This document shows positions 1 through 64,000 of a stretch of DNA of 64,000 nt, piece after piece. The position numbers were made by a program, and so were the translations under genes. The DNA comes from Marinifilum sp. D737 (GTDB lineage Bacteria; Bacteroidota; Bacteroidia; Bacteroidales; Marinifilaceae). The DNA lies in contig NZ_JANQCD010000013.1 of assembly GCF_026672275.1 (NCBI RefSeq), forward strand, positions 1 through 64,000, written 5' to 3'. The first letter of the stretch is position 1, and each line of letters starts with the position of its first letter. The notes beneath the pieces were generated by a model, which ran no database searches, was not told the DNA's origin, and was given only the letters and a program-made list of their open reading frames with translations.

Positions 1-28
1 CGGTGTTTAATACTTCAAAATTTTTCAT
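1..28 (-). CDS. GG-leader peptide, 5' end only (cut by window edge)
   Basis: Reading the minus strand from the ATG at 28-26 gives MKNFEVLNT before the window ends. These nine residues equal the start of the complete GG-leader peptide at 104-196. The nucleotides 1-32 and 169-200 agree at about 30 of 32 positions, including the bases just before the start codon. It is therefore a tandem paralogue 168 bp away. The leader end and the core are not visible, so only the leader family can be claimed. Confidence 0.6.
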
Positions 29-103
29 TGCTATTTTTATTTGGTCGTTAATAACTAGGAAAATACTTTTTGGAAAATTTGGATTACTATGGGTCAAGGT
101 TGA

Positions 104-196
104 TTATACAAGAATGTCTTCGTTGATCATTTTGTCTTGATATCCACCTTTAATGTTTTTTAAATCTTCAGTGTTTAATACTTCGAAATTTTTCAT
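104..196 (-). CDS. Short double-glycine leader peptide, 30 aa
   Basis: The minus strand encodes a 30-residue peptide. Its first 18 residues, MKNFEVLNTEDLKNIKGG, match the Bacteroidota bacteriocin-type leader pattern: Met-Lys start, hydrophobic and acidic positions, then Gly-Gly. C39-peptidase ABC exporters cleave after such GG pairs. The predicted core is only 12 residues, YQDKMINEDILV, with no Cys. That is short for a bacteriocin and closer in size to a signalling peptide. A two-part promoter-like sequence lies 44 bp upstream (240-272). No exporter is next to it; the nearest visible one is at 17484. The GG leader is seen directly; export and role are inferred. Confidence 0.65.
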   Translation of the reverse strand: MKNFEVLNTEDLKNIKGGYQDKMINEDILV

Positions 197-200
197 TGCT
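169..200. repeat. Direct repeat of positions 1-32
   Basis: This segment repeats 1-32 with about two mismatches. Each copy covers the start codon and first nine codons of a GG-leader gene, so the repeat marks a tandem gene duplication with a 168-bp unit. Confidence 0.7.
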
Positions 201-239
201 ACAGTTTCTTTTTTAAGTTTTTTAGGAAACAATTACACC

Positions 240-272
240 CCTTTATTCCGGTTTTTAGAAAAAGGTAACCCT
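240..272 (-). promoter_or_regulatory. Candidate ECF sigma promoter, copy A
   Basis: On the minus strand this reads AGGGTTACC, 14 bases, GGAATAAAGG. The same two blocks at the same spacing occur before the sigma gene (4899-4931) and, with small changes, before the HTH gene (13516-13548). Here it lies 44 bp upstream of the GG-leader peptide start. A T-rich stretch precedes it, as in copy B. The two-block layout with a fixed gap fits a -35/-10 pair for an alternative sigma factor; an operator is the alternative. Confidence 0.6.
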
Positions 273-383
273 GAGTTTGAAAGTTTTTTTAAAAAAAAGT
301 GAAAAAAACTGTATATATTTAAATCCTTTTAAGAAAGATTGCGTACATAATGCATTGTTTCTAAGAAGATTAAGAAAAACCAC

Positions 384-3218
384 TTGAGCGTGAAAAAAAA
401 TCTAAAAAAAATTCTGCTTTTCTCTCTTTTACTTGTTTTGCTGGCAGGCGAAAACAAGAATTTAGCATTTACATCAATATTTTCTGAAGATCAGAAAACT
501 GAAAATTTATCTCCAGATTCTATTCTTGTTAAGCAGGTGAATAGAGCTATGGAGTTTTATAGATCTCGCGATTTCAATTATGCGGTACAATCCTTTGAAA
601 ATGCGATACAAACAATTGAAAATACTGTAGTTACTGATCAGAATATGATTTACCGCACCTATGTAAATTTTGGTGTGATTAAAAAAAGATTGGGGAAAAT
701 AACAGATGCACTTAAATATTTTAAACTTGCCGAGGATTTTACACTTAAAAATTATGGGATAGAATCAGCAAAATTGGTTCCTATTTATGTAAATACAGGT
801 AATATTTATAATGAACTATTGGATTTATTTAAGGCTCAGACTTATTATGAGAAAGCATTGTCATTGATAGATAATAGTGATTCAAGATATCTTTCACAAA
901 TCAACAATAATCTTGGAAATATCCATTATAAGAGGAATGAATATGAAATAGCATTGGAATTTTTAAAAAAGTCTTTGTTAATAAAGCAAAAAAATGACGA
1001 TAAAAATATTTCACCAACTCTTAATGGTATTGCTAATTGTTATAGAAGTTTAAAAGAATATGATTTTGCGGATTCTTATTATCAGCAGAGTATAGATAAA
1101 TTAAAATCAAATGGAGATTCAGATCATTATTATTTAGGTGATTTATATTTGAATTATGGAATCTTCCAAAATGAAATAAAGAATCATCAGAATGTACTCA
1201 AATATTTAGAATTGGCTTATGGTATTTACCTAAGTAATTTTGGTCCTAAACATCCCGATGTGGCCAATTGCCTGATGAATATGGGTGAATTTTATGGGGA
1301 GCAAAAGCAAAATATTACTTCTCTAAACTATTACCAAAAAGCGATTATTTCTGAATTGGATAACTTTTCGGATAGTACAATTTATACTAATCCCGATTTA
1401 AATGAAATTGAACCGCAAATATCAATACTAAGTATTTTAAAAGGTAAGGCAAAGGGATTTTCAAATTTATACAGGGAAAATGGGAAAGTTAGTGAGCTTG
1501 ATTTTAGCTTGGATACCTATGATTTATGTCTAAATATTATTGATAAGATAAGAATTGGTTACCAGGATGAACAAAGTAAGTTTGCTTTATCGCAGAACGA
1601 AAAAGATACCTATACCTTAGCCATTGAAATTGCAGTAAAATTATATGAACTTACCAAAGATATTAGCTATAAAGAAAAAGCTTTTAAATATGCAGAGCGA
1701 TCGAAAGCAGCAAGTTTGATGTCTTCTTTGAATGATGTGAATGCCAAAAATGTAGGAGGAATCCCTGTTGAATTGCAGGAAGAGGAACAACAATTGAGAA
1801 AAGATATTGCAAGCTTTCGAGAAAAAATATATGAGGAACGTAAAAAGTTAAATTCTGATCGAAAAAAGATTTCGGAATGGCAAGGAAAATTGTTCGAATT
1901 GAATGAAAGTTATAATCAAATGGTACTTCGTTTCGAAGAAGATTATCCGAAGTACTATGATCTGAAATATAAGAATAATACTATTGAAATATCAGAGCTT
2001 CAGTCCAGACTATCTTCGGATGAAATACTAATTGAATATTCTATTTCAGACTCTTCACTTTTTACTTTTATTGTCACTTCTGATTCATTTGAAATAAAAA
2101 AACAAAAAATCAATTCAGATAGTTTAAGTTACCATATCGAGGAGGTTAGGAATGCTTTAAAAACGAATGATTTTGCAGAAAATAGTTCTGATTTTTATCA
2201 ACGTTATACAAAGTCAGCTTTTAATTTATATCAAACTTTTATTGGTCCACATAGTAAAGTAATTCAAAATAAGAAACTTGTTATTATACCAGATGGCAAG
2301 ATGGCTTATGTACCTTTTGGGGTTTTGATTAAGCAAGAAGCTAATCCTGATCGTATGAATTATAGGGATTTAGATTATCTAATTAAATCTAATACCATAA
2401 CATATCAGAATTCTGCAACGATTGGTTTTTCTATAGAACCTGCTGGATTTAGTTTTACAACTAGTAAATCAGTATTGGCGTTTGCACCATCATACAATGG
2501 AATTGATGATTCAATTTTATACACCGAACGAGCATATAGAGACAAGTTGTATCCTTTGCCATATACCAAAGAAGAGGTTAATAATATTTCGAACGTAATG
2601 GAAGGTGATTTGTACTTGGATGATTTTGCAACCGAACAAAATTTTAAAGATCATGCAAGTGATTATGATGTTCTTCACCTGGCCATGCATACAATTATAG
2701 ATGATGAGAATCCAATGTATTCGAAACTGGTTTTTACTCAAACAAGTGATACGGTTCAGGACGGATTATTGAATACGCATGAAATTTATAACATGAATTT
2801 TAATGCCAGAATGGTAGTCTTAAGTGCTTGTAATACAGGTGATGGTAAGCTTTTAAAGGGTGAGGGTGTTATGAGTTTGGCCAGAGGATTCTTTTATGCT
2901 GGATGTCCTAGTATTATTATGACCTTATGGACGGTTGAAGACCAAACCGGTTCTAATTTAATGACCAACTTTTATGGCTATCTTTCGCAAGGATTCGAGA
3001 AAGATGAAGCTCTTCGCCAGGCTAAGTTAAAATATCTGGAAACTGCCGATCCTCTCAAGTCACATCCTTATTTTTGGTCAGGATATGTTACCATGGGTGA
3101 TGTTGAACCATTATATGATTTCGATATTATGAATAACTTGGTTTATATTGGATTTGGTGGGGTTGTCTTGTTGTTTTTAATCGTTTTTAGGAGAAGAATT
3201 AGAAGAAGAGTAGCATAA
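384..3218 (+). CDS. TPR-CHAT protein (caspase-like peptidase domain), membrane anchored
   Basis: The 944-residue protein has an N-terminal hydrophobic signal or anchor (about residues 8-24), a TPR array over about 50-450, a charged coiled coil around 470-530, and a C-terminal CHAT domain (about 600-910). The CHAT His-Cys dyad is visible as H769 (LAMH) and C816 (LSACNTG). A final membrane helix near 922-938 ends in an Arg-rich tail. CHAT domains are caspase-like cysteine peptidases; TPRs bind partners. The start is TTG at 384 or GTG at 390, two codons apart; either is possible. The sigma/anti-sigma pair lies convergently downstream, a layout known for TPR-CHAT proteins in Bacteroidota. Substrate unknown. 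Confidence 0.88.
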   Translation: MSVKKNLKKILLFSLLLVLLAGENKNLAFTSIFSEDQKTENLSPDSILVKQVNRAMEFYRSRDFNYAVQSFENAIQTIENTVVTDQNMIYRTYVNFGVIKKRLGKITDALKYFKLAEDFTLKNYGIESAKLVPIYVNTGNIYNELLDLFKAQTYYEKALSLIDNSDSRYLSQINNNLGNIHYKRNEYEIALEFLKKSLLIKQKNDDKNISPTLNGIANCYRSLKEYDFADSYYQQSIDKLKSNGDSDHYYLGDLYLNYGIFQNEIKNHQNVLKYLELAYGIYLSNFGPKHPDVANCLMNMGEFYGEQKQNITSLNYYQKAIISELDNFSDSTIYTNPDLNEIEPQISILSILKGKAKGFSNLYRENGKVSELDFSLDTYDLCLNIIDKIRIGYQDEQSKFALSQNEKDTYTLAIEIAVKLYELTKDISYKEKAFKYAERSKAASLMSSLNDVNAKNVGGIPVELQEEEQQLRKDIASFREKIYEERKKLNSDRKKISEWQGKLFELNESYNQMVLRFEEDYPKYYDLKYKNNTIEISELQSRLSSDEILIEYSISDSSLFTFIVTSDSFEIKKQKINSDSLSYHIEEVRNALKTNDFAENSSDFYQRYTKSAFNLYQTFIGPHSKVIQNKKLVIIPDGKMAYVPFGVLIKQEANPDRMNYRDLDYLIKSNTITYQNSATIGFSIEPAGFSFTTSKSVLAFAPSYNGIDDSILYTERAYRDKLYPLPYTKEEVNNISNVMEGDLYLDDFATEQNFKDHASDYDVLHLAMHTIIDDENPMYSKLVFTQTSDTVQDGLLNTHEIYNMNFNARMVVLSACNTGDGKLLKGEGVMSLARGFFYAGCPSIIMTLWTVEDQTGSNLMTNFYGYLSQGFEKDEALRQAKLKYLETADPLKSHPYFWSGYVTMGDVEPLYDFDIMNNLVYIGFGGVVLLFLIVFRRRIRRRVA

Positions 3219-3238
3219 GTATTAAAAGATATAGATTG

Positions 3239-3269
3239 AAAGCCTGAAACATTGTTTTAGGCTTTTTTT
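3239..3269 (+). terminator. Terminator after TPR-CHAT gene
   Basis: An imperfect stem (AAAGCCTGAAAC paired with GTTTTAGGCTTT) with a T-run lies about 20 bp after the stop codon. Confidence 0.75.
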
Positions 3270-3523
3270 GGTGTAACAACTAGGTTTAATCTTGCTAAAA
3301 ACTATTCGTGATTTGTAATTTCACATCAAAGTGGATGGGTATTAAAATTGGTCTTCATTGATGAAGACACTTCTGTAATACATCAATTTTTGTGTGAGAA
3401 TACAAGTAGTAATAATTTATAATACACATGGAGGCCATTAGTTTTTAGAGCGTTAAGTTTTTAAAGTCACTGTTTTTTTAATTATTCTATCATTAATTCT
3501 TGTATTCGATTTTAGAAAAAAGG
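3270..3523. other. Non-coding spacer between convergent genes
   Basis: AT-rich sequence between two terminators. No open frame with a recognisable product was found on either strand. Confidence 0.5.
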
Positions 3524-3552
3524 AAAGCCGCTCAATCTAATTGAACGGCTTT
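3524..3552 (-). terminator. Terminator after the anti-sigma gene
   Basis: The stem AAAGCCG-TCAAT/ATTGA-CGGCTTT lies just past the stop of the minus-strand anti-sigma gene and is followed on that strand by a T-rich run. Confidence 0.7.
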
Positions 3553-3579
3553 GTATATGTGTTAATGAATGAGTGTAAT

Positions 3580-4329
3580 CTATTCCAGCTTACTAAGAAT
3601 TTCCTGTGCTTTTGCTTTATAAAAACTATTTCCTCGAGCAATTGTATTAAACTGCTTAATGGCTTTGTCTCTTTCATTAGTCATTAAGTAGCAAAATCCT
3701 AAATACCATTCCGATTGCTCTATAAACAAGTTGTTTTTGTGCTTTATTACTCTGGTAAAATTCTTATTTGCTTTATGATATTCATTAATTTCTAAATTAG
3801 AAATACCTGAATAAAAGTTACTCGTAATATTTGTACTATCCTTGTCTAATATTTGCTTAAAAAGGGTTAAAGCCGTGTGATAATCCCTGGCTTCGTAACT
3901 CTTTAATGCTGTTACAAGCATATTATCGATATTAGCATCAGCAGAACGAGAATTATTTACTATCGCATATGGCTTGTAGTAATTGCTGTAAACTTTTTCA
4001 TTCGAATAGGAGCTCTTGTTGTTTACAAGGAACATTAAACTACCTAAACCAATAAATAATGCTAATGAAGCTGCAACAATATTCCATTTGGTTAAATACT
4101 TAAATTTGCGCTTCTCTTGTTCTTTAGGAGGTATTTCTATTGCCTCTAGCTTGCTTCTTAGGTCCATAATGTCGTTTTCCATTATAGCCTCGTCAACCTC
4201 TTGATGCAAATCCAGCTCCATCTGTAGGTCTGTATCATCAAGAAGGTCCTTCTCAAATTCCTTTAGTTGGTCGTCAGATAAACCACCATCCAGGAAATCC
4301 TCAATACGGTCAAAATTCATATCACTCAT
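3580..4329 (-). CDS. Anti-sigma-like membrane protein with TPR domain
   Basis: The start at 4329 (MSDMNFDRIEDFLDGG) overlaps the sigma stop by 8 bp as ATGAGTGA, which implies translational coupling; an ATG 27 bp upstream is less likely. The N-terminal 80 residues are acidic and helical (FLDGGLSDDQLKEFEKDL), typical of Bacteroidota anti-sigma proteins. One membrane helix follows (WNIVAASLALFIGLGSLMFLV), then an extracytoplasmic part with about three TPR-like helix pairs ending ILSKLE. The likely role is to hold the sigma factor at the membrane and release it on a signal sensed by the TPR part. No zinc-finger Cys/His set is visible. Confidence 0.75.
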   Translation of the reverse strand: MSDMNFDRIEDFLDGGLSDDQLKEFEKDLLDDTDLQMELDLHQEVDEAIMENDIMDLRSKLEAIEIPPKEQEKRKFKYLTKWNIVAASLALFIGLGSLMFLVNNKSSYSNEKVYSNYYKPYAIVNNSRSADANIDNMLVTALKSYEARDYHTALTLFKQILDKDSTNITSNFYSGISNLEINEYHKANKNFTRVIKHKNNLFIEQSEWYLGFCYLMTNERDKAIKQFNTIARGNSFYKAKAQEILSKLE

Positions 4330-4888
4330 CATATACTTCTTTAAATTCATTATCACTTTTAATACTCTCTATCAGCGTTTGTTTACACTGATGTTTCCTT
4401 TTCTTTGCATACTTCTCACTCTTATAGCCCATTATATCGGCAATTTCTTTTAGTGAGATTTTGTCTAAAGCAAGTTGAAGAACTTTCTTACAATCCGGAC
4501 CAAGTTTTTGGAAGTGTTTCTGGTATAGTCGATACCTCTCAGTTTGGTCATAAGTGTCAGAGGCTTCGTCTAGCCTATTATCCAGGACTCCTTCCGAATT
4601 GATTTCATTACTGTTCTTTTTCTTTTCAAGTTGCTTTAACCACAAAAGTCTGCAAATGGAATAGATGTATGTTTTAAAGTTACAACTAAGAACCAATGGT
4701 TCTTTTTTCATTTTACGATAGATTACAATAATAGCTTCTTGGAAAAGATCGCGTGCATCCTCCTCGTTCCCATTATTGTTCTCGATAAAATTGCGAATAC
4801 TCGGAAAGAACTTTTTGTAGATGTAATTTAATACATCATTATTGCTCATACTTATTCCCTCAAGTATCGCTTCAGTAGTGTAATCCAT
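4322..4888 (-). CDS. ECF-type RNA polymerase sigma factor
   Basis: The 188-residue protein has a sigma-2 region (about 25-95, with EDARDLFQEAIIVIYRKM) and a sigma-4 helix-turn-helix (about 130-178, with KISLKEIADIMGYKSEKYAKKRKHQC). It sits first in a two-gene operon with the anti-sigma-like gene. A promoter-like element (4899-4931) is only 10 bp from the start codon, which suggests autoregulation and a very short 5' leader. This sigma subgroup is known next to TPR-CHAT proteins. Possible targets are the genes behind the other two copies of the same element. Confidence 0.87.
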   Translation of the reverse strand: MDYTTEAILEGISMSNNDVLNYIYKKFFPSIRNFIENNNGNEEDARDLFQEAIIVIYRKMKKEPLVLSCNFKTYIYSICRLLWLKQLEKKKNSNEINSEGVLDNRLDEASDTYDQTERYRLYQKHFQKLGPDCKKVLQLALDKISLKEIADIMGYKSEKYAKKRKHQCKQTLIESIKSDNEFKEVYDE

Positions 4889-4898
4889 ATTTTCTATC

Positions 4899-4931
4899 CC
4901 TTTATTCCTTTTATGGCAAAAAGGTAACCCT
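4899..4931 (-). promoter_or_regulatory. Candidate ECF sigma promoter, copy B (autoregulatory)
   Basis: On the minus strand this reads AGGGTTACC, 14 bases, GGAATAAAGG. Both blocks are identical to copy A and the spacing is the same. It directly precedes the sigma gene. The sequence AAAGTGAAAAAAA just upstream also occurs near copy A. Confidence 0.65.
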
Positions 4932-5330
4932 CAAAAAGTGAAAAAAATTAAAAAAAATATCAACCTTACACGTAAGTGATTGAAAGTAAAATAGATAACA
5001 GATAAAAAAAATGATTTTTTTTCATTTTTTTTTTTATTTATTATCATAAGCCAAAGCAAGATACTATTTATATTCAAATTTGCTTACTGCAAAAGCTTAT
5101 TTTTTATGATGAAATAATAAAAATGTGATGTAAGCGTTCAAAAAAATAAAGTGAATGTCTAATTAAACTAGAGGCTAGTAGAACAATTATGCTTTAAATT
5201 TTATATCAAAATTAGTATATCACAGTTGTAATTGGGAGATCAATTCTAATAATTTGGATTTTAGAAATGATTAAGTAATCTATCCAACTAAAATATAAAT
5301 GCACAATTAAAAAAAAGGTATAAAACAAAA
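4932..5330. other. AT-rich non-coding region
   Basis: Very AT-rich, with long A and T runs around 5003-5045. I see no gene, tRNA or clear repeat here. Confidence 0.5.
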
Positions 5331-5358
5331 AAATCGGTTTTCATTCGAAAACCGATTT
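5331..5358 (-). terminator. Terminator after the tRNA-Val pair
   Basis: A perfect 11-bp stem (AAATCGGTTTT/AAAACCGATTT) with a 6-base loop lies 3 bp past the 3' end of the second tRNA and is followed on the minus strand by a T-run. Confidence 0.85.
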
Positions 5359-5361
5359 TTG

Positions 5362-5436
5362 TGGGCGATATAAGATTCGAACTTATGACCCCTTGGGTGT
5401 AAACCAAGTGCTCTGAACCAACTGAGCTAATCGCCC
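5362..5436 (-). tRNA. tRNA-Val (anticodon TAC), copy 2
   Basis: This 75-nt cloverleaf has acceptor stem GGGCGAT/ATCGCCC, D-arm AGCTCAGTTGGTTCAGAGC, anticodon stem CTTGG/CCAAG with loop TTTACAC, and T-loop TTCGAAT. The anticodon TAC reads GTN valine codons. The CCA end is not encoded. It differs from its neighbour only by a paired change in the T-stem. Confidence 0.95.
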
Positions 5437-5463
5437 CTGTTATTGGGAAATTTTGCTTTTTTG

Positions 5464-5538
5464 TGGGCGATATAGGATTCGAACCTATGACCCCTTGGGT
5501 GTAAACCAAGTGCTCTGAACCAACTGAGCTAATCGCCC
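5464..5538 (-). tRNA. tRNA-Val (anticodon TAC), copy 1
   Basis: The fold and anticodon match the copy at 5362-5436, 27 bp away. It is probably transcribed first in a two-tRNA unit. The T-stem here has a G-C pair where the other copy has A-U. Confidence 0.95.
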
Positions 5539-5679
5539 TTGCCCTTAAAAGCGATGCAAATATAAGGTGGAATATTTTTATCTGCAAGAATAATTTTCAA
5601 AAAAATGAAAAAAATATTTCTGAATGACCTTAAAATTCGAGGAAAGCTTTAATTTTATCACTCGTAAAAAATTGATACT

Positions 5680-6030
5680 ATGGATAATAATTTAGAGAGA
5701 GACTGGAATAGTTTGTTATATAAAATTTCTGAAGAATTTAATGTTGATGCTGATTTAAATGGAACTTTGCTTTTAATTGGCATACAAGAACGAGGTTTAG
5801 GGTTTAAGGAAACTTATTCAAAAGAGGAAAAGTGGGATCACATCGATTTGGCAACATGTACACTACTGATGAAATGGAATTACTATTCTATTGAAGGATA
5901 TGATGAAGACAATTGGCCTATATTTGTAAAGAACAAAATGGTTCCATCCTTTTCAAAAGACAAAGAAAATCAATTGTTAAAATCATCGATTGTAGAATAT
6001 TTTAAAGACAATGGATATTTTAACGATTAA
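5680..6030 (+). CDS. Conserved-looking hypothetical cytoplasmic protein, 116 aa
   Basis: A small acidic protein with no signal peptide or membrane helix and a Trp/Tyr-rich centre (WDHIDLATCTLLMKWNYYSIEGYDED). The family is not recognised. It starts with ATG and ends 23 bp before the cyclophilin gene, so the two are probably co-transcribed. The codon pattern looks like that of its neighbours, which supports a real gene; the function is unknown. Confidence 0.65.
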   Translation: MDNNLERDWNSLLYKISEEFNVDADLNGTLLLIGIQERGLGFKETYSKEEKWDHIDLATCTLLMKWNYYSIEGYDEDNWPIFVKNKMVPSFSKDKENQLLKSSIVEYFKDNGYFND

Positions 6031-6053
6031 ATAACAAACCTATACACATTAAA

Positions 6054-6866
6054 ATGAAGAAACTACTTTACCTGGCCTTACTACTTGCAATGGTATCCTG
6101 CCAACAAAAATTAGAATTAGGAAAGAAAAACAGAATTGTTGAAATTGAAACTAAGTATGGTAACATCAAAATTAAGCTATATGACGAAACTCCATTACAT
6201 CGTGATAACTTCGTAAAATTAGCCCATGCCGATTATTTTGATGGTACATTATTCCACAGAGTAATCGATGGTTTTATGATACAAGGTGGAGATCCTGATT
6301 CTAAAGCAGCCAAACCTGGTGTTAGGTTAGGTGAAGGTGGTCCGGGATATCAAATAGATGCAGAATTTAATCCTGCTTTATTTCACAAAAGGGGAGTAAT
6401 TGCTGCAGCAAGAGAAGGTGATGCTGTTAATCCACAAAAGAAGTCATCAGGTTCGCAATTTTATTTGGCTCAAGGTAGAGTATATACTCACGGTGGTTTG
6501 GATACCTTGTTAATGAAATTGAATGATAGAGTGAAAAATCAAATTTTTGAAAAGGCTCAAAAAGATAAGGCTACTGAGATTATGAAATATCAATCGGAGG
6601 GTGACATGGATAAGGTTTCAGATTTGATTGATAAAATTCAAGTTGAAGTAGACTCTATATTTAGTACGCATCAAGTTAAGTTTTCACAGGCTCAGGTTGA
6701 TGCTTATACAACAGTAGGCGGAATTCCTCACTTGGATGGGAATTATACTGTTTTTGGTGAAGTAATCGAAGGTATTGAGTTTATTGATAGTATTGCTAAA
6801 GTGAAAAGGGATCAATTTGATCGACCATTAGAGGACGTAGCTATGAAAATAAAAATCGTTCAATAA
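6054..6866 (+). CDS. Cyclophilin-type peptidyl-prolyl isomerase, lipoprotein
   Basis: Catalyses cis-trans isomerisation of X-Pro bonds during folding of exported proteins. The N-terminus MKKLLYLALLLAMVSCQQ is a lipoprotein signal with a lipobox Cys at residue 16. Cyclophilin motifs are visible: FHRVIDGFMIQGGDP, SSGSQFYLAQG and YTVFGEVIEG. A helical insert of about 70 residues splits the domain between SQFYLAQGRVYT and TTVGGIPHLDGNYTVFG, as in other Bacteroidota members. The next gene is a paralogue. A terminator follows. Confidence 0.92.
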   Translation: MKKLLYLALLLAMVSCQQKLELGKKNRIVEIETKYGNIKIKLYDETPLHRDNFVKLAHADYFDGTLFHRVIDGFMIQGGDPDSKAAKPGVRLGEGGPGYQIDAEFNPALFHKRGVIAAAREGDAVNPQKKSSGSQFYLAQGRVYTHGGLDTLLMKLNDRVKNQIFEKAQKDKATEIMKYQSEGDMDKVSDLIDKIQVEVDSIFSTHQVKFSQAQVDAYTTVGGIPHLDGNYTVFGEVIEGIEFIDSIAKVKRDQFDRPLEDVAMKIKIVQ

Positions 6867-6887
6867 AAGAATAGAACGAATAGGAGG

Positions 6888-6917
6888 GCTCCGGAAATTA
6901 TTTCGGAGCTTTTTTTG
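6888..6917 (+). terminator. Terminator after first cyclophilin gene
   Basis: A GCTCCG/CGGAGC stem with extra A-T pairs and a T7 run lies 20 bp after the stop. Confidence 0.8.
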
Positions 6918-7047
6918 TGATGAATTTTAATGATATCTATCTTACACCACTGAAACTTATTTTATCATTAAGGTGAAATGCCGATATACATCTGAACATT
7001 ATTTAAATGATAATCGGTATTAGTTCAGTTTTTTTAAAAGAATAGCA

Positions 7048-7872
7048 ATGAGAAAATTAGCCATACTTCTGATTTTATTTATATTTCAATTTTCTGTTAA
7101 GAATACTTTCGCGCAAGGAACCAATTCAATTATTCTAATTGAGACCAATTTGGGTAATATGAAGGTAATACTCTACAAGGAAACCCCTAAGCATCGTCAG
7201 AATTTTTTACAATTGGTGGAAAACGATCATTTCGATGGTACACTTTTTTATAGAGTAATTAAAGGTTTTGTGGCTCAGGGGGGATCGCAAGACTCAAGAA
7301 ATGCACCAGCAGGTAAAGCCATTGGATATGGAGATGCCAATAGAACCATACAATCAGAATTTAATGAAAAGTTTTTTCATAAGAAGGGAGCGCTTGCTTC
7401 TCCACGTCAGCCCGATAAGGTGAATATTTTTAAAGAATCGGATGTGTCGCAGTTTTATATTGCACATGGAAGGGTATTTACCAATGAAGAATTAGATGCC
7501 ATGGAAAAGGAGGTTAATGTTCCTTTAAGGAAAAGGATTGTCAAGAGATATTTGACGCCGAAAAAACGAGAGATTTTGGATTCCTTAAAAAAGGCCAAAA
7601 AGGTAACGGAGTTTCGTGCGATCGCAAAAAAAATAAAAGAATCAATAGAGTTTGATTACACTGCATCAGCTGAAAAGTTGGAGTTCACGCCTGAACAAAG
7701 AAAAGCATATACTACAGTTGGTGGAGTACCACATTTAGACAATAATTATACAGTTTTTGGTGAGGTAATTAGCGGATTAGAGGTTTTGGATAAAATTGTA
7801 AAGCTGCAAACAGATTCCAACGATCGACCTTATACTGATGTAAAGATGAAAGTAAAAATCTTAAAGTATTAA
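7048..7872 (+). CDS. Cyclophilin-type peptidyl-prolyl isomerase, exported
   Basis: Paralogue of the preceding gene with the same layout: signal peptide (MRKLAILLILFIFQFSV, cleavage near TFA-QG, no lipobox Cys), FYRVIKGFVAQGG, DVSQFYIAHG, a Lys-rich helical insert of about 70 residues, then TTVGGVPHLDNNYTVFGEVISG. It should act as a soluble periplasmic folding catalyst. The catalytic-site Arg in FYRV is kept. The stop codon overlaps the left end of the inverted-repeat element that follows. Confidence 0.9.
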   Translation: MRKLAILLILFIFQFSVKNTFAQGTNSIILIETNLGNMKVILYKETPKHRQNFLQLVENDHFDGTLFYRVIKGFVAQGGSQDSRNAPAGKAIGYGDANRTIQSEFNEKFFHKKGALASPRQPDKVNIFKESDVSQFYIAHGRVFTNEELDAMEKEVNVPLRKRIVKRYLTPKKREILDSLKKAKKVTEFRAIAKKIKESIEFDYTASAEKLEFTPEQRKAYTTVGGVPHLDNNYTVFGEVISGLEVLDKIVKLQTDSNDRPYTDVKMKVKILKY

Positions 7873-8083
7873 CCTGAGTTCGATTTTAAAATATCATACA
7901 CAGAAAATCAGATTTATTAAAGTAAAGATTGGATGAAGATGATTTTTTCAAAGAATTTGCCTGCTTTTGGTATAAATTTCCTCAAATTATCTTGAAATAT
8001 CCCGATATTCCTTCGAAAATTTGAGAAAATTTCTACTCAAAACCAGTGTAAACTGTGACAATATTTTAAATCGAACTCAGGTT
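7871..8083. mobile_element. MITE-like 213-bp inverted-repeat element
   Basis: The left end (AACCTGAGTTCGATTTTAAA, 7871-7890) is repeated inverted at 8061-8083 with one base of length difference. A second, nested inverted repeat (7974-7988 with 8018-8032) lies inside. ATT flanks both ends and could be a 3-bp target duplication. There is no coding capacity. This fits a non-autonomous transposable element or a long RNA hairpin. The left end falls inside the stop codon of the cyclophilin gene. Confidence 0.5.
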
Positions 8084-8114
8084 ATTAAATGCTTTTGGTA
8101 TTTAGCCAATTGCT

Positions 8115-8148
8115 TTTGGCCAATGAGAAAAAAGTTTTTGTAACTTTG
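8115..8148 (+). promoter_or_regulatory. Candidate housekeeping promoter of pheS
   Basis: TAACTTTG at 8141-8148 matches the Bacteroidota -7 consensus TAnnTTTG, with TTTG at 8115-8118 near the -33 position. It lies 33 bp before the start codon. Confidence 0.5.
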
Positions 8149-8180
8149 CCGACTGTTGCAATAAATAAAGAAGTTATATC

Positions 8181-9203
8181 ATGCTTGACAAAATAAAAAA
8201 CCTGCTTGATGAGTTGAATGGATTTTCAGCTACAACACTGGAAGAGGTAGAACAGTTCAGAATTAAACACCTTAGTAAAAAAGGTAGCATTGCTTCGTTG
8301 TTTGCCGATTTTAAAACTGTTCCAAACGAGGAGAAAAAAGCTGTTGGACAAGCTCTAAATGAGCTTAAAACAGTAGCTATGGATAAAGTAAATGCTTTAA
8401 AGGAAAGTTTTACCGGTGCTGAATTTGGCAAGTCTGGTTTGGATTTGACTTTGTCTGGCGATCCTGTAAAGTTAGGTTCTCGTCACCCACTTTCTTTAGT
8501 AAGAAATGAAATTACAGAAATTTTCGCTCGTTTAGGATTTACCATTTCTGAAGGTCCTGAGATTGAAGATGACTGGCACAACTTCTCGGCATTGAACTTC
8601 CCAGAGGAGCATCCGGCACGAGATATGCAGGATACTTTCTTTATCGAGAAAAATCCAGATGTAATTCTAAGAACTCATACATCATCGGTACAGGTTCATG
8701 ATTTGCAAGAAATGGAATTGCCAATTCGTTGTTTAACTCCAGGTAGAGTATTCCGTAACGAAGCAATTTCGGCTCGTGCACACTGTATTTTCCACCAAAT
8801 TGAGGCTTTGTATGTAGATGAGAAAGTTTCTTTTGCTGATTTGAAGCAAACACTTACTTATTTTGCAAAAGAATTCTTTGGTGAGAAAACTGAAATTAGA
8901 TTGCGTCCATCCTATTTTCCATTTACTGAGCCATCAGCAGAGGTAGATGTTACTTGTTCGCTTTGTGGCGGAAAAGGATGTAATGTATGTAAAGGAACTG
9001 GTTGGCTTGAAATTTTAGGTTGCGGTATGGTTGATCCAAATGTATTGGAATTAAATGGTATCGATAGCAAGAAATATTCAGGTTTTGCATTGGGAATGGG
9101 AATTGAGCGTATTACCATGTTAAAATATGGTATTAAAGATCTTCGCTTGTTCTTCGAGAACGATATCCGTTTCCTTGAGCAATTTACTGCAGCAGGATTC
9201 TAA
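8181..9203 (+). CDS. pheS: Phenylalanine--tRNA ligase alpha subunit
   Basis: Charges tRNA-Phe as part of the alpha2-beta2 enzyme. At 340 residues it has the usual length. The N-terminal coiled coil (1-90) is followed by the class II catalytic core: the motif 2 region has RVFRNEAISARAHCIFHQIEALYVD, and motif 3 has GFALGMGIERITMLKYGI. A four-Cys stretch (CSLCGGKGCNVCKG) near 257-270 is seen in several PheS proteins. pheT is not adjacent in this window. Confidence 0.97.
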   Translation: MLDKIKNLLDELNGFSATTLEEVEQFRIKHLSKKGSIASLFADFKTVPNEEKKAVGQALNELKTVAMDKVNALKESFTGAEFGKSGLDLTLSGDPVKLGSRHPLSLVRNEITEIFARLGFTISEGPEIEDDWHNFSALNFPEEHPARDMQDTFFIEKNPDVILRTHTSSVQVHDLQEMELPIRCLTPGRVFRNEAISARAHCIFHQIEALYVDEKVSFADLKQTLTYFAKEFFGEKTEIRLRPSYFPFTEPSAEVDVTCSLCGGKGCNVCKGTGWLEILGCGMVDPNVLELNGIDSKKYSGFALGMGIERITMLKYGIKDLRLFFENDIRFLEQFTAAGF

Positions 9204-9229
9204 GAAAAGCACAATAGATTTAAAATATA

Positions 9230-9260
9230 AATGCCTTCCATTATGGGAGGCATTTTTTTT
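9230..9260 (+). terminator. Terminator after pheS
   Basis: An AATGCCTTCC/GGGAGGCATT stem followed by eight T's. Confidence 0.8.
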
Positions 9261-9295
9261 ATGAAGAGACGCAGGGCCGTGCTTCTGTACATGTT

Positions 9296-9715
9296 TTATT
9301 CCTCGTGGTAAATAATCTCCGATGTAACAGGAATTACTTTTTTGTACAAAGCGCTAACACCACAATATTCTTCTTCTGATAGTTTTACAGCTCGCTCAAT
9401 TTTGGCATGAGGAAAATCCTTACCAAAGAATTCATAAGTGATATGCATGTTTTTATAATAACTTGGTTGTTCTTCGGTTAATTCGCCCTCAACCGAAACT
9501 TTTATATCGCGAACTTCAACGCGCATTTTTTTAAGTATCATTGCAATATCGATACCAGTACAACCAGCAAGTGCTGTTAACATTAACTTTTTAGGACTTA
9601 CACCTGAGCCATCGCCACCTACTTGTGTGCTGGCATCTGTTATTATTTCGTGTCCATCCATATCGGCTTTATAAGCAAGATGACCTTGCCAATTCATTTC
9701 TACTTTGTGTTTCAT
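9296..9715 (-). CDS. OsmC/Ohr family protein
   Basis: Members are thiol peroxidases that reduce organic hydroperoxides with a Cys pair. At 139 residues the length is typical. The first Cys is in LTALAGCTGIDIAMILKKM (near 52) and the second in EEYCGVSALYKKV (near 118). The substrate is not predictable and the assignment to the OsmC rather than the Ohr branch is uncertain. It is a single gene facing pheS. Confidence 0.88.
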   Translation of the reverse strand: MKHKVEMNWQGHLAYKADMDGHEIITDASTQVGGDGSGVSPKKLMLTALAGCTGIDIAMILKKMRVEVRDIKVSVEGELTEEQPSYYKNMHITYEFFGKDFPHAKIERAVKLSEEEYCGVSALYKKVIPVTSEIIYHEE

Positions 9716-10010
9716 TGTTTATAAAGTTATAAGCAATAAGCGACAGGTTTCAAGGAATAAAACTGCACTTATTTAACTCGGTGTATTTGATATTTTCGTT
9801 TACTAAAATTAGTAAGAATTTAATTCATATAAGTCTTGAATGGACTATTGGAGAAGTAAAACTTAAATTACTATATTTAAACCTGATTCTAAAATTGGTG
9901 AAATTAGAATTAAGAAATGATTAAAACATCAGTAAAAACTGCTGTTTTGGTGTGTTTTTAAGATGTTTGAAAAAACTATTTTATAACAAGTTTATTCAGT
10001 AAGCGTTGAA

Positions 10011-10715
10011 ATGAAGCAAAATATTAATCTTCCAAACTGCAATCAGTTGGCTGAGAAGTTCAGTGTTAAGTTTCCTGATCTGGGTGTTGACGATCAAAAT
10101 CTTTTATTTTGGGATGAAGATGTACAATTCTTTAAACGTGGAAGTGTAATCTATAAAGAAGGAGATTTTGCCAAAGGTTGCTTTTTTCTTTTTTCAGGTA
10201 TTTTAAAAGTATTTAAGACCGGAATTGAAGGAAAAGAACAAATTATACGATTTGCAAAAGAAGGCGATTTAATTGGATTTAGATCGGTATTAAGTCACGA
10301 ACGATTTTGCACTTCCGCAAAGGTTATCGAAGATGCCGTTGTGTGTTTTATCCCATCAAATGTTCTTACCAAACTGATACAGGAGAACTCAAACTTTGCC
10401 TTACAGTTAATGAAAGTTACTTGTGCCGAGTTGGGAGAGGCAAATAGTTATATTACCGATATAGCTCAAAAAACCGTTCGAGAGCGTTTGGCAGAGGTTT
10501 TGGTACAATTAGAGGATACCTTTGGATTAAATGAAGAAGGTACCTTAAAAATATCGCTTACGCGCGAGGAATTGGCCAATATGGTTGGTACAGCTACCGA
10601 GTCGGTAATTCGATTGTTATCGGAGTTTAAATCGGATAAGCTGATAGAACTAAACGGTAGAAAGATAAAGATATTAAATAGCGAATCGTTGCGAAAAACC
10701 GGTGGTTTGATCTAG
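10011..10715 (+). CDS. Crp/Fnr family transcriptional regulator
   Basis: 234 residues. An N-terminal cyclic-nucleotide-binding-like beta barrel (about 25-150, with KRGSVIYKEGDFAKGCFFL) and a C-terminal winged helix (about 155-230, with LTREELANMVGTATESVIRLLSEF). There is no N-terminal Fe-S Cys cluster as in Fnr. The ligand and targets are unknown. The gene is monocistronic with its own terminator. Confidence 0.93.
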   Translation: MKQNINLPNCNQLAEKFSVKFPDLGVDDQNLLFWDEDVQFFKRGSVIYKEGDFAKGCFFLFSGILKVFKTGIEGKEQIIRFAKEGDLIGFRSVLSHERFCTSAKVIEDAVVCFIPSNVLTKLIQENSNFALQLMKVTCAELGEANSYITDIAQKTVRERLAEVLVQLEDTFGLNEEGTLKISLTREELANMVGTATESVIRLLSEFKSDKLIELNGRKIKILNSESLRKTGGLI

Positions 10716-10739
10716 AAAATATTACATTGATGTATGGAT

Positions 10740-10768
10740 CCCGTTCAATTTGTTGAGCGGGTTTTTTT
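10740..10768 (+). terminator. Terminator after Crp/Fnr gene
   Basis: A CCCG-TTCAA/TTGA-GCGGG stem with a T7 run. Confidence 0.8.
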
Positions 10769-10802
10769 GTTTATAAAAGTCTGGAAAGGTCAAAGAGTCA
10801 CA

Positions 10803-10826
10803 CAGTCTAACAGTCTAACAGTCTAA
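10803..10826. repeat. Three tandem copies of CAGTCTAA
   Basis: Three perfect 8-bp units in a row, flanked on both sides by GTCACACAGT-like sequence (10797-10806 and 10830-10839). No function is known. Confidence 0.6.
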
Positions 10827-10892
10827 CGGTCACACAGTAAAATGGTCTATTGTATAGGTTGGGTAATCTGTTATCCCTTCTTAGGAGTGTAT

Positions 10893-11060
10893 TTAGTATT
10901 TCTCCCACATGCTTTTTACTGTTGTGCGAACCAGTAAAATAAAAACTATCGTGCTTATTGCGAATGCTATATAGCCATCGGTTTCGGGAATTCGAAATGA
11001 TACAAATGTTGTTATTATTAGGCAAAGGATAGTTGAGAATACCAATAAATAATCTTTCAT
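10893..11060 (-). CDS. Small two-helix membrane protein, 55 aa
   Basis: From the ATG at 11060 the protein MKDYLLVFSTILCLIITTFV... has two hydrophobic helices separated by a short loop with FRIPETDG, and ends KSMWEKY. An AGAAG sequence about 12 bp upstream could bind ribosomes. An in-frame start 45 bp further upstream would add a basic, Trp-rich segment. It is not recognised as a family. It could be chance in AT-rich DNA, but the two clean membrane segments favour a real gene. Confidence 0.4.
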   Translation of the reverse strand: MKDYLLVFSTILCLIITTFVSFRIPETDGYIAFAISTIVFILLVRTTVKSMWEKY

Positions 11061-11375
11061 AAAATTAATTCTTCTGAATAGCCAGTTGTACCATTTAAAT
11101 ATCACAATGAGCGTAAGCGAAACTGTGAAATATTAAATTGAAATGCTGATATATAATTACTTAGCCATTTGGAGTTATACGAACAGAGGGTTTATTAAAA
11201 TAATAAATCGGTATAAAAGTTAGGTGTTACACTTCTTAATAACAATATTTGAAATTAAGATTAACAAAGTTTAACATTTAATTTCGGTGTGATTCAATGA
11301 AATAAATTAACTTAATTCTCGTTTTTAAATATTATTATAATAAAACCACGCATTTTATAAATCCCAAATCCTAAA
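11061..11375. other. Non-coding region
   Basis: AT-rich spacer before the thioredoxin-like lipoprotein gene. No other gene or repeat is visible. Confidence 0.45.
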
Positions 11376-12737
11376 ATGAAAACATTACTACTACCCATTT
11401 TTGTGTTATGCTGTTTCACCTTGTTATCATGTAATGCTAAAAAAACAAACACTAAAGTTAATACTAAATCATCCCCAGATACCCTAAGTTTATCTGTTAC
11501 AATGGAGTCTGATGATGTATGCAATTTTAATTTTGTTGATGATTTTTATTTTGACCATCATATTCCTGTAGAGAGTGACTCTATTCTTCCTGGCGTTTGT
11601 AAAAAACACTATCCTTTAAAGTATAAGAAACAGATATTTGAATATTCGTGGATGCAGTTAAAACCTTTTAGAAGAGTTCAGCATTATTTTCTAATTGATA
11701 ATCGAAATAACAATTTAGATTTCACATTTAAGAATGGTGTATTAAGCTGGTCTAAAAACAATAGATTAATTCTTTTGGATAATATTTATGAAAGCTATTT
11801 GCCGATAAAAAAGCAATTAAATTTAGGATCTTACTCAAGTAAGGAATCGTTGATTAATCAAATTGATAGTATATACACTTCATATAAGAGCAAGTATGCT
11901 GATGAACCATTAAAACAACAGGTAAATCAGCTTCATCATGTTAATTATCTGCAAAAAATAGATCCATATAATCCAATTGTGATTGATTTTATAGTGAATA
12001 TGAAAGATGAACCTATTGCCTGTAAAATTACTGCAGATATTTTTATTGACTATATAAAGTATCATATCGAAAAAATCAATTATAAAAATTTGGAAAGCAG
12101 ATACTCTCCGGTTTTTATTGACTTGTTTACCAAAGCCATGTATCATTATTTACGAGATGTTGAAAATAAAGGAGATAGCCAAAATATTAATGGATTAAAC
12201 TGGTACAAACAAACCACCTACTATCAAAAGCACAAGGAAAAATTTGAACCGGAAATTACACCTATCGATGCTTCAGAATTTAAGAACAAGATCAAAAAAG
12301 TAAGTCTATTGGATGAAAATCAGAACATCCGAATGTTAGAAGACATTGTAAAAAATAATCCTGCCGACTTTTATCTGGTTGACTTTTGGGCTACCTGGTG
12401 TGGGCCTTGTAAATCTGGTATAAAAAAGATTAAAACACTGCCTGTTCCGAATAATGTTAAGGTTATCAACTTGAGTTTGGATAAGGTTCAAAACATTGAA
12501 AAATGGAAGCGATTTGTTAAGGAAAACGGTCAAAAATTAAGCTATCTAATCAACAAAAAAGATCTAAACAATAAAGACTTTATCAAATACATTCGTGTAA
12601 AATCCATACCTCGTTATTTAATCATCGATAAACATATGAACTTGGTTGATGAAGAATTTTACCGACCACACGAGTCTAAGTTTTTGACTGATTTGATGAA
12701 GATAAGTGCTGGTAATAATCAGATGGTTAACCAATAA
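11376..12737 (+). CDS. TlpA-like thioredoxin-fold lipoprotein
   Basis: 453 residues with a lipoprotein signal (lipobox LLSC, Cys near 19), a long N-terminal region of unknown fold, and a thioredoxin domain from about 310. The active site WATWCGPCKSG (CxxC) and the cis-Pro segment VKSIPRYLI are intact. Such proteins reduce or exchange disulfides in the periplasm, anchored to a membrane. Its place 1.3 kb before the two-Cys peptide locus is suggestive, but a link is not shown. The next gene starts 16 bp after the stop. Confidence 0.85.
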   Translation: MKTLLLPIFVLCCFTLLSCNAKKTNTKVNTKSSPDTLSLSVTMESDDVCNFNFVDDFYFDHHIPVESDSILPGVCKKHYPLKYKKQIFEYSWMQLKPFRRVQHYFLIDNRNNNLDFTFKNGVLSWSKNNRLILLDNIYESYLPIKKQLNLGSYSSKESLINQIDSIYTSYKSKYADEPLKQQVNQLHHVNYLQKIDPYNPIVIDFIVNMKDEPIACKITADIFIDYIKYHIEKINYKNLESRYSPVFIDLFTKAMYHYLRDVENKGDSQNINGLNWYKQTTYYQKHKEKFEPEITPIDASEFKNKIKKVSLLDENQNIRMLEDIVKNNPADFYLVDFWATWCGPCKSGIKKIKTLPVPNNVKVINLSLDKVQNIEKWKRFVKENGQKLSYLINKKDLNNKDFIKYIRVKSIPRYLIIDKHMNLVDEEFYRPHESKFLTDLMKISAGNNQMVNQ

Positions 12738-12753
12738 ATTGTGCTGCAATCTA

Positions 12754-13434
12754 ATGAAACATTTAGTATTGATTTTATTGTGTTTGTTAGGCAATTACAG
12801 TTTGCAAAGCCAAGTTTATAACAAAAAAATCATCTATAAATACCAGGTTGAAAATTCCACGGCTAATGGAATACAGAAAAAGCAAATGATGTATTTGATC
12901 TGCAATGGTAAAGCTTGGGTTTTTGATTCCCAAAAACAATTTTCAATTGATTGGGTTGATGAAGGAAAGGATATATTCTCACCAAACAATAGTACAGGAG
13001 TTATTGATAACGTTAAAAGAATATGGCTACATCCACCCAGACATGACGTCTATTTTGTACATGAATTTACTCCTTTTCCAGAGGCAAGGCTTCCTCTAAC
13101 AGTCGGTAAACAATGGACAACGGATTTTGGATATGTTTGGTCAAGTAAGGACCTAAATATACCAAATGGAGTTAAAGTGAAGCATCACTATAAGGTAGTA
13201 TCGCAATTCGAGGAGTATTCTGATATTTTGCAACGCAAAATTAACTGTTTTAAGATTGAGGGATGGTTGAATCATCCTTTAAACCAATCGAAATGGATTG
13301 GTGTGTTCAATAAAGAGTTGGGATTTATAAGAATGGAGTTTTTCAATATCAACAAATCAATTACGAAAATGACCTTATCGGATTCTTTTGATTGGGATCA
13401 ATGCAAGAAGAGGTTTGGCTTGTTTTCCTTGTGA
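12754..13434 (+). CDS. Secreted hypothetical protein, 226 aa
   Basis: The start is placed at 12754, giving a clear signal peptide (MKHLVLILLCLLGNYSLQSQ). An upstream in-frame ATG at 12706 would overlap the previous gene and bury the signal. The mature part is beta-rich with many aromatic residues. The family is not recognised. It is probably co-transcribed with the thioredoxin-like lipoprotein. Confidence 0.6.
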   Translation: MKHLVLILLCLLGNYSLQSQVYNKKIIYKYQVENSTANGIQKKQMMYLICNGKAWVFDSQKQFSIDWVDEGKDIFSPNNSTGVIDNVKRIWLHPPRHDVYFVHEFTPFPEARLPLTVGKQWTTDFGYVWSSKDLNIPNGVKVKHHYKVVSQFEEYSDILQRKINCFKIEGWLNHPLNQSKWIGVFNKELGFIRMEFFNINKSITKMTLSDSFDWDQCKKRFGLFSL

Positions 13435-13515
13435 TTATAAATATATGATAGTATACTGTATATCTATTTAATTAACATCACAAATTAAATTTATTTGCAT
13501 TTTTTAACATTTACT

Positions 13516-13548
13516 AGGGTTACTTTTTTATGATTTTAGGAATTAATA
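13516..13548 (+). promoter_or_regulatory. Candidate ECF sigma promoter, copy C
   Basis: AGGGTTACT, 14 bases, GGAATTAATA on the plus strand, 30 bp before the small HTH gene. The first block matches copies A and B at 8 of 9 bases and the second at 7 of 10, with the same spacing. It ties the peptide export locus to the sigma factor at 4322-4888. Confidence 0.5.
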
Positions 13549-13578
13549 GGTGTACTAAAACCAATTTAACACCAAAGA

Positions 13579-13776
13579 ATGAACATTACGGAAAATAAAG
13601 AAGTGAAGAAAAAAGTGATAAAATTAGCTGCTCATAAATCAACCGGTAGACCAAAAGAATTAGATGATATGCTGGGTTTTTGCGAACGGAATTTATACAG
13701 GATAATTGAGGCTATTAAAGATGAAGGAATAAATATTAGATATTCCCGTCCACTTAAATCATATATTATAGATTAA
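13579..13776 (+). CDS. Small helix-turn-helix protein, 65 aa
   Basis: A basic one-domain protein. The segment HKSTGRPKELDDMLGFCERNLYRIIEAIKDEG has the form of a DeoR-like HTH_11 helix-turn-helix, followed by a short wing (INIRYSRPLKSYIID). Proteins of this size and ending often sit beside GG-leader peptide genes in Bacteroidota. A sigma-type promoter element precedes it and a strong terminator follows, so it is its own unit. It probably binds DNA at the peptide locus; this is inferred. Confidence 0.7.
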   Translation: MNITENKEVKKKVIKLAAHKSTGRPKELDDMLGFCERNLYRIIEAIKDEGINIRYSRPLKSYIID

Positions 13777-13802
13777 ATATAAATAGTGAATATGGTTTAA
13801 TT

Positions 13803-13840
13803 AAAAACGCTCACTGCCAAAAATGGCAGTGAGCGTTTTT
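13803..13840 (+). terminator. Strong terminator after HTH gene
   Basis: A perfect 17-bp stem (AAAAACGCTCACTGCCA and its complement) with an AAAA loop. The stem itself ends in T5. It works in either direction by symmetry. Confidence 0.85.
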
Positions 13841-13863
13841 AATTTAGTCAACTTATAATAATA

Positions 13864-14028
13864 ATGCGCATTAAAAAGTCGTTCCGGAACAAATTAATCG
13901 ATATCCGTTCTCATCCCGGAAACGACTTTGGTAGCTGTGCTACTCTGATCAAAGGCAAAGCTAGCTAAATGAGAAGAGCTGTACAAGTTTGGCTTATGCA
14001 GGGAAGGATTTCTGATAAAATTTTATAA
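13864..14028 (+). other. Leader region: inverted repeat and interrupted short frame
   Basis: GC-richer than its flanks. It holds an inverted repeat (13875-13887 with 13916-13929, one bulged A), a small hairpin GTAGC-TGT-GCTAC (13931-13943), and a single reading frame with one internal TAA (13966-13968). The two halves start MRIKKSFRNKLIDIRSHPG and MRRAVQVWLMQGRISDKIL. It ends 2 bp before the peptide start codon. It may be a structured 5' leader of the peptide mRNA or a gene remnant. No known riboswitch is recognised. Confidence 0.4.
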
Positions 14029-14030
14029 AA

Positions 14031-14243
14031 ATGAAAAAATTTGAAAAGTTTAAATTATCCAAAGAGGAAATTTCAGATGTATTAGGAGGAATTAGTTATT
14101 GTGATTTTATAGGTGTTGTTAATTACCTAGGTGATGGAAATAGAAATCAAATAGATCAATCTGTGATTTTGATGCAAAAATTTAATAGAGGAGAAATGCA
14201 GTTATCTGATTGGGATTATAATGGTAACCCACCTGCATGTTAA
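14031..14243 (+). CDS. GG-leader precursor peptide with two cysteines, 70 aa
   Basis: The leader MKKFEKFKLSKEEISDVLGG (20 residues) is a textbook double-glycine leader of the Bacteroidota type. The predicted 50-residue core starts ISYCDFIGVVNYLGDG and ends NGNPPAC. Its only cysteines are near its two ends (C24 and C70), so one disulfide would close the whole chain into a loop. The next genes encode a peptidase, a VKOR/thioredoxin fusion and a C39 ABC exporter, matching secretion and disulfide formation. A hairpin follows the stop. Antimicrobial or signalling activity is possible; neither is shown. Confidence 0.8.
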   Translation: MKKFEKFKLSKEEISDVLGGISYCDFIGVVNYLGDGNRNQIDQSVILMQKFNRGEMQLSDWDYNGNPPAC

Positions 14244-14249
14244 ATAATA

Positions 14250-14274
14250 TTAGGAGTAGTTTAACTACTCCTAA
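14250..14274 (+). terminator. Hairpin between precursor and downstream genes (attenuator-like)
   Basis: A perfect 10-bp stem (TTAGGAGTAG/CTACTCCTAA) with a 5-base loop, followed by only a weak T stretch. It may partly end transcription or protect the peptide mRNA, giving more precursor than processing enzymes. Confidence 0.5.
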
Positions 14275-14307
14275 ATTTTCTCTATTAATACAATTATATA
14301 ATAATTT

Positions 14308-15738
14308 ATGAAAAAAATACTAACTATAACTTTAATAATAATTTTTAAAGTTGGATATTCTCAATTATCAGATAATGAACTCAATAAGATTTCATTAGAA
14401 AATATTAAAAATACAATCGATACATTGACTAGTCCTAGTTTTGAAGGGAGAGGTATTACTGCAATTGATAATTTAGTTAAGTATTTTTCAAATTATTATT
14501 TGGAGTTAGGACTTCAACCAATTGCAGATAATAATTTCAATCAAGATTTTAATTTTTTTAGTTATTTAAACTATTCTAATAATTCTTACCTGAAAATAGG
14601 CAATGAAAAAATGACAATTGGAAAAGACTTTATTCATAGTCTCTCCGATTTTAAATTTCATTATAATTATACTCGGGAGCCTATTCAATCAAAATTATTT
14701 TTTGTAGGTAATTCCAACCAGACTAATGATTCTATATTAAATATTCATCAGATAAAAGGTAAAGTATTAGTTGTTTTTGATCAAAGTAGAAGTTTGGTGG
14801 AAATAGCCTATAGAAATGGAGCTACTGGTATTATTATTATAGAGCCTACTAAAAAATGGTTTAATAAAACGAAGCAAAACCTTGAGATTCTTGGTACTGC
14901 AGGAGGTGTTTTGTCTTATCTGCAAAAAGACCCGTTAAAAAGAACGTTTACAAGAATTCACGTAACTACCGAAACAGGTGCTAAAATTTTAGGCGTAACT
15001 AAATCAAAATTAAAGCAATACAGAAAGAAGTACACAGGTATTGAAGATTCAAGTATGTATAAATTAGAAAGTCAAATAGAGCTTAATATACATAGAAAAA
15101 AGAAAGTATATGAATCGGCTAATTTAATAGGTTTTATTCCAGGATATGAAAAAAATGGTGAGCATATTATCTTATCAGCTCATTATGATCATTTGGGAAA
15201 AAATGAAAGGGGATATTTTCCTGGGGCCAATGATAATGCGTCAGGTATTGCATCTTTATTGGAGATTTCAAGAATATTAAGCGAAAACTATAAAGCAGGA
15301 ATTGTTCCTAAGAGGAGCATTTTATTTATTGCCTTTGGTATGGAGGAAGCACGATTAATGGGATCGAAATACTATACTGAAAATCCGATTTTACCGCTTT
15401 CAAAATTGAAAGCAAATATAAATTTGGATATGATTGGAAGGCAAGATAAATATCACTTGAAGGAAAGTAATTACATATATGCTTTAGGTCCGGATTCCAT
15501 AAGTTCTGGTCTTAATACTTTAATGGATAGTATTAATAATGTATATCAATTTGTAAAATTGGAGCACCTAGATAATTTTCCTAATGCAAAGAAATTCTTT
15601 AGTAAATCTTCTGATCAAGCAAGTTTTTTAAATAAGGGTATACCTGCAATTCTTATAACTAATGGTATGCAGAGTGATTTACATCGTTTTACTGATACAA
15701 AAGAAAAAATATATTACCCAGCAGTTAAAAATATTTAA
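14308..15738 (+). CDS. M28 family zinc aminopeptidase with PA domain; in-frame stop near C-terminus
   Basis: 476 residues: signal peptide (MKKILTITLIIIFKVGYSQ), an inserted PA domain (about 125-245) and an M28 catalytic domain with zinc-ligand motifs SAHYDHLG, GANDNASG, FGMEEARLMG, NLDMIGR and DLHRFTD. The TAA at 15736 is followed in the same frame by KLVLKTVWELAN and a TAG at 15775-15777. That tail is what M28 proteins normally end with (a WELAN-type helix). So the last about 12 residues are cut by one nonsense codon. The zinc site is intact, so the protein may still work. It could trim the peptide or be a locus passenger. Confidence 0.8.
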   Translation: MKKILTITLIIIFKVGYSQLSDNELNKISLENIKNTIDTLTSPSFEGRGITAIDNLVKYFSNYYLELGLQPIADNNFNQDFNFFSYLNYSNNSYLKIGNEKMTIGKDFIHSLSDFKFHYNYTREPIQSKLFFVGNSNQTNDSILNIHQIKGKVLVVFDQSRSLVEIAYRNGATGIIIIEPTKKWFNKTKQNLEILGTAGGVLSYLQKDPLKRTFTRIHVTTETGAKILGVTKSKLKQYRKKYTGIEDSSMYKLESQIELNIHRKKKVYESANLIGFIPGYEKNGEHIILSAHYDHLGKNERGYFPGANDNASGIASLLEISRILSENYKAGIVPKRSILFIAFGMEEARLMGSKYYTENPILPLSKLKANINLDMIGRQDKYHLKESNYIYALGPDSISSGLNTLMDSINNVYQFVKLEHLDNFPNAKKFFSKSSDQASFLNKGIPAILITNGMQSDLHRFTDTKEKIYYPAVKNI

Positions 15739-15802
15739 AAATTAGTTTTAAAAACGGTTTGGGAATTAGCTAACTAGTTTAGGAGAATATAAAAATTTAC
15801 AG

Positions 15803-17347
15803 ATGAATAATCTTAATGATATAATATATATTGCACTTCGATATTATAAAGTAAAAATTACTTTTAATACTCTGGATAATTTATTGAAATCAAACTATAA
15901 ATTTCCTTCATTAATTGCTCTATCAGAGACATTCGAAGAGATTGGTGTTCAATCTGAAATTTATAAGCTACCATCAAGTGAATTCGAACATTTGGATCAA
16001 CCATTTATTGCTCAGCTAAGTGAATCAAAATCTGAGTTTGTATTCGTGAATAAAATAGATGATATTTATTTTTATTATCAAGATCAGAATAAAATATCAA
16101 AAAAAATAAAAAAGAAAGATGTTGTAAATGAATTTTCAGGACTTATAATTTTAATAGAATCTGTTATTAATGCAAAATTAAAATTTAAAAAAGAGTTTAA
16201 TCGTGAGAATATATTTAAATATAGTGGAGTAACCTTTTTTGCTTGCATTTTTTTTTACATACTTTTTTTAAACCAAATTAAGTTTGATACATTGAATTAT
16301 TTGACTTTCTCTATAATAGGTTTAAATATTATTGGATTTATCGTTTCAATCATTTTGGCTTCAGATAGTTATCGAGATGATAAAACTGTTTTTGGGGAGT
16401 TTTGTTATGTTAGTAAAAGAGTAAATTGCAAATCTGTAATTACATCTAAATATTCGTCTATAGATGGATTTTTAAGTATAGCGGATTTCTCAATGATTTA
16501 TTTTTTATCTCATTTAATTTTTCAAATTCTTTACCCATCATATTTAAACGTTCTAGCCTTCTATAGTTTATTAACATTAAGTGTAATTCCAATATCATTA
16601 TATTATCAGTTATTCAAAATTAAAAGTTTATGCATACTATGCTGTTCAGTATTGATTATTTTGATTGCAGAGTATATTTTGTGTAGAGATTTATTAGTTT
16701 TTGAGTTCGATAGGGTTATTTTTTTTGTATGGTTTCTTGTTATTATTTTGCTAGGTATAGTAATCACCTATTTTACCAAAACGATTAATTTATTACTGTT
16801 AGAAAATAAGATAATTAAACTTCAAAATATGAAGTTTAAGCGGAATCCAATTGTTTTAAAGAGTTTAATTTCTGGAGCAGATGATTTACATCATATTGAA
16901 GATATATTTAGATTTACAATAAAAAGAGGAGATGGAGCAGATAATATACTAGTAATTTTAAGCTTAAGTTGTGATAGTTGTTATGAGGAATTTAAGAATA
17001 TCATACAAATATCTAAAAGCAAAAAGAATATCAATATTAGTATAGTATTTACTATTAATGAATTGGAACCTTTAGGTGTTTTAAATTCATTATACTACAT
17101 AAACGAAAATAAAAGTCTTTATAAATTAATTGATGCTATCATTAGATGGTATGAAACTAAAAATTATAAAACCTGGTTGAGAAACCATCCGGTTCCATTA
17201 GATTATAATAAAATACATAATTTATGCACAGATAAATTTAATATTATACAGCAATTACAGGTAGAGAGATTGCCAAAAGTATATTATAATAATAAATTAT
17301 TACCAGTAGATTACAATGTAAGAGACTTAGAATATTTTATCGAATAA
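15803..17347 (+). CDS. C39-like / VKOR / thioredoxin fusion membrane protein
   Basis: 514 residues. The N-terminal about 120 residues resemble a C39 peptidase-like domain without the catalytic Cys motif. About five membrane helices (150-340) form a VKOR-type domain with loop cysteines C201 and C209 and the active pair C277/C280 (LCILCC). The C-terminus is thioredoxin-like with CDSC at 390-393. VKOR-thioredoxin fusions make disulfides with quinone as electron acceptor. Next to a two-Cys precursor the likely job is oxidising the exported peptide; the degenerate C39 part could hold the GG leader. Very AT-rich compared with the next gene. Confidence 0.82.
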   Translation: MNNLNDIIYIALRYYKVKITFNTLDNLLKSNYKFPSLIALSETFEEIGVQSEIYKLPSSEFEHLDQPFIAQLSESKSEFVFVNKIDDIYFYYQDQNKISKKIKKKDVVNEFSGLIILIESVINAKLKFKKEFNRENIFKYSGVTFFACIFFYILFLNQIKFDTLNYLTFSIIGLNIIGFIVSIILASDSYRDDKTVFGEFCYVSKRVNCKSVITSKYSSIDGFLSIADFSMIYFLSHLIFQILYPSYLNVLAFYSLLTLSVIPISLYYQLFKIKSLCILCCSVLIILIAEYILCRDLLVFEFDRVIFFVWFLVIILLGIVITYFTKTINLLLLENKIIKLQNMKFKRNPIVLKSLISGADDLHHIEDIFRFTIKRGDGADNILVILSLSCDSCYEEFKNIIQISKSKKNINISIVFTINELEPLGVLNSLYYINENKSLYKLIDAIIRWYETKNYKTWLRNHPVPLDYNKIHNLCTDKFNIIQQLQVERLPKVYYNNKLLPVDYNVRDLEYFIE

Positions 17348-17472
17348 TGAAATTAAAAAATCTAGATGCTTATATTAAAGCATTCCTTTTTTGTAGAGCA
17401 TTAAAGTTAATGTTCAAGTTTTTTGTTATCATTTTTACAAAATTATTTAATTTTGGTATGGTTATAATCTAA
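17347..17472 (+). CDS. Candidate coupled small hydrophobic peptide, 41 aa
   Basis: The start codon overlaps the VKOR-fusion stop as TAATG, and the frame stays open to a TAA at 17470-17472. The peptide starts MKLKNLDAYIKAFLFCRALK and continues as a basic, Phe-rich hydrophobic segment. It ends 11 bp before the ABC exporter. Coupling and the membrane-like composition favour a real product; AT-rich DNA and lack of a known family are against it. Confidence 0.35.
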   Translation: MKLKNLDAYIKAFLFCRALKLMFKFFVIIFTKLFNFGMVII

Positions 17473-17483
17473 TTCCTACTACC

Positions 17484-19691
17484 TTGAAAAAACGATTTCC
17501 ACACTTTCGACAGTTGGATGCCATGGATTGTGGCCCAACCTGTTTGCGCATGATTGCCAAGCATTATGGCAAGAATTACACTTTACAATCATTACGCGAT
17601 AAATCGCACATTACCCGCGAAGGTGTTTCGATGCTTGGTATTGCCGATGCTGCCGAAAGTATTGGAATGCGTAGTATGGGCGTTCGTATTTCTTTCGATC
17701 AGTTGGCGAAGGAGGCTCCACTTCCTGCAGTTTGCCACTGGGGACAAAACCACTTTGTGGTGGTGCACAAGGTAGAGGAGAAGCGCAATAAAACCATTGT
17801 TCATGTTGCCGATCCAGGATCAGGTTTGCTAAAATTTACCAAGGAGGAGTTCATTAAACAATGGGCAAGTACTCAAAGCCAGGGAGAGCTGAAAGGTTTG
17901 TGCTTGTTGTTGGAACCAACACCTGATTTTTACAGCAAAAATGGGGAAGAAGTTTCTCAGAAGAAAAGCATAGGTTTTCTGCTAAAATACCTAAAACCTT
18001 ATCGCAAATTCATGATTCAGCTGGTATTGGGGATGCTGTTTGGCTCTTTACTACAGCTGATTTTTCCATTTCTTACCCAATCCATTGTCGATATTGGGAT
18101 CAACACCCAAAACCTGAGTTTTATTTACCTGGTATTGATTGCTCAGTTGGTATTGTTCATTTCCAGAATGTCGGTAGAGTTTATCCGCTCCTGGATTTTA
18201 CTGCACATTTCAACTCGAATAAATATTTCTTTGATATCCGATTTCCTAATCAAGTTGATGAAGTTGCCTATAGGCTTTTTCGATATTAAAATGATTGGGG
18301 ATTTGTTGCAAAGGATTCAAGATCATACCCGTATAGAAAACTTCCTAACGTCATCAACATTAAACGTGTTGTTCTCCATGGTCAACCTGGTAATTTTTGG
18401 TATTGTATTGGCAATTTACGATATGCAAATATTCCTGGTTTTCATGTTAGGATCTGCATTATATATACTTTGGGTGAATTTATTTTTGCGAAAACGAAGG
18501 GAATTGGATGGAAAACGATTTGCTCAAATGTCGAGCAATCAGAACTCATTGGTGCAGTTGATCACCGGAATGCAGGAGATTAAACTGAACAACTGCGAAA
18601 AACAAAAACGATGGGAGTGGGAGCAAATTCAGGCAGAATTGTTCCAGGTTCGAACCAAAGGATTGGCTTTAAATCAGTATCAAATTTCCGGTTCGGTATT
18701 CTTTAACGAAACCAAGAATATCATTATCACTTTCCTGGCAGCAAAAGCGGTTTTAGACGGAGGAATGACACTGGGTATGATGTTGGCGGTTCAATACATC
18801 ATTGGTCAGTTGAACTCTCCGCTTGATAATTTAGTTCAGGTAATTCACTCATGGCAGGATGCAAAAATCTCTTTGGAGCGTTTGGGTGAAATTCACGAAA
18901 TGAAGGAAGAGGAGGATGTAAAAGATCAGAAACTTACAGAAATCCCTGATGAGAAAACCATTGACATTGAAAATGTTTGTTTCCAGTACGAAGGACCGCA
19001 TTCAGAAATGGTTTTGAATGATGTAAACCTAAAAGTAGAAGAAGGAAAAACTACTGCAATTGTAGGAGCATCGGGTAGTGGAAAAACGACATTAATTAAG
19101 CTCATGTTGGGATTTTATCCAACTACGAAAGGAAGAATTTCGCTTGGTGGAACAACAATAGAAAATTATAGCTCGGCAATGTGGCGTCAAAACTGTGGGG
19201 TAGTAATGCAGGATGGCTTCATTTTCTCGGATACCATTGCCAAGAACATTGCCGTTGGGGTTGAGCATATCGATAAAAAGAGATTGTTGTATGCGGTTCA
19301 GGTAGCTTGTATCGACCAGTTTATTGAAAATTTACCTTTGCGATACAATACCAATATTGGAGCCAATGGTCATGGATTAAGCCAGGGACAAAAGCAAAGA
19401 ATATTGATTGCGAGAGCGGTGTATAAAAATCCTGAATTCTTGTTCTTCGATGAAGCAACCAATGCCTTGGATGCTAACAATGAATTGGCAATTATGGAAA
19501 ATCTTGATGAATTTAACAAAGGCAGAACCGTTGTGGTTGTAGCGCATAGATTAAGTACCGTAAGAAATGCAGATAAAATTATAGTACTTGAGAAAGGTGA
19601 AATTGTTGAGCAAGGTACACACCAAGAACTAACAAGCTTGGAGGGTAAGTATTATCAGTTGGTTAAAAATCAGCTTGAACTGGGTAACTGA
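17484..19691 (+). CDS. Peptidase C39-containing ABC exporter for GG-leader peptides
   Basis: 735 residues: C39 peptidase (1-140) with catalytic C16 (AMDCGPTC), H90 and D110; five to six membrane helices (about 165-440); and an ATPase with Walker A GASGSGKTT (near 528), signature LSQGQKQR and Walker B FLFFDEAT (near 652). This family cleaves after Gly-Gly and exports the core. The start is TTG at 17484, which places the peptidase motif at the usual distance from the N-terminus. It pairs with the HlyD gene downstream. Codon use is less AT-rich than in the four preceding genes. Confidence 0.95.
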   Translation: MKKRFPHFRQLDAMDCGPTCLRMIAKHYGKNYTLQSLRDKSHITREGVSMLGIADAAESIGMRSMGVRISFDQLAKEAPLPAVCHWGQNHFVVVHKVEEKRNKTIVHVADPGSGLLKFTKEEFIKQWASTQSQGELKGLCLLLEPTPDFYSKNGEEVSQKKSIGFLLKYLKPYRKFMIQLVLGMLFGSLLQLIFPFLTQSIVDIGINTQNLSFIYLVLIAQLVLFISRMSVEFIRSWILLHISTRINISLISDFLIKLMKLPIGFFDIKMIGDLLQRIQDHTRIENFLTSSTLNVLFSMVNLVIFGIVLAIYDMQIFLVFMLGSALYILWVNLFLRKRRELDGKRFAQMSSNQNSLVQLITGMQEIKLNNCEKQKRWEWEQIQAELFQVRTKGLALNQYQISGSVFFNETKNIIITFLAAKAVLDGGMTLGMMLAVQYIIGQLNSPLDNLVQVIHSWQDAKISLERLGEIHEMKEEEDVKDQKLTEIPDEKTIDIENVCFQYEGPHSEMVLNDVNLKVEEGKTTAIVGASGSGKTTLIKLMLGFYPTTKGRISLGGTTIENYSSAMWRQNCGVVMQDGFIFSDTIAKNIAVGVEHIDKKRLLYAVQVACIDQFIENLPLRYNTNIGANGHGLSQGQKQRILIARAVYKNPEFLFFDEATNALDANNELAIMENLDEFNKGRTVVVVAHRLSTVRNADKIIVLEKGEIVEQGTHQELTSLEGKYYQLVKNQLELGN

Positions 19692-19803
19692 TAAATCTCA
19701 AACTCCTAAATTGGCTTTAATTGGAGCTGCAAGTTTTGATCCCCTTTCGGGGATTTAGGGGTAAGAAAACTAATTTGATTCATAATAATTTGCGTCAATA
19801 AAA

Positions 19804-21111
19804 ATGTCTAAAATGGAAAAGGATCCCAATATAGAATTAAGATCAGACGAAGTAAAAGAGATACTTGGAAGAGTTCCAAACTGGATTATTAGAAGTGGTA
19901 CAACTTTGTTTTTTGTTGTGATTGCTGCCGTTGTTATTGGTAGTTATTTTTTCCGATATCCGGATATTATTGATTCAAGATTGGTATTAACTACACTAAA
20001 TCCTCCTGCTGAATTGGTAGCTCGATCAAGCGGAAAAATACAGGAATTGTATGTGAAAGATAATGAAGCTGTAAAAGAGGGAAGCCTGTTGGCCATTATT
20101 GAGAACCCTGCATTTAATGAGGATATTTTTGAGCTAAAGGAAAAACTGGAAACTTTTCAAGGTCACCTAACGGGAGCCGAAAATGTGAATGCTGAAATTG
20201 TAGAGGGTACATTCAGGCTTGGTGAGGTACAAACCTATTACAATACCTTTTTAAAATCGTGCGTTGATTATCAACGGTTTTTTGAATTAGAGTACTATGA
20301 CAGGAAAATTGACTCTTACAAGAAGCAGATAAGCAAATACAATATGTATTACGATCGGCAATATCAGCAAAAGAAAATATTGGAGAGTGAATTGGCAATA
20401 TCTAAAAAACAATACGAGAGGGATTCTTCATTATTTCAAAGAGGCGTAATTGCACAACAAAACTTCCAGAATTCAAAGAAAAAGTTCCTTGAGAGTTCGT
20501 ATTCTTTTCATGGAGCAAGATCTGCATTAGCTTCTACTCAAATCAATATATCTAACGTTGAGCAGCAGATTATCGACCTTGAATTGAAGAAGGAGAGAGA
20601 GAGAGAGGATCTTCAGAATTTAATGATTCACTCTTTTGATCAATTAAAAGCTCAAATTGATATTTGGGAGCAAAAATATCTCATTAAAACTCCAATTGAT
20701 GGTAAGGTAACCTTTAATAAGTTTTACAGTTCGAATCAGAATGTTAAAACAGGTGATAGAGTATTTACCGTACTTCCTAATGATTCAACAAAAATTGTTG
20801 CTAGAGTTGAATTAGGCATGCGAGATGCAGGTAAAGTAAAAGTTGGGCAAAGAGTGAATATAAAACTCGATAATTATCCTTATCTTGAATATGGGATGCT
20901 GGAAGGGACGATACAATCTATCTCAAAGGTGCCGGAAAATCAAAAATATACTCTCGATGTTAACTTGTCAAATGGTTTGGTTACGAATATCGGAACCGAA
21001 TTACAGTTTGCTCAGGATAGTGAGGGTAAAGCGGAGATTATCACAGAAAATCTTCGATTACTACAACGAATTTTTAATCCAATACGAGCATTGTTAAAAG
21101 AACGTTTGTAA
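19804..21111 (+). CDS. HlyD-family membrane fusion protein
   Basis: 435 residues with one N-terminal membrane helix (about 30-55), a lipoyl-like half (ARSSGKIQELYVKDNEAVKEG), a long alpha hairpin (about 110-300), the second half (IKTPIDGKVTF) and a beta-barrel region. It bridges the ABC exporter to the outer membrane channel. No TolC-like gene is nearby, so a shared outer-membrane protein is likely. It lies 112 bp after the exporter gene. Confidence 0.92.
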   Translation: MSKMEKDPNIELRSDEVKEILGRVPNWIIRSGTTLFFVVIAAVVIGSYFFRYPDIIDSRLVLTTLNPPAELVARSSGKIQELYVKDNEAVKEGSLLAIIENPAFNEDIFELKEKLETFQGHLTGAENVNAEIVEGTFRLGEVQTYYNTFLKSCVDYQRFFELEYYDRKIDSYKKQISKYNMYYDRQYQQKKILESELAISKKQYERDSSLFQRGVIAQQNFQNSKKKFLESSYSFHGARSALASTQINISNVEQQIIDLELKKEREREDLQNLMIHSFDQLKAQIDIWEQKYLIKTPIDGKVTFNKFYSSNQNVKTGDRVFTVLPNDSTKIVARVELGMRDAGKVKVGQRVNIKLDNYPYLEYGMLEGTIQSISKVPENQKYTLDVNLSNGLVTNIGTELQFAQDSEGKAEIITENLRLLQRIFNPIRALLKERL

Positions 21112-21141
21112 GTTCCTGTCCCGTAAATTAGAATTGGTGAT

Positions 21142-22092
21142 ATGAAAGAACTTGCAGTTGGAATTGATATTGGTGGTACACATACTGTTTATGGCTTGGT
21201 AGACAAGTTAGGCAATTGTCTGGCCCAGAATAGGATGTATACCAGGGATTTCGATACATTTTCCGACTTTGTTTCTACTCTTTCAAGAAGAATTAAGTCT
21301 CTGGAAATACCAAATCAAACAAATTTTAAAGTAATTGGAATTGGTGTAGGTGCGCCTAATGCTGACTATAAGAAACAAACAATCGAAAATGCATCAAACC
21401 TTTCGTGGGAAGGGATTTTGCCACTAGGTAATTTACTTCGTGAGAATTTCGGTTTGCCGGTGAAAGTTACTAATGATGCAAATGCATCGGCTATGGCTGA
21501 GATGATTTATGGTGGTGCAGTGGGTATGAAAAACTTTATGGTTTTGACCCTTGGGACTGGTTTGGGTAGTGGAATTGTTGTTAATAGCGAGATTGTATAT
21601 GGTCATTCGGGTTTTGCTGGCGAATTGGGGCACATTATAGCTTGTCCAGAAGGCAGGCAGTGCGGATGTGGAAGATATGGTTGTTTGGAAACGTATGTTT
21701 CCGCTACAGGTATCAAAAGAACTGTAAGTAAGTTACTAGCCAAGTATTCTTTTAAAAGCGAGTTAAGAGGAATTCCTTTTAATCGTATGAGTGCAAAAAA
21801 ACTTGCCGACGCAGCTTATAGAGGTGATGAAATTGCATTGGAATCATTTGAATATACCGGAAAAATACTTGGAATAGCATTGGCTAATGTTGTGGCAATT
21901 AATAATCCTGAGGCAATTTTTTTAGCTGGAGGATTATCAAAAGCCGGAGAATTGTTATTAAAGCCTACTCAACATCATATGGAAGAAAACTTACTATCCG
22001 TTTATAAAGGAAAAACCATTCTGAAAATAACTTCGGTTAATGGAAATTCTGGGATTTTAGGTTCAGCTGCTTTGATATGGAATCTTGTTTAA
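21142..22092 (+). CDS. ROK family sugar kinase (glucokinase-like)
   Basis: 316 residues. The ATP-binding motif DIGGTHT is at the N-terminus. The ROK zinc site and signature CPEGRQCGCGRYGCLETY is near 170-187, and NDANASAMAE near 113-122 holds the catalytic Asp. It phosphorylates a hexose with ATP; glucose is likely but specificity is not certain. No N-terminal HTH, so it is a kinase rather than a repressor. Confidence 0.9.
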   Translation: MKELAVGIDIGGTHTVYGLVDKLGNCLAQNRMYTRDFDTFSDFVSTLSRRIKSLEIPNQTNFKVIGIGVGAPNADYKKQTIENASNLSWEGILPLGNLLRENFGLPVKVTNDANASAMAEMIYGGAVGMKNFMVLTLGTGLGSGIVVNSEIVYGHSGFAGELGHIIACPEGRQCGCGRYGCLETYVSATGIKRTVSKLLAKYSFKSELRGIPFNRMSAKKLADAAYRGDEIALESFEYTGKILGIALANVVAINNPEAIFLAGGLSKAGELLLKPTQHHMEENLLSVYKGKTILKITSVNGNSGILGSAALIWNLV

Positions 22093-22139
22093 TTATTTGT
22101 AGCTTTGGTTTACACTCTATTAAAGCCAGTCAATTATAA

Positions 22140-23126
22140 ATGAGCCTTCGATTCATTAGCATTATTCTTATTTTATTAACGAGCAAATCTTATGCTCAAA
22201 AAAATGTAGATCCGTTTCCAACCCATAATCAAAGTCCATTAATTCATTTTTTTGGATTACCGCATCATCATGGAGGGAAGGTTTTGTCTAAAAATGATTT
22301 TACATTTGGTAATTATCTTAATGTAGCAAACAATGCGACGTCTTCCCAACTACTCACGGAAGCCATATATCTGGATGGTGAGATGTACCGTAATGATTTA
22401 GTTTTGAGGTATGGTTTATTAAATTACCTACAAATAGAGTTGAATATTCCTCTTATACGCCATTCAACAGGAGTGATGGATCCAATAATTAGCGGATGGC
22501 ATCAAACATTTGGCCTACCAGGTAAAGCAAGAGAAATAATGACTAATTTTAACCTTACCTATTTGTATAGCGAGAATGAAGAGACTCATATTTTAATGAA
22601 TGAGAGCAAATTGAAATTTGGTGATATTGCTTTGAAATTGGATGTGCCTTTGATAAAAAATAAAAAGAACTTATTATCCCTTAGTGCTTTTTACAAGTTT
22701 TCTACAGGGGATAAAAAGCAACTAATAGGAAGTGGTACCAATGATATTGGAATTCAATTCTCAGGTAGAATTTTACCCAGGTTTGAAAAAAAAACATTTA
22801 ACTGGTTTTATTCAGCAGGATATATGCATATTGGTTCAGGAGCTCTTTTATCTGATATTGTCACCAGGAATATTGTGTTTGGAAGTGTTGGAAGTGCTTT
22901 TGATTTAAGCAAAAGTTGGGTTCCAAAGCTTCAGTTTGATTTTCATTCAGGATTTTATAAAAAATCAGCTACCAGACAGTTGGGTAGAGAATCCATTCAA
23001 TTCGTATTAGGAACTGATTATTTTATTTCGGATAATTTAAATATATCACTCTCTTTTTCAGAGGATTTAATCGTAAATACTGCACCGGATTTTGTATTGC
23101 AATTTGGTGTTTCATATAAACTTTAA
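22140..23126 (+). CDS. Outer-membrane DUF3187-like protein
   Basis: 328 residues with a signal peptide ending SYAQ. The rest alternates beta strands with the pattern of an outer-membrane barrel and ends FVLQFGVSYKL, with an aromatic-rich last strand. The segment ISGWHQTFGLPGKAR resembles DUF3187 proteins. The cargo is unknown. It lies 12 bp before the YccF gene. Confidence 0.65.
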   Translation: MSLRFISIILILLTSKSYAQKNVDPFPTHNQSPLIHFFGLPHHHGGKVLSKNDFTFGNYLNVANNATSSQLLTEAIYLDGEMYRNDLVLRYGLLNYLQIELNIPLIRHSTGVMDPIISGWHQTFGLPGKAREIMTNFNLTYLYSENEETHILMNESKLKFGDIALKLDVPLIKNKKNLLSLSAFYKFSTGDKKQLIGSGTNDIGIQFSGRILPRFEKKTFNWFYSAGYMHIGSGALLSDIVTRNIVFGSVGSAFDLSKSWVPKLQFDFHSGFYKKSATRQLGRESIQFVLGTDYFISDNLNISLSFSEDLIVNTAPDFVLQFGVSYKL

Positions 23127-23138
23127 CCCATTACAATT

Positions 23139-23507
23139 ATGAGTATTATTGGAAATATTATTTGGATCATTTTTGGAGGCCTTTTTATCTTCTTTGAATA
23201 TTTAATTGCTGGCCTTTTAATGTGCTTCACCATTGTTGGAATTCCTTTTGGAATTAAAATTATGCAATTATCCATTTTGGGATTGGCACCTTTTGGTCAG
23301 AAAGTTGAGTACAACGATCATGCTGGAGGATGCCTGAGCATTATTTTGAATGTGATTTGGATTTTTATTGGAGGCTTGTGGATCGCATTAACGCATTTGG
23401 TATTTGCTTTGATTTTTGCAATAACCATTATTGGAATTCCTTTCGCTGTTCAGCATGTAAAATTAGCTGGTTTTGCTCTTACACCTTTCGGAAAAAGTAT
23501 TCGATAG
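23139..23507 (+). CDS. YccF domain inner-membrane protein
   Basis: 122 residues with two related halves. Each half has the pattern NIIWIIFGGL...GIPFGIKIMQL...APFG / NVIWIFIGGL...GIPFAVQHVKL...TPFG, the YccF repeat. About four membrane helices. Function not known for the family. Confidence 0.85.
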   Translation: MSIIGNIIWIIFGGLFIFFEYLIAGLLMCFTIVGIPFGIKIMQLSILGLAPFGQKVEYNDHAGGCLSIILNVIWIFIGGLWIALTHLVFALIFAITIIGIPFAVQHVKLAGFALTPFGKSIR

Positions 23508-23512
23508 TTTAA

Positions 23513-23773
23513 AAACACAAAGTTTTATAAAAAGAAATATCCCGGCCGGAGAGGCACGGGATAATCACAAAATACTTAAACAACAAACACTAACATAAAC
23601 GTTCCTTAACGCGTATGGAGAGCAAATGTGAGAAAAATTTTTTGGATATGAAAATGATTCGGTCTTTATAATGTCAAAAATATCAAATACTTACACCGAA
23701 AACGTTTGTATGAACCTTATTTATTTTCAATTTAAATACTGACAAGTCTTTTTTTCGATAAAAAATATGAAAT
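23513..23773. other. Non-coding region before the parS-like site
   Basis: The sequence holds a GC-rich stretch (CCCGGCCGGAGAGGCACGGG, 23542-23561) whose ends can pair weakly. No gene was found. Together with the promoter and the parS-like site it forms a 380-bp intergenic region. Confidence 0.4.
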
Positions 23774-23789
23774 TGCTCCACGTGGAACA
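23774..23789. promoter_or_regulatory. parS-like ParB binding site
   Basis: TGCTCCACGTGGAACA has 1 mismatch to the palindrome TGTTCCACGTGGAACA, a known chromosomal parS form. ParB spreads from such sites to organise origin segregation. It lies in non-coding DNA, and a second copy is at 37053. Confidence 0.7.
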
Positions 23790-23855
23790 TTCTTTAAATC
23801 TTTTCTGATTCATTTTCAGTTGGTTTACAATAATGCTATAAATCGTATTTTCTAA

Positions 23856-23863
23856 TATCTTTG
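23856..23863 (+). promoter_or_regulatory. Candidate -7 element for the flippase gene
   Basis: TATCTTTG fits TAnnTTTG, 28 bp before the TTG start codon. No good -33 box is seen. Confidence 0.4.
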
Positions 23864-23890
23864 CATTTTTAATCAAAATATTGCACAAAA

Positions 23891-25366
23891 TTGAATCCTC
23901 TTAAGAAACTTGCTGGCGAAACAGCCATTTATGGCGTAAGCTCCATTGTTGGTCGATTTTTAAATTGGTTATTATTTCCAGTCTACACCTATATTTTTGC
24001 ACCTGATGAGTATGGGATTGTGGCTAATTTAATGTCGTATGTGGCTTTATTTTTAGTGCTTCTTACCTACGGGATGGAAACCGGCTATTTCCGTTTTGCA
24101 AACAAGGAAGGCAAGGCAGAAATCACATTTACAACCGGATTCTTAAGTTTAAGTTCATCCACACTTGTTTTTTGGCTACTGATTTTTGTTTTTTTAAATC
24201 CATTGGCCGATTATTTACAAATATCAGAACACAAAGAGTATATAGTATTGTTGTCAGCTACATTGGGTTTAGATGCCATAACAGCCTTGCCGTTTGCTAA
24301 ACTAAGACTACAGAATAGAGCTTTCCGCTATGCGGGACTTAAGCTCATAAATATATTCGTTAATGTAGGTATTAACTTGTTTTTCTTGGTTTTATGTCCT
24401 TGGATTCATGAAAAATTCCCGAATATTCCAATCGAATCCATATGGAATCCTAATATTGGTGTAGGCTATATATTTATCGCATACTGTGTAGCTTCTGTGA
24501 TCAACTTTTTATTGTTATTGCCAGATCTTAAATCTGTAAAATTTAAAATGGACTCTAGCTTACTTAAGGAGATTTTATCTTATTCCTGGCCAATATTAAT
24601 CGTAAGTGTTTGTGGTCAGATCAATTTAAATTTGGATAAGATGTTAATGCCGAACCTGATTCCGGAAGCCATGGATCCAATGTATCAAACGGGGATTTAT
24701 GGTGCGAATTACAAGTTGGCAGTTATCATGACCTTATTTATACAAGCATTCAGATATGCATTTGAACCTTTCTTTTTTGCACAAGCAAAGCAGGAAAATT
24801 CAAAGCAGGTTTATGCTGACGTGTTGAAGTATTTTACCCTATTCTGTTTATTGATTTTCTTAGGTGTAATGTTTTACATAGACATTGTAAAACTACTGAT
24901 TAAATCGAATTATCATGAGGGCTTAAGCATTGTTCCTTATGTGCTTCTTGGGAATTTGTTCTTTGGTGTTTTCTTTTCTTTATCTCTTTGGTACAAGTTA
25001 AGCGATAAAACAAAATATGGAGCAATTATGGCTATTATTGGATCGGTAATTACCATCGTTCTAAATATTATTCTGGTTCCTAAAATTGGTTATCAGGGAG
25101 CTGCTTATGCAGTGTTTATTTGCTTCGGTATAATGATGGTTGTTTCCTATTTATTGGGACAAAAACATTATCCAGTTCCATACGATATTAAAAGAATCCT
25201 TTTCTATTTCATTTTTGCAATGGTTCTTTTTGCATTGGGTTCTCAAATAACAATTGAAAATCAATGGCTTAAAATGCTTGCGAAGACACCGCTATTATTG
25301 GTTTTTATTGCCCTTGTAATTCAAAAAGAACAATTATGGCAAATGCTGAAAAAGCGCTCAAAATAA
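23891..25366 (+). CDS. Polysaccharide flippase (MOP superfamily)
   Basis: 491 residues with about 12-14 membrane helices spread evenly. The N-terminus KKLAGETAIYGVSSIVGRFLNWLLFPVYT is typical of Wzx-like flippases. It flips lipid-linked glycans across the inner membrane. The start codon is TTG. It heads the envelope gene run that continues to 34 kb. Substrate unknown. Confidence 0.9.
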   Translation: MNPLKKLAGETAIYGVSSIVGRFLNWLLFPVYTYIFAPDEYGIVANLMSYVALFLVLLTYGMETGYFRFANKEGKAEITFTTGFLSLSSSTLVFWLLIFVFLNPLADYLQISEHKEYIVLLSATLGLDAITALPFAKLRLQNRAFRYAGLKLINIFVNVGINLFFLVLCPWIHEKFPNIPIESIWNPNIGVGYIFIAYCVASVINFLLLLPDLKSVKFKMDSSLLKEILSYSWPILIVSVCGQINLNLDKMLMPNLIPEAMDPMYQTGIYGANYKLAVIMTLFIQAFRYAFEPFFFAQAKQENSKQVYADVLKYFTLFCLLIFLGVMFYIDIVKLLIKSNYHEGLSIVPYVLLGNLFFGVFFSLSLWYKLSDKTKYGAIMAIIGSVITIVLNIILVPKIGYQGAAYAVFICFGIMMVVSYLLGQKHYPVPYDIKRILFYFIFAMVLFALGSQITIENQWLKMLAKTPLLLVFIALVIQKEQLWQMLKKRSK

Positions 25367-25474
25367 ATAAAAACCACACTTTCTTAATCGCTAATTTATC
25401 TTTCATAAGAGAGATGAATAATGTATCTTAGCCAATCGATAAAATAGAGTGTAAAAACTTCAAAATAAAAGCAC

Positions 25475-25909
25475 ATGAAAGTAAAAATCGTTAATAAATC
25501 GAAACACGATTTACCTAAATACAGCACTGAATTATCAGCTGGAATGGATTTAAGAGCAAATCTTAATGAGCCGGTTTTTCTTAAATCATTGGAAAGAAAA
25601 TTGATTCCTACTGGTTTATTTATTGAATTACCAGCCGGTTATGAAGCTCAAATTCGTCCAAGAAGTGGAATGGCATTAAAAGAGGGGATTTCAGTTTTGA
25701 ATACACCAGGAACGATCGATGCGGATTACCGTGGCGAAATAGGTGTGATCCTGGTAAATCTATCCAATCAGGTTGTAGAAATTAACGATGGTGATAGAAT
25801 TTGTCAAATGGTTATTGCAGCGCACGAAACGGTGCAATGGGAGCCAGTTGAAGATTTAGAAGTATCGGAGCGCGGTGCTGGCGGATTTGGTCACACAGGA
25901 AAAGCTTAA
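25475..25909 (+). CDS. dut: dUTP diphosphatase
   Basis: Hydrolyses dUTP to dUMP. 144 residues, typical length. The five trimeric dUTPase motifs are present: [34 protein letters not shown] and [11 protein letters not shown]. It sits between the flippase and the nucleotidyltransferase, an order often seen in Bacteroidota. Confidence 0.97.
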
Positions 25910-26002
25910 TCGTTAAAAAACATTAATTCGGATTGATTCTTAAGCCGAAATCTTAAATTTGATCCGAATTTTAGCTAATTTAAACATTACTACTACAAAG
26001 CA

Positions 26003-27007
26003 ATGAAAATTATTGTACCTATGGCAGGAATGGGGAAGCGTATGCGCCCTCATACTTTAACAGTGCCAAAACCATTAATTCCTATTGCAGGAAAACCTAT
26101 TGTTCAACGATTAGTTGAAGAAATTGCAAAAGTTTCGAATGAAAGCATCGAAGAAATTGCTTTCATTATTGGAGATTTTGGCAAGGAAGTTGAGAATCAG
26201 TTATGCGAGATTGCGGAAAATATTGGCGCAAAGTCGAGCATTTATTACCAAAATGAAGCTTTGGGAACTGCACATGCAATTCATTGTGCCGCAGAGTCTC
26301 TTTCAGGAAAAGTTGTTGTTGCTTTTGCGGATACGTTATTCAAAGCCGATTTTGTACTCGATGCCGAGGCAGACAGCGTGATTTGGGTACAGAAAGTTGA
26401 AGATCCATCGGCATTTGGAGTAGTTAAAATTGATGGTGAAAATAGAATTACTGATTTTGTTGAAAAACCTCAGGAGTTTGTTTCTGATTTAGCGATTATC
26501 GGAATCTATTACTTTAAAGATGGTGAAAACCTAAGAAGTGAATTACAGTACTTGTTGGATAACAAAGTGGTTGTGAATGGTGAATACCAGTTAACCGATG
26601 CGTTAGAAAACATGAAAAATAAAGGTTTGGTATTCAAGCCAGGTCAAGTTATTGAGTGGATGGATTGTGGAAACAAGGATGCTACAGTTCATACTAATCA
26701 AAGAATTTTGGAATATCATAAAGATGATGAATTGGTATGTGATTCATCGAATATTGAGAATTCAATTGTTATTCCTCCATGTTACATTGGAGAAAATGTG
26801 GTAATAAAAAACTCTATTGTTGGGCCACACGTATCTGTGGGAGCAGGAACAGTAGTTAGTAATACAATGGTTCGCAATACAATTGTTCAACGCCATTCGA
26901 ACTTGGAACATTTAAATCTGGAAAATTCTATGATTGGAAATCATGTAGATATTCAGGGTGATGTTGCTGAGTTAAATGTTGGCGACTTTGCGAGCTTTAC
27001 AAAATAG
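26003..27007 (+). CDS. Sugar-phosphate nucleotidyltransferase
   Basis: 334 residues. The N-terminal Rossmann-like domain has the activation loop GMGKRMRPHTLTVPKPLIPI, and the C-terminal part has left-handed beta-helix hexapeptide repeats (NSIVGPHVSVGAGTVV). It makes an NDP-sugar from a sugar-1-phosphate. The sugar and nucleotide cannot be told from sequence alone; glucose-1-phosphate enzymes are closest in form. Confidence 0.88.
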   Translation: MKIIVPMAGMGKRMRPHTLTVPKPLIPIAGKPIVQRLVEEIAKVSNESIEEIAFIIGDFGKEVENQLCEIAENIGAKSSIYYQNEALGTAHAIHCAAESLSGKVVVAFADTLFKADFVLDAEADSVIWVQKVEDPSAFGVVKIDGENRITDFVEKPQEFVSDLAIIGIYYFKDGENLRSELQYLLDNKVVVNGEYQLTDALENMKNKGLVFKPGQVIEWMDCGNKDATVHTNQRILEYHKDDELVCDSSNIENSIVIPPCYIGENVVIKNSIVGPHVSVGAGTVVSNTMVRNTIVQRHSNLEHLNLENSMIGNHVDIQGDVAELNVGDFASFTK

Positions 27008-27014
27008 ATAAAGG

Positions 27015-28787
27015 ATGAAGGCGGGAAGAAAATTGTTATTATCAATCTTGGTTGGAGGCTGTGTTTTATGCAGCGTTCCTTCTCATGCAAAGAGTGTAAA
27101 ATCTACCAAAAAAGATAAGCTTCAAAAAGAAGTAAAACTTACAGAACAGCAAAAGTTGGAGTTCGATTACGCTTTTGCCGAGGCCACCAAAGCCATTTTA
27201 CTTGGTGAGGTAGAAAAAGGGATTTCTTTGTATGTTTCCTGCCTTAAAATAGATCCTTCGAGTGCTGTTGTACGATACGAATTAGCGAACATCTATCTAA
27301 GTAAAGAAAACTACAACAGTGCTCTTGAATTGGCTCGTGGAGCAGTAGAACAACAACCTCGTAACCTTTGGTATCAGATTCAGTTGGCAAATATTTACCA
27401 AAAGAAAGGCATGATCGATCATGCTTGTAAGGTTTACGATGAATTGATTGAAATGTATCCGGAAAGAAATGATTTCTTTTACCTTCAAGCTGCTTTGTAT
27501 GCTTCGGTTGAAAAGTTTGAGGAAGCAATAAAGGTTTACGATCGCTTAGAAAAAAAAGAAGGAATTCAGGAAGGTGTTTCTCTTGAAAAAGAAAGACTTT
27601 ACATTAAAATGGGAGATAAGAAATCGGCCTATGCAGAAGTGCAAAAGTTGATTAAAAAATATCCGTATCGTGCCGATTTTTATGGAATGTTAGCTGATTT
27701 ATATTTGGGCGATAACGAAGAGGAAAAAGCCTTTAAACAGTATCAGGAAATTTTGAAAATTGATCCGAATAATGGTTTGGTTCATTTTTACCTGGCTGAT
27801 TTTTACAGAAAAAAAGGTGAAATCGACAAGGCAAATGCTTCATTAGTAAAGGCTTTCGAGCAAGAAGAGGTACAGGCCGATCAGAAAATACAGTATTTAA
27901 TTGCCATGCTAATGGCCCCTGATCAACCTGAATTGTCCGACGATTATTTGAAATCTTTACTTGACACTTTAGTAAAAGTGCACCCTGGACATGTTCGTGT
28001 TCATGCATTATATGCCGACTTTTTAAGAAAAAGAAAAGACAATGAAGGTGCTAAATACCATCTGGAAAAAGTATTGGAAGAGGAAAAATCCAATTATGTA
28101 GTTTGGGAAGAGTTATTGCTCATTTATAATGAACTATTGGATTTTGATGGGATGTTAAAAGTAAGTACTGAAGCATTAACATATTTTCCAAGTCAACCTC
28201 TGTTGTATGTATTTAAAGGAGTAGCAGCAGCTCAAAAGAACGATTATCATACTGCTATTAGTGCATTCGAAAATGGGATGCTATATGTTGGCGATAATAT
28301 AAGGTTGCGCATTCAGTTTAGAACTTATATGGGTGATGCTTATTACCAAAATGGTGATGCTAAAAAGGCATTTAAAGCTTACGATGAAGTTCTCTTGTAT
28401 GAACCTGATAACGTGATCGTATTGAATAATTACAGTTATTACCTTTCGGTTCGTGGAGAACAGCTTGAAAAGGCAAAGAAGATGAGTTCAAAATGTATTG
28501 AATTGGAAGCAGAAAATGCGACTTATTTAGATACTCATGCATGGGTTTTATACCGATTGGGAGAATACAGTGAGGCAAAGGAAATCATGGAAAAGGCCTT
28601 GCAATTTGGAGGCAATGATTCAGCAGTGCAAGTAGAACATTACGGCGATATTCTTTTCAGACTGGGCGAAGGTGAGAAAGCCATGGAAGAGTGGAAGAAA
28701 GCAATGGATTTGGGCGAAGGTTCGGAATACTTAGCAGAAAAAGTAAAAACAGGAACTATTCCTGAAGAAAAAGAAGATGAAGAATAA
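27015..28787 (+). CDS. Exported TPR-repeat protein
   Basis: 590 residues with a signal peptide (VGGCVLCSVPSHA) and at least ten TPR units (for example AFKQYQEILKIDPNNGLVHFYLADFYRKKGE). Probably a periplasmic scaffold for envelope assembly. It begins 7 bp after the nucleotidyltransferase and overlaps the DUF4292 gene by 11 bp, so these genes are one operon. Confidence 0.87.
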   Translation: MKAGRKLLLSILVGGCVLCSVPSHAKSVKSTKKDKLQKEVKLTEQQKLEFDYAFAEATKAILLGEVEKGISLYVSCLKIDPSSAVVRYELANIYLSKENYNSALELARGAVEQQPRNLWYQIQLANIYQKKGMIDHACKVYDELIEMYPERNDFFYLQAALYASVEKFEEAIKVYDRLEKKEGIQEGVSLEKERLYIKMGDKKSAYAEVQKLIKKYPYRADFYGMLADLYLGDNEEEKAFKQYQEILKIDPNNGLVHFYLADFYRKKGEIDKANASLVKAFEQEEVQADQKIQYLIAMLMAPDQPELSDDYLKSLLDTLVKVHPGHVRVHALYADFLRKRKDNEGAKYHLEKVLEEEKSNYVVWEELLLIYNELLDFDGMLKVSTEALTYFPSQPLLYVFKGVAAAQKNDYHTAISAFENGMLYVGDNIRLRIQFRTYMGDAYYQNGDAKKAFKAYDEVLLYEPDNVIVLNNYSYYLSVRGEQLEKAKKMSSKCIELEAENATYLDTHAWVLYRLGEYSEAKEIMEKALQFGGNDSAVQVEHYGDILFRLGEGEKAMEEWKKAMDLGEGSEYLAEKVKTGTIPEEKEDEE

Positions 28788-29643
28788 ATTACATTCAAAA
28801 ATATACCTGGGAGCCATGGTTTTAATCATGGCTTTTATTCAGTTTTCCTGTAAAACAACTTACGATCTTGGTGTAATAAAAGCTAAACCAATGTCGGATG
28901 CAAAGTTGTATAGAAATTTAATTGACAGTAGTTTACATTATAATACCTTATTCGTAAAGAAATACTCGGCCAATTATACTGTTGATGGTGTAAAAAAGAG
29001 CTTTAAAGGAGCAATTAAAATTCAGAAAGACAGTTTGATTTGGATTTCAATTACTGCTCCGGTTGGAGGTCTGGAAGTTGCTCGCTTAATGATTACTCAG
29101 GATTCTGTTAAGATGATTGACAGGATGAAAAAGAAATACTTTATAGATGACTATGATTTCTTTAGAGAAAAACTGAATGTAGACTTAAATTTTAAATCGC
29201 TTCAGGCAATTCTTACCAACTCAGTTTTTCAGGCAACAAATGGGGAAAAAGAAAAATCTTTTATTCGTAGTTTTAATGGACGAATTGTTGATAATATGTA
29301 CGTTTTCACCTCTGAAAAATCACGAAAAGTTGATCGTAAACTTCGTAAAGATAAGTTGAAAAGACTGTCTCGATTTGGTTACCAAAGAGTTGATATTGAC
29401 CCATCTTTAATGAGAATTACAGATGTTTTGGTTAAGGATTTTGTTGATTTACGAGATGTAAGCGTAAAATACCGGGATTTTAAAATGTATGAAGATCGTA
29501 AATTTCCACAGCGATTAAGTTTCGAGGTTGTTGATCCGAAACATTTATTATCTTGTAGTATTAAATTTAATAAGATTACTTTCGATGATGAATTGAAATT
29601 TTCATTTAAAATTTCAAGTAAGTACGAAAGAATATATCCTTAA
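28777..29643 (+). CDS. DUF4292 lipoprotein
   Basis: 288 residues with a lipobox (FIQFSC, Cys near 25). The DUF4292 pattern SLIWISITAPVGGLEVARLMITQDSVKMIDRMKK is clear. The fold is LolB/LolA-like in related families, so a role in outer-membrane lipid or lipoprotein handling is plausible. It overlaps the preceding gene by 11 bp. Confidence 0.85.
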   Translation: MKNKLHSKIYLGAMVLIMAFIQFSCKTTYDLGVIKAKPMSDAKLYRNLIDSSLHYNTLFVKKYSANYTVDGVKKSFKGAIKIQKDSLIWISITAPVGGLEVARLMITQDSVKMIDRMKKKYFIDDYDFFREKLNVDLNFKSLQAILTNSVFQATNGEKEKSFIRSFNGRIVDNMYVFTSEKSRKVDRKLRKDKLKRLSRFGYQRVDIDPSLMRITDVLVKDFVDLRDVSVKYRDFKMYEDRKFPQRLSFEVVDPKHLLSCSIKFNKITFDDELKFSFKISSKYERIYP

Positions 29644-29651
29644 AATAGATT

Positions 29652-30878
29652 ATGGGCGTTTCAAGAAAAAGATTCTTTAAATTTCCGCTGTGCATAATTA
29701 TTCTACTGATAACTTTATCTGTAGAAGGATTTTCGCAGACAAGTATGTCGACATTAAAAAAGCGAAAAGAACAGAACGAAAAAGACATTGCATATACAAA
29801 TACGCTCATCAAAAGCACAGTAAAAAACAAGAAAGTAAGCTTGGGGCGATTGAATTTATTGAACCAAAGAATTCGATCACGACAATCATTAATAAGTTCT
29901 ATCGAGAATGAAATAAGCTACATCGGCAAACAGATTCTCCAAAAGAATAGAGAAATCTCGAAATTGGAAGATGAATTAGAGAAGCTAAAAAAACAATATG
30001 CCAAGGTTATTGTTTACGCTCACAAGCAAAAAAATTCCTACGAAAAATTAATGTTTTTACTCTCTTCCAAGGATTTTAATCAAGCCTACAAACGATACAA
30101 ATACCTGCAACAATTTTCGGAGTACAGCAGAAAACAAGGAAAAACGATTGGAGTTAAAAAAGATTCCTTATCGGCAAAAATTGTGGAATTAAATAAGGTT
30201 AAGGCCGAAAAAGTTAGTCTTTTGGCACAAAAAACTGAAGAAAACAACAAGTTATCTGCCGAAAAATCGCAACAATCAGCCCTGGTTCAGAAGTTAAAAA
30301 AGCGCGAAAAACAACTTCGTGATGATTTGAGAAAACAAAAAAGATACGCCCAAAAACTACAAAAGGAAATTCAAAGAATTATAGAACGACAGGCTCGATT
30401 GGCCAAAAAATCGAGTAAATCTTCAGGAAAATATGCGATTACTCCAGAGGACAAAACACTTTCCATATCCTTTGATAAGAATAAAGGAAAATTGCCTTGG
30501 CCAACCAAAACCGGTTTTATTTCCGAAAAGTTTGGAGAGCATCCACACCCGGTTTTAAAGCATGTTACTGTTCGAAACGATGGTGTTAATATTACTACAG
30601 ATGCTAAATCGGATTGTAGGTCGGTGTTTAAAGGTGAGGTTACTCACATTCTTTCCATGCCTGGTTTAAATAATGTTGTGATTATCCGCCATGGTGAGTT
30701 CTTCTCGGTATATTCAAATTTGGCGAGTGTAAATGTAAAAAAGGGAGATGTAGTTCAATCAAAAGAAAAAATAGGTGTAGTTTACACTGATAATACACAA
30801 GACCAAACAGTATTAAAATTCCAATTGTGGAAGGGAAGTAGCAAATTAAATCCTGCACAGTGGTTGTATCGTAACTGA
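29652..30878 (+). CDS. EnvC/NlpD-like murein hydrolase activator (degenerate M23)
   Basis: 408 residues: signal peptide, long coiled coil (about 30-265), then a LytM/M23 domain (about 295-400). The zinc ligands seem to be lost: NDGVNITT stands where active enzymes have H..GxD, and YSNL where they have YxHL. EnvC-type activators lack catalysis and switch on amidases at the division site. Co-transcribed with the DUF4292 gene. Confidence 0.88.
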   Translation: MGVSRKRFFKFPLCIIILLITLSVEGFSQTSMSTLKKRKEQNEKDIAYTNTLIKSTVKNKKVSLGRLNLLNQRIRSRQSLISSIENEISYIGKQILQKNREISKLEDELEKLKKQYAKVIVYAHKQKNSYEKLMFLLSSKDFNQAYKRYKYLQQFSEYSRKQGKTIGVKKDSLSAKIVELNKVKAEKVSLLAQKTEENNKLSAEKSQQSALVQKLKKREKQLRDDLRKQKRYAQKLQKEIQRIIERQARLAKKSSKSSGKYAITPEDKTLSISFDKNKGKLPWPTKTGFISEKFGEHPHPVLKHVTVRNDGVNITTDAKSDCRSVFKGEVTHILSMPGLNNVVIIRHGEFFSVYSNLASVNVKKGDVVQSKEKIGVVYTDNTQDQTVLKFQLWKGSSKLNPAQWLYRN

Positions 30879-30901
30879 TTGTATTGCGTAGAAGATAAGT
30901 A

Positions 30902-33900
30902 ATGGAAAATAATCGGGATATTTTTATTGCGAAACTGGATCGTTTTATTCGCAAATACTACCAAAATTTACTATTACGTGGATTTCTGCTATGTACTGTA
31001 TTGCTTTTAAGTTACTGTTTCCTAATCTCTTTTTCCGAATATTTTTTATACCTATCGGTAGCTGTTAGAACGACATTAATCTTTTTATTTTTTGTATTAA
31101 TTATTGTTTTAGGATATCAGTTTCTAATTCGTCCAATTGTTGGATTATTTAAAATTGGAAAACGAATTTCGTATCGACAAGCAATTGATATTATTTCAAC
31201 ACATTTTCCAAATCTTCAGGATAAACTAATCAATACCCTTGAATTAACGGAGCAAGCCGAACAATTGAATCAAAATGAGAATTCTTTGCTCTTGGCCAGT
31301 ATCCATCAAAGAATCGAATCGGTTAAAATTATTCCTTTCCGAAAAGCAGTTTCGTTTAAGGCAAATTATAAATATTTAAAGTACCTTTTTGCCATTGCAA
31401 CTGTAATTGCTTTAGTACATTTTTTAATCCCTGATATGTATTCAAACAGTACGGAAAGACTTGTTAATTACCGTACAAAATACACGCCTCCTGCCGATTT
31501 TTCATTTGAGTTGGATCATTGGACTGGTAGAGCAGTTAAAGGCTCAAATTTTAGCTTAAAAGCTCACACCAAAGGGAAGTACATTCCAAGTGAAGTGTAC
31601 TTGCTTACAGACAATTCGAGGTTTTTGATGAAAAAAGAAAATTCGATAGAATTTTCCTATTTATTTCGAAATATCAACACAGATATCAAATTTCGACTAC
31701 AATCAGGAAAGGTAATTTCTGAAGAATTTAAAATTGAAGTGATTTCGAAGCCAGGCATTAAAAATTTTTCTATTTCAATAAAATCTCCAGCCTATACAAA
31801 ATTGCCTTTACGGATTGAAAAAAACATCGGAGATGTCAGTGTACCAGAGGGTTCGGAATTGGAGTGGATGTTTGAAACTGACTTTTCAAGTGCAGGAGAA
31901 TTAATTTTTTCTGATTCACTGAATCCTAGCCCGGTAATTTTAGATGGAAATAGACTTAAATTTTCACGAAAAATCAGGAAACCAAACTCATATAGAATTT
32001 ATCTAAGTAATAATGAATTTAATAGAGAATCCTATGCAAAATACAATGTCGATGTAATTCCTGATTTGTATCCACAAATTAAAATTGCAAGTATGCAAGA
32101 TTCTTTGATCGAATCGGGATATTATTTTCGTGGTCAGATAAAAGATGATTATGGATTTTCAAAATTGAGATTTGTATACGAAGCAGATAATTTATCTCCG
32201 GTTTACATTCCAATATCTTTGAATCGAAAATTAAGTGCACAGGAGTTTTTCTTCTCTTTCGATTTTGCATCTGAAAATTTTCAAGAGGGAAGCAACGTAA
32301 AATATTATTTCGAAGTTTTCGATAATGATGGTATTAATGGAGCAAAGAAAGTAAGTTCACAACAATTCAATTATTACATTCCTGATTCGAAACAACTTTA
32401 TGATTTGAACTCTGCTGTCCAGGATAGTATTGGAAGTAAAATTAACCAGAGTATTCAATTAAGTGAATCCATTCAACAGGATATTTTACGCATGCAAAAA
32501 AACACATTGGATGGGACGGCAGAGAAATGGCAGCAGGAACAATTGCTTAATGAGATAGGAAATAAGAAAAAGCAGTTAGATAATTTGTTGCAAGAGGTGA
32601 TCCAGGAAAATCAGCGTAAAAATCGTTTGATGAACTCAGCCGGAATGGATGATCCACTTTTAATGGAAAAGCAAAAGCAAATAGAAGATTTGCTTGAAAA
32701 AATAATGGATCCCGAACTACAGAACTTGTTTGATGAGTTCAATAAATTAGCCGAAGATCTTAATTCTGAAAACATCAATAAGTTAGGAAATCAGCTAAAA
32801 ATGTCGGTTGATGATTTTCAAAAACAATTGGATAGGAATCTGCAATTGCTTGAAAGATATGAGATTGAAGTTCGCGTTCAGCAATTGACAGATCGAATTA
32901 ATACATTGGCTGAACAGCAAGATATATCTGCGGATAAGAATCGACGAGATGCTGAAAAAATAAGGCAAGATCAGAAGTTGGGAGAGGAAAAGTGGAATGA
33001 ATTAAAAGAAGATTTAAAAGATGTTCTTGATAAAAATTCCTCTATTCAGAAACCATATGATTTCGATGGAGATTTAAATGATCTTCAGGATGAAATTGAT
33101 GAAATGATACGAGAATCAAATCAATTTTTTGAGAACAATAAATTTGGTAAAGGGGCAAAGAATATGAAAAACACCTCTTCCAAACAGAGGAGTTTTGCTC
33201 AAAAACTGAATGATAATATTGCCAATAGTACTTCAGCGCAAATGACTGCTGATATTGGAAATTTAATTCGATTGATGAATAATTTGATTGAATTTTCTTT
33301 TCAGCAAGAAGAGGTTTTAAAGAGCTTTAAAAGAATTGGATATTTAAATCCAAAGTATGTTGAAATGATTGAAAAACAAGGTGATCTGAAAGAAGAATAT
33401 GCTCTTATACAAGATTCTTTAATCACCTTATCAACCAGGTCACCTCAGGTTGCCTCATTAATTGGTAATCGAATATTCAATATCGAAAACGAGCTTGAAA
33501 AAGTCATTACTGAAGCAAGTGAGAGAAGAAAAATACAAGCAGCTACAGCGCAACAAAAAGTTTTAACTGACGTTAATGAGTTAAGTGTATTTTTGTCGGA
33601 AGCCTTGAAACAGATGATGGAGCAAATGGCAAATGCTATGCCTGGAGATCAAATGGGAGATAAGAAAGGTGGACAACCATCTTTCTTAAATTTGAAATCT
33701 GATCAAAAATCGCTAAAAAAAATGCTGGAGGAATTAATTTCTGATATGAAAAAAGGAAAGTCGGGAAAAGAGTCCAAAGAGAAATTAGGAAAATTTCTAC
33801 AGCAACAAGAAATGTATCGTCAAAATTTGCAAGAAATGCTTCAAAATGGAGGTCTTGGAAACGAAAGTGAGAAAATCTTACGTGAAGTAACCAAAATGCT

Positions 33901-34198
33901 TGACCAAATGGAGTCGGACATTTCTAATTTTTCGATAAATTCGAATATGATTTTACGCCAAAATCGTATTTTTTCAAAATTATTAGAAGCTGAAAATGCC
34001 CATAGAGAAAAAGATTTTGATAAAAAACGAGAAAGTAATTCAGGAAATATTTTAAAATTGAGTAACCCTAGAGAAATATTTGAGTATAAAAGAGTACGAA
34101 CGGATTTTGAAGGAGTATTCTATGACTCAAACGTAAAATTGTTCGACTATTATAATAAGTTGTACTTGGATTATATGATAAAACTTAATAATGACTAA
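30902..34198 (+). CDS. DUF4175-like large membrane protein with coiled coils
   Basis: 1098 residues with three membrane helices in the first 180 residues (about 22-45, 48-76, 155-173), an extracytoplasmic beta-rich part (about 180-500), and a long Gln/Lys/Glu-rich coiled coil to the end. A Met-rich low-complexity patch (QMMEQMANAMPGDQMGDKKG) lies near 905-925. It overlaps the next gene by 8 bp. The molecular role is unknown. Confidence 0.8.
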   Translation: MENNRDIFIAKLDRFIRKYYQNLLLRGFLLCTVLLLSYCFLISFSEYFLYLSVAVRTTLIFLFFVLIIVLGYQFLIRPIVGLFKIGKRISYRQAIDIISTHFPNLQDKLINTLELTEQAEQLNQNENSLLLASIHQRIESVKIIPFRKAVSFKANYKYLKYLFAIATVIALVHFLIPDMYSNSTERLVNYRTKYTPPADFSFELDHWTGRAVKGSNFSLKAHTKGKYIPSEVYLLTDNSRFLMKKENSIEFSYLFRNINTDIKFRLQSGKVISEEFKIEVISKPGIKNFSISIKSPAYTKLPLRIEKNIGDVSVPEGSELEWMFETDFSSAGELIFSDSLNPSPVILDGNRLKFSRKIRKPNSYRIYLSNNEFNRESYAKYNVDVIPDLYPQIKIASMQDSLIESGYYFRGQIKDDYGFSKLRFVYEADNLSPVYIPISLNRKLSAQEFFFSFDFASENFQEGSNVKYYFEVFDNDGINGAKKVSSQQFNYYIPDSKQLYDLNSAVQDSIGSKINQSIQLSESIQQDILRMQKNTLDGTAEKWQQEQLLNEIGNKKKQLDNLLQEVIQENQRKNRLMNSAGMDDPLLMEKQKQIEDLLEKIMDPELQNLFDEFNKLAEDLNSENINKLGNQLKMSVDDFQKQLDRNLQLLERYEIEVRVQQLTDRINTLAEQQDISADKNRRDAEKIRQDQKLGEEKWNELKEDLKDVLDKNSSIQKPYDFDGDLNDLQDEIDEMIRESNQFFENNKFGKGAKNMKNTSSKQRSFAQKLNDNIANSTSAQMTADIGNLIRLMNNLIEFSFQQEEVLKSFKRIGYLNPKYVEMIEKQGDLKEEYALIQDSLITLSTRSPQVASLIGNRIFNIENELEKVITEASERRKIQAATAQQKVLTDVNELSVFLSEALKQMMEQMANAMPGDQMGDKKGGQPSFLNLKSDQKSLKKMLEELISDMKKGKSGKESKEKLGKFLQQQEMYRQNLQEMLQNGGLGNESEKILREVTKMLDQMESDISNFSINSNMILRQNRIFSKLLEAENAHREKDFDKKRESNSGNILKLSNPREIFEYKRVRTDFEGVFYDSNVKLFDYYNKLYLDYMIKLNND

Positions 34199-34598
34199 AT
34201 CTGATAACTTGTTGGTATTTCCATCTGAACTAGAAAACATAAGTAGGGTTGAAAGATTAATAGATGATATTTCATCTTCCTACAATTTAAGCTCTGAAAT
34301 TTACGGTAAGATTTCAGTTGCCATTATTGAAGCTGTTAATAATGCCATTCTTCATGGTAATAGATTAGATGTCTCAAAAAACGTAAAAGTTGAGTACAAC
34401 ATCAATGAAGAAGCCATTCAGTTTATTGTTGAAGATGAAGGATCTGGCTTTGATTTTGAAAATATTCCTGATCCAACTTTACCTGAAAATATTGAAAAAA
34501 CTCATGGTAGAGGTATTTTTCTTATGAATCATTTAGCTGATGATATTGAATTTTGCGAAAATGGCGCATTAGTTGATATGAAATTTAGATTTGCATAG
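34191..34598 (+). CDS. HATPase domain protein (RsbW/anti-sigma kinase-like)
   Basis: 135 residues, GHKL fold only. N-box AIIEAVNNAILHGN, G1 VEDEGSGFDF and G2 THGRGIFLMN. Such single-domain proteins bind sigma factors or anti-anti-sigma factors. It overlaps the DUF4175 gene by 8 bp and abuts ybeY. The partner is unknown; no STAS gene is in the window. Confidence 0.88.
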   Translation: MTKSDNLLVFPSELENISRVERLIDDISSSYNLSSEIYGKISVAIIEAVNNAILHGNRLDVSKNVKVEYNINEEAIQFIVEDEGSGFDFENIPDPTLPENIEKTHGRGIFLMNHLADDIEFCENGALVDMKFRFA

Positions 34599-35024
34599 AT
34601 GTTGATTACATATAATTCGTGTGAAACAGAAATTCCCGCGATTGATCAAAAACGCATTAGCGATTGGGTCAGTCGCGTTGTCGTTAATAATGGCGGCGAA
34701 ATAGGAGAGGTAAATTATTACTTTTGCTCCGATGATTACCTGTTGGAAATGAATCGTGAACACCTTAATCACGATTATTATACAGATATAATAACCTTCG
34801 ATTACACCGTAGCTAATATTATCTCGGGAGATCTTTTTATAAGTGTTGATACAGTACGTGATAATGCGGAAGAGTACAAGTGCGAGTATTTAGAGGAACT
34901 CCATCGTGTTATTATTCATGGTATACTGCATTTGTTAGGTATTGATGATAAAACTGATGAAGATCAGGCGATCATGACACAAAAGGAGGATGAATCATTA
35001 GCATTACTTTCCAAGATTATTTAA
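34599..35024 (+). CDS. ybeY: Endoribonuclease YbeY
   Basis: 141 residues. The metal motif HGILHLLGIDDKTDED has the two His of HxxxH; the usual third His is Asp, as seen in other Bacteroidota. Needed for 16S rRNA 3' end maturation and ribosome quality control. The ATG directly follows the previous stop codon. Confidence 0.93.
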   Translation: MLITYNSCETEIPAIDQKRISDWVSRVVVNNGGEIGEVNYYFCSDDYLLEMNREHLNHDYYTDIITFDYTVANIISGDLFISVDTVRDNAEEYKCEYLEELHRVIIHGILHLLGIDDKTDEDQAIMTQKEDESLALLSKII

Positions 35025-35124
35025 ATTTGTGAAATTTTTTAATTTATTTTGCTGGATTACAAGATGTTAGAAAGCGCTGTTGTTTTCTAGTATTTTGATA
35101 TTCAGTGGATTAGTTTAATTTATT

Positions 35125-35132
35125 TATCTTTG
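35125..35132 (+). promoter_or_regulatory. Candidate -7 element for mnmG
   Basis: TATCTTTG matches TAnnTTTG, 42 bp before the start codon. Confidence 0.4.
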
Positions 35133-35174
35133 TAGGTAGATAAGGAATAAAGAATACAAATATCTTATAATAGT

Positions 35175-37052
35175 ATGTTGCCTAAATATGATGTAATAGT
35201 AGTAGGGGCTGGACATGCCGGATGTGAAGCAGCAACAGCTGCAGCTAATCTTGGTTCATCTGTTCTTTTAATAACAATGGACATGAACAAGATTGCCCAA
35301 ATGTCTTGTAATCCGGCAATAGGTGGAATTGCGAAAGGTCAAATTGTTCGAGAACTTGACGCATTAGGCGGATATACCGGTATTGTTACAGATCGTTCTT
35401 CGATTCAATTTAGAATGTTGAATCGATCGAAAGGACCAGCAATGTGGAGTCCAAGAGCACAATGTGATAGAATGATTTTTTCAGCAGAATGGCGCAAAAT
35501 TGTTGAAAATACTGACAATTTAGACATGTGGCAGGATGCTGTAGTTGGAATTATTGTTGAAGATGGTGTTGTAAAGGGTGTAAAAACCAAACTAGGAATT
35601 GATATACTTTCTGAAACTGTTGTATTGACCAATGGAACTTTTCTGAACGGATTAATGCATATTGGACGAAAGCAAGAAACAGGAGGCCGATCTGCAGAAC
35701 CAGCATCATTTGGTATTAGTGAACAATTAAAGTCTTTTGGATTTGAAGTAGGAAGAATGAAAACTGGTACTCCAGCTCGATTAGACGGAAGAAGCATTGA
35801 TTTTTCTGTAATGAGAGAGCAGGGTGGTGAAGAAGGTTTTTATCAATTTTCTTACCTTAATAATCATGTAGAGAAAACACTTCGCCAGAGACCTTGTTAT
35901 ATTACTTATACAAATCCCGAAGTTCATGATAATTTAAGAGAAGGGTTCGAAGATTCGCCAATGTATAATGGTACCATTCAAAGTACAGGACCAAGATATT
36001 GTCCAAGTATTGAATCTAAACTTTCAACCTTTGCTGAAAAGAATGAACATTTGTTATTCTTGGAACCGGAAGGGGAGCATACGCATGAATATTATATTAA
36101 TGGATTTTCATCAAGTTTACCTTGGGATGTTCAATTAAAAGCACTTCAAAAAGTTCCGGGATTGGAGAATGTAAAGATGTATCGTCCTGGATATGCAATC
36201 GAGTATGATTACTTTGCTCCAACTCAATTGTTCCATACTTTAGAAACCAAGATTATTTCGAAACTGTATTTTGCAGGTCAAATTAATGGAACTACAGGAT
36301 ATGAAGAAGCCGGTGCTCAAGGAATGATGGCAGGTATTAATGCAGCTTTATCGGTTCAAGCTAAACCTGCATTTACCCTTAAAAGAGATGAAGCTTACAT
36401 TGGAGTTTTAATTGACGATTTGGTTACAAAAGGGGTAGATGAACCATATCGCATGTTTACATCTCGAGCAGAATATAGAATATTACTTCGCCAAGATGAT
36501 GCTGATGTTCGCTTAACTCCAAAAGCATTCGATTTGGGTTTGGCTGATCAGGAAAGAATGGATTTACTTGAGGAGAAAATTTTATACCGAGACAAACTGT
36601 TTCAATTTTGCAAAGAGTTTAGTTGTAAGCCAAAATTTTTAAATCCTGTATTGGAAAAATTAGGAACGAGTCCTCTGAAACAAGGAGTCAAATTATATGA
36701 TATTATTTTGCGTCCTCAAGTAAGTATTCAGGATCTTATTGAAGATGTAACACCATTAAAAGAAATGGTAGATGAAATTCCAAATCGTAAAGATGAAATT
36801 ATCGAAGCGGCTGAAGTTTTAATTAAATATAGCGGCTATATTGATAGGGAAAAACTAATTGCCGACAAGCTTACGCGTTTGGAAAATATCGATATAAAAG
36901 GTAGATTTGATTATATGACATTACAATCTTTATCTACCGAAGCCAGACAAAAGTTGGATAAGATTCAGCCGCAAACAATAGGGCAGGCATCACGTATTTC
37001 TGGTGTCTCTCCAAGTGATATAAACGTTCTTTTGGTGCTTATGGGACGATAA
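35175..37052 (+). CDS. mnmG: tRNA uridine-5-carboxymethylaminomethyl modification enzyme, FAD subunit
   Basis: Works with MnmE to modify U34 of tRNAs. 625 residues, usual length. FAD dinucleotide motif [12 protein letters not shown] at the N-terminus, then [22 protein letters not shown], and [17 protein letters not shown] near 375. A parS-like site directly follows the stop. mnmG is often near the origin. Confidence 0.98.
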
Positions 37053-37068
37053 TGTTCCACGTGGAACC
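37053..37068. promoter_or_regulatory. parS-like ParB binding site
   Basis: TGTTCCACGTGGAACC has a perfect 14-bp palindrome GTTCCACGTGGAAC and equals known parS sequences. It begins at the base after the mnmG stop codon, outside coding sequence. A small hairpin (AAGGAGTA/TACTCCTT, 37069-37097) follows. Confidence 0.85.
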
Positions 37069-37102
37069 AAGGAGTATTTTTAAAAAGTTTACTCCTTAAA
37101 AC

Positions 37103-37154
37103 GCCCGAAATCGATCTCCTTGTTGTAAACAAAGGGAAAGTTTCGGGCCTTTTT
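37103..37154 (+). terminator. Terminator after mnmG
   Basis: GCCCGAAA (37103-37110) pairs with TTTCGGGC (37141-37148), with a T-run after it. Confidence 0.65.
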
Positions 37155-37186
37155 GTAAGTGTATTTATGCTCTTAAAATCTCTATC

Positions 37187-38830
37187 ATGAAAGATCAAAA
37201 TTTTAAAATATCGGGTAAAATTGCAGATGTAATTTCACGAGAAATAATTCAAGGTGAAATTGAAGTAGTTGATGGATACATTAAATCCATTGTTCCAAAA
37301 CAAGATGTTCCCAATCGATATATTCTACCAGGATTGGTAGATTCTCATATGCACATCGAAAGCTCTTTGTTAATTCCAAGCCGATTTGCAGCCGAAGCGG
37401 TAAAGTGTGGAACCTTAGGCTTGGTTACCGATCCTCACGAAATTGCAAATGTATTGGGCGAAATAGGTGTAGACTTCATGATTAATGATGCAAAGAAGGT
37501 TCCACTTGAAATTAAATTCGGAGTTCCTTCTTGTGTTCCGGCCACAAAACATGAAACCTCGGGTTTTGTTTTAGATAGTAATATTGTGGAAAGTTTGCTC
37601 AAAAGAGAAGAGGTAGTTTGCCTGGCAGAGGTGATGGATTTTGTAGGAGTTGTAGAGGAAGATCTTGAAGTGCTCAAAAAAATAGTAGCCTGTAAGAAGT
37701 TAGGAAAAAAGATAGATGGTCATGCACCAGGTTTAAAAGGTACAGATCTGAAAAAATATGTTGCTGCAGGAATTTCAGCGGATCATGAATGTTCAACCAT
37801 TGAGGAAGCATTAGAGAAAATTGCTTTAGGTATGATGATTCAAATTAGAGAGGGGAGTGCTGCAAGAGATTTTGATTCTTTATGCTCTTTACTCGAATCG
37901 CATCCTGATAAGGTGATGTTGTGTACAGATGATCTTCATCCGGATGATATGGCAGAAAATGGTCATATCGATTACTTAATTAAGAAAGGGCTGAATAAGG
38001 GATATGATATTTTTAATTTACTTCGAGCTGCAAGTTACAATCCAATCCACCACTATGGTTTGGATTTAGGATTACTTCAAATTGGGGATTCTGCAGATTT
38101 TATTCTAGTGAATAATCTTGAACAATTTTCAGTAATGGAAGCATATCGAAAAGGGGAGTGCATATTAAAAAATGGCAATCCTTCTTTTGAGGTTCACAAC
38201 GAAATTCTATTGAATAATTTTAGTCGAAAACCTATTCATCTATCTGAAATTTCTGTCGCGCCTAAGAATGGTAAAATAAAAGTAATGGTTGCTAAGGATG
38301 GAGATTTGATCACAGATTCTATCTTATGTGATCCTAAAATAGAGAATTCAAATCTTGTTGCTGACGTAGAAAATGATCTTTTAAAAATGGTTGTCATGAG
38401 TAGGTATGACAATGGGAAACCAGTTGTAGGTTTCGTTAAAGGTTTTGGTTTTAAAAAAGGAGCCATTGCGGAAAGTATAGCACATGACAGTCATAACATC
38501 ATTGCCATTGGAACTAGTGATGAAGAGCTAATGCATGCCATAAATACCTTAATTGATTTAAAGGGGGGTATTGTTGCAGTTAATAACAGTAAGAGTAAAT
38601 TTGTGAAGCTAGAAGTGGCAGGATTGATGTCAAATAAAACTGGGAGTAAACTTTTAGAAGAATACTCAGGTTTGTCTGAATTTGCATCAGAATTGGGTTC
38701 CGAATTTGAATCGCCATTTATGACACTTGCTTTTATGTCGCTTCTGGTTATTCCAAAATTGAAGTTATCCGATAAAGGTTTGTTTGATGTAGATCAATTT
38801 AAAGTGGTAGATTTATTTACCAACGAATAG
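37187..38830 (+). CDS. ade: Adenine deaminase
   Basis: Converts adenine to hypoxanthine in purine salvage. 547 residues. Amidohydrolase metal motif VDSHMHIESSLLIPSRFAAEAV near 50-70, EVMDFVGVV and DGHAPGL, and a C-terminal adenine deaminase region with HDSHNIIAIGTSDEE. Followed 22 bp later by uvrC. Confidence 0.95.
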   Translation: MKDQNFKISGKIADVISREIIQGEIEVVDGYIKSIVPKQDVPNRYILPGLVDSHMHIESSLLIPSRFAAEAVKCGTLGLVTDPHEIANVLGEIGVDFMINDAKKVPLEIKFGVPSCVPATKHETSGFVLDSNIVESLLKREEVVCLAEVMDFVGVVEEDLEVLKKIVACKKLGKKIDGHAPGLKGTDLKKYVAAGISADHECSTIEEALEKIALGMMIQIREGSAARDFDSLCSLLESHPDKVMLCTDDLHPDDMAENGHIDYLIKKGLNKGYDIFNLLRAASYNPIHHYGLDLGLLQIGDSADFILVNNLEQFSVMEAYRKGECILKNGNPSFEVHNEILLNNFSRKPIHLSEISVAPKNGKIKVMVAKDGDLITDSILCDPKIENSNLVADVENDLLKMVVMSRYDNGKPVVGFVKGFGFKKGAIAESIAHDSHNIIAIGTSDEELMHAINTLIDLKGGIVAVNNSKSKFVKLEVAGLMSNKTGSKLLEEYSGLSEFASELGSEFESPFMTLAFMSLLVIPKLKLSDKGLFDVDQFKVVDLFTNE

Positions 38831-38851
38831 TAATTCTCTCTTTCTGATTCG

Positions 38852-40654
38852 ATGATTAAAAACAAAAACATTGACCATTTAAAGTCGCTGATTTCAGCTT
38901 TACCTGAAGAACCAGGCGTGTATCAATTCTTCGATGAGAATAGTACCATTATATATGTAGGAAAAGCCAAGAGGTTAAAACGAAGAGTAGCCTCTTACTT
39001 TAACAAGCTTCATGATAATGCTAAAACCAATATCATGGTCCGAAAGATTTCTGAGATACGACATATTGTTGTGAACTCGGAAGAGGATGCATTGCTATTG
39101 GAGAATAACCTTATTAAAAAGCATCAACCAAGGTATAATGTATTATTGAAAGATGATAAATCTTTTCCCTGGATTTGTATTAAGAAGGAGAATTTTCCAC
39201 GTGTGTTTGTAACAAGAAACCTTGTAAAAGATGGATCGGAGTACTTTGGTCCATATACAAGTGTAAAGATGGTTAGAACGCTTATGGATATGATTCGATC
39301 TTTGTACAAGCTTCGAACATGTAATTTAAGTTTGAATTCAGAAGGGATTTTAAATGGAAAATTTAAGCTTTGTTTAGAATATCATATTGGTAATTGTAAG
39401 GCACCATGTGAAGGTAAAATCAACCAGGAAGAATACAATGAGACAATTCAAGCAATAAGGAATATACTCAAAGGAAATATTAGAATGGTTACGTCTCACC
39501 TTAAAGAAAAGATGACAGACTTAGCAGTGGAGTATAGGTTTGAAGAAGCTCATGCTATTAAAGAAAAACTTGAACTCTTAGATAAATATCAAAGCAAATC
39601 TACTATAGTAAATCCATCAATTAATAATGTTGATGTCTATTCTATTTTAGAGGATGAAGAATCGGCCTACGTTAACTTCTTAAAAGTGGTAAATGGAGCG
39701 ATTATTCAGGCACACACAATTGAGTTAAAAAAGAAAATAGAGGAGAGTAAAGAGGATTTATTACTTATTGCGATTACTGAAATTCGACAAAAGATATATA
39801 GCACAGCCAAGGAGATCTTGGTGCCTTTCGAAATAGATTTGCCTTATACTGGAGTAAAATGCTTGATTCCACAACGCGGTGACAAACGAAAATTACTGGA
39901 CTTATCTTTACGAAATGTCAAATATTACCGTCTCGAGAAGTTAAAACAGGGTGAGAAATCAAGAAAGCAATCCAATTCGGATCGAATTATGGAAAGAATG
40001 AAAACCGATTTGAGATTGAAAGATCAACCAATTCACATTGAATGTTTCGATAATTCAAATATACAAGGAACAAACCCGGTTGCTTCCTGTGTTGTATTTC
40101 GAAATGGCAGACCGTATAAAAAGGATTATCGACACTTTAATATTAAAACCGTGGTCGGTGCAAATGATTTTGCCTCCATGGAAGAAATCATTTACCGTAG
40201 GTATAAGAGATTGTTAGACGAAAATCAGACATTACCTCAGCTAATAGTTATCGATGGAGGTAAAGGACAGTTGGGCGCAGCTCTAAATAGTTTGGGTAAA
40301 TTAGATTTAAGAGGTAAAATATCTGTCATTGGTATCGCGAAGAAATTAGAAGAGATTTATTTTCCCGGTGATCCTTATCCATTATACTTAGATAAGAATT
40401 CTGAAACATTAAAAATCATTCAACATTTAAGAAATGAATCGCATCGATTTGCAATAACATTCCATAGACAAAAACGCTCTAAAGCATTTATTGGTTCCGA
40501 ATTGGATAAAATTGATGGAATCGGTCCAAAGACTGTTCAAAAGTTAATTCAAAGGTTTAAGTCTGTTGATAATGTGAAGAAGGCTACCTTAAGTGAAATA
40601 TCAGAAGAAATAGGCAGTTCAAAAGCCTTAAGTGTTTGGAAATATTTCAATTAG
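38852..40654 (+). CDS. uvrC: UvrABC system protein C
   Basis: Makes the two incisions in nucleotide excision repair. 600 residues: GIY-YIG nuclease (about 15-95, with EPGVYQFFDEN and IIYVGKAKRLKRRV), four-Cys segment (CNLSL...CLEYHIGNCKAPC), UVR motif, RNase H-like C-terminal nuclease (ECFDNSNIQGTNPVASCVVF) and helix-hairpin-helix (DKIDGIGPKTVQKLI). Confidence 0.97.
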   Translation: MIKNKNIDHLKSLISALPEEPGVYQFFDENSTIIYVGKAKRLKRRVASYFNKLHDNAKTNIMVRKISEIRHIVVNSEEDALLLENNLIKKHQPRYNVLLKDDKSFPWICIKKENFPRVFVTRNLVKDGSEYFGPYTSVKMVRTLMDMIRSLYKLRTCNLSLNSEGILNGKFKLCLEYHIGNCKAPCEGKINQEEYNETIQAIRNILKGNIRMVTSHLKEKMTDLAVEYRFEEAHAIKEKLELLDKYQSKSTIVNPSINNVDVYSILEDEESAYVNFLKVVNGAIIQAHTIELKKKIEESKEDLLLIAITEIRQKIYSTAKEILVPFEIDLPYTGVKCLIPQRGDKRKLLDLSLRNVKYYRLEKLKQGEKSRKQSNSDRIMERMKTDLRLKDQPIHIECFDNSNIQGTNPVASCVVFRNGRPYKKDYRHFNIKTVVGANDFASMEEIIYRRYKRLLDENQTLPQLIVIDGGKGQLGAALNSLGKLDLRGKISVIGIAKKLEEIYFPGDPYPLYLDKNSETLKIIQHLRNESHRFAITFHRQKRSKAFIGSELDKIDGIGPKTVQKLIQRFKSVDNVKKATLSEISEEIGSSKALSVWKYFN

Positions 40655-40724
40655 AATAATTCATTTAAATAGAATTATTGGCTGTAATTTGCTCCTTTTC
40701 AGACATTTACAAGAATAAAAGTAT

Positions 40725-41708
40725 TTAGAAAAACAATTGATATAACTCTTTAGAGCTTATTTTATTAAAGTATAAGTCTAAATCTATATCGTTAAGTTTT
40801 TTGTAAATCAATGAATTAGTGTGATTAGATCCTTTGATTTTTTCAAGAAATAGATTAAAATCTTCGTTTTTAATGCAATTGCCCGAAATATCGATCTCGG
40901 TAATGACACCTTTTTCGATCTGCATTTCGATTTCTAAAATTTTACCTGAATGGTAATTGCAAATTTTCTCGAACCTGTAATTTGGAGAATATCCAAAATT
41001 CCATTCCCAACTTTCGAATTTATCTGTTTTTAAATTTTCAATGGCATTTATGTCTTCATCTGAAAAAGTAAATTTATTTGAATTGGGATAAGTAAGGCCA
41101 AATTCATGAATGACTTTAGCTGCAAAATCTGATATAGAAATTGGAGAGGATAGATAGTCAGAGATATTCGTTACACGACTTCTAATGGACCTAACGCCTC
41201 TATCTTTAAACTTCAATGGATTTACCTTTAATAGATGGTTTAAACGCTTTAAATCGCTTGAAAAAAGCATTGTGCCATGTTGTAAAACTTTGTTCTTGTA
41301 CACATGGGATGCATTTCCCGAAAATTTTTTTCCGTCAATGGTTAAATCACTTTTTCCTTCGAATTTTGCATTTACACCAAGTTTTTGCAATACTTGAATA
41401 ATAGGGGAACTGTAGCCTTTAAAATCGACTAACTTTCCTTTTTCTCCTTTTTTGATCAGGCAATAGTTTAGATTACCAAAATCATGATAAACGGTTCCTC
41501 CTCCTGATAAACGACGAACAACAGGAATATTTTCTTCATTTACACGATCAAGATTAATTTCTGCAAGTGTGTTCTGATGTTTTCCAACCACCAGAGAATC
41601 TTGATTAATGTATAGGAAAAAGAAATCTTCATCGTAGTTTTTAAGAAGATATTCTTCACAGGCAAGATTGTAATATGGATTGTTTGAATTGCTAATGAAA
41701 TAATTCAT
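40725..41708 (-). CDS. lplA: Lipoate--protein ligase
   Basis: Attaches free lipoate to lipoyl domains. 327 residues. Motifs VVGKHQN, RRLSGGGTVYHDFGNLNYCLI and KFSGNASHVYKNKVLQHGTMLFS are those of the LplA catalytic domain; the C-terminal part is the accessory domain. Its stop faces that of uvrC, 70 bp away. Confidence 0.93.
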   Translation of the reverse strand: MNYFISNSNNPYYNLACEEYLLKNYDEDFFFLYINQDSLVVGKHQNTLAEINLDRVNEENIPVVRRLSGGGTVYHDFGNLNYCLIKKGEKGKLVDFKGYSSPIIQVLQKLGVNAKFEGKSDLTIDGKKFSGNASHVYKNKVLQHGTMLFSSDLKRLNHLLKVNPLKFKDRGVRSIRSRVTNISDYLSSPISISDFAAKVIHEFGLTYPNSNKFTFSDEDINAIENLKTDKFESWEWNFGYSPNYRFEKICNYHSGKILEIEMQIEKGVITEIDISGNCIKNEDFNLFLEKIKGSNHTNSLIYKKLNDIDLDLYFNKISSKELYQLFF

Positions 41709-41889
41709 GATTTTGATTTTGTTTTTCTAACACAAATATGATTAATATTTGTGAAATGTCTTAATTTAGACTCAGTTTTAATAAGTTGTTTTTTTTGAAC
41801 ATGTCATCGATTTCATCAATGAATCTTAATTGGAGTAACTTATCTTTAAAAACGATTATAGTTTAAAATATCTTAATAAAAATTTAGTT

Positions 41890-42342
41890 ATGCGTGTTGT
41901 AATACAACGAGTAAGTAAAGCCTCTGTAACAGTTGAAAACGAAGTTGTTGGTAAAATTAATGAAGGTCTGATGATTTTGGTTGGAATTGAGAATGAAGAC
42001 AAGAAGGAAGATGCTGATTGGTTGAGTAAAAAGATATGTAATCTCAGAATTTTTGATGATGAAGAGGGGGTAATGAACAAATCTTTACTTGATGTAAAAG
42101 GCAACATATTAACGGTTAGTCAATTTACATTGCATGCCAAGACCAAAAAAGGGAATAGGCCATCATACATAGCAGCTGCAAAACCTGATATTTCAGTTCC
42201 TTTATATGAGTACTTTGTGGAAAAATTAAAAAATGAATCTGGGACAAATGTAGCGACAGGAAAATTTGGTGCTCATATGGAAGTTGCTTTGGTGAACGAT
42301 GGACCAGTTACGATATTAATAGATACCAAAAACAAAGAATAG
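41890..42342 (+). CDS. dtd: D-aminoacyl-tRNA deacylase
   Basis: Hydrolyses mischarged D-aminoacyl-tRNAs. 150 residues, full length. Start MRVVIQRVSKASV, the catalytic SQFTLHA motif and the cross-subunit GPVTILIDT motif are intact. The next gene starts directly after the stop. Confidence 0.97.
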   Translation: MRVVIQRVSKASVTVENEVVGKINEGLMILVGIENEDKKEDADWLSKKICNLRIFDDEEGVMNKSLLDVKGNILTVSQFTLHAKTKKGNRPSYIAAAKPDISVPLYEYFVEKLKNESGTNVATGKFGAHMEVALVNDGPVTILIDTKNKE

Positions 42343-42684
42343 ATGGATAATTTAACGATTAAAGAAGCCCAACAAAGAGTGGATGACTGGATTAAGGAAT
42401 ATGGTGTTCGCTATTTTAATGAGCTTACCAATATGGCTATTCTTACCGAAGAAGTAGGCGAAGTTGCCAGAATCATATCGAGGAAATATGGAGAGCAATC
42501 GTTCAAAGAAAAGGACAAGGAAATAGATTTGGCTGATGAAATGGCAGATGTACTTTGGGTTTTGATCTGCTTAGCCAATCAAACTGGTGTTGATTTGAAT
42601 AAAGCATTAATTAAAAACCTCGAGAAGAAAACCAATCGAGATGCGAATCGGCACAAGGAAAATACGAAACTTTCTACTGATTAA
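42343..42684 (+). CDS. MazG-like nucleotide pyrophosphohydrolase
   Basis: 113 residues, one MazG fold. Metal motifs EEVGEVARII and EIDLADEMADVLW are visible. It removes pyrophosphate from a non-standard or excess NTP. It directly follows dtd, a common Bacteroidota pair. Confidence 0.9.
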   Translation: MDNLTIKEAQQRVDDWIKEYGVRYFNELTNMAILTEEVGEVARIISRKYGEQSFKEKDKEIDLADEMADVLWVLICLANQTGVDLNKALIKNLEKKTNRDANRHKENTKLSTD

Positions 42685-42727
42685 TGAAATAAGATCAAAA
42701 TCAGGCACAAAGAACTGTTTTTTTATT

Positions 42728-42735
42728 TAGTTTTG
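42728..42735 (+). promoter_or_regulatory. Candidate -7 element for deoC
   Basis: TAGTTTTG fits TAnnTTTG. It lies 101 bp before the start codon. Confidence 0.35.
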
Positions 42736-42836
42736 TAGCTTCACGAAGAGTACTGAAAAGTACGAAATGGAAAAATCAGCGAAAATATTCGCAACCGGTT
42801 AAAATTTAATTAATTACATTTTTGAAACGTCAAAAA

Positions 42837-43736
42837 ATGAAGAAAAACATTTTAGAGATCTTGAAAACGTACAATTTAGAATTGAACGATCAAGAAGTAG
42901 CAAATCAAGTTAAAGAGATTATTGCTTCTGATTATGATTCATTGTACAGTGTAGAGAATTTAAAGAAGAACTTTTCGTTAATCGATCTTACAACTTTAAA
43001 TTCTACCGATACACACGAAAGAGCCAAAAGTTTTGCTGATAATGTAAATAACTTCCGGAATGATTTTGACATGCCAAATGTTGCTGCCATCTGTGTATAT
43101 CCATACCAGGTTCCAACATTAAATGAAAACTTAAAAGCAGAAGGAGTAAATATTGCTTCTGTGGCCGGTGTTTTCCCATCTTCTCAATCATACATTGAAG
43201 TTAAGGCATTAGAATGCAAAATGGCTGTTGAAAAAGGAGCAGACGAAATTGATATCGTTATTTCGATTGGAGCATTCCTTGCTGGTGATTATCAAACAGT
43301 ATTCGATGAGATTGTAGCTCAAAAAGAAGCTTGTGGAAAAGGACACTTGAAAGTGATTCTAGAAACTGGCGAGTTAAAAACAGCAACGAATATTAGAACA
43401 GCTTCAATTTTAGCAATGGAAGCTGGTGCAGATTTCATTAAAACATCAACAGGTAAAGTTCCTGTTAATGCAACTTTAGAAGCTGCTCATATCATGACTC
43501 AGGCAATTGCGGAATATCATGAGAAAACTGGCAGAATGGTTGGATTTAAACCTGCAGGTGGAATTTCAACAGCAAAAGATGCCATTGAATTTTACTCAAT
43601 TTCTAATAGAAATTTGGGAGAGAAGTGGTTGAACAATGAGTACTTAAGAATTGGTGCCTCAAGTTTAGCAAATAATCTTCTTACCGAGATTCATAAAATA
43701 GAAACAGGAGAAGAAAAGACAATCACATATTTTTAA
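42837..43736 (+). CDS. deoC: Deoxyribose-phosphate aldolase
   Basis: Cleaves 2-deoxyribose-5-phosphate to glyceraldehyde-3-phosphate and acetaldehyde. ATG at 42837 is preferred over an in-frame TTG 15 bp upstream. The Schiff-base Lys region is FIKTSTGKVPVNAT and a second is VGFKPAGGIST. At 299 residues it is longer than the E. coli type because of an N-terminal extension, as in other Bacteroidota. Terminator follows. Confidence 0.94.
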   Translation: MKKNILEILKTYNLELNDQEVANQVKEIIASDYDSLYSVENLKKNFSLIDLTTLNSTDTHERAKSFADNVNNFRNDFDMPNVAAICVYPYQVPTLNENLKAEGVNIASVAGVFPSSQSYIEVKALECKMAVEKGADEIDIVISIGAFLAGDYQTVFDEIVAQKEACGKGHLKVILETGELKTATNIRTASILAMEAGADFIKTSTGKVPVNATLEAAHIMTQAIAEYHEKTGRMVGFKPAGGISTAKDAIEFYSISNRNLGEKWLNNEYLRIGASSLANNLLTEIHKIETGEEKTITYF

Positions 43737-43762
43737 TATTGTGAATATAATTTTAAGAAAGG

Positions 43763-43787
43763 GTCGGAAAAATTTTCCGACTTTTTT
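43763..43787 (+). terminator. Terminator after deoC
   Basis: A perfect 9-bp stem GTCGGAAAA/TTTTCCGAC followed by T6. Confidence 0.85.
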
Positions 43788-43865
43788 CGTTAAATGCAAA
43801 AAAAATATTTAACTTCAGAAAAAATATTGATAATATAAATCCCCCTGCTGTTAATTTTTAACTCG

Positions 43866-45773
43866 ATGTACAAAGAATCCACAGAACATCTGTTATTAAG
43901 AATAAAAGAACTAGAAGCTGAGTTAAAAGCTGTAAAGCAATCGTTTGGAGCAAAATCAGGTTTGGTAAAACATTTATTAAGAAATGCAAAAAGCCAAACG
44001 CAAGAGTATTTGTCTGTAATTGATTCTGACTTTACCCTTATAGAAGTAAACAAAAATCGTTTAAGTCAACTAGGAAAAAAAAGGAATGAAATTATAGGAG
44101 ATAAGTGCTACAAAGCATTTTACGATTTAGATAAAGAGTGTAAGGAATGCATTGTTAAAGAGGTTGTTAGTTCAAGAAGCGCAAATCGATTTTTAAAATC
44201 ATACGAATTTAATAATGCCATTAAGTTTGAGGAGAAAACGGTTAGCCCAATTCTAAATGAAGAGGGCTTTGTTGAGCGTTTGGTTATCGAAAGTAAGGAT
44301 ATTAGTGGTTATTATCAACTTGTAGATAAAGTAGGGCAAAGAGAAGAGTTTTTTAAAAACATTTTTGAATCAGCTGGAGATGCATTTTTAATTCATGATT
44401 CACATGGTAATATTTTAGATTTTGGCTCCAAATTGCCAATTTTATTGGGGTATAACCAGGAGGAGTTTAAAAAACTATCCTTAATTGATATTGATGATCC
44501 ACGTTATTCTATGAAGATTGACAGCCGTCAGGAGCATATGAAGGATAAGGATCACTTGTTATTTGAAACCGAATTGATTTGCAAATCAGGTGAAAGAATA
44601 CCTGTTGAGGTAAGTGCAACACTTATTCCTTTGCATGGACAGAAGTTATTTTTCGTTTCCCTGCGTAATTTAGAAAAACGCAAAAAAGCAGAAGAAGATT
44701 TAAAAATAAGCGAAAAGCGATTTAGGACTTTGGTGGAGAATGCGCCGGATCTGATTATGCGATTCGATAAAAACTACAAACATTTGTTTGTTAATTCTGC
44801 AACAAAGACACTTTTGAATATTGATCCGGAAGAATTTATAGGAAAAACACACGAAGAACTTGGTTTTCCGGAACACATGTGTAAGTTTTGGGAAGAAGAG
44901 ATGAACAAGGTTTTTCAAAGCTCGAAATTAAAAGTTGTTGAGTTTTCAATTCAGATAAATGGAGAACACAAATATTTTGATTGGCAGTTAATTCCTGAAT
45001 TTGATGAAAAAGGTCAAACAGAAACCATTTTGGCCGTTGCCAGAGACATCACCGCTCGTAAATTGAATGAAAAGGCACTTGAAGAGGCCGTGAAAACAAA
45101 AGATAAGTTCTTTTCAATTATCGCCCATGATTTAAAAAATCCTTTTAATGCGATGTTACCTATCGTACATATTTTAAAGGAGAATCATATTGATATGCAA
45201 AGGGAACAGCTTTCTGAAATGATTGAATTAATTGATTCTTCGGTAAAGCAGGAGTACAATCTTTTGAAAAATCTTTTGGAATGGTCGAGAGCACAAACTG
45301 GTGCAATCAAATTAAAACCAGAGAGTATTCAACTGCGAGATCTTATTGATTCAAATTTACTTCTTCACAGGGCAGTAGCAGAGAGTAAAAATATTTCCAT
45401 TGAATTGGATGGTATTCAAGCTAATGTTTTGTCAGATAAGTATATGCTAGAAACCGTTATCCGCAATTTGATATCGAATGCGTTAAAGTTTACCGAAACA
45501 GATGGTAATGTAAAGATTCACATTACGGAAAATAAAGAAGAGGTAATTTGTAGTGTTCAGGATAGTGGAATCGGTATTAGTCCTGAAAATCAGCAAAAAA
45601 TATTCAGAATTGATACCAATTATACCAGATTGGGAACAAAGGATGAGTCGGGAACAGGATTAGGATTAATACTATGTAAAGAATTTATAGAAAAAAATGG
45701 AGGTAGTATTGCTGTGCAAAGTGAGCTGGCTGTAGGCAGTACCTTTACTTTCAGTTTGCCTAAAGCTACTTAA
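43866..45773 (+). CDS. PAS-domain sensor histidine kinase, cytoplasmic
   Basis: 635 residues, no membrane helix. An N-terminal coiled coil (1-35), three PAS domains (about 50-150, 160-275, 280-400), HisKA with H421 (FFSIIAHDLKNPF), and HATPase (about 515-632) with NLISNALKFT, DSGIGI and GTGLGL. PAS1 holds a Cys pair (ECKEC) that might bind a metal or sense redox. No response regulator is adjacent. Confidence 0.93.
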   Translation: MYKESTEHLLLRIKELEAELKAVKQSFGAKSGLVKHLLRNAKSQTQEYLSVIDSDFTLIEVNKNRLSQLGKKRNEIIGDKCYKAFYDLDKECKECIVKEVVSSRSANRFLKSYEFNNAIKFEEKTVSPILNEEGFVERLVIESKDISGYYQLVDKVGQREEFFKNIFESAGDAFLIHDSHGNILDFGSKLPILLGYNQEEFKKLSLIDIDDPRYSMKIDSRQEHMKDKDHLLFETELICKSGERIPVEVSATLIPLHGQKLFFVSLRNLEKRKKAEEDLKISEKRFRTLVENAPDLIMRFDKNYKHLFVNSATKTLLNIDPEEFIGKTHEELGFPEHMCKFWEEEMNKVFQSSKLKVVEFSIQINGEHKYFDWQLIPEFDEKGQTETILAVARDITARKLNEKALEEAVKTKDKFFSIIAHDLKNPFNAMLPIVHILKENHIDMQREQLSEMIELIDSSVKQEYNLLKNLLEWSRAQTGAIKLKPESIQLRDLIDSNLLLHRAVAESKNISIELDGIQANVLSDKYMLETVIRNLISNALKFTETDGNVKIHITENKEEVICSVQDSGIGISPENQQKIFRIDTNYTRLGTKDESGTGLGLILCKEFIEKNGGSIAVQSELAVGSTFTFSLPKAT

Positions 45774-46760
45774 TTATTTAGTTCTTGAAATGGTGTATTC
45801 AACCAGTTCTTGCAATGATGTATTGGCTTCCGATTCTGAAAATTCAGATAGAATTTCTAAAGATTTCTGTTTGTATTCCAGCATTTTACTTCGAGTATAG
45901 TCTATACCACCTTGCTCCTTCACAAACTGAATTAACTCATTTACTTTTTCAGTGTCTTTGTTGTACTTTCTAATGATTTTAAGAGCCCATTTGCGCTCCT
46001 TTTCAGAAACATTTCTAAGTACATATATCAATGGGAGAGTGAGCTTCTTTTCTTTGATATCATTACCTGTAGGTTTTCCAATATTGCCTTGCTTTTCGTA
46101 ATCGAACAAATCATCCTTCATTTGGAAGGCAACTCCCAGGTATTCACCAAATTTCTTTAGTTTTTCTTGCTGATCTATTGATGCACCAACCGATAAAGCA
46201 CCCAATTGAGTACACGAGGCGATTAAGCTTGCAGTTTTCTTGTAAATGATATCAAAGTAAACATCTTCAGTAATGTCTAGCTTACGCGATTTTTCAAGCT
46301 GTAAAAGTTCACCTTCACTCATTTCTCTAACAGCATCCGAAACAACTTGTAACTGATCGTATTCCTTATTTTCCAGTGCGACTAGCAATCCTTTTGAAAG
46401 CAAGAAATCACCAACCAAAACCGCAGCTTTTGATTTCCAAAGTGCATTAATAGAGAAAAAACCTCTTCTTTCGTAAGCTTCGTCAACAACATCATCATGA
46501 ATAAGTGTTGCAGTATGCAGTAATTGAGTTAATGCAGCAGCAATGTATGTGGACTCTTGAATATCACCTATTAATTTAGCACTAAGAAAGGTAAGAATGG
46601 GTCGTACTTCTTTACCTTTACGTTTAATAATATAATTATTGATAATATCCAGTAAGCGAACCTTACTCTTCATCGACTCTTTAAAGTAAGAATCGAACTG
46701 TTTCATTTCCTTCTCAATAGGAGCTTTTATAATACTAATACTGCTTTTTTTCAAACTCAT
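45774..46760 (-). CDS. Polyprenyl (octaprenyl-like) diphosphate synthase
   Basis: Builds a long isoprenoid diphosphate, probably for menaquinone side chains. 328 residues from ATG 46760; a TTG 9 bp upstream is less likely. First Asp-rich motif LIHDDVVDEAYERRG, second QMKDDLFDYE. Chain length cannot be set from motifs alone. Its stop directly abuts that of the histidine kinase. Confidence 0.92.
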   Translation of the reverse strand: MSLKKSSISIIKAPIEKEMKQFDSYFKESMKSKVRLLDIINNYIIKRKGKEVRPILTFLSAKLIGDIQESTYIAAALTQLLHTATLIHDDVVDEAYERRGFFSINALWKSKAAVLVGDFLLSKGLLVALENKEYDQLQVVSDAVREMSEGELLQLEKSRKLDITEDVYFDIIYKKTASLIASCTQLGALSVGASIDQQEKLKKFGEYLGVAFQMKDDLFDYEKQGNIGKPTGNDIKEKKLTLPLIYVLRNVSEKERKWALKIIRKYNKDTEKVNELIQFVKEQGGIDYTRSKMLEYKQKSLEILSEFSESEANTSLQELVEYTISRTK

Positions 46761-46923
46761 AGAAACCAAAGTTAATAATTTAAACTTCTCATGGAAGCCT
46801 TGCTGGATCTAAATCTTAAGATACAAATATCTCGTTTTTATTAAGACTACAAATAAATTATATACAAAACGAGAAATTTAAATATTTCGATATGATTATG
46901 GCTTTCATTCACGAATATATTTA

Positions 46924-46931
46924 TATATTTG
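46924..46931 (+). promoter_or_regulatory. Candidate -7 element for the ArsR gene
   Basis: TATATTTG fits TAnnTTTG, 32 bp before the start codon. Confidence 0.4.
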
Positions 46932-46963
46932 CATTTGATAATTTACGTGAATAATCTTAGTGT

Positions 46964-47263
46964 ATGAAAATTAAAGAATTAGAACCTGAAAAACTAGAGA
47001 TGGCGGCTAATATGCTAAAAGCAATCGCCCATCCAATGAGAATTGCAATTTTGGGTTATCTGGAAGATGGTAAGAAGCTGACGGTGACTGAAATTCATGA
47101 ATTACTAAAAATAGAACAATCTACAACTTCTCATCATTTGGGAATTTTAAAGGATAAAGGTGTTCTTTCATCAAAACGTGAGGGAAAAAACACTTATTAT
47201 TTCTTAAAGCACTGTAGTTTGAGTAATATTGTTGATTGTATCAGCAATTGCACACATGGATAA
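46964..47263 (+). CDS. ArsR-family winged-helix regulator
   Basis: 99 residues. HTH region AIAHPMRIAILGYLEDGKKL followed by EIHELLKIEQSTTSHHLGILKDKGVLSSKREGKNTYYFL. A C-terminal pair of Cys (CISNCTHG) and one in HCSLS could bind metal or sense redox. The target is unknown. Terminator downstream. Confidence 0.9.
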   Translation: MKIKELEPEKLEMAANMLKAIAHPMRIAILGYLEDGKKLTVTEIHELLKIEQSTTSHHLGILKDKGVLSSKREGKNTYYFLKHCSLSNIVDCISNCTHG

Positions 47264-47269
47264 GACTTA

Positions 47270-47293
47270 AAACCGGATAAAACCGGTTTTTTT
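47270..47293 (+). terminator. Terminator after ArsR gene
   Basis: AAACCGG/CCGGTTT stem followed by T's. Confidence 0.7.
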
Positions 47294-47305
47294 ATTATAT
47301 AAACA

Positions 47306-47755
47306 ATGACAAAGATTAGATTAACAAAAGAGTTCCGATTTGAAATGGCACATGCCTTATGGAACTACGATGGATTGTGTAAAAACATTCATGGTCATTC
47401 TTACATTTTATTTGTTACGGTAATTGGAGAGCCCATTACCGATAAGACAAATCCAAAATTGGGGATGGTAATGGATTTTGGAGAATTGAAGGGAATAGTA
47501 TCAGAGGAAGTTGTTGATCAGTTGGATCATGCATTGGTTCTTAGTAAGGATACTCCAAATATCGATCAATTAAATATCCCACAGATGTTCGATCGGTTTT
47601 TTGTAATGGATTATCAACCAACCTGTGAAAATATGATTGCAGATTTTGCAGATAGAATTAAAGCAAGACTACCAAAGGGAGTTGATCTCCATTCTTTGAA
47701 ACTGCACGAAACAGCAACTTCATTTGCAGAGTGGTATGCTTCCGACAATGAATAA
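47306..47755 (+). CDS. 6-carboxytetrahydropterin synthase / PTPS family
   Basis: 149 residues. Zinc-binding His residues are in EMAHALWNYDGLCKNIHGHSYI; the catalytic Cys is in GLCKNIHGH, and LHETATSF carries the conserved Glu. It probably makes the queuosine precursor (QueD), but PTPS paralogues with other products exist, so no symbol is assigned. Confidence 0.88.
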   Translation: MTKIRLTKEFRFEMAHALWNYDGLCKNIHGHSYILFVTVIGEPITDKTNPKLGMVMDFGELKGIVSEEVVDQLDHALVLSKDTPNIDQLNIPQMFDRFFVMDYQPTCENMIADFADRIKARLPKGVDLHSLKLHETATSFAEWYASDNE

Positions 47756-47775
47756 AACCGTAAAAATATAGGATG

Positions 47776-47804
47776 AGCCCGAAATATATATTCGGGCTTT
47801 TTTA
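47776..47804 (+). terminator. Terminator after PTPS gene
   Basis: AGCCCGAA/TTCGGGCT stem with T6. Confidence 0.85.
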
Positions 47805-47915
47805 TTGCAAATCTATCGCTAATATAACTTTCTGTGGATAGAATTTTACGTCGAACTTAACTTATTAATTTGCAATCCATCTTGTAATTATTCATTAATA
47901 ATTACTCATTGATAA

Positions 47916-47945
47916 TTGCGATAGCAGTATTATCTTGTATTTTTG
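47916..47945 (+). promoter_or_regulatory. Candidate promoter of polA
   Basis: TTG at 47916-47918 and TATTTTTG at 47938-47945 fit the -33/-7 pattern, spacer 19 bp, 30 bp before the start. Confidence 0.45.
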
Positions 47946-47974
47946 TTTGGATACATTAAATACATACAATTTTT

Positions 47975-50749
47975 ATGCACTCATCAGCTAGCAATTCTGG
48001 CAAAAAGCTATTTTTATTAGATGCTTTTGCCTTGATATACAGATCGTATTACGCATTTATAAAAAACCCAAGATTTACTTCAACAGGAATTAATTCTTCT
48101 GCCATGCTTGGATTTACCAATACCTTACTCGAAGTATTGGAAAAAGAGAAACCATCGCATATTGCGGTTGTTTTTGATCCTGTGGGACCAACTTTCCGTC
48201 ACGAGATGTTCAAAGAGTACAAAGCGCAGCGTCCGCCAATGCCTGAGGATCTTCGTAAATCCATTCCTTACATCAAAAGCATTATTCAAGGATTTAACAT
48301 TCCTGAATTGGATGTGGAAGGTTTTGAAGCAGACGATGTTATAGGAACTCTCGCAAAGAAAGCTGAAAAGCAAGGCTATACGGTTTACATGATGACTCCA
48401 GATAAGGATTACGCACAATTGGTAAGTGACAATATTTTCATGTACAAACCAAAACGATCAGGAAAAGAAGTAGAAGTTTGGGGATTGCCGGAAGTTCGTG
48501 AAAACTTTGGAGTAGAAACAGCAGATCAGATTATCGACTATTTGGGATTAATGGGAGATTCGGCCGACAACATTCCAGGTTGTCCGGGTATTGGACCGAA
48601 GACTGCACAAAAATTGATTGGATTGTATAAATCCATAGATGGACTCTATGAGAATACCGATCAGTTAAAAGGAAAGCAGAAAGAAAAAATTATAGCTTCA
48701 GAAGAGCAGGTTCGATTTTCGAGAGAACTGGCAACAATTGCATTGAATGCACCTATAGATTTCGATGAAGAGAAATTTAAGTTGATAGATTTCGACGAAT
48801 CAAAGTTGAGAGCTATTTTTAAGGAATTGGAATTTTTTACACTTGCTGAAAGAGTGTTTAAAAATCAAACCGAACTTTTCGACGCTCAGAATGAGAAATC
48901 TACGGACAGTGATTCGACAGAAGAAAAAGAAATCATTCTCAGAGATATAAATACTTTAAATTCGAAATTTTTTATACTTGATAATGAGCAAGTAAGGGGT
49001 GACTTAAAGGCGGAATTATGCATTCAAAAAGAGTTTGCATTCAGAACAATTTTGTCTGATTCCGATCCAAACACTTCAAAATTGAGAGGCATGTGCTTCT
49101 CTTTTAAGAGCGACAAGTCTTTTTTTGTTCCATTTCCGGAAAATTTAGAAGAAGCAAAAAAAATTGCTCAGGAATTCAAATATATTTTTGAAGATGAGAA
49201 AATCATCAAAATTGGTCACGATTGCAAAAAAGACATTTTAGCACTTCGTTGGTTGGGCTGTGAAGTAAAAGCTCCAATTTTCGATACCATGATTGCACAT
49301 TACCTGATTCAACCAGAATTGAAGCATGAATTCTCTTTTGTGGCCAATTCTGTTTTGAACTACAATGTAATTCAGGAAGAGGTGAAGGGGAAAGGCAAAA
49401 AAGCTCAACTGAGTTTGATGATGGAACCTGAACCAGTCAAACATGATCGGTATTGCGAAGAAGTTGTACTGGGTTTAGAGCTTAAATCGGAGCTTGAAAA
49501 GCAGATGGAGGACAATGGCCTAACCAAGTTGTTTAACGAGGTAGAAATGCCTCTAATGAGCATTTTGGCCGATATGGAGTTCAATGGAGTATCGCTTGAT
49601 GTTCCAACTTTAAATGATTACGCTAAAGTACTAAACGAAGAGGTAAATGGCATAGAGGCTGAAATCAAAGAAATGGCAGGTGTCGAATTCAATGTAGCAT
49701 CGCCAAAACAGTTGGGAGAGGTCTTGTTCGAAAAAATGGAATTGGACAGCAAAGCCAAGAAAACCAAATCTGGACAGTACTCAACTTCGGAAGCTGTACT
49801 GGCCAAACTTAAGGGCAAACACGAGATCATTCAAAAGATTCTGGATTTCAGATCGCTGAAAAAGTTGATTTCGACTTATGTGGAGGCTTTGCCAACCTAT
49901 ATTAACCAGGCATCAGGAAAAATTCATACATCATTCAATCAGGCAGAAGCCGCAACGGGGCGATTGAGTTCTACCAATCCAAACCTGCAGAACATTCCTA
50001 TTCGAACAGAGCAGGGAAGGTATATCCGTAAGGCATTTGTTCCTTCAACGGATGAGCACATATTCCTTTCTGCCGATTACTCGCAGGTAGAATTGCGTTT
50101 GATGGCACATATGAGCAAGGATCAGAATATGATTGATGCCTTTAATCATGCAGCAGATTTCCACCAGGCAACAGCTGCAAAAATCTACAAACTGCCAATT
50201 GAAGAGGTTAGCAAAGACATGCGATCTCGTGCGAAAACCGCCAATTTTGGTATCATATACGGTATTTCAGCATGGGGATTGGCAGAACGATTGGACATCT
50301 CGAGAAAAGAGGGAAAAGAGCTTAAAGATGGCTATTTTGAATCTTATCCTGAGGTAAAAGCTTTTATGGATGCCAGTATTGAGAAAGCCCGCGAGGATGA
50401 ATATGTGGAGACTTTGATGGGGCGACGCAGATATTTAAAGGATATCAATTCGAGCAATGCGATTGTACGCGGAGTGGCCGAAAGAAATGCCATTAATGCG
50501 CCAATTCAAGGTTCTGCAGCCGATGTTATCAAAATTGCAATGATCAACATCGACAAAAGAATGAAAAAGGAGGGAATGCAGTCGAAAATGATCATTCAGG
50601 TGCATGATGAATTGAACTTTGATTGCTTGAAATCTGAATTGGAACAAATGAAGGTAATCCTTCGTGAAGAAATGGAAAATGCCGTACAGCTTTCCGTACC
50701 ACTTACTGTTGATATGGGAGTAGGAGAGAACTGGTTGCAGGCACATTAA
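47975..50749 (+). CDS. polA: DNA polymerase I (proofreading site degenerate)
   Basis: 924 residues: 5'-3' exonuclease (1-300, with EADDVIGTLA and GDSADNIPGCPGIGPKTA), 3'-5' exonuclease-like domain (about 320-510) and polymerase (about 530-924, with DYSQVELRLMAH, RAKTANFGIIYG and QVHDEL). The first proofreading motif, normally F-D-T-E, reads F-R-T-I at 356-359, and the third (normally YxxxD) has Arg and Glu instead. The polymerase and 5' nuclease sites are intact. It probably lacks proofreading. Confidence 0.95.
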   Translation: MHSSASNSGKKLFLLDAFALIYRSYYAFIKNPRFTSTGINSSAMLGFTNTLLEVLEKEKPSHIAVVFDPVGPTFRHEMFKEYKAQRPPMPEDLRKSIPYIKSIIQGFNIPELDVEGFEADDVIGTLAKKAEKQGYTVYMMTPDKDYAQLVSDNIFMYKPKRSGKEVEVWGLPEVRENFGVETADQIIDYLGLMGDSADNIPGCPGIGPKTAQKLIGLYKSIDGLYENTDQLKGKQKEKIIASEEQVRFSRELATIALNAPIDFDEEKFKLIDFDESKLRAIFKELEFFTLAERVFKNQTELFDAQNEKSTDSDSTEEKEIILRDINTLNSKFFILDNEQVRGDLKAELCIQKEFAFRTILSDSDPNTSKLRGMCFSFKSDKSFFVPFPENLEEAKKIAQEFKYIFEDEKIIKIGHDCKKDILALRWLGCEVKAPIFDTMIAHYLIQPELKHEFSFVANSVLNYNVIQEEVKGKGKKAQLSLMMEPEPVKHDRYCEEVVLGLELKSELEKQMEDNGLTKLFNEVEMPLMSILADMEFNGVSLDVPTLNDYAKVLNEEVNGIEAEIKEMAGVEFNVASPKQLGEVLFEKMELDSKAKKTKSGQYSTSEAVLAKLKGKHEIIQKILDFRSLKKLISTYVEALPTYINQASGKIHTSFNQAEAATGRLSSTNPNLQNIPIRTEQGRYIRKAFVPSTDEHIFLSADYSQVELRLMAHMSKDQNMIDAFNHAADFHQATAAKIYKLPIEEVSKDMRSRAKTANFGIIYGISAWGLAERLDISRKEGKELKDGYFESYPEVKAFMDASIEKAREDEYVETLMGRRRYLKDINSSNAIVRGVAERNAINAPIQGSAADVIKIAMINIDKRMKKEGMQSKMIIQVHDELNFDCLKSELEQMKVILREEMENAVQLSVPLTVDMGVGENWLQAH

Positions 50750-50771
50750 TCATCACCAATAAAATATTTAA

Positions 50772-50813
50772 AATGCCGAATAGAGATTTGTTCTTTATTC
50801 GGCATTGTTTTTT
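50772..50813 (+). terminator. Terminator after polA
   Basis: AATGCCGAATA/TATTCGGCATT stem, then G and T6. Confidence 0.8.
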
Positions 50814-50946
50814 ATCGTATTGTAAAATAAATCTTCTGTAGCAATTTAAATAACTCAATTACCGAATTTTCTTACTCAATAGAGTAGTTTAAGAATTTAT
50901 ATACTCATTTTGATTACAAATGAATACCGATATCGATTATTAAAGA

Positions 50947-50981
50947 AAAAGCTCATTCTTTCGATGAAAGAATGAGCTTTT
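50947..50981 (-). terminator. Terminator after ctpA (bidirectional)
   Basis: A perfect 16-bp stem (AAAAGCTCATTCTTTC and its complement) with loop GAT. T's or A's on both sides let it act in both directions. Confidence 0.8.
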
Positions 50982-51040
50982 AAATATCAATTTTATTTAA
51001 GCTTCAGGCAAATTACGTAATCCTTTTGCCTTATTCCTTT

Positions 51041-52729
51041 TTACTTGTTTATCGCATGTAATCCGATGCTACCATCTAAAATACCTGCGTATTCATTATT
51101 GTTTTTAAGAACTTCGATAGCGCGAAGTAAAGTCTTATCATCGCGCAAGCTAAATTCTATGCCTCCTTTTTGGTAGTGATATCTCTTCACGATTTCGTGA
51201 GCCAGAAGCTCTTTTAATTCACCTTTGAAGCGTTGCATGTCGCGATCCAAATTAGGCGCTAATTTGGCCTCTAAAGCAGCAAATTCATCAGCCGAAATAT
51301 CAAAGTTTTTCTCTTCTTCAGCCGATTTCTTTAATGCTTTTAAAATCTCAGTACTTTCCGATTTGTAAGTGAAATCTTTACTTTCTTTCACAAACTTTAC
51401 AAATTCATTAAAAAGTTCATCGCTAACTTCAAATTCTTTGGCAGAAGCAATGCTTTCTGTTTTGTTTGCATAAAGGGTAGCAAAATCAAAGAACATAAAA
51501 TCACGTATCATATTTATACTTAAAATGCTATAAGTTTCAGGATCTATTTTTACATCAGGAAGAATCCCTCCGCCATCGTAAACCTTGCGACCATTTTTAG
51601 TATGATATTCAGTTATCAAGGAATCAGCAACTTTACCAACACTACCATCTTCGTTTCTGTTGCTGTAATCCAAAGCCTGAATACATCTTCCACTAGGGAT
51701 GTAATACTTGGCTGTAGTTACCTTTAATTTGGTGTTGTATGTAAGGTTTCGGGTAGTTTGAACCAATCCTTTACCAAATGTTCTATTACCTAATACAACG
51801 CCTCTGTCAAGGTCCTGAATTGCCCCGGAAACAATTTCCGATGCTGAAGCCGATCCTCTGTTTACCAGCACAGCAATAGGAATCTCAGAATCAACTGGTG
51901 ACTTTGTAGCTTTGTAGCTTTTGTCCCATTTCGAAACTTTCCCTTTGGTACTAACAATATCTTCACCTTTATTCACAAAAAGATTGGTAATTTCAATTGC
52001 CTGATCCAACAATCCACCTGGGTTTCCTCTTAGGTCCAATACAATCGATTTGGCATTTTGTTCTTTTAATTCCTTCAATGCATTTTTCACTTCACCTGCC
52101 GATTTGTTAGTGAATTGGTTAAGGTGAATGTATCCTATTGAGTCGGTAATCATGCCATAGTAAGGAACCGATTTAAGCTGAATTTTTTCACGAACCAACT
52201 TTTTATCCATGGTTTTCTTTACACCAGGGCGTTTGATTTTAATGGTAAGCGGCACGTTAGGTTGTCCTTTTAAAAGATTGCTAACATCATCAGTACTTTT
52301 ATCTTTAACAGAAGTTCCATTGATCTCAAGCATTACATCACCAGCACGTAAACCAGCTTTATAAGCAGGAAATCCTTCGTAAGGTTCTGCAATAATAACT
52401 TCATCTTTGTGTTTACTGATTAAAGCTCCAATTCCGGCATACTCACCAGTTGTCATCAATTTAAAATCTTCAATATCTGATTCTGAGATGTATGTGGTAT
52501 ATGGATCGAGAGTTTTTAGCATGGCATCCATACTCTTTTTTACCAAGTCACCCGGATCAATTTCATCTACGTAAAACAAGTTCAATTCTCTGAACATGGT
52601 GTAGTAGATATTCAGGTTTTTACTGATTTCAAAATTTCTCTCGTCCCTGCTGAACCCGAAAAATGCTGCACTACAAAACAGTAGAATAGCCAGCATCCAA
52701 ATGGCTCCTCTTTTTCCTCGAAGCTTCAT
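51041..52729 (-). CDS. C-terminal processing peptidase, S41 family
   Basis: 562 residues: N-terminal anchor (AIWMLAILLFCSAAFFGF), PDZ domain (about 80-175, with GIGALISK and AGLRAGDVMLEING) and S41 catalytic core with Ser in GSASASEIVSGAIQD and Lys in GNRTFGKGLVQT. It trims periplasmic proteins from their C-termini. The long C-terminal helical region (about 400-562) is common in Bacteroidota. Confidence 0.94.
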   Translation of the reverse strand: MKLRGKRGAIWMLAILLFCSAAFFGFSRDERNFEISKNLNIYYTMFRELNLFYVDEIDPGDLVKKSMDAMLKTLDPYTTYISESDIEDFKLMTTGEYAGIGALISKHKDEVIIAEPYEGFPAYKAGLRAGDVMLEINGTSVKDKSTDDVSNLLKGQPNVPLTIKIKRPGVKKTMDKKLVREKIQLKSVPYYGMITDSIGYIHLNQFTNKSAGEVKNALKELKEQNAKSIVLDLRGNPGGLLDQAIEITNLFVNKGEDIVSTKGKVSKWDKSYKATKSPVDSEIPIAVLVNRGSASASEIVSGAIQDLDRGVVLGNRTFGKGLVQTTRNLTYNTKLKVTTAKYYIPSGRCIQALDYSNRNEDGSVGKVADSLITEYHTKNGRKVYDGGGILPDVKIDPETYSILSINMIRDFMFFDFATLYANKTESIASAKEFEVSDELFNEFVKFVKESKDFTYKSESTEILKALKKSAEEEKNFDISADEFAALEAKLAPNLDRDMQRFKGELKELLAHEIVKRYHYQKGGIEFSLRDDKTLLRAIEVLKNNNEYAGILDGSIGLHAINK

Positions 52730-52995
52730 ATATTTCTTTTTTTATTGATATTTTTAATTAACCCTTGCGGAGATTTCCCTATCAAACACTAATCACTTAG
52801 CAGTATAATTTTATTAGTAGGTAATAACAAATATAGGCAATCCCGATGGAAATATAACACCTTTAACATTTCTTAACCCTATTGTATTGAATTACAATGA
52901 ATGTGCCAGAATAAACTCTAACAAGCTTACGATAAATTTACTAAATTGTTTTTTAGAACTTAAATAACCATTAATCTGGTATCTATTGCCTTTTC

Positions 52996-53238
52996 TTAAG
53001 GCACAGGATCATGACCATGTCCACCCCAGGGATGACAGGATAAAATTCTCTTGATAGCAAGATAAGATCCTTTAAAAGGCCCGTGTTTTTTTAAAGCTTG
53101 AATGGCGTAGGAAGAACAGGTAGGAGTGTACCTACAAGCAGAAGGAGTAAGGGGAGAAATAAAATACTGATAAAACTTAATCGGCAGAATCATGATGAAC
53201 AGAGCTGCCTGTTTCAGTAGGTTTAGAATGTTTTTCAT
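52996..53238 (-). CDS. yidD: Membrane protein insertion efficiency factor YidD
   Basis: 80 residues. Hallmarks: N-terminal amphipathic helix, [27 protein letters not shown] and [16 protein letters not shown]. Helps YidC-dependent insertion. Overlaps the end of rnpA by 62 bp, the conserved rnpA-yidD arrangement. Confidence 0.96.
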
Positions 53239-53623
53239 ATTCTCTTGGAATTCGTTGCATTGCCTTTTTTAATTGCTCTTCCATATCCTTTGTTTCCATG
53301 ATTTTTTTAGGAAGATATACAACCATAAAAGCAATTTGAACTTCTTTTTTCTCTAGCTCTTCGTAAAGCTTGTGCTTATTTAAACGGTAAATTTCCCGAA
53401 TTCGTCTCTTTAAAAGATTTCTCTTAGGTGCTTGCTTAAAGTTTCTTTTCGAGACAGTTATGGCAACTTGTGCCGGATATTCGGAGTGAAGATCAGCAGC
53501 TTTCCAAACCACTCGAAAAGGATAACAGGTAAATCCGTTCCCTTCGGAAAATAGTTTGCCTATAAGAATCTTGTGAGTGAGTCTTTCAGCTTTTTCAAAA
53601 GTAAAACGTGTTTTACGTGTCAT
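53177..53623 (-). CDS. rnpA: Ribonuclease P protein component
   Basis: 148 residues from the ATG at 53623 ([15 protein letters not shown]); an upstream in-frame Met would add 16 hydrophobic residues that other RnpA proteins lack. The RNR-type motif is [14 protein letters not shown]. Processes tRNA 5' ends with RNase P RNA. rpmH is not upstream here. Confidence 0.94.
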
Positions 53624-53653
53624 TCTATTCAGGATTATACTACAAAAATCGAC

Positions 53654-53688
53654 AAAAAAAGGGGAAAACAAATTCCCCTTCTTTTTTT
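53654..53688 (-). terminator. Terminator after hemD
   Basis: AAGGGGAA/TTCCCCTT stem; T7 on the minus strand, and also T's on the plus strand. Confidence 0.75.
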
Positions 53689-53702
53689 TATGTTGCTATA
53701 GA

Positions 53703-54461
53703 CTATTTGTCTTTATTGTCTTTGTTATATTTCTTGATGAATTGATCCAAAGCCATAGTCATAGATGGAGCTTGTGGCATTGGAGCCTGAATATCAAGTC
53801 TTAACTTCGCATCGTTAACTGCTTTTGAAGTAGCAGGTCCGAATGCAGCAATAATTGTATTGTTCTGCTCAAACTCCGGGAAGTTTTGTAACAAAGAAGC
53901 AATACCTGATGGGCTATAGAAAGCCAAGATGTCGTAATTTACATCCGCTAAATCAGATAAATCGCTACTTACAGTACGATACAAAATTGCTTTCGTATAC
54001 TTGATTTTGTTTTTATCAAGTAAAGCAGGGATTGATTGTTTATGAATATCTGAAAGTGGAATCAGGAATTTTTCTGATTTGTGCTTCACGATAATATCCA
54101 TTAACTCTTCAAAACGTTTTTCTCCAAAGAAGATTTTTCGTTTTCTGTAAACGATGTACTTCTGAAGATAGAATGCAGTTGATTCAGAAATACAGAAGTA
54201 TTTCATATCATCAGGAACTGTAATTCTTAATTCCTCACAAACTCTGAAAAAATGGTCAATAGCTGTTCTACTAGTAAAAATAACAGCTGTGTGATCCAAA
54301 ATATTGATTCGTTCCTGTCTAAATTCCTTGGTTGAAACACCTTCTACTTGGATGAAAGGACGAAAATCAATTTTCAAATTGTATTTTTCTGCCAAATCAA
54401 AATACGGTGACTTTTCGGTTTGGGGTTTGGGTTGCGATACCAGTATAGTCTTGATTCTCAA
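53703..54461 (-). CDS. hemD: Uroporphyrinogen-III synthase
   Basis: 252 residues with two Rossmann-like halves. AVIFTSRTAIDHFFRVCEE and ILAFYSPSGIASLLQNFPEF match the HemD pattern (TS..A and .SPSG...). HemD closes and inverts the tetrapyrrole ring. It lies next to the DUF4271 gene, a typical Bacteroidota order. The family is divergent, so function rests on pattern and context. Confidence 0.85.
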   Translation of the reverse strand: MRIKTILVSQPKPQTEKSPYFDLAEKYNLKIDFRPFIQVEGVSTKEFRQERINILDHTAVIFTSRTAIDHFFRVCEELRITVPDDMKYFCISESTAFYLQKYIVYRKRKIFFGEKRFEELMDIIVKHKSEKFLIPLSDIHKQSIPALLDKNKIKYTKAILYRTVSSDLSDLADVNYDILAFYSPSGIASLLQNFPEFEQNNTIIAAFGPATSKAVNDAKLRLDIQAPMPQAPSMTMALDQFIKKYNKDNKDK

Positions 54462-54498
54462 AACACTAGAGTTTAGTTCAACAATTCATTACACCGCC

Positions 54499-55389
54499 TT
54501 ATACCAATGATTTTAACAGTTTGTAAATCACAAGTAAGGGCAAAATTTCCAAGGCACAAAGGTACAAAATCATATAAAATATTGAAACATGTTTGCGAAA
54601 TAATATTTTAATCCCTCGAAATAGTCTGAATAAATAAAATATTAAAGCAATAACTAAACCTGCGTTTAGTAGTAAATATGCTGCAAAATCTGCTATGAAA
54701 GGTACACTTAGTGTAACAGGTAAAAGAAAAATTCCAAGATTTTTATTGTAGATAAAAACGTTGTGCAAGTATTCTTTTCCTTCTTTTACACCATCAAAAA
54801 TGTATGCCAATGTTCTTATTACAACAAATTTTCCGAAGTAAATTATCAAAAAAGCAACTAAAGTATAAAGGAAGGTAAGCAAGTTTGTTTTGATGTCAGC
54901 ATCTGTATACCAATAGTTGTAATAGAGAACAGCAAAAAATGAGGCATTAATAAAAAACAATCCATTCAAGAAAATACTTCCTCGAAGGTTTCTCATATTT
55001 TTCTCCAGAAATAAATTGCTTGAAACCTGGTAATTGATAATTGCATCAATCAGACGCTGAAGATATTTACCGAATGAAAACCGAATAATCGCCATCAGAA
55101 TCACCACAAAAAGGCTAACACCTACCATCCAATCACTTTGAGAGCTTTCAATAGGTTTTCCTTCTTTGATTAAAGGTCTTTCAATGCTATCGGTAAGAAT
55201 TGAATCTCGAAAAGGGATTTGATTAATGTGAATTGAGTCTGTTATGGTACTATCAGCAATAATTTTGGCTGTCAGATCAGTTGTATCTTTCCCATTATTT
55301 AAGCTATCCAGCTTAAAATTGACTTGAAAAGAAGAATCTTGAAATGCCGTTTTATGAACGGGAGAGACTGATGAGTTGATGAAAGCCAT
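54499..55389 (-). CDS. DUF4271 membrane protein
   Basis: 296 residues. The first about 105 residues are hydrophilic, followed by about six membrane helices (for example WMVGVSLFVVILMAIIRF and ILYLCALEILPLLVIYKLL at the end). Co-oriented with hemD, 37 bp apart. Function is unknown. Confidence 0.82.
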   Translation of the reverse strand: MAFINSSVSPVHKTAFQDSSFQVNFKLDSLNNGKDTTDLTAKIIADSTITDSIHINQIPFRDSILTDSIERPLIKEGKPIESSQSDWMVGVSLFVVILMAIIRFSFGKYLQRLIDAIINYQVSSNLFLEKNMRNLRGSIFLNGLFFINASFFAVLYYNYWYTDADIKTNLLTFLYTLVAFLIIYFGKFVVIRTLAYIFDGVKEGKEYLHNVFIYNKNLGIFLLPVTLSVPFIADFAAYLLLNAGLVIALIFYLFRLFRGIKILFRKHVSIFYMILYLCALEILPLLVIYKLLKSLV

Positions 55390-55460
55390 TATAATTCGTG
55401 TACCATTACCACTAATTAATTACAAAGATAATTTTATTTTATTGAGCGCTTGCATGAAGC

Positions 55461-55491
55461 AAAAGAAAGCCCGTAAATTTCTTACGGGCTT
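55461..55491 (-). terminator. Terminator after e(P4) phosphatase gene
   Basis: A perfect AAGCCCGTAA/TTACGGGCTT stem and T-rich tail on the minus strand. Confidence 0.85.
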
Positions 55492-55497
55492 GTGGTT

Positions 55498-56304
55498 TTA
55501 AATTTCTTCGTACCCTATTAATCGTTTAATTCTAAGCTTTTCTTTTTCACCGGCATTGAGTTTTCTATCGCTCTTAAGAACATGTTTTTCCCATGAACCA
55601 TACATCGGATTAGGCAGTACAATAAATTTTGCTCCAAAAAGAGCTTTCATGCTATCAACTTTTCCAAAACCATAATTTTCTGACCTGTCTTCAAAAAATT
55701 CATCAAAATCTCCAATGTTATCGCCAGCAAGAATCAGAATATCATGAGTTTCGCTCACTTTATTTCGTCTTTCAGTTTTCACGCTAGTATTGGTTTTAAG
55801 CAGAATGTGTGCTTCATCTGCAAAAGGAAAACCTAGTTCTTTAAGGTTTTGTAATGTTTTCTTTGTAGCAGACGTATCTCTGTTTGAGATGTAAAAAGTT
55901 TCAACTCCTTTCGATTCCGCATATTTTAAAAACTCTAACGATCCTGGCGTAGCTTTAGCTTTAGCCATATCGGTCCATTCTTTCCATGCTGCTGATGAGT
56001 ATGACTTTCCTGTTCTAATCGAGTTGGTTTCGAAAGGGCTATTGTCCAAAACTGTTTCATCAATATCAACCACAACGGCTTTGGCTTTTTTTCCAGAATA
56101 AGTAGCCAATTGTTTGTCTAAAGATAGTTTTGCAGCGTTAAATGCCTGATAGTATAGTGCTCTACATTCTGATGTTCTTTGATACCATAGAGTAGCCATT
56201 ACCAAATGTTCATTTGGATTTTGTGTATTCTTGTTGTTTACAGGATTTTGCTGACAAGCAAACAGGCCTGTAGCGATTAGAATCGCAAAAAATATTTTTC
56301 TCAT
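55498..56304 (-). CDS. 5'-nucleotidase, lipoprotein e(P4) family
   Basis: 268 residues. Lipobox LFAC with Cys near 17. HAD-type motif VVVDIDETVLDNSPF and FYISNRDTSATKKTL, then LILAGDNIGDFDEFF. Class C acid phosphatase on the outside of the cell, which removes phosphate from nucleotides such as NMN. Confidence 0.92.
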   Translation of the reverse strand: MRKIFFAILIATGLFACQQNPVNNKNTQNPNEHLVMATLWYQRTSECRALYYQAFNAAKLSLDKQLATYSGKKAKAVVVDIDETVLDNSPFETNSIRTGKSYSSAAWKEWTDMAKAKATPGSLEFLKYAESKGVETFYISNRDTSATKKTLQNLKELGFPFADEAHILLKTNTSVKTERRNKVSETHDILILAGDNIGDFDEFFEDRSENYGFGKVDSMKALFGAKFIVLPNPMYGSWEKHVLKSDRKLNAGEKEKLRIKRLIGYEEI

Positions 56305-56456
56305 GTGAGTTTGTGTTATAATTTTAAACTTTCACCTTCTTTTGGGTGATCGGATTTACACGGAAAGGAAAAATAAATGGTTTAAATTCGAAGATAATAA
56401 AAAATAGCTGTAACATTTCAAATATCTTGTGCGTCCTAGATATGAAACTGGCCTAA

Positions 56457-56942
56457 ATGAACACTGTAGAGTACAATAAAAGCGTAGACAAGTATGCCGA
56501 TGGCATGTTTCGCTTTATCCTCAAAAATATTAAAGATGAGGATAAAGCACGTGATATCGTACAGGACAGTTTCGAGAAATTGTGGCGTAATATTGAGAAT
56601 GTAAATTATCAGAAAGTAAAGTCATATCTTTTCACAACAGCTTATCATACCATGATCGATTTGATAAGAAAAGAGAAAAGAAAAGAAGATTTTGAGAATG
56701 TTGATGTAAAAGAATATTCACATTCGGAACAGTATAGCGATTTAAAAGAGGTTTTAAATATTGCATTGGAGAAGCTTTCAGATATTCAAAGATCTGTAAT
56801 ACTATTGCGGGATTATGAAGGATATTCATATGCAGAAATTGCAGAGATTACCGATTTAAGTGAATCGCAGGTGAAAGTTTACATTTACAGGGCCAGGAAA
56901 AATTTGAAAAGTTTCATTGGTAGTATAGAAACATTGGTGTAG
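56457..56942 (+). CDS. ECF RNA polymerase sigma factor (second locus)
   Basis: 161 residues. Sigma-2 with EDKARDIVQDSFEKLWRNIENV, and sigma-4 with LRDYEGYSYAEIAEITDLSESQVKVYIYRARKNLKSFI. It starts a three-gene run with a membrane protein and an outer-membrane barrel. It lacks the promoter-like sequence found before the first sigma gene, so it is probably a separate regulon. Confidence 0.93.
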   Translation: MNTVEYNKSVDKYADGMFRFILKNIKDEDKARDIVQDSFEKLWRNIENVNYQKVKSYLFTTAYHTMIDLIRKEKRKEDFENVDVKEYSHSEQYSDLKEVLNIALEKLSDIQRSVILLRDYEGYSYAEIAEITDLSESQVKVYIYRARKNLKSFIGSIETLV

Positions 56943-56950
56943 AAAGATTG

Positions 56951-58060
56951 ATGATGAGAAGAATAGACAGACACAATTACGAAGAATTCTTTCTTGATTA
57001 TTTGGAAGGAAATTTGAACGATTCAGAGAAGAAAAATCTGGAAAGTTTCCTTGCGCTTAATCCTGATTTAAAGGAGGAGTTGGACGAAATGTGCCTGCTT
57101 GAGTTGGAGGAAGAGGACATTATTTTTGACAAATCATCATTGAAACAGATTCCTTTTGAAACAGATTTTGAGGATTTTTGTGTAGCCAAACTGGAAGGTG
57201 ATTTAGAACAAGAAGAAGAGCTCGCTTTCACGAAATATCTGAATGAGAATCTTATTGGCAAAGCGCAATACCAATTGTTTGAGAGAACAAAGCTTAAAAC
57301 TGATAATGATATCATTTATCCCGATAAGGAAGAACTGAAGAGAAAGGAACGTAAGATTATTCCTTACTGGATGATTTCCGGAGTAGGTATTGCTGCATCG
57401 ATATTGCTTCTTTTTTCGGTTTGGAATACTTCTATTTCTGATAAAAACGCAGATCAGGATTCAGCTAAAAAAGTTGCTTATAATGATTCTGTAAAAAAGG
57501 TAGTGGTTACACCAACCAAAAATTCAAATAGATTGGAAAAATTGGTTGAAATTAAGGCAGAATCGCAAACAACAAAGCAAGAGGCTGATGACATAGGCAA
57601 TCAAGAAGTTGAAACAGTAATTGCAAAGAGCCAACCAATAGAAAATAAAACAGATAGGATTTTTACTAAACAATCAATTGCAGAGAGTCCAATGGATACG
57701 AAGCAAGTTGCTTCTCAAAAAGTGAGTTTACCTGAAGTCATTAAAACAGCAGAGCTTAAAGTTTTAGCCAATGTTGAAGTGGTTGACCAGAAAATTGAGG
57801 TTTCAAATCAGGAAAAAGAAATGAATGAGCTTCCTGTTAATTCTGGTTTGGCTAATCTTGGCATGTCTTGGAAGTCAAGCGTAAAAGCGAAAAGAAAAAG
57901 CAATTCATTGCTTTATGCAGTTGCAAAAATCGGAGTTGACAAGATAGGAGAGATTGCTGGAAAGAAAGTACAATTAGATAAACAATACGATTCAGAAACA
58001 GAAAAAACACGTTTAAACTTCAATACCAAAGGCTTAGGCTTTTCTACTTCAATAAAATAA
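56951..58060 (+). CDS. Anti-sigma-like membrane protein with duplicated N-terminal domain
   Basis: 369 residues from ATG 56951; ATG 56954 is equally possible. The cytoplasmic part has two similar acidic helical units (YEEFFLDYLEGNLNDSEKK and FEDFCVAKLEGDLEQEEEL). One membrane helix follows (near 138-157), then a low-complexity Lys/Glu/Val-rich extracytoplasmic part. Position after a sigma gene suggests anti-sigma function. The two N-terminal units resemble the start of the anti-sigma-like protein at 3580-4329. Confidence 0.7.
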   Translation: MMRRIDRHNYEEFFLDYLEGNLNDSEKKNLESFLALNPDLKEELDEMCLLELEEEDIIFDKSSLKQIPFETDFEDFCVAKLEGDLEQEEELAFTKYLNENLIGKAQYQLFERTKLKTDNDIIYPDKEELKRKERKIIPYWMISGVGIAASILLLFSVWNTSISDKNADQDSAKKVAYNDSVKKVVVTPTKNSNRLEKLVEIKAESQTTKQEADDIGNQEVETVIAKSQPIENKTDRIFTKQSIAESPMDTKQVASQKVSLPEVIKTAELKVLANVEVVDQKIEVSNQEKEMNELPVNSGLANLGMSWKSSVKAKRKSNSLLYAVAKIGVDKIGEIAGKKVQLDKQYDSETEKTRLNFNTKGLGFSTSIK

Positions 58061-58124
58061 AAACTACCTGTAACTAATGGGCTGTTGATTCGTCCTACCC
58101 ATAGAATTACCTAAAAATATTGTT

Positions 58125-59183
58125 ATGAAGAAATTACTTGTAATGTATTTTGCACTTGCAATTGGATGCAGTGCTTACGCTCAAAATACAATTGATACAT
58201 TAAAAACGGATACTCTTAAGAAGAAAAAAATCTTAATAGAAGATAGTTGGTCTAATAAAAAGAAAAAAGCTGAAAGCAAGCACACCTTTCAAAAAACTGT
58301 GGATCAGGATACCATGAAGGTGGAGTTTATGAACAGAGATGTTGTAAAAGCAGTTGAAACCGAAGGTGGAGCCAAGATTAAGGTAGGTAAGATTGGAAAG
58401 TTTGCTTACCAGGAAGGCCGTGACACAACTAAAATTAGGATTGGTGGAAAACAGATTAACATTATAGACGGTTGGCATGGAACCAGAATTAAGATTGAGA
58501 AAGTGCATCCTTGGGATCCGGATCAGGATAAATTTTTTATGGAAAAAGAACCTGATTTTAGAGGACACTGGGCGGGATTTGAAATGGGGATAAATGGTTT
58601 TGCCGATGAAGATTATACAGGTTATTCCTATGATTTTATGGAATTGGATATGGCGAAATCTATTGCTGTTAACCTAAATTTTTTACAATACGATATCAGT
58701 TTGCAAAAAGAAAGAAATACAATTGGTTTGGTAACTGGTTTAGGTTTAGAGTGGAACAACTACAGGTTTGATAATGATATTACTTTGCAAAAGGTAAATG
58801 GAGTGATACAACCTCTGGATTTGTCTGTTGCACATCCGGATTGGAATATTAAAAAGACAAAACTAACAACGCTTTACCTTACGGTTCCATTGTTAATGGA
58901 ATTCCAAATTCCAGTCAAGTATAAGAAGAGAAGAATTCATATGTCAGCTGGTGTTGTGGGAGGTTTAAGACTTGGTTCACATACCAAAATTAAACATGGA
59001 GGTGATAAAGATAAAGATCATGATGATTTTAAGTTGAAAACATTGAGATATGCAGCACATGCTCGTATTGGTTACCGTTCTTTGAACTTTTTTGCAACTT
59101 ATGGTTTAACCGAATTATTTGAAAATGGCAAAGGTCCTGACTTAACACCGTTTACAGTAGGAATTACCTTGGTTAGCTTTTAA
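58125..59183 (+). CDS. Outer-membrane beta-barrel protein (PorT-like)
   Basis: 352 residues with signal peptide (MKKLLVMYFALAIGCSAYAQ). A hydrophilic Lys-rich region (25-135), then alternating strands ending VGITLVSF. It is the third gene of the sigma/anti-sigma-like run and may be its output or sensor. A His/Asp/Lys-rich loop (HGGDKDKDHDDFK) near 293-305 could bind metal. Confidence 0.7.
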   Translation: MKKLLVMYFALAIGCSAYAQNTIDTLKTDTLKKKKILIEDSWSNKKKKAESKHTFQKTVDQDTMKVEFMNRDVVKAVETEGGAKIKVGKIGKFAYQEGRDTTKIRIGGKQINIIDGWHGTRIKIEKVHPWDPDQDKFFMEKEPDFRGHWAGFEMGINGFADEDYTGYSYDFMELDMAKSIAVNLNFLQYDISLQKERNTIGLVTGLGLEWNNYRFDNDITLQKVNGVIQPLDLSVAHPDWNIKKTKLTTLYLTVPLLMEFQIPVKYKKRRIHMSAGVVGGLRLGSHTKIKHGGDKDKDHDDFKLKTLRYAAHARIGYRSLNFFATYGLTELFENGKGPDLTPFTVGITLVSF

Positions 59184-59214
59184 AGTTAAAACTCTAATTT
59201 TGACAAACGGCCAG

Positions 59215-59239
59215 ATTTTATTGAAGTCTGTCCGTTTTG
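59215..59239 (+). terminator. Terminator after outer-membrane barrel gene
   Basis: An imperfect AAACGGCCAGA/TCTGTCCGTTT stem with T's. Confidence 0.65.
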
Positions 59240-59305
59240 TTATTATGAGATGTTCCATTTTGACCAATGTTTATATTATTAGCATAAATATAGTATATTA
59301 GAGGC

Positions 59306-61312
59306 ATGAAAAGATTTCCCCAATATATACTAATAATATTATGTTTTCCATTTTTTGGTTTTGAAAGTTTCGAAACTCAAGTTAGTTTGGATAGCTTACA
59401 AAAGAGATATGGTTCGTCGGCAGGTCAAAATAAATTGAATGCCTTACTTGATCTTAGTAAATTTTATTGGAACACCGATCCTACGCAAGCAATAGAAAAA
59501 TCAAAACATGCGCTAGGAACAGCACAGTCTCTTGAGAGTACCCCGGAAATTATAAAAGCGATGTTTTATGTTGGGACTGCATACTATTACGATAATCAAC
59601 TTGATAATTCGCTGGATTATCTGCTCCAGGCACATCATCATGCCGAAAAAAATAACTTTAAGAAAGAAATAGCTGATATTAGTATGCAATTGGCAACGGT
59701 TTATTATGAAACCAATCGCTTAAATAAATCATATTCCTATACCATTCAAGCTTTTAATATCTACGAAACCTTTGGCGATGAAGGTGGGATTGCTGGTTGT
59801 GAGAACTTATTGGGTTTGTATTACAAAGGCATTGGTGTATATGATGAAGCTCAAAAGCATTTTGAAATCGCACTTGAAATAGGTAAGAAATTATCCCGGG
59901 AAAAAATAATACGATCCGTTTTAAATGACTTAGGATCAATGTATGCCGAAATTGGAGAAACAGATAAAGCCATAGGAATTTACCAAGATGCATTGCAATA
60001 TCATAAAATAAATGGTAACAGCTTTAAAAGTGGAGCCTTCGAATTGGACTTATCCCAATTGTACATTCAAAATGGGGAGTTGACCAATGCAAAAAAACAT
60101 TTGGATAGAGGATATGCTATTGCGGTAAATCTTAAATCCAAAAGGTTATATCGTGATTATTACAGAATTCTGGCCAGTTATCAAATCCAAAGTGGCAAAC
60201 AAAAAGAATCAGTACTGGCTTTTCAAAAGCTACAGCAATATCAGGATTCCATCGCTGATGATAAGTTAAGCAATAAGATTGAAGAGTTGGATTCGCGCCA
60301 TGCAATTAGTATTAAGAATCAGGAAAATCAAGTTTTGAGGGATGAAAATCAGGAACAGCAATTAAAAATTACTCGCCAGTATATTGTTGGATTATTGATT
60401 TTAATGGTTTTCATTTCGGTGATTTTTATCTTGATCATCAGGTATAGAAATAACCTGAAAGACAACGAACTATTGCATTTGAAAAACAGCTTGGTTCATC
60501 AACATCAAGAGGAACTGATAGAAGCCATGAAGCGAATCAAAATAAGTGAAGACAAGCTTCGGGTTGCCAATGATACCAAGGATAAAATGTTCTCATTAAT
60601 AGCACACGATTTAAGAGGTGCCATTGGTAATATCAGTAATGGGTTGAGAATGTACCTGGGAGAGGAGGATTTGGACCTTACAGAGGAAGATAAGGAGGAG
60701 TTTTTACAAGCTCTGTTTCATTCTTCAGATAATGCCTATGAACTTTTGGAAAACCTTTTGTATTGGGCAAAAAATCAAACTTCAACACTTTCGGCCAATA
60801 AACAAATGGTTGATGCCTGTTCAATCATCAATTCCAATATTGGTTTATTGAGTGATTTGGCCAAAATTAAATCCATTAACCTGTTTACTTCAGAGAACCC
60901 AAATATAGAAGTGTTTGTTGATTGGAACATGATCAATACCGTGCTGAGGAACCTGATTTCCAATGCCATTAAATTCACCAATAAAGGTGGTAATGTGGAG
61001 ATTAAATCGGAGATAGGAGAGCACTTTGTTAAAATCTCAGTAATTGATGATGGTATTGGCATGCTACCTGATCAGGTGGATAATATTTACGATGGAAAAA
61101 CTACTGACGGAACAGCTGCAGAGAAGGGCACTGGTTTAGGATTGACCCTTTGTCGCGACTTCTTGATTAAAAATCATGGTAAAATGATTGTTAGCAGTGA
61201 AGTGGATAAGGGAAGTACTTTTGCTTTTATTATTCCACGTCGCCCAATGAATCATGAAAAATATTTGGAATTAGTAGAAAAAGAGCCTCTTCTTTTCTTG
61301 ATTAATAGTTAA
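59306..61312 (+). CDS. TPR sensor histidine kinase
   Basis: 668 residues: signal peptide, periplasmic TPR array (about 30-345), membrane helix (about 355-377), coiled coil, HisKA with H434 (FSLIAHDLRGAIG), and HATPase (about 530-645) with NLISNAIKFT, DDGIGM and GTGLGL. A common Bacteroidota type. No response regulator next to it. Confidence 0.93.
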   Translation: MKRFPQYILIILCFPFFGFESFETQVSLDSLQKRYGSSAGQNKLNALLDLSKFYWNTDPTQAIEKSKHALGTAQSLESTPEIIKAMFYVGTAYYYDNQLDNSLDYLLQAHHHAEKNNFKKEIADISMQLATVYYETNRLNKSYSYTIQAFNIYETFGDEGGIAGCENLLGLYYKGIGVYDEAQKHFEIALEIGKKLSREKIIRSVLNDLGSMYAEIGETDKAIGIYQDALQYHKINGNSFKSGAFELDLSQLYIQNGELTNAKKHLDRGYAIAVNLKSKRLYRDYYRILASYQIQSGKQKESVLAFQKLQQYQDSIADDKLSNKIEELDSRHAISIKNQENQVLRDENQEQQLKITRQYIVGLLILMVFISVIFILIIRYRNNLKDNELLHLKNSLVHQHQEELIEAMKRIKISEDKLRVANDTKDKMFSLIAHDLRGAIGNISNGLRMYLGEEDLDLTEEDKEEFLQALFHSSDNAYELLENLLYWAKNQTSTLSANKQMVDACSIINSNIGLLSDLAKIKSINLFTSENPNIEVFVDWNMINTVLRNLISNAIKFTNKGGNVEIKSEIGEHFVKISVIDDGIGMLPDQVDNIYDGKTTDGTAAEKGTGLGLTLCRDFLIKNHGKMIVSSEVDKGSTFAFIIPRRPMNHEKYLELVEKEPLLFLINS

Positions 61313-61358
61313 ATTTAGAGCTGAAATACACATAAGCTTAAACTAAATTTACATACAC

Positions 61359-62069
61359 ATGAGATTATTACTGATCAGTAATTCAACCAATCCGGGTGAG
61401 GAATACCTGGATTATCCAAAACACAATATCAAAGAGTTTTTAGGAGAGAAACCAGTAAAAGCGCTCTTTATTCCTTACGCAGGAGTAACGGTATCTTTCG
61501 ATGATTACGAAGCCAAAGTAAAAGAAAGATTCAACGAAGTGGGGCACGATATCGTATCGATTCACCATTTTGAAAATCCGATACAGGCAGTTGAAGAAGC
61601 CGAGGCAATTGTTGTTGGTGGCGGAAGCACCTGGAACCTGCTTCATTTGATTCACAAATACAATCTAACCGAACCGATTCGCAACAAAGTGATCAACGAA
61701 AAGGCTCCTTACATTGGTTGGAGTGCAGGATCAAACTTAACCTGTCCTACCATCAAAACAACCAACGATATGCCAATTATCGACCCTATGGGATTCGATG
61801 CGTTAAATTTGATTCCTTTCCAGATCAATCCTCATTATTTGGATAAAAATCCGGAAGGACATGGAGGAGAAACTCGCGAAGATCGTATCAACGAATTTAT
61901 GGTATTGAATCCTGATGTATACATTGCCGGATTGAGAGAAGCAACCATGTTTTTGGTAGAGGATAACAACATCAAATTAATTGGCGACAGACAATGTAGA
62001 ATCTTTAAGAACGGCATTGAAACTTACGAACTAAGTGCAGGTGACGATTTCAATTTCTTATTGAAATAA
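61359..62069 (+). CDS. pepE: Dipeptidase E (peptidase S51)
   Basis: Cleaves Asp-X dipeptides. 236 residues. Catalytic Ser in GWSAGSN near 126, with GGGSTWNLL before it and HYLDKNPEGHGGETREDR after it, matching PepE. Cytoplasmic. Confidence 0.93.
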   Translation: MRLLLISNSTNPGEEYLDYPKHNIKEFLGEKPVKALFIPYAGVTVSFDDYEAKVKERFNEVGHDIVSIHHFENPIQAVEEAEAIVVGGGSTWNLLHLIHKYNLTEPIRNKVINEKAPYIGWSAGSNLTCPTIKTTNDMPIIDPMGFDALNLIPFQINPHYLDKNPEGHGGETREDRINEFMVLNPDVYIAGLREATMFLVEDNNIKLIGDRQCRIFKNGIETYELSAGDDFNFLLK

Positions 62070-62091
62070 GATCATTGCTAAAAATATAAAG

Positions 62092-62122
62092 AAGCGATTA
62101 GGGTGACTTAATCGCTTTTTTT
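62092..62122 (+). terminator. Terminator after pepE
   Basis: AAGCGATTA/TAATCGCTT stem and T7. It overlaps the leader of the next gene. Confidence 0.8.
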
Positions 62123-62176
62123 GTTTTGAATTTCTACCTTTGTGGCCGAAATAAAAGTTTAAACAAACACTTACTC

Positions 62177-63763
62177 ATGGACTTACTTTCCTCGGCTTAT
62201 TTTGTTCTATTTCTTATTGTTGCTATCGGATTTATTGTTGGAAACATTAAAATAAAAGGAATTTCTTTAGATGTTTCGGCAGTTATTTTTGTTGCCTTGG
62301 TTTTTGGACACTTTGGTGTAAGCATTCCTAAGGATATCCAAAATATTGGACTTACCCTGTTTATATTTACCATAGGAATTCAGGCCGGACCTGGTTTTTT
62401 CGAATCCTTTAAAAAGAATGGGAGAGAGCTAATCGTATTGGCTTTTATTTTGGTTGGTAGTGCCTCCTTGGTTACCATTTTACTTGCCTTAATTTTTAAA
62501 ATCGATACCGATATTGCCATAGGATTGTTAACTGGATCGTTAACCAGCACACCCGGACTTGCAGCAGCTATAGAATCTACCCAATCAGCAATGGCATCTA
62601 TTGGTTATGGTATTGCTTATCCTTTTGGAGTTATTGGGGTAATTTTGTTTGTGAGAATGTATCCAAAACTGTTTAAAGTGGATATTGAAAAAGAAGCACA
62701 AAAGCTGGAAGATGAGGCTCAGCAGAATTTTCCTGAACTATTTAATAAGAACTTTGTAGTTGAGAATGAAAATATTGTTGGCAGAAGCATTGCCGAGCTT
62801 AAAATTCGATCGATGACCCAAGCCAATATTTCAAGAATCATGCACAATGGGGAAAGTATTGTTCCTACACCAAATACCATTTTAGAAACTGGCGATATTG
62901 TGAAGCTTATTGGTACCGAGCAGGCCTTGGAGAGAGCCAAAATGATTATTGGTGAAGAGACGGGGGAGAAAATTCCTTTAAGCCGTGATTATGTGGTTGA
63001 ATCGGTTTTAGTAACCAACAAGCAGGTGGTAAATAAAACCATTGGGCAGCTAAACGTTTTGGCCAATTACAATGCTCGTATTACCCGTATCCGCAGAGCG
63101 GGAATTGATATGGTAGCCAGTTCAAAATCGGAAATCCGTTTTGGGGATAAACTGGTTGTTGCTTGTGGAACCGCTAATATCAACAATGTGCGTCACTTGT
63201 TTGGGAACGATAGCAAGAAGTTATCTGATACCGATTTCTTTCCAATTGCCACAGGAATTGTACTTGGTGTTTTGGTAGGGAAGTTAAAAATTTCCTTTAC
63301 GGATGAGTTTACCTTTAGCCTTGGATTAACAGGCGGTGTGCTTATGGTAGCCTTGGTTTTAAGTAGAATTGGTAAAACAGGACCTATCCTTTGGACCATG
63401 TCGGGGTCGGCAAACCAATTGCTTCGACAACTTGGATTACTCATGTTTTTGGCTGTGGTGGGAACCAGTGCAGGGGCTCATTTGGTAAAAACTTTTCAGG
63501 AATCGGGTTTGGCACTATTTGCAATAGGTCTTGCAATTACCTTGTTGCCAATGATTCTTACCACTCTAATTGGGCATTTTGTATTAAAAATGAACATTCT
63601 CAATTTATTGGGAGCTTTAACAGGCAGTATGACCAGTACACCTGGTTTGGCTGCAGTTGATGGCATGTCTGATTCCAGTGCACAATCAATTGCCTATGCC
63701 ACAGTTTATCCCATTGCAATGGTGTTTTTAATTGTTTGTGTGCAGATATTAAGCATGTTGTAA
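62177..63763 (+). CDS. AspT/YidE-type transporter with TrkA-C domain
   Basis: 528 residues from ATG 62177; an upstream frame would add 17 non-hydrophobic residues. Two membrane halves of about five helices flank a cytoplasmic TrkA-C-like region (about 200-370). Each half carries the duplicated motif (GSLTSTPGLAAAIE near 134-147 and GSMTSTPGLAAVDG near 482-495). Related proteins are aspartate:alanine exchangers; this substrate is unknown. Confidence 0.87.
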   Translation: MDLLSSAYFVLFLIVAIGFIVGNIKIKGISLDVSAVIFVALVFGHFGVSIPKDIQNIGLTLFIFTIGIQAGPGFFESFKKNGRELIVLAFILVGSASLVTILLALIFKIDTDIAIGLLTGSLTSTPGLAAAIESTQSAMASIGYGIAYPFGVIGVILFVRMYPKLFKVDIEKEAQKLEDEAQQNFPELFNKNFVVENENIVGRSIAELKIRSMTQANISRIMHNGESIVPTPNTILETGDIVKLIGTEQALERAKMIIGEETGEKIPLSRDYVVESVLVTNKQVVNKTIGQLNVLANYNARITRIRRAGIDMVASSKSEIRFGDKLVVACGTANINNVRHLFGNDSKKLSDTDFFPIATGIVLGVLVGKLKISFTDEFTFSLGLTGGVLMVALVLSRIGKTGPILWTMSGSANQLLRQLGLLMFLAVVGTSAGAHLVKTFQESGLALFAIGLAITLLPMILTTLIGHFVLKMNILNLLGALTGSMTSTPGLAAVDGMSDSSAQSIAYATVYPIAMVFLIVCVQILSML

Positions 63764-63829
63764 AGAACCGATTCCTGCCATCAGGAAGATTACATCATAC
63801 CATAAACAAGTTAGGAAATACACGGGTTT

Positions 63830-64000
63830 TTATTTGCACGGACAGAGTAGAAGCGCTCCCGGACAAGAGTATCTTGAATATTCCTGTCCGGGAAGATCAC
63901 ACCCATGTCCGGGAAAGCCTACCTGCCTGTCCGGGAAGCATTTCTTTGTGTCCGGGAAGCTATACTCTTTGTCTGGGAACACATCAGGCTTGTCCGGGAA
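63830..64000 (-). CDS. Candidate C-terminal frame with FPD heptads (low certainty)
   Basis: On the minus strand one frame stays open from the right edge to a stop at 63832-63830. It reads FPDKPDV, FPDKEYS, FPDTKKC, FPDRQVG, then degrades (FPGHGCD). A coding repeat is possible, but the 22-bp gap between two units changes the pattern, which favours non-coding repeats. Confidence 0.2.
   Translation of the reverse strand, partial: FPDKPDVFPDKEYSFPDTKKCFPDRQVGFPGHGCDLPGQEYSRYSCPGALLLCPCK
63857..64000. repeat. 21-22 bp tandem array of TGTCCGGGAA units
   Basis: TGTCCGGGAA-like cores start at 63885, 63906, 63928, 63949, 63970 (TCTGG variant) and 63991, that is at 21 or 22 bp intervals. An inverted copy (TCCCGGACA) is at 63857-63865. 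The bases between cores vary. The array runs off the window. It is far richer in GC than its surroundings. Confidence 0.8.

Follow-up and report, generated by a model that had tools for sequence, protein, structure and literature searches.

A very probable ECF sigma factor promoter in Marinifilum, its predicted regulon, and an inferred link to a TPR-CHAT protein and double-glycine peptides

Introduction

The Craspase system (type III-E CRISPR) encodes a TPR-CHAT protease, Csx29, together with Csx30 and the ECF factor CASP-sigma, and the protease cleaves the sigma inhibitor (PMC10028731). In Myxococcus xanthus, the anti-sigma factor DdvA spans the membrane, and the ECF factor DdvS becomes active once DdvA has been inactivated (PMC4374960; PDB 8rw5, 8rot). 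The RseA/DegS/sigma-E response (RseA/DegS: PMC10028731) employs a membrane anti-sigma factor and an extracytoplasmic protease. Small RNAs are part of the sigma-E envelope response. Streptococcal ComABCDE quorum sensing combines a short exported double-glycine (GG) peptide, an autoinduced operon and a histidine kinase. In Flavobacterium psychrophilum, the ECF promoter class SM6 controls a sigma/anti-sigma operon and secretion genes (PMC9723704).

The window analysed here is a stretch of 64,000 nucleotides from Marinifilum sp. D737 (contig NZ_JANQCD010000013.1, positions 1 to 64,000). Its cassette consists of an ECF sigma factor, a predicted membrane TPR anti-sigma protein, a predicted extracytoplasmic TPR-CHAT protein and GG-peptide arrays divergent from the CHAT gene. 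As in Craspase, a TPR-CHAT protein is thus encoded with an ECF factor and a putative inhibitor. Unlike Craspase, no CRISPR genes were noticed at the locus (no dedicated search was made), the CHAT protein carries a hydrophobic helix at its C-terminus and a signal-like sequence at its N-terminus, and the role of inhibitor would fall to a membrane TPR protein rather than Csx30, its cleavage being only inferred. In contrast to DdvS/DdvA, two distinct genes encode the TPR-CHAT protein and the small, putative membrane anti-sigma protein. The locus shares with the sigma-E response a membrane anti-sigma protein, an extracytoplasmic protease (both predicted) and small RNAs in the regulon, whereas the protein families differ, the RNAs have no Rfam match and the targets include peptide-export loci. 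The three features of ComABCDE recur as well, export and autoinduction by inference, but the output is an ECF sigma factor in a Gram-negative host, and the one kinase scanned matches HisKA and HATPase_c only. SM6, from the same phylum, has CGT as its -10 box, whereas the Marinifilum motif has GGAATAAA.

Results and discussion

A conserved motif before three genes of the window

The features referred to below are as follows.

1..28, minus strand: next array copy, start only, cut by the contig end
104..196, minus strand: 30-aa GG-leader peptide, core YQDKMINEDILV, first copy of the tandem array (TIGR01847, 19.3 bits; cut-off 15.7)
236..272, minus strand: predicted sigma-dependent promoter of the GG-peptide array, with -35 GGGTTACCTTTT, -10 GGAATAAA and a conserved start region
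384..3218, plus strand: TPR-CHAT protein, 944 aa (CHAT, PF12770, 6.6e-58), with an N-terminal hydrophobic stretch and a C-terminal hydrophobic helix
3580..4356, minus strand: probable anti-sigma factor, with N-terminal helices, one hydrophobic (membrane) helix and C-terminal TPR
4322..4888, minus strand: ECF sigma factor, 188 aa (TIGR02937, 2.8e-18)
4895..4931, minus strand: predicted promoter of the sigma/anti-sigma genes (autoregulation), by motif match
13516..13552, plus strand: predicted promoter of the small HTH gene, by motif match
13579..13776, plus strand: 65-aa HTH protein, with a weak family match (HTH_29, 0.049)
13803..13840, plus strand: terminator-like inverted repeat with a T run after the HTH gene, found by eye and not listed by the scan
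14031..14243, plus strand: 70-aa GG-leader peptide of the export locus
14308..21111, plus strand: the following four genes
14308..15738, plus strand: M28 peptidase
15803..17347, plus strand: C39/VKOR protein
17484..19691, plus strand: C39 peptidase ABC exporter
19804..21111, plus strand: HlyD protein

Three exact matches to AGGGTTACY-N14-GGAAT are present in the window, at 245-272 (minus), 4904-4931 (minus) and 13516-13543 (plus), against none across 100 shuffles. They are followed by the 30-aa GG peptide (start 48 nt on), the ECF sigma gene (15 nt) and the 65-aa HTH gene (35 nt), respectively. The initial annotation had reported three copies, with the same spacing between the two blocks, just before these same genes, and this held; the 33 bp that it gave for the motif correspond to our 28-bp coordinates plus five bases on the 3' side. 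Its observation, made by eye, of no other intergenic copy held within the window; the genome (5.08 Mb in 130 contigs) contains more. The fixed-spacing search of the whole genome that it had proposed yielded six exact matches to AGGGTTAC-N15-GGAAT and none for the reversed control, and 11 sites matched AGGGTTACYTTTT-N10-GGAAT with up to two mismatches. With up to three mismatches, the 30 real matches did not exceed the 38 control matches, and the three-mismatch sites are therefore noise; the one at 10174-10201 in the window was discounted on this ground.

The full conserved element, WGGGTTACYTTTT-N10-RGAATWAAKRRRTR, is longer than first described. It was derived from 124 distinct contexts with full flanks (out of 132 rows, with L241, L281 and L211 left out), in which AA (93 and 97%) and a T at position 36 (90%) are conserved outside the search pattern; conservation ends after about 37 bp. 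A search of open-access literature for GGGTTACC with sigma and Bacteroid returned nothing relevant by title. Sequence comparison makes it very likely that the ECF sigma factor of 4322-4888 recognises this motif as its -35/-10 promoter and that the genes behind the motif form the regulon of this factor, although there are no expression or binding data.

The motif and the sigma gene occur together

The sigma factor is present in 22 of the 56 genomes of the family (Marinifilaceae). All 22 orthologues have the motif a short way upstream of their own gene, which supports the earlier suggestion that the factor transcribes its own gene. Each sigma-positive genome carries 3-14 copies, 147 sites in total, against nine reversed-control matches in the same genomes. 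Among the 34 sigma-negative genomes, 27 have no copy and five have one; the remaining two, G031 (1180 contigs) and G032 (63% complete), are fragmented assemblies with 8 and 4 copies and no detected sigma gene. The genomes are related to one another, so these counts are not independent, and the co-distribution was computed for this sigma gene alone, not for other ECF genes.

Six sigma homologues at 38-41% identity (L101-L106) come from other lineages. GGGTTAC together with a T run precedes the sigma gene itself in three of them (L101, L102 and L105), and no clear motif was found before the own sigma gene in L103, L104 and L106. The matching variant (up to two mismatches) occurs six times in the L101 genome and eight times in the L102 genome (controls 0 and 1), and once in the L105 genome.

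The motif could instead be recognised by a different ECF factor or by some DNA-binding activator, with the sigma gene merely one of the targets. The genomes do contain 1-113 sigma-like candidates each (the ECF share was not determined), none of which was compared with the motif. Against this reading, which we consider very unlikely, stand the co-distribution with this particular sigma gene, the self-promoter in every orthologue and the -35 block before half of the distant homologues.

Content of the predicted regulon

By a simple rule, the sites were assigned to the sigma gene (22 of 158), GG-peptide arrays (20), small HTH genes (27), two small RNAs (27) and secreted or membrane proteins (42), so that 138 of the 158 precede a classified gene or a conserved RNA; 12 have no gene and eight an unclassified ORF. 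The 22 genomes, G031 and G032 together have 159 sites, and all are counted here except one that lies at the beginning of a G035 contig and was not fetched; also excluded were the control loci L241 and L281 (sigma-negative genomes), the duplicate L211, and L002, which equals a site in L031. The predicted targets include LanC-like and radical-SAM clusters, C39 exporters, C25 and S8 proteases and an FG-GAP/SpvB-type secreted protein.

The comparison strongly supports a regulon made up of the sigma operon itself, GG arrays, small HTH genes (often before peptide-modification or export loci), secreted proteases, lipoproteins and the two small RNAs; dependence on the sigma factor is inferred, without expression data. 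The regulon proposed initially is thus supported through co-distribution, self-promoters and GG-leader enrichment, and its scope has to be widened beyond GG peptides to the small RNAs, proteases and lipoproteins. Its inclusion of TPR-CHAT has to be corrected: no motif copy that could drive the CHAT gene was found, and the tie is one of genomic linkage only.

One might also take the motif for a repeat dispersed over the genome or for an AT-rich match arising by chance, given the low G+C content and the three-mismatch matches, which are indeed noise. This explanation is all but excluded by the empty shuffles, the near-zero reversed controls, the end of conservation after about 37 bp and the placement of most sites before classified genes or conserved RNAs.

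Two putative small RNAs behind the motif

Rfam returned no match in six small-RNA loci. When RNA models were built without the promoter, 31 of 32 matches nevertheless had the motif upstream (0-3 mismatches) at a near-fixed distance. For sRNA-A, covariation was 0.570 versus 0.188-0.282 when slid; for sRNA-B, none of 10 pairs had changed on both sides, and its conservation therefore concerns sequence, promoter and terminator only. The possibility of tiny ORFs was rejected, as no ORF is common to all 10 copies of sRNA-A and none of at least nine codons is common to all members of the small RNAs. Accordingly, sRNA-A has what is expected of a sigma-dependent small RNA: it has a promoter of its own, a structure that is conserved and a terminator, and it contains no conserved ORF. 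For sRNA-B this is true only in part, as covariation is lacking; expression of both is inferred. They would be ECF-controlled RNAs of Bacteroidota.

The sigma factor and its putative membrane partner

The sigma factor scores above the cut-offs of TIGR02937 (66.1 bits; cut-off 42.9) and PF04542 (26.0; cut-off 24) and has sigma regions 2/4 of the ECF type. The adjacent ORF probably starts at an internal ATG (4350 or 4329), and its structural model shows helices at 3-63 and 83-102 and TPR at 110-248, with low confidence at 64-87. Among the homologues scanned, a zf-HC2 match was seen in L101 only, below the cut-off. This TPR membrane protein is likely to be the anti-sigma factor, sigma binding being inferred. 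A class I anti-sigma domain is encoded near just 6% of Bacteroidetes ECF factors (PMC7406223), and a putative membrane partner of the TPR type, present in several lineages, therefore helps to fill this gap.

The TPR-CHAT protein

The CHAT dyad, His769/Cys816, is kept in the window protein and invariant in all nine aligned sequences. By domain and dyad, the protein qualifies as a CHAT protease, although its activity is inferred. The top PDB match of its model is the Craspase TPR-CHAT protein (8eey_B, 4.2e-15); the likeness is loose (TM 0.42/0.51, 11% identity), and both proteins are TPR-rich. DdvA ranks seventh among the Foldseek matches (4.8e-13) with a TM of only 0.23-0.26, and in a PDB sequence search with the CHAT profile, TPR proteins made up most of the 60 matches examined out of 141.

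CHAT adjoins the sigma gene in five of the ten loci L101-L110 (L101, L102, L105, L107 and L110), and in G049, G050 and G025 CHAT and GG peptides lie together on a different contig from the sigma gene. On balance we favour, with some reserve, a role of CHAT as the protease that activates the sigma factor; this is inferred, without cleavage data. A caspase-like TPR-CHAT protein, with no CRISPR genes noticed, would thereby gain a set of partners (sigma, membrane anti-sigma, peptide). This set comes with a readable output, the promoter in its several copies per genome, and CHAT activation is therefore directly testable.

GG peptides and the export locus

Contig C65 of the same genome holds two further array copies and a histidine kinase. 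Arrays comprise 1-6 GG peptides, each with a species-specific core of 12-15 residues and a conserved acidic-hydrophobic tail; cores are near-identical within a genome and differ between species. Double-glycine leaders (PCAT substrates) have hydrophobic residues at -4, -7 and -12, followed by GG, and the first peptide of 16 arrays passed this rule.

Two other small HTH proteins behind the motif in this genome (L004 and L009) match HTH_11 above the cut-off. A canonical GG-leader ORF lies within 1 kb of 11 of the 25 small-HTH sites tested (of 27), compared with 2.2% of random 1-kb stretches when array peptides are excluded and 4.9% when they are included. The enrichment before GG-leader genes that the initial annotation had proposed to test was thus found, both in the array sites and in this excess near small-HTH sites.

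The idea that the peptide core mimics sigma, anti-sigma or CHAT was considered and rejected: one of nine comparisons (the Ancylomarina core versus sigma) exceeded all 60 shuffles, and this likeness is absent in the other two genera. That the GG peptide is the signal activating the circuit is inferred and falls short of being the better bet; its support (copy identity, species divergence) is only indirect.

A proposed mechanism

In the resting state, the membrane-bound TPR anti-sigma protein would hold the sigma factor. TPR-CHAT, extracytoplasmic by predicted topology, would inactivate this anti-sigma protein once the TPR domain of CHAT meets a ligand. The strongest candidate for such a ligand is the GG peptide with its acidic tail, encoded divergently from CHAT and presumably exported, and positive feedback would result. 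The freed sigma factor would then transcribe its own operon and the regulon. This overall explanation, from promoter and regulon to the proposed anti-sigma/CHAT/peptide control, appears likely, in the absence of expression, binding or cleavage data.

A bolder reading remains possible as a joint claim, although it is less likely than not: exported tandem GG peptides may bind TPR-CHAT or the TPR anti-sigma protein and release sigma. More peptide would then be made, the HTH genes of export loci would be switched, and secreted proteases as well as small RNAs would be produced. Conceivably, the circuit is a new form of cell-to-cell or envelope signalling. If the peptide is the signal, a peptide pheromone would feed an ECF factor in Bacteroidota, of which no case was met in the limited part of the open-access literature searched.

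Alternatively, the regulon may be a response to competition or envelope damage, with array peptides that are antagonistic or housekeeping and a CHAT protein that senses damage or a foreign molecule. The antagonistic- or secretory-looking targets (LanC-like, radical-SAM, C39 exporters, C25/S8 proteases, FG-GAP/SpvB-type protein) speak for it, as does the fact that no GG array was noticed in the distant cassettes L101-L110, so that a different signal was probably the ancestral one. We nevertheless rate it a little below an even chance: no immunity-like gene was noticed by eye in the array operon, which has a histidine kinase instead, and the cores within the arrays repeat one another almost exactly, which a mixed arsenal would not do.

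The motif and the sigma factor

The initial annotation had proposed that a two-block motif, AGGGTTACY-N14-GGAAT, here taken as the putative -35/-10 promoter read by an ECF sigma factor, occurs three times in the window, each time shortly before a start codon. Both claims held: the 28-bp copies end 48 nt upstream of the start codon of a short double-glycine-leader (GG) peptide, 15 nt upstream of that of the ECF gene and 35 nt upstream of that of a 65-aa HTH gene, and no match is expected in shuffled sequence of the window. The features concerned are:

245-272 (-), motif before the GG peptide
384-3218 (+), TPR-CHAT putative protease (CHAT)
3580-4356 (-), probable membrane anti-sigma protein with TPR repeats
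4322-4888 (-), ECF sigma factor gene
4904-4931 (-), motif before the sigma gene
13516-13543 (+), motif before the small HTH gene

Two tandem tRNA-Val (tac) genes, near-identical in appearance, lie upstream of the sigma operon (5361-5538).

The genome-wide search that the annotation had suggested returned six exact copies, and the reversed pattern gave no match. Allowing up to two mismatches gave 11 copies; at up to three, the control was as rich as the motif search. Of the 11 sites, three stand before small HTH genes and one each before the GG peptide, the sigma gene, a C25-type protease, an S8 protease, a lipoprotein-like protein and a small protein predicted to be secreted; the other two face stretches without a nearby gene, each with a terminator within about 150 nt. 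The C25-type and S8 families were scanned in relatives (loci L167 and L164). Across 124 distinct contexts the conserved element spans about 37 bp, with conserved bases beyond the search pattern.

In five named Marinifilum genomes the sigma gene shares 96-99% identity with the window copy, in keeping with a Marinifilum-like source. An orthologue is found, one per genome, in 22 of 56 Marinifilaceae genomes, in every case with the motif directly before it. With one mismatch allowed, these 22 genomes hold 147 motif copies (3 to 14 each), against nine reversed-control matches in total. Among the 34 genomes lacking the gene, 27 have no copy, five have one, and two, G031 and G032, have eight and four. 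Both assemblies are fragmentary (1180 contigs; 63% complete) and belong to genus g11, in which seven of nine genomes searched carry the sigma gene, so it is possible, though unproven, that the gene is missing only from the assemblies.

Predicted targets of the probable regulon

Targets of 158 motif sites, sorted by a simple first-ORF rule
Sigma genes: 22
GG arrays: 20 (20 different genomes of the 22)
Small HTH genes: 27
Two small-RNA families: 13 and 14
ORFs with a hydrophobic N-terminus (secreted, lipoprotein or membrane): 42
Other ORFs: 8
None: 12

The rule is crude at its edges: one site counted among the 42 (L221) meets another GG peptide first, and L279 is doubtful. Five of the 12 sites without a target are from Ancylomarina, where reading by eye gives a small membrane protein with a GTG start. 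Ten targets were scanned, yielding one C25 protease, one S8 protease, one protein with FG-GAP and SpvB-type domains, one with PKD and a sorting tail, and one sub-cut-off SprT match; five gave no Pfam match. Large secreted proteins also stand behind one-mismatch copies in genomes G031 and G033 (L253, L269, L252, L277); L253, the FG-GAP and SpvB-type protein, and L269 are alike, and L252 had no Pfam match when scanned.

A canonical GG-leader ORF lies within 1 kb in 11 of the 25 small-HTH loci examined, the background being 2.2% of random 1-kb stretches (20 family loci, window included). Neighbours of the small HTH genes include LanC-like enzymes (L216, L188, L206), radical-SAM proteins (L246, L227) and a C39 exporter with HlyD (L196); the remaining loci have different neighbours.

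Two of the target families are predicted small RNAs. sRNA-A (about 95 nt) has a stem at its 5' end, an unpaired segment (GTATGTAGT) that does not vary, and a terminator, with changes on both sides in 10 of 17 pairs (covariation 0.570 vs 0.188-0.282 when slid). In sRNA-B (about 135 nt) sequence and terminator are conserved, and a covariation test found no covariation. Folding z-scores were -3.8, -3.9 and -6.3 for three sRNA-A members and -1.6 and -3.0 for two of sRNA-B; Rfam gave no match, and no ORF is common to all members.

Most of these loci were originally found through the motif, and 22 served to build the models, which were made without the promoter. The sRNA-A model gave a single match per genome in 16 genomes, every one of them sigma-bearing, and the sRNA-B model matched in 16, namely 14 sigma-bearing genomes plus G031 and G032. 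The motif stands just upstream, with 0-3 mismatches, in 31 of the 32 matches; the exception, in G026, is at the same time the sRNA-B match with the poorest score (E 0.006). Five matches were new, having been missed by the one-mismatch search (sRNA-A in G039, G028 and G030; sRNA-B in G027 and G026), and in four of them the motif stands at the expected distance, three times with 2 mismatches and once with 3. The sRNA-A stem begins about 5 nt past GAAT, in line with a transcription start there, as inferred from sequence alone without expression data. In G027 (L326) the sRNA-B gene is kept, and its promoter, 33 bases before the match and with three mismatches, resembles a decaying copy.

The cassette and its peptides

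In most mapped Marinifilum, Labilibaculum and Ancylomarina loci the motif is followed by the sigma gene and TPR anti-sigma gene, then by CHAT on the opposite strand; a second motif and tandem GG peptides (1-6 found at each locus, low counts often at contig ends) are divergent from CHAT. In L094 and L100 the sigma gene has neither CHAT nor array beside it. Of 19 named loci, 11 continue with a histidine kinase of 275-287 aa, and several of the other eight run into a contig edge; one kinase was confirmed to carry HisKA and HATPase_c. Near the sigma locus of several genera an ORF with KYRIPSARA.WW.Y recurs (L089 3993-4424, L094 3881-4450, L095 2516-3070). Such an ORF may resemble REP-associated transposases.

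Over 19 loci, the identity of GG-peptide cores is 96% inside a single genome and 57% when genomes with cores of the same length are compared; for leaders the figures are 84% and 75%. Even in 26 within-genome pairs whose leaders differ strongly (46% identity), core identity remains 88%. Most cores finish with a pair of acidic residues followed by a short hydrophobic tail (EDILV, DDCIV, EEAIV). CHAT and the motif-GG unit lie together on a different contig from the sigma gene in G049 and G050. In G025 a CHAT at 38% identity, again on another contig, adjoins two longer GG peptides, both ending PIEEDILFD, behind looser promoter variants (2 and 4 mismatches). CHAT is therefore the peptide's tightest partner, a pairing that, judged only on gene arrangement, argues for a direct relation between them.

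A possible switch

The anti-sigma model shows helices at 3-63, a hydrophobic helix at 83-102 and TPR at 110-248 (mean pLDDT 76, below 50 at 64-87), and its PDB matches are TPR proteins. The CHAT model (pLDDT 75.6) has helices at its N terminus (3-33) and C terminus (913-943). The TPR domain and CHAT are thus predicted, without a topology program, to lie outside the cytoplasm. Foldseek ranked the Craspase TPR-CHAT first for CHAT (TM 0.42/0.51, 11% identity) and the transmembrane anti-sigma factor DdvA seventh, with a low TM-score; the list also holds separase and plain TPR proteins, so the match is partly TPR coil.

In Craspase, an ECF factor is held by the inhibitor Csx30, which the TPR-CHAT Csx29 cleaves (PMC10028731); the window CHAT likewise adjoins a sigma factor and a probable anti-sigma, but cleavage has not been shown. 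Given the topology, the structural match, this precedent and a presumed catalytic pair conserved in 9/9, we consider it likeliest, with modest confidence and by analogy, that the switch consists in CHAT cleaving the anti-sigma protein. The GG peptide would be the likeliest of several candidate ligands; this too is not shown, and our confidence in it is lower. CHAT adjoins the sigma gene in five of ten distant loci (L101-L110); it was not noticed in L103, L104, L106 or L108, and in L109 the contig end truncates a TPR fragment. No GG array was noticed in any of the ten, which counts against the peptide as ligand. In L101 (14672) and L102 (6750) the place of the array, divergent from CHAT, is taken by small ORFs whose acidic tails are rich in proline (PDPDPDPNP); these may or may not be its counterparts.

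No description of the motif, sigma factor or cassette was found in the literature searched. Group ECF54, a lead only, has CHAT in its context, together with subtilase and carboxypeptidase domains; it has been proposed to be regulated proteolytically, with no anti-sigma factor involved (PMC8999054).

Distant homologues

Outside the family, conservation of the motif is mixed among six homologues (L101-L106, 38-41% identity). GGGTTAC and a T run before the gene's own start are kept in L101, L102 and L105, the first two of which also have a AGTATTAA-type -10; no clear motif precedes the sigma gene in L103, L104 and L106. At up to two mismatches the variant motif occurs six times in the L101 genome and eight in that of L102 (controls 0 and 1), and only once in that of L105. 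By eye, L101 and L102 have three kinds of target in common: besides the sigma gene itself, a lipoprotein-like protein of 424-425 aa and a receiver-like protein. This pattern is as expected if sigma factor and promoter changed together, an inference from sequence made without comparing the co-distribution of other ECF genes. The receiver-like protein, a target that these distant homologues share, lies at L333 and L338; family arrays end in a histidine kinase.
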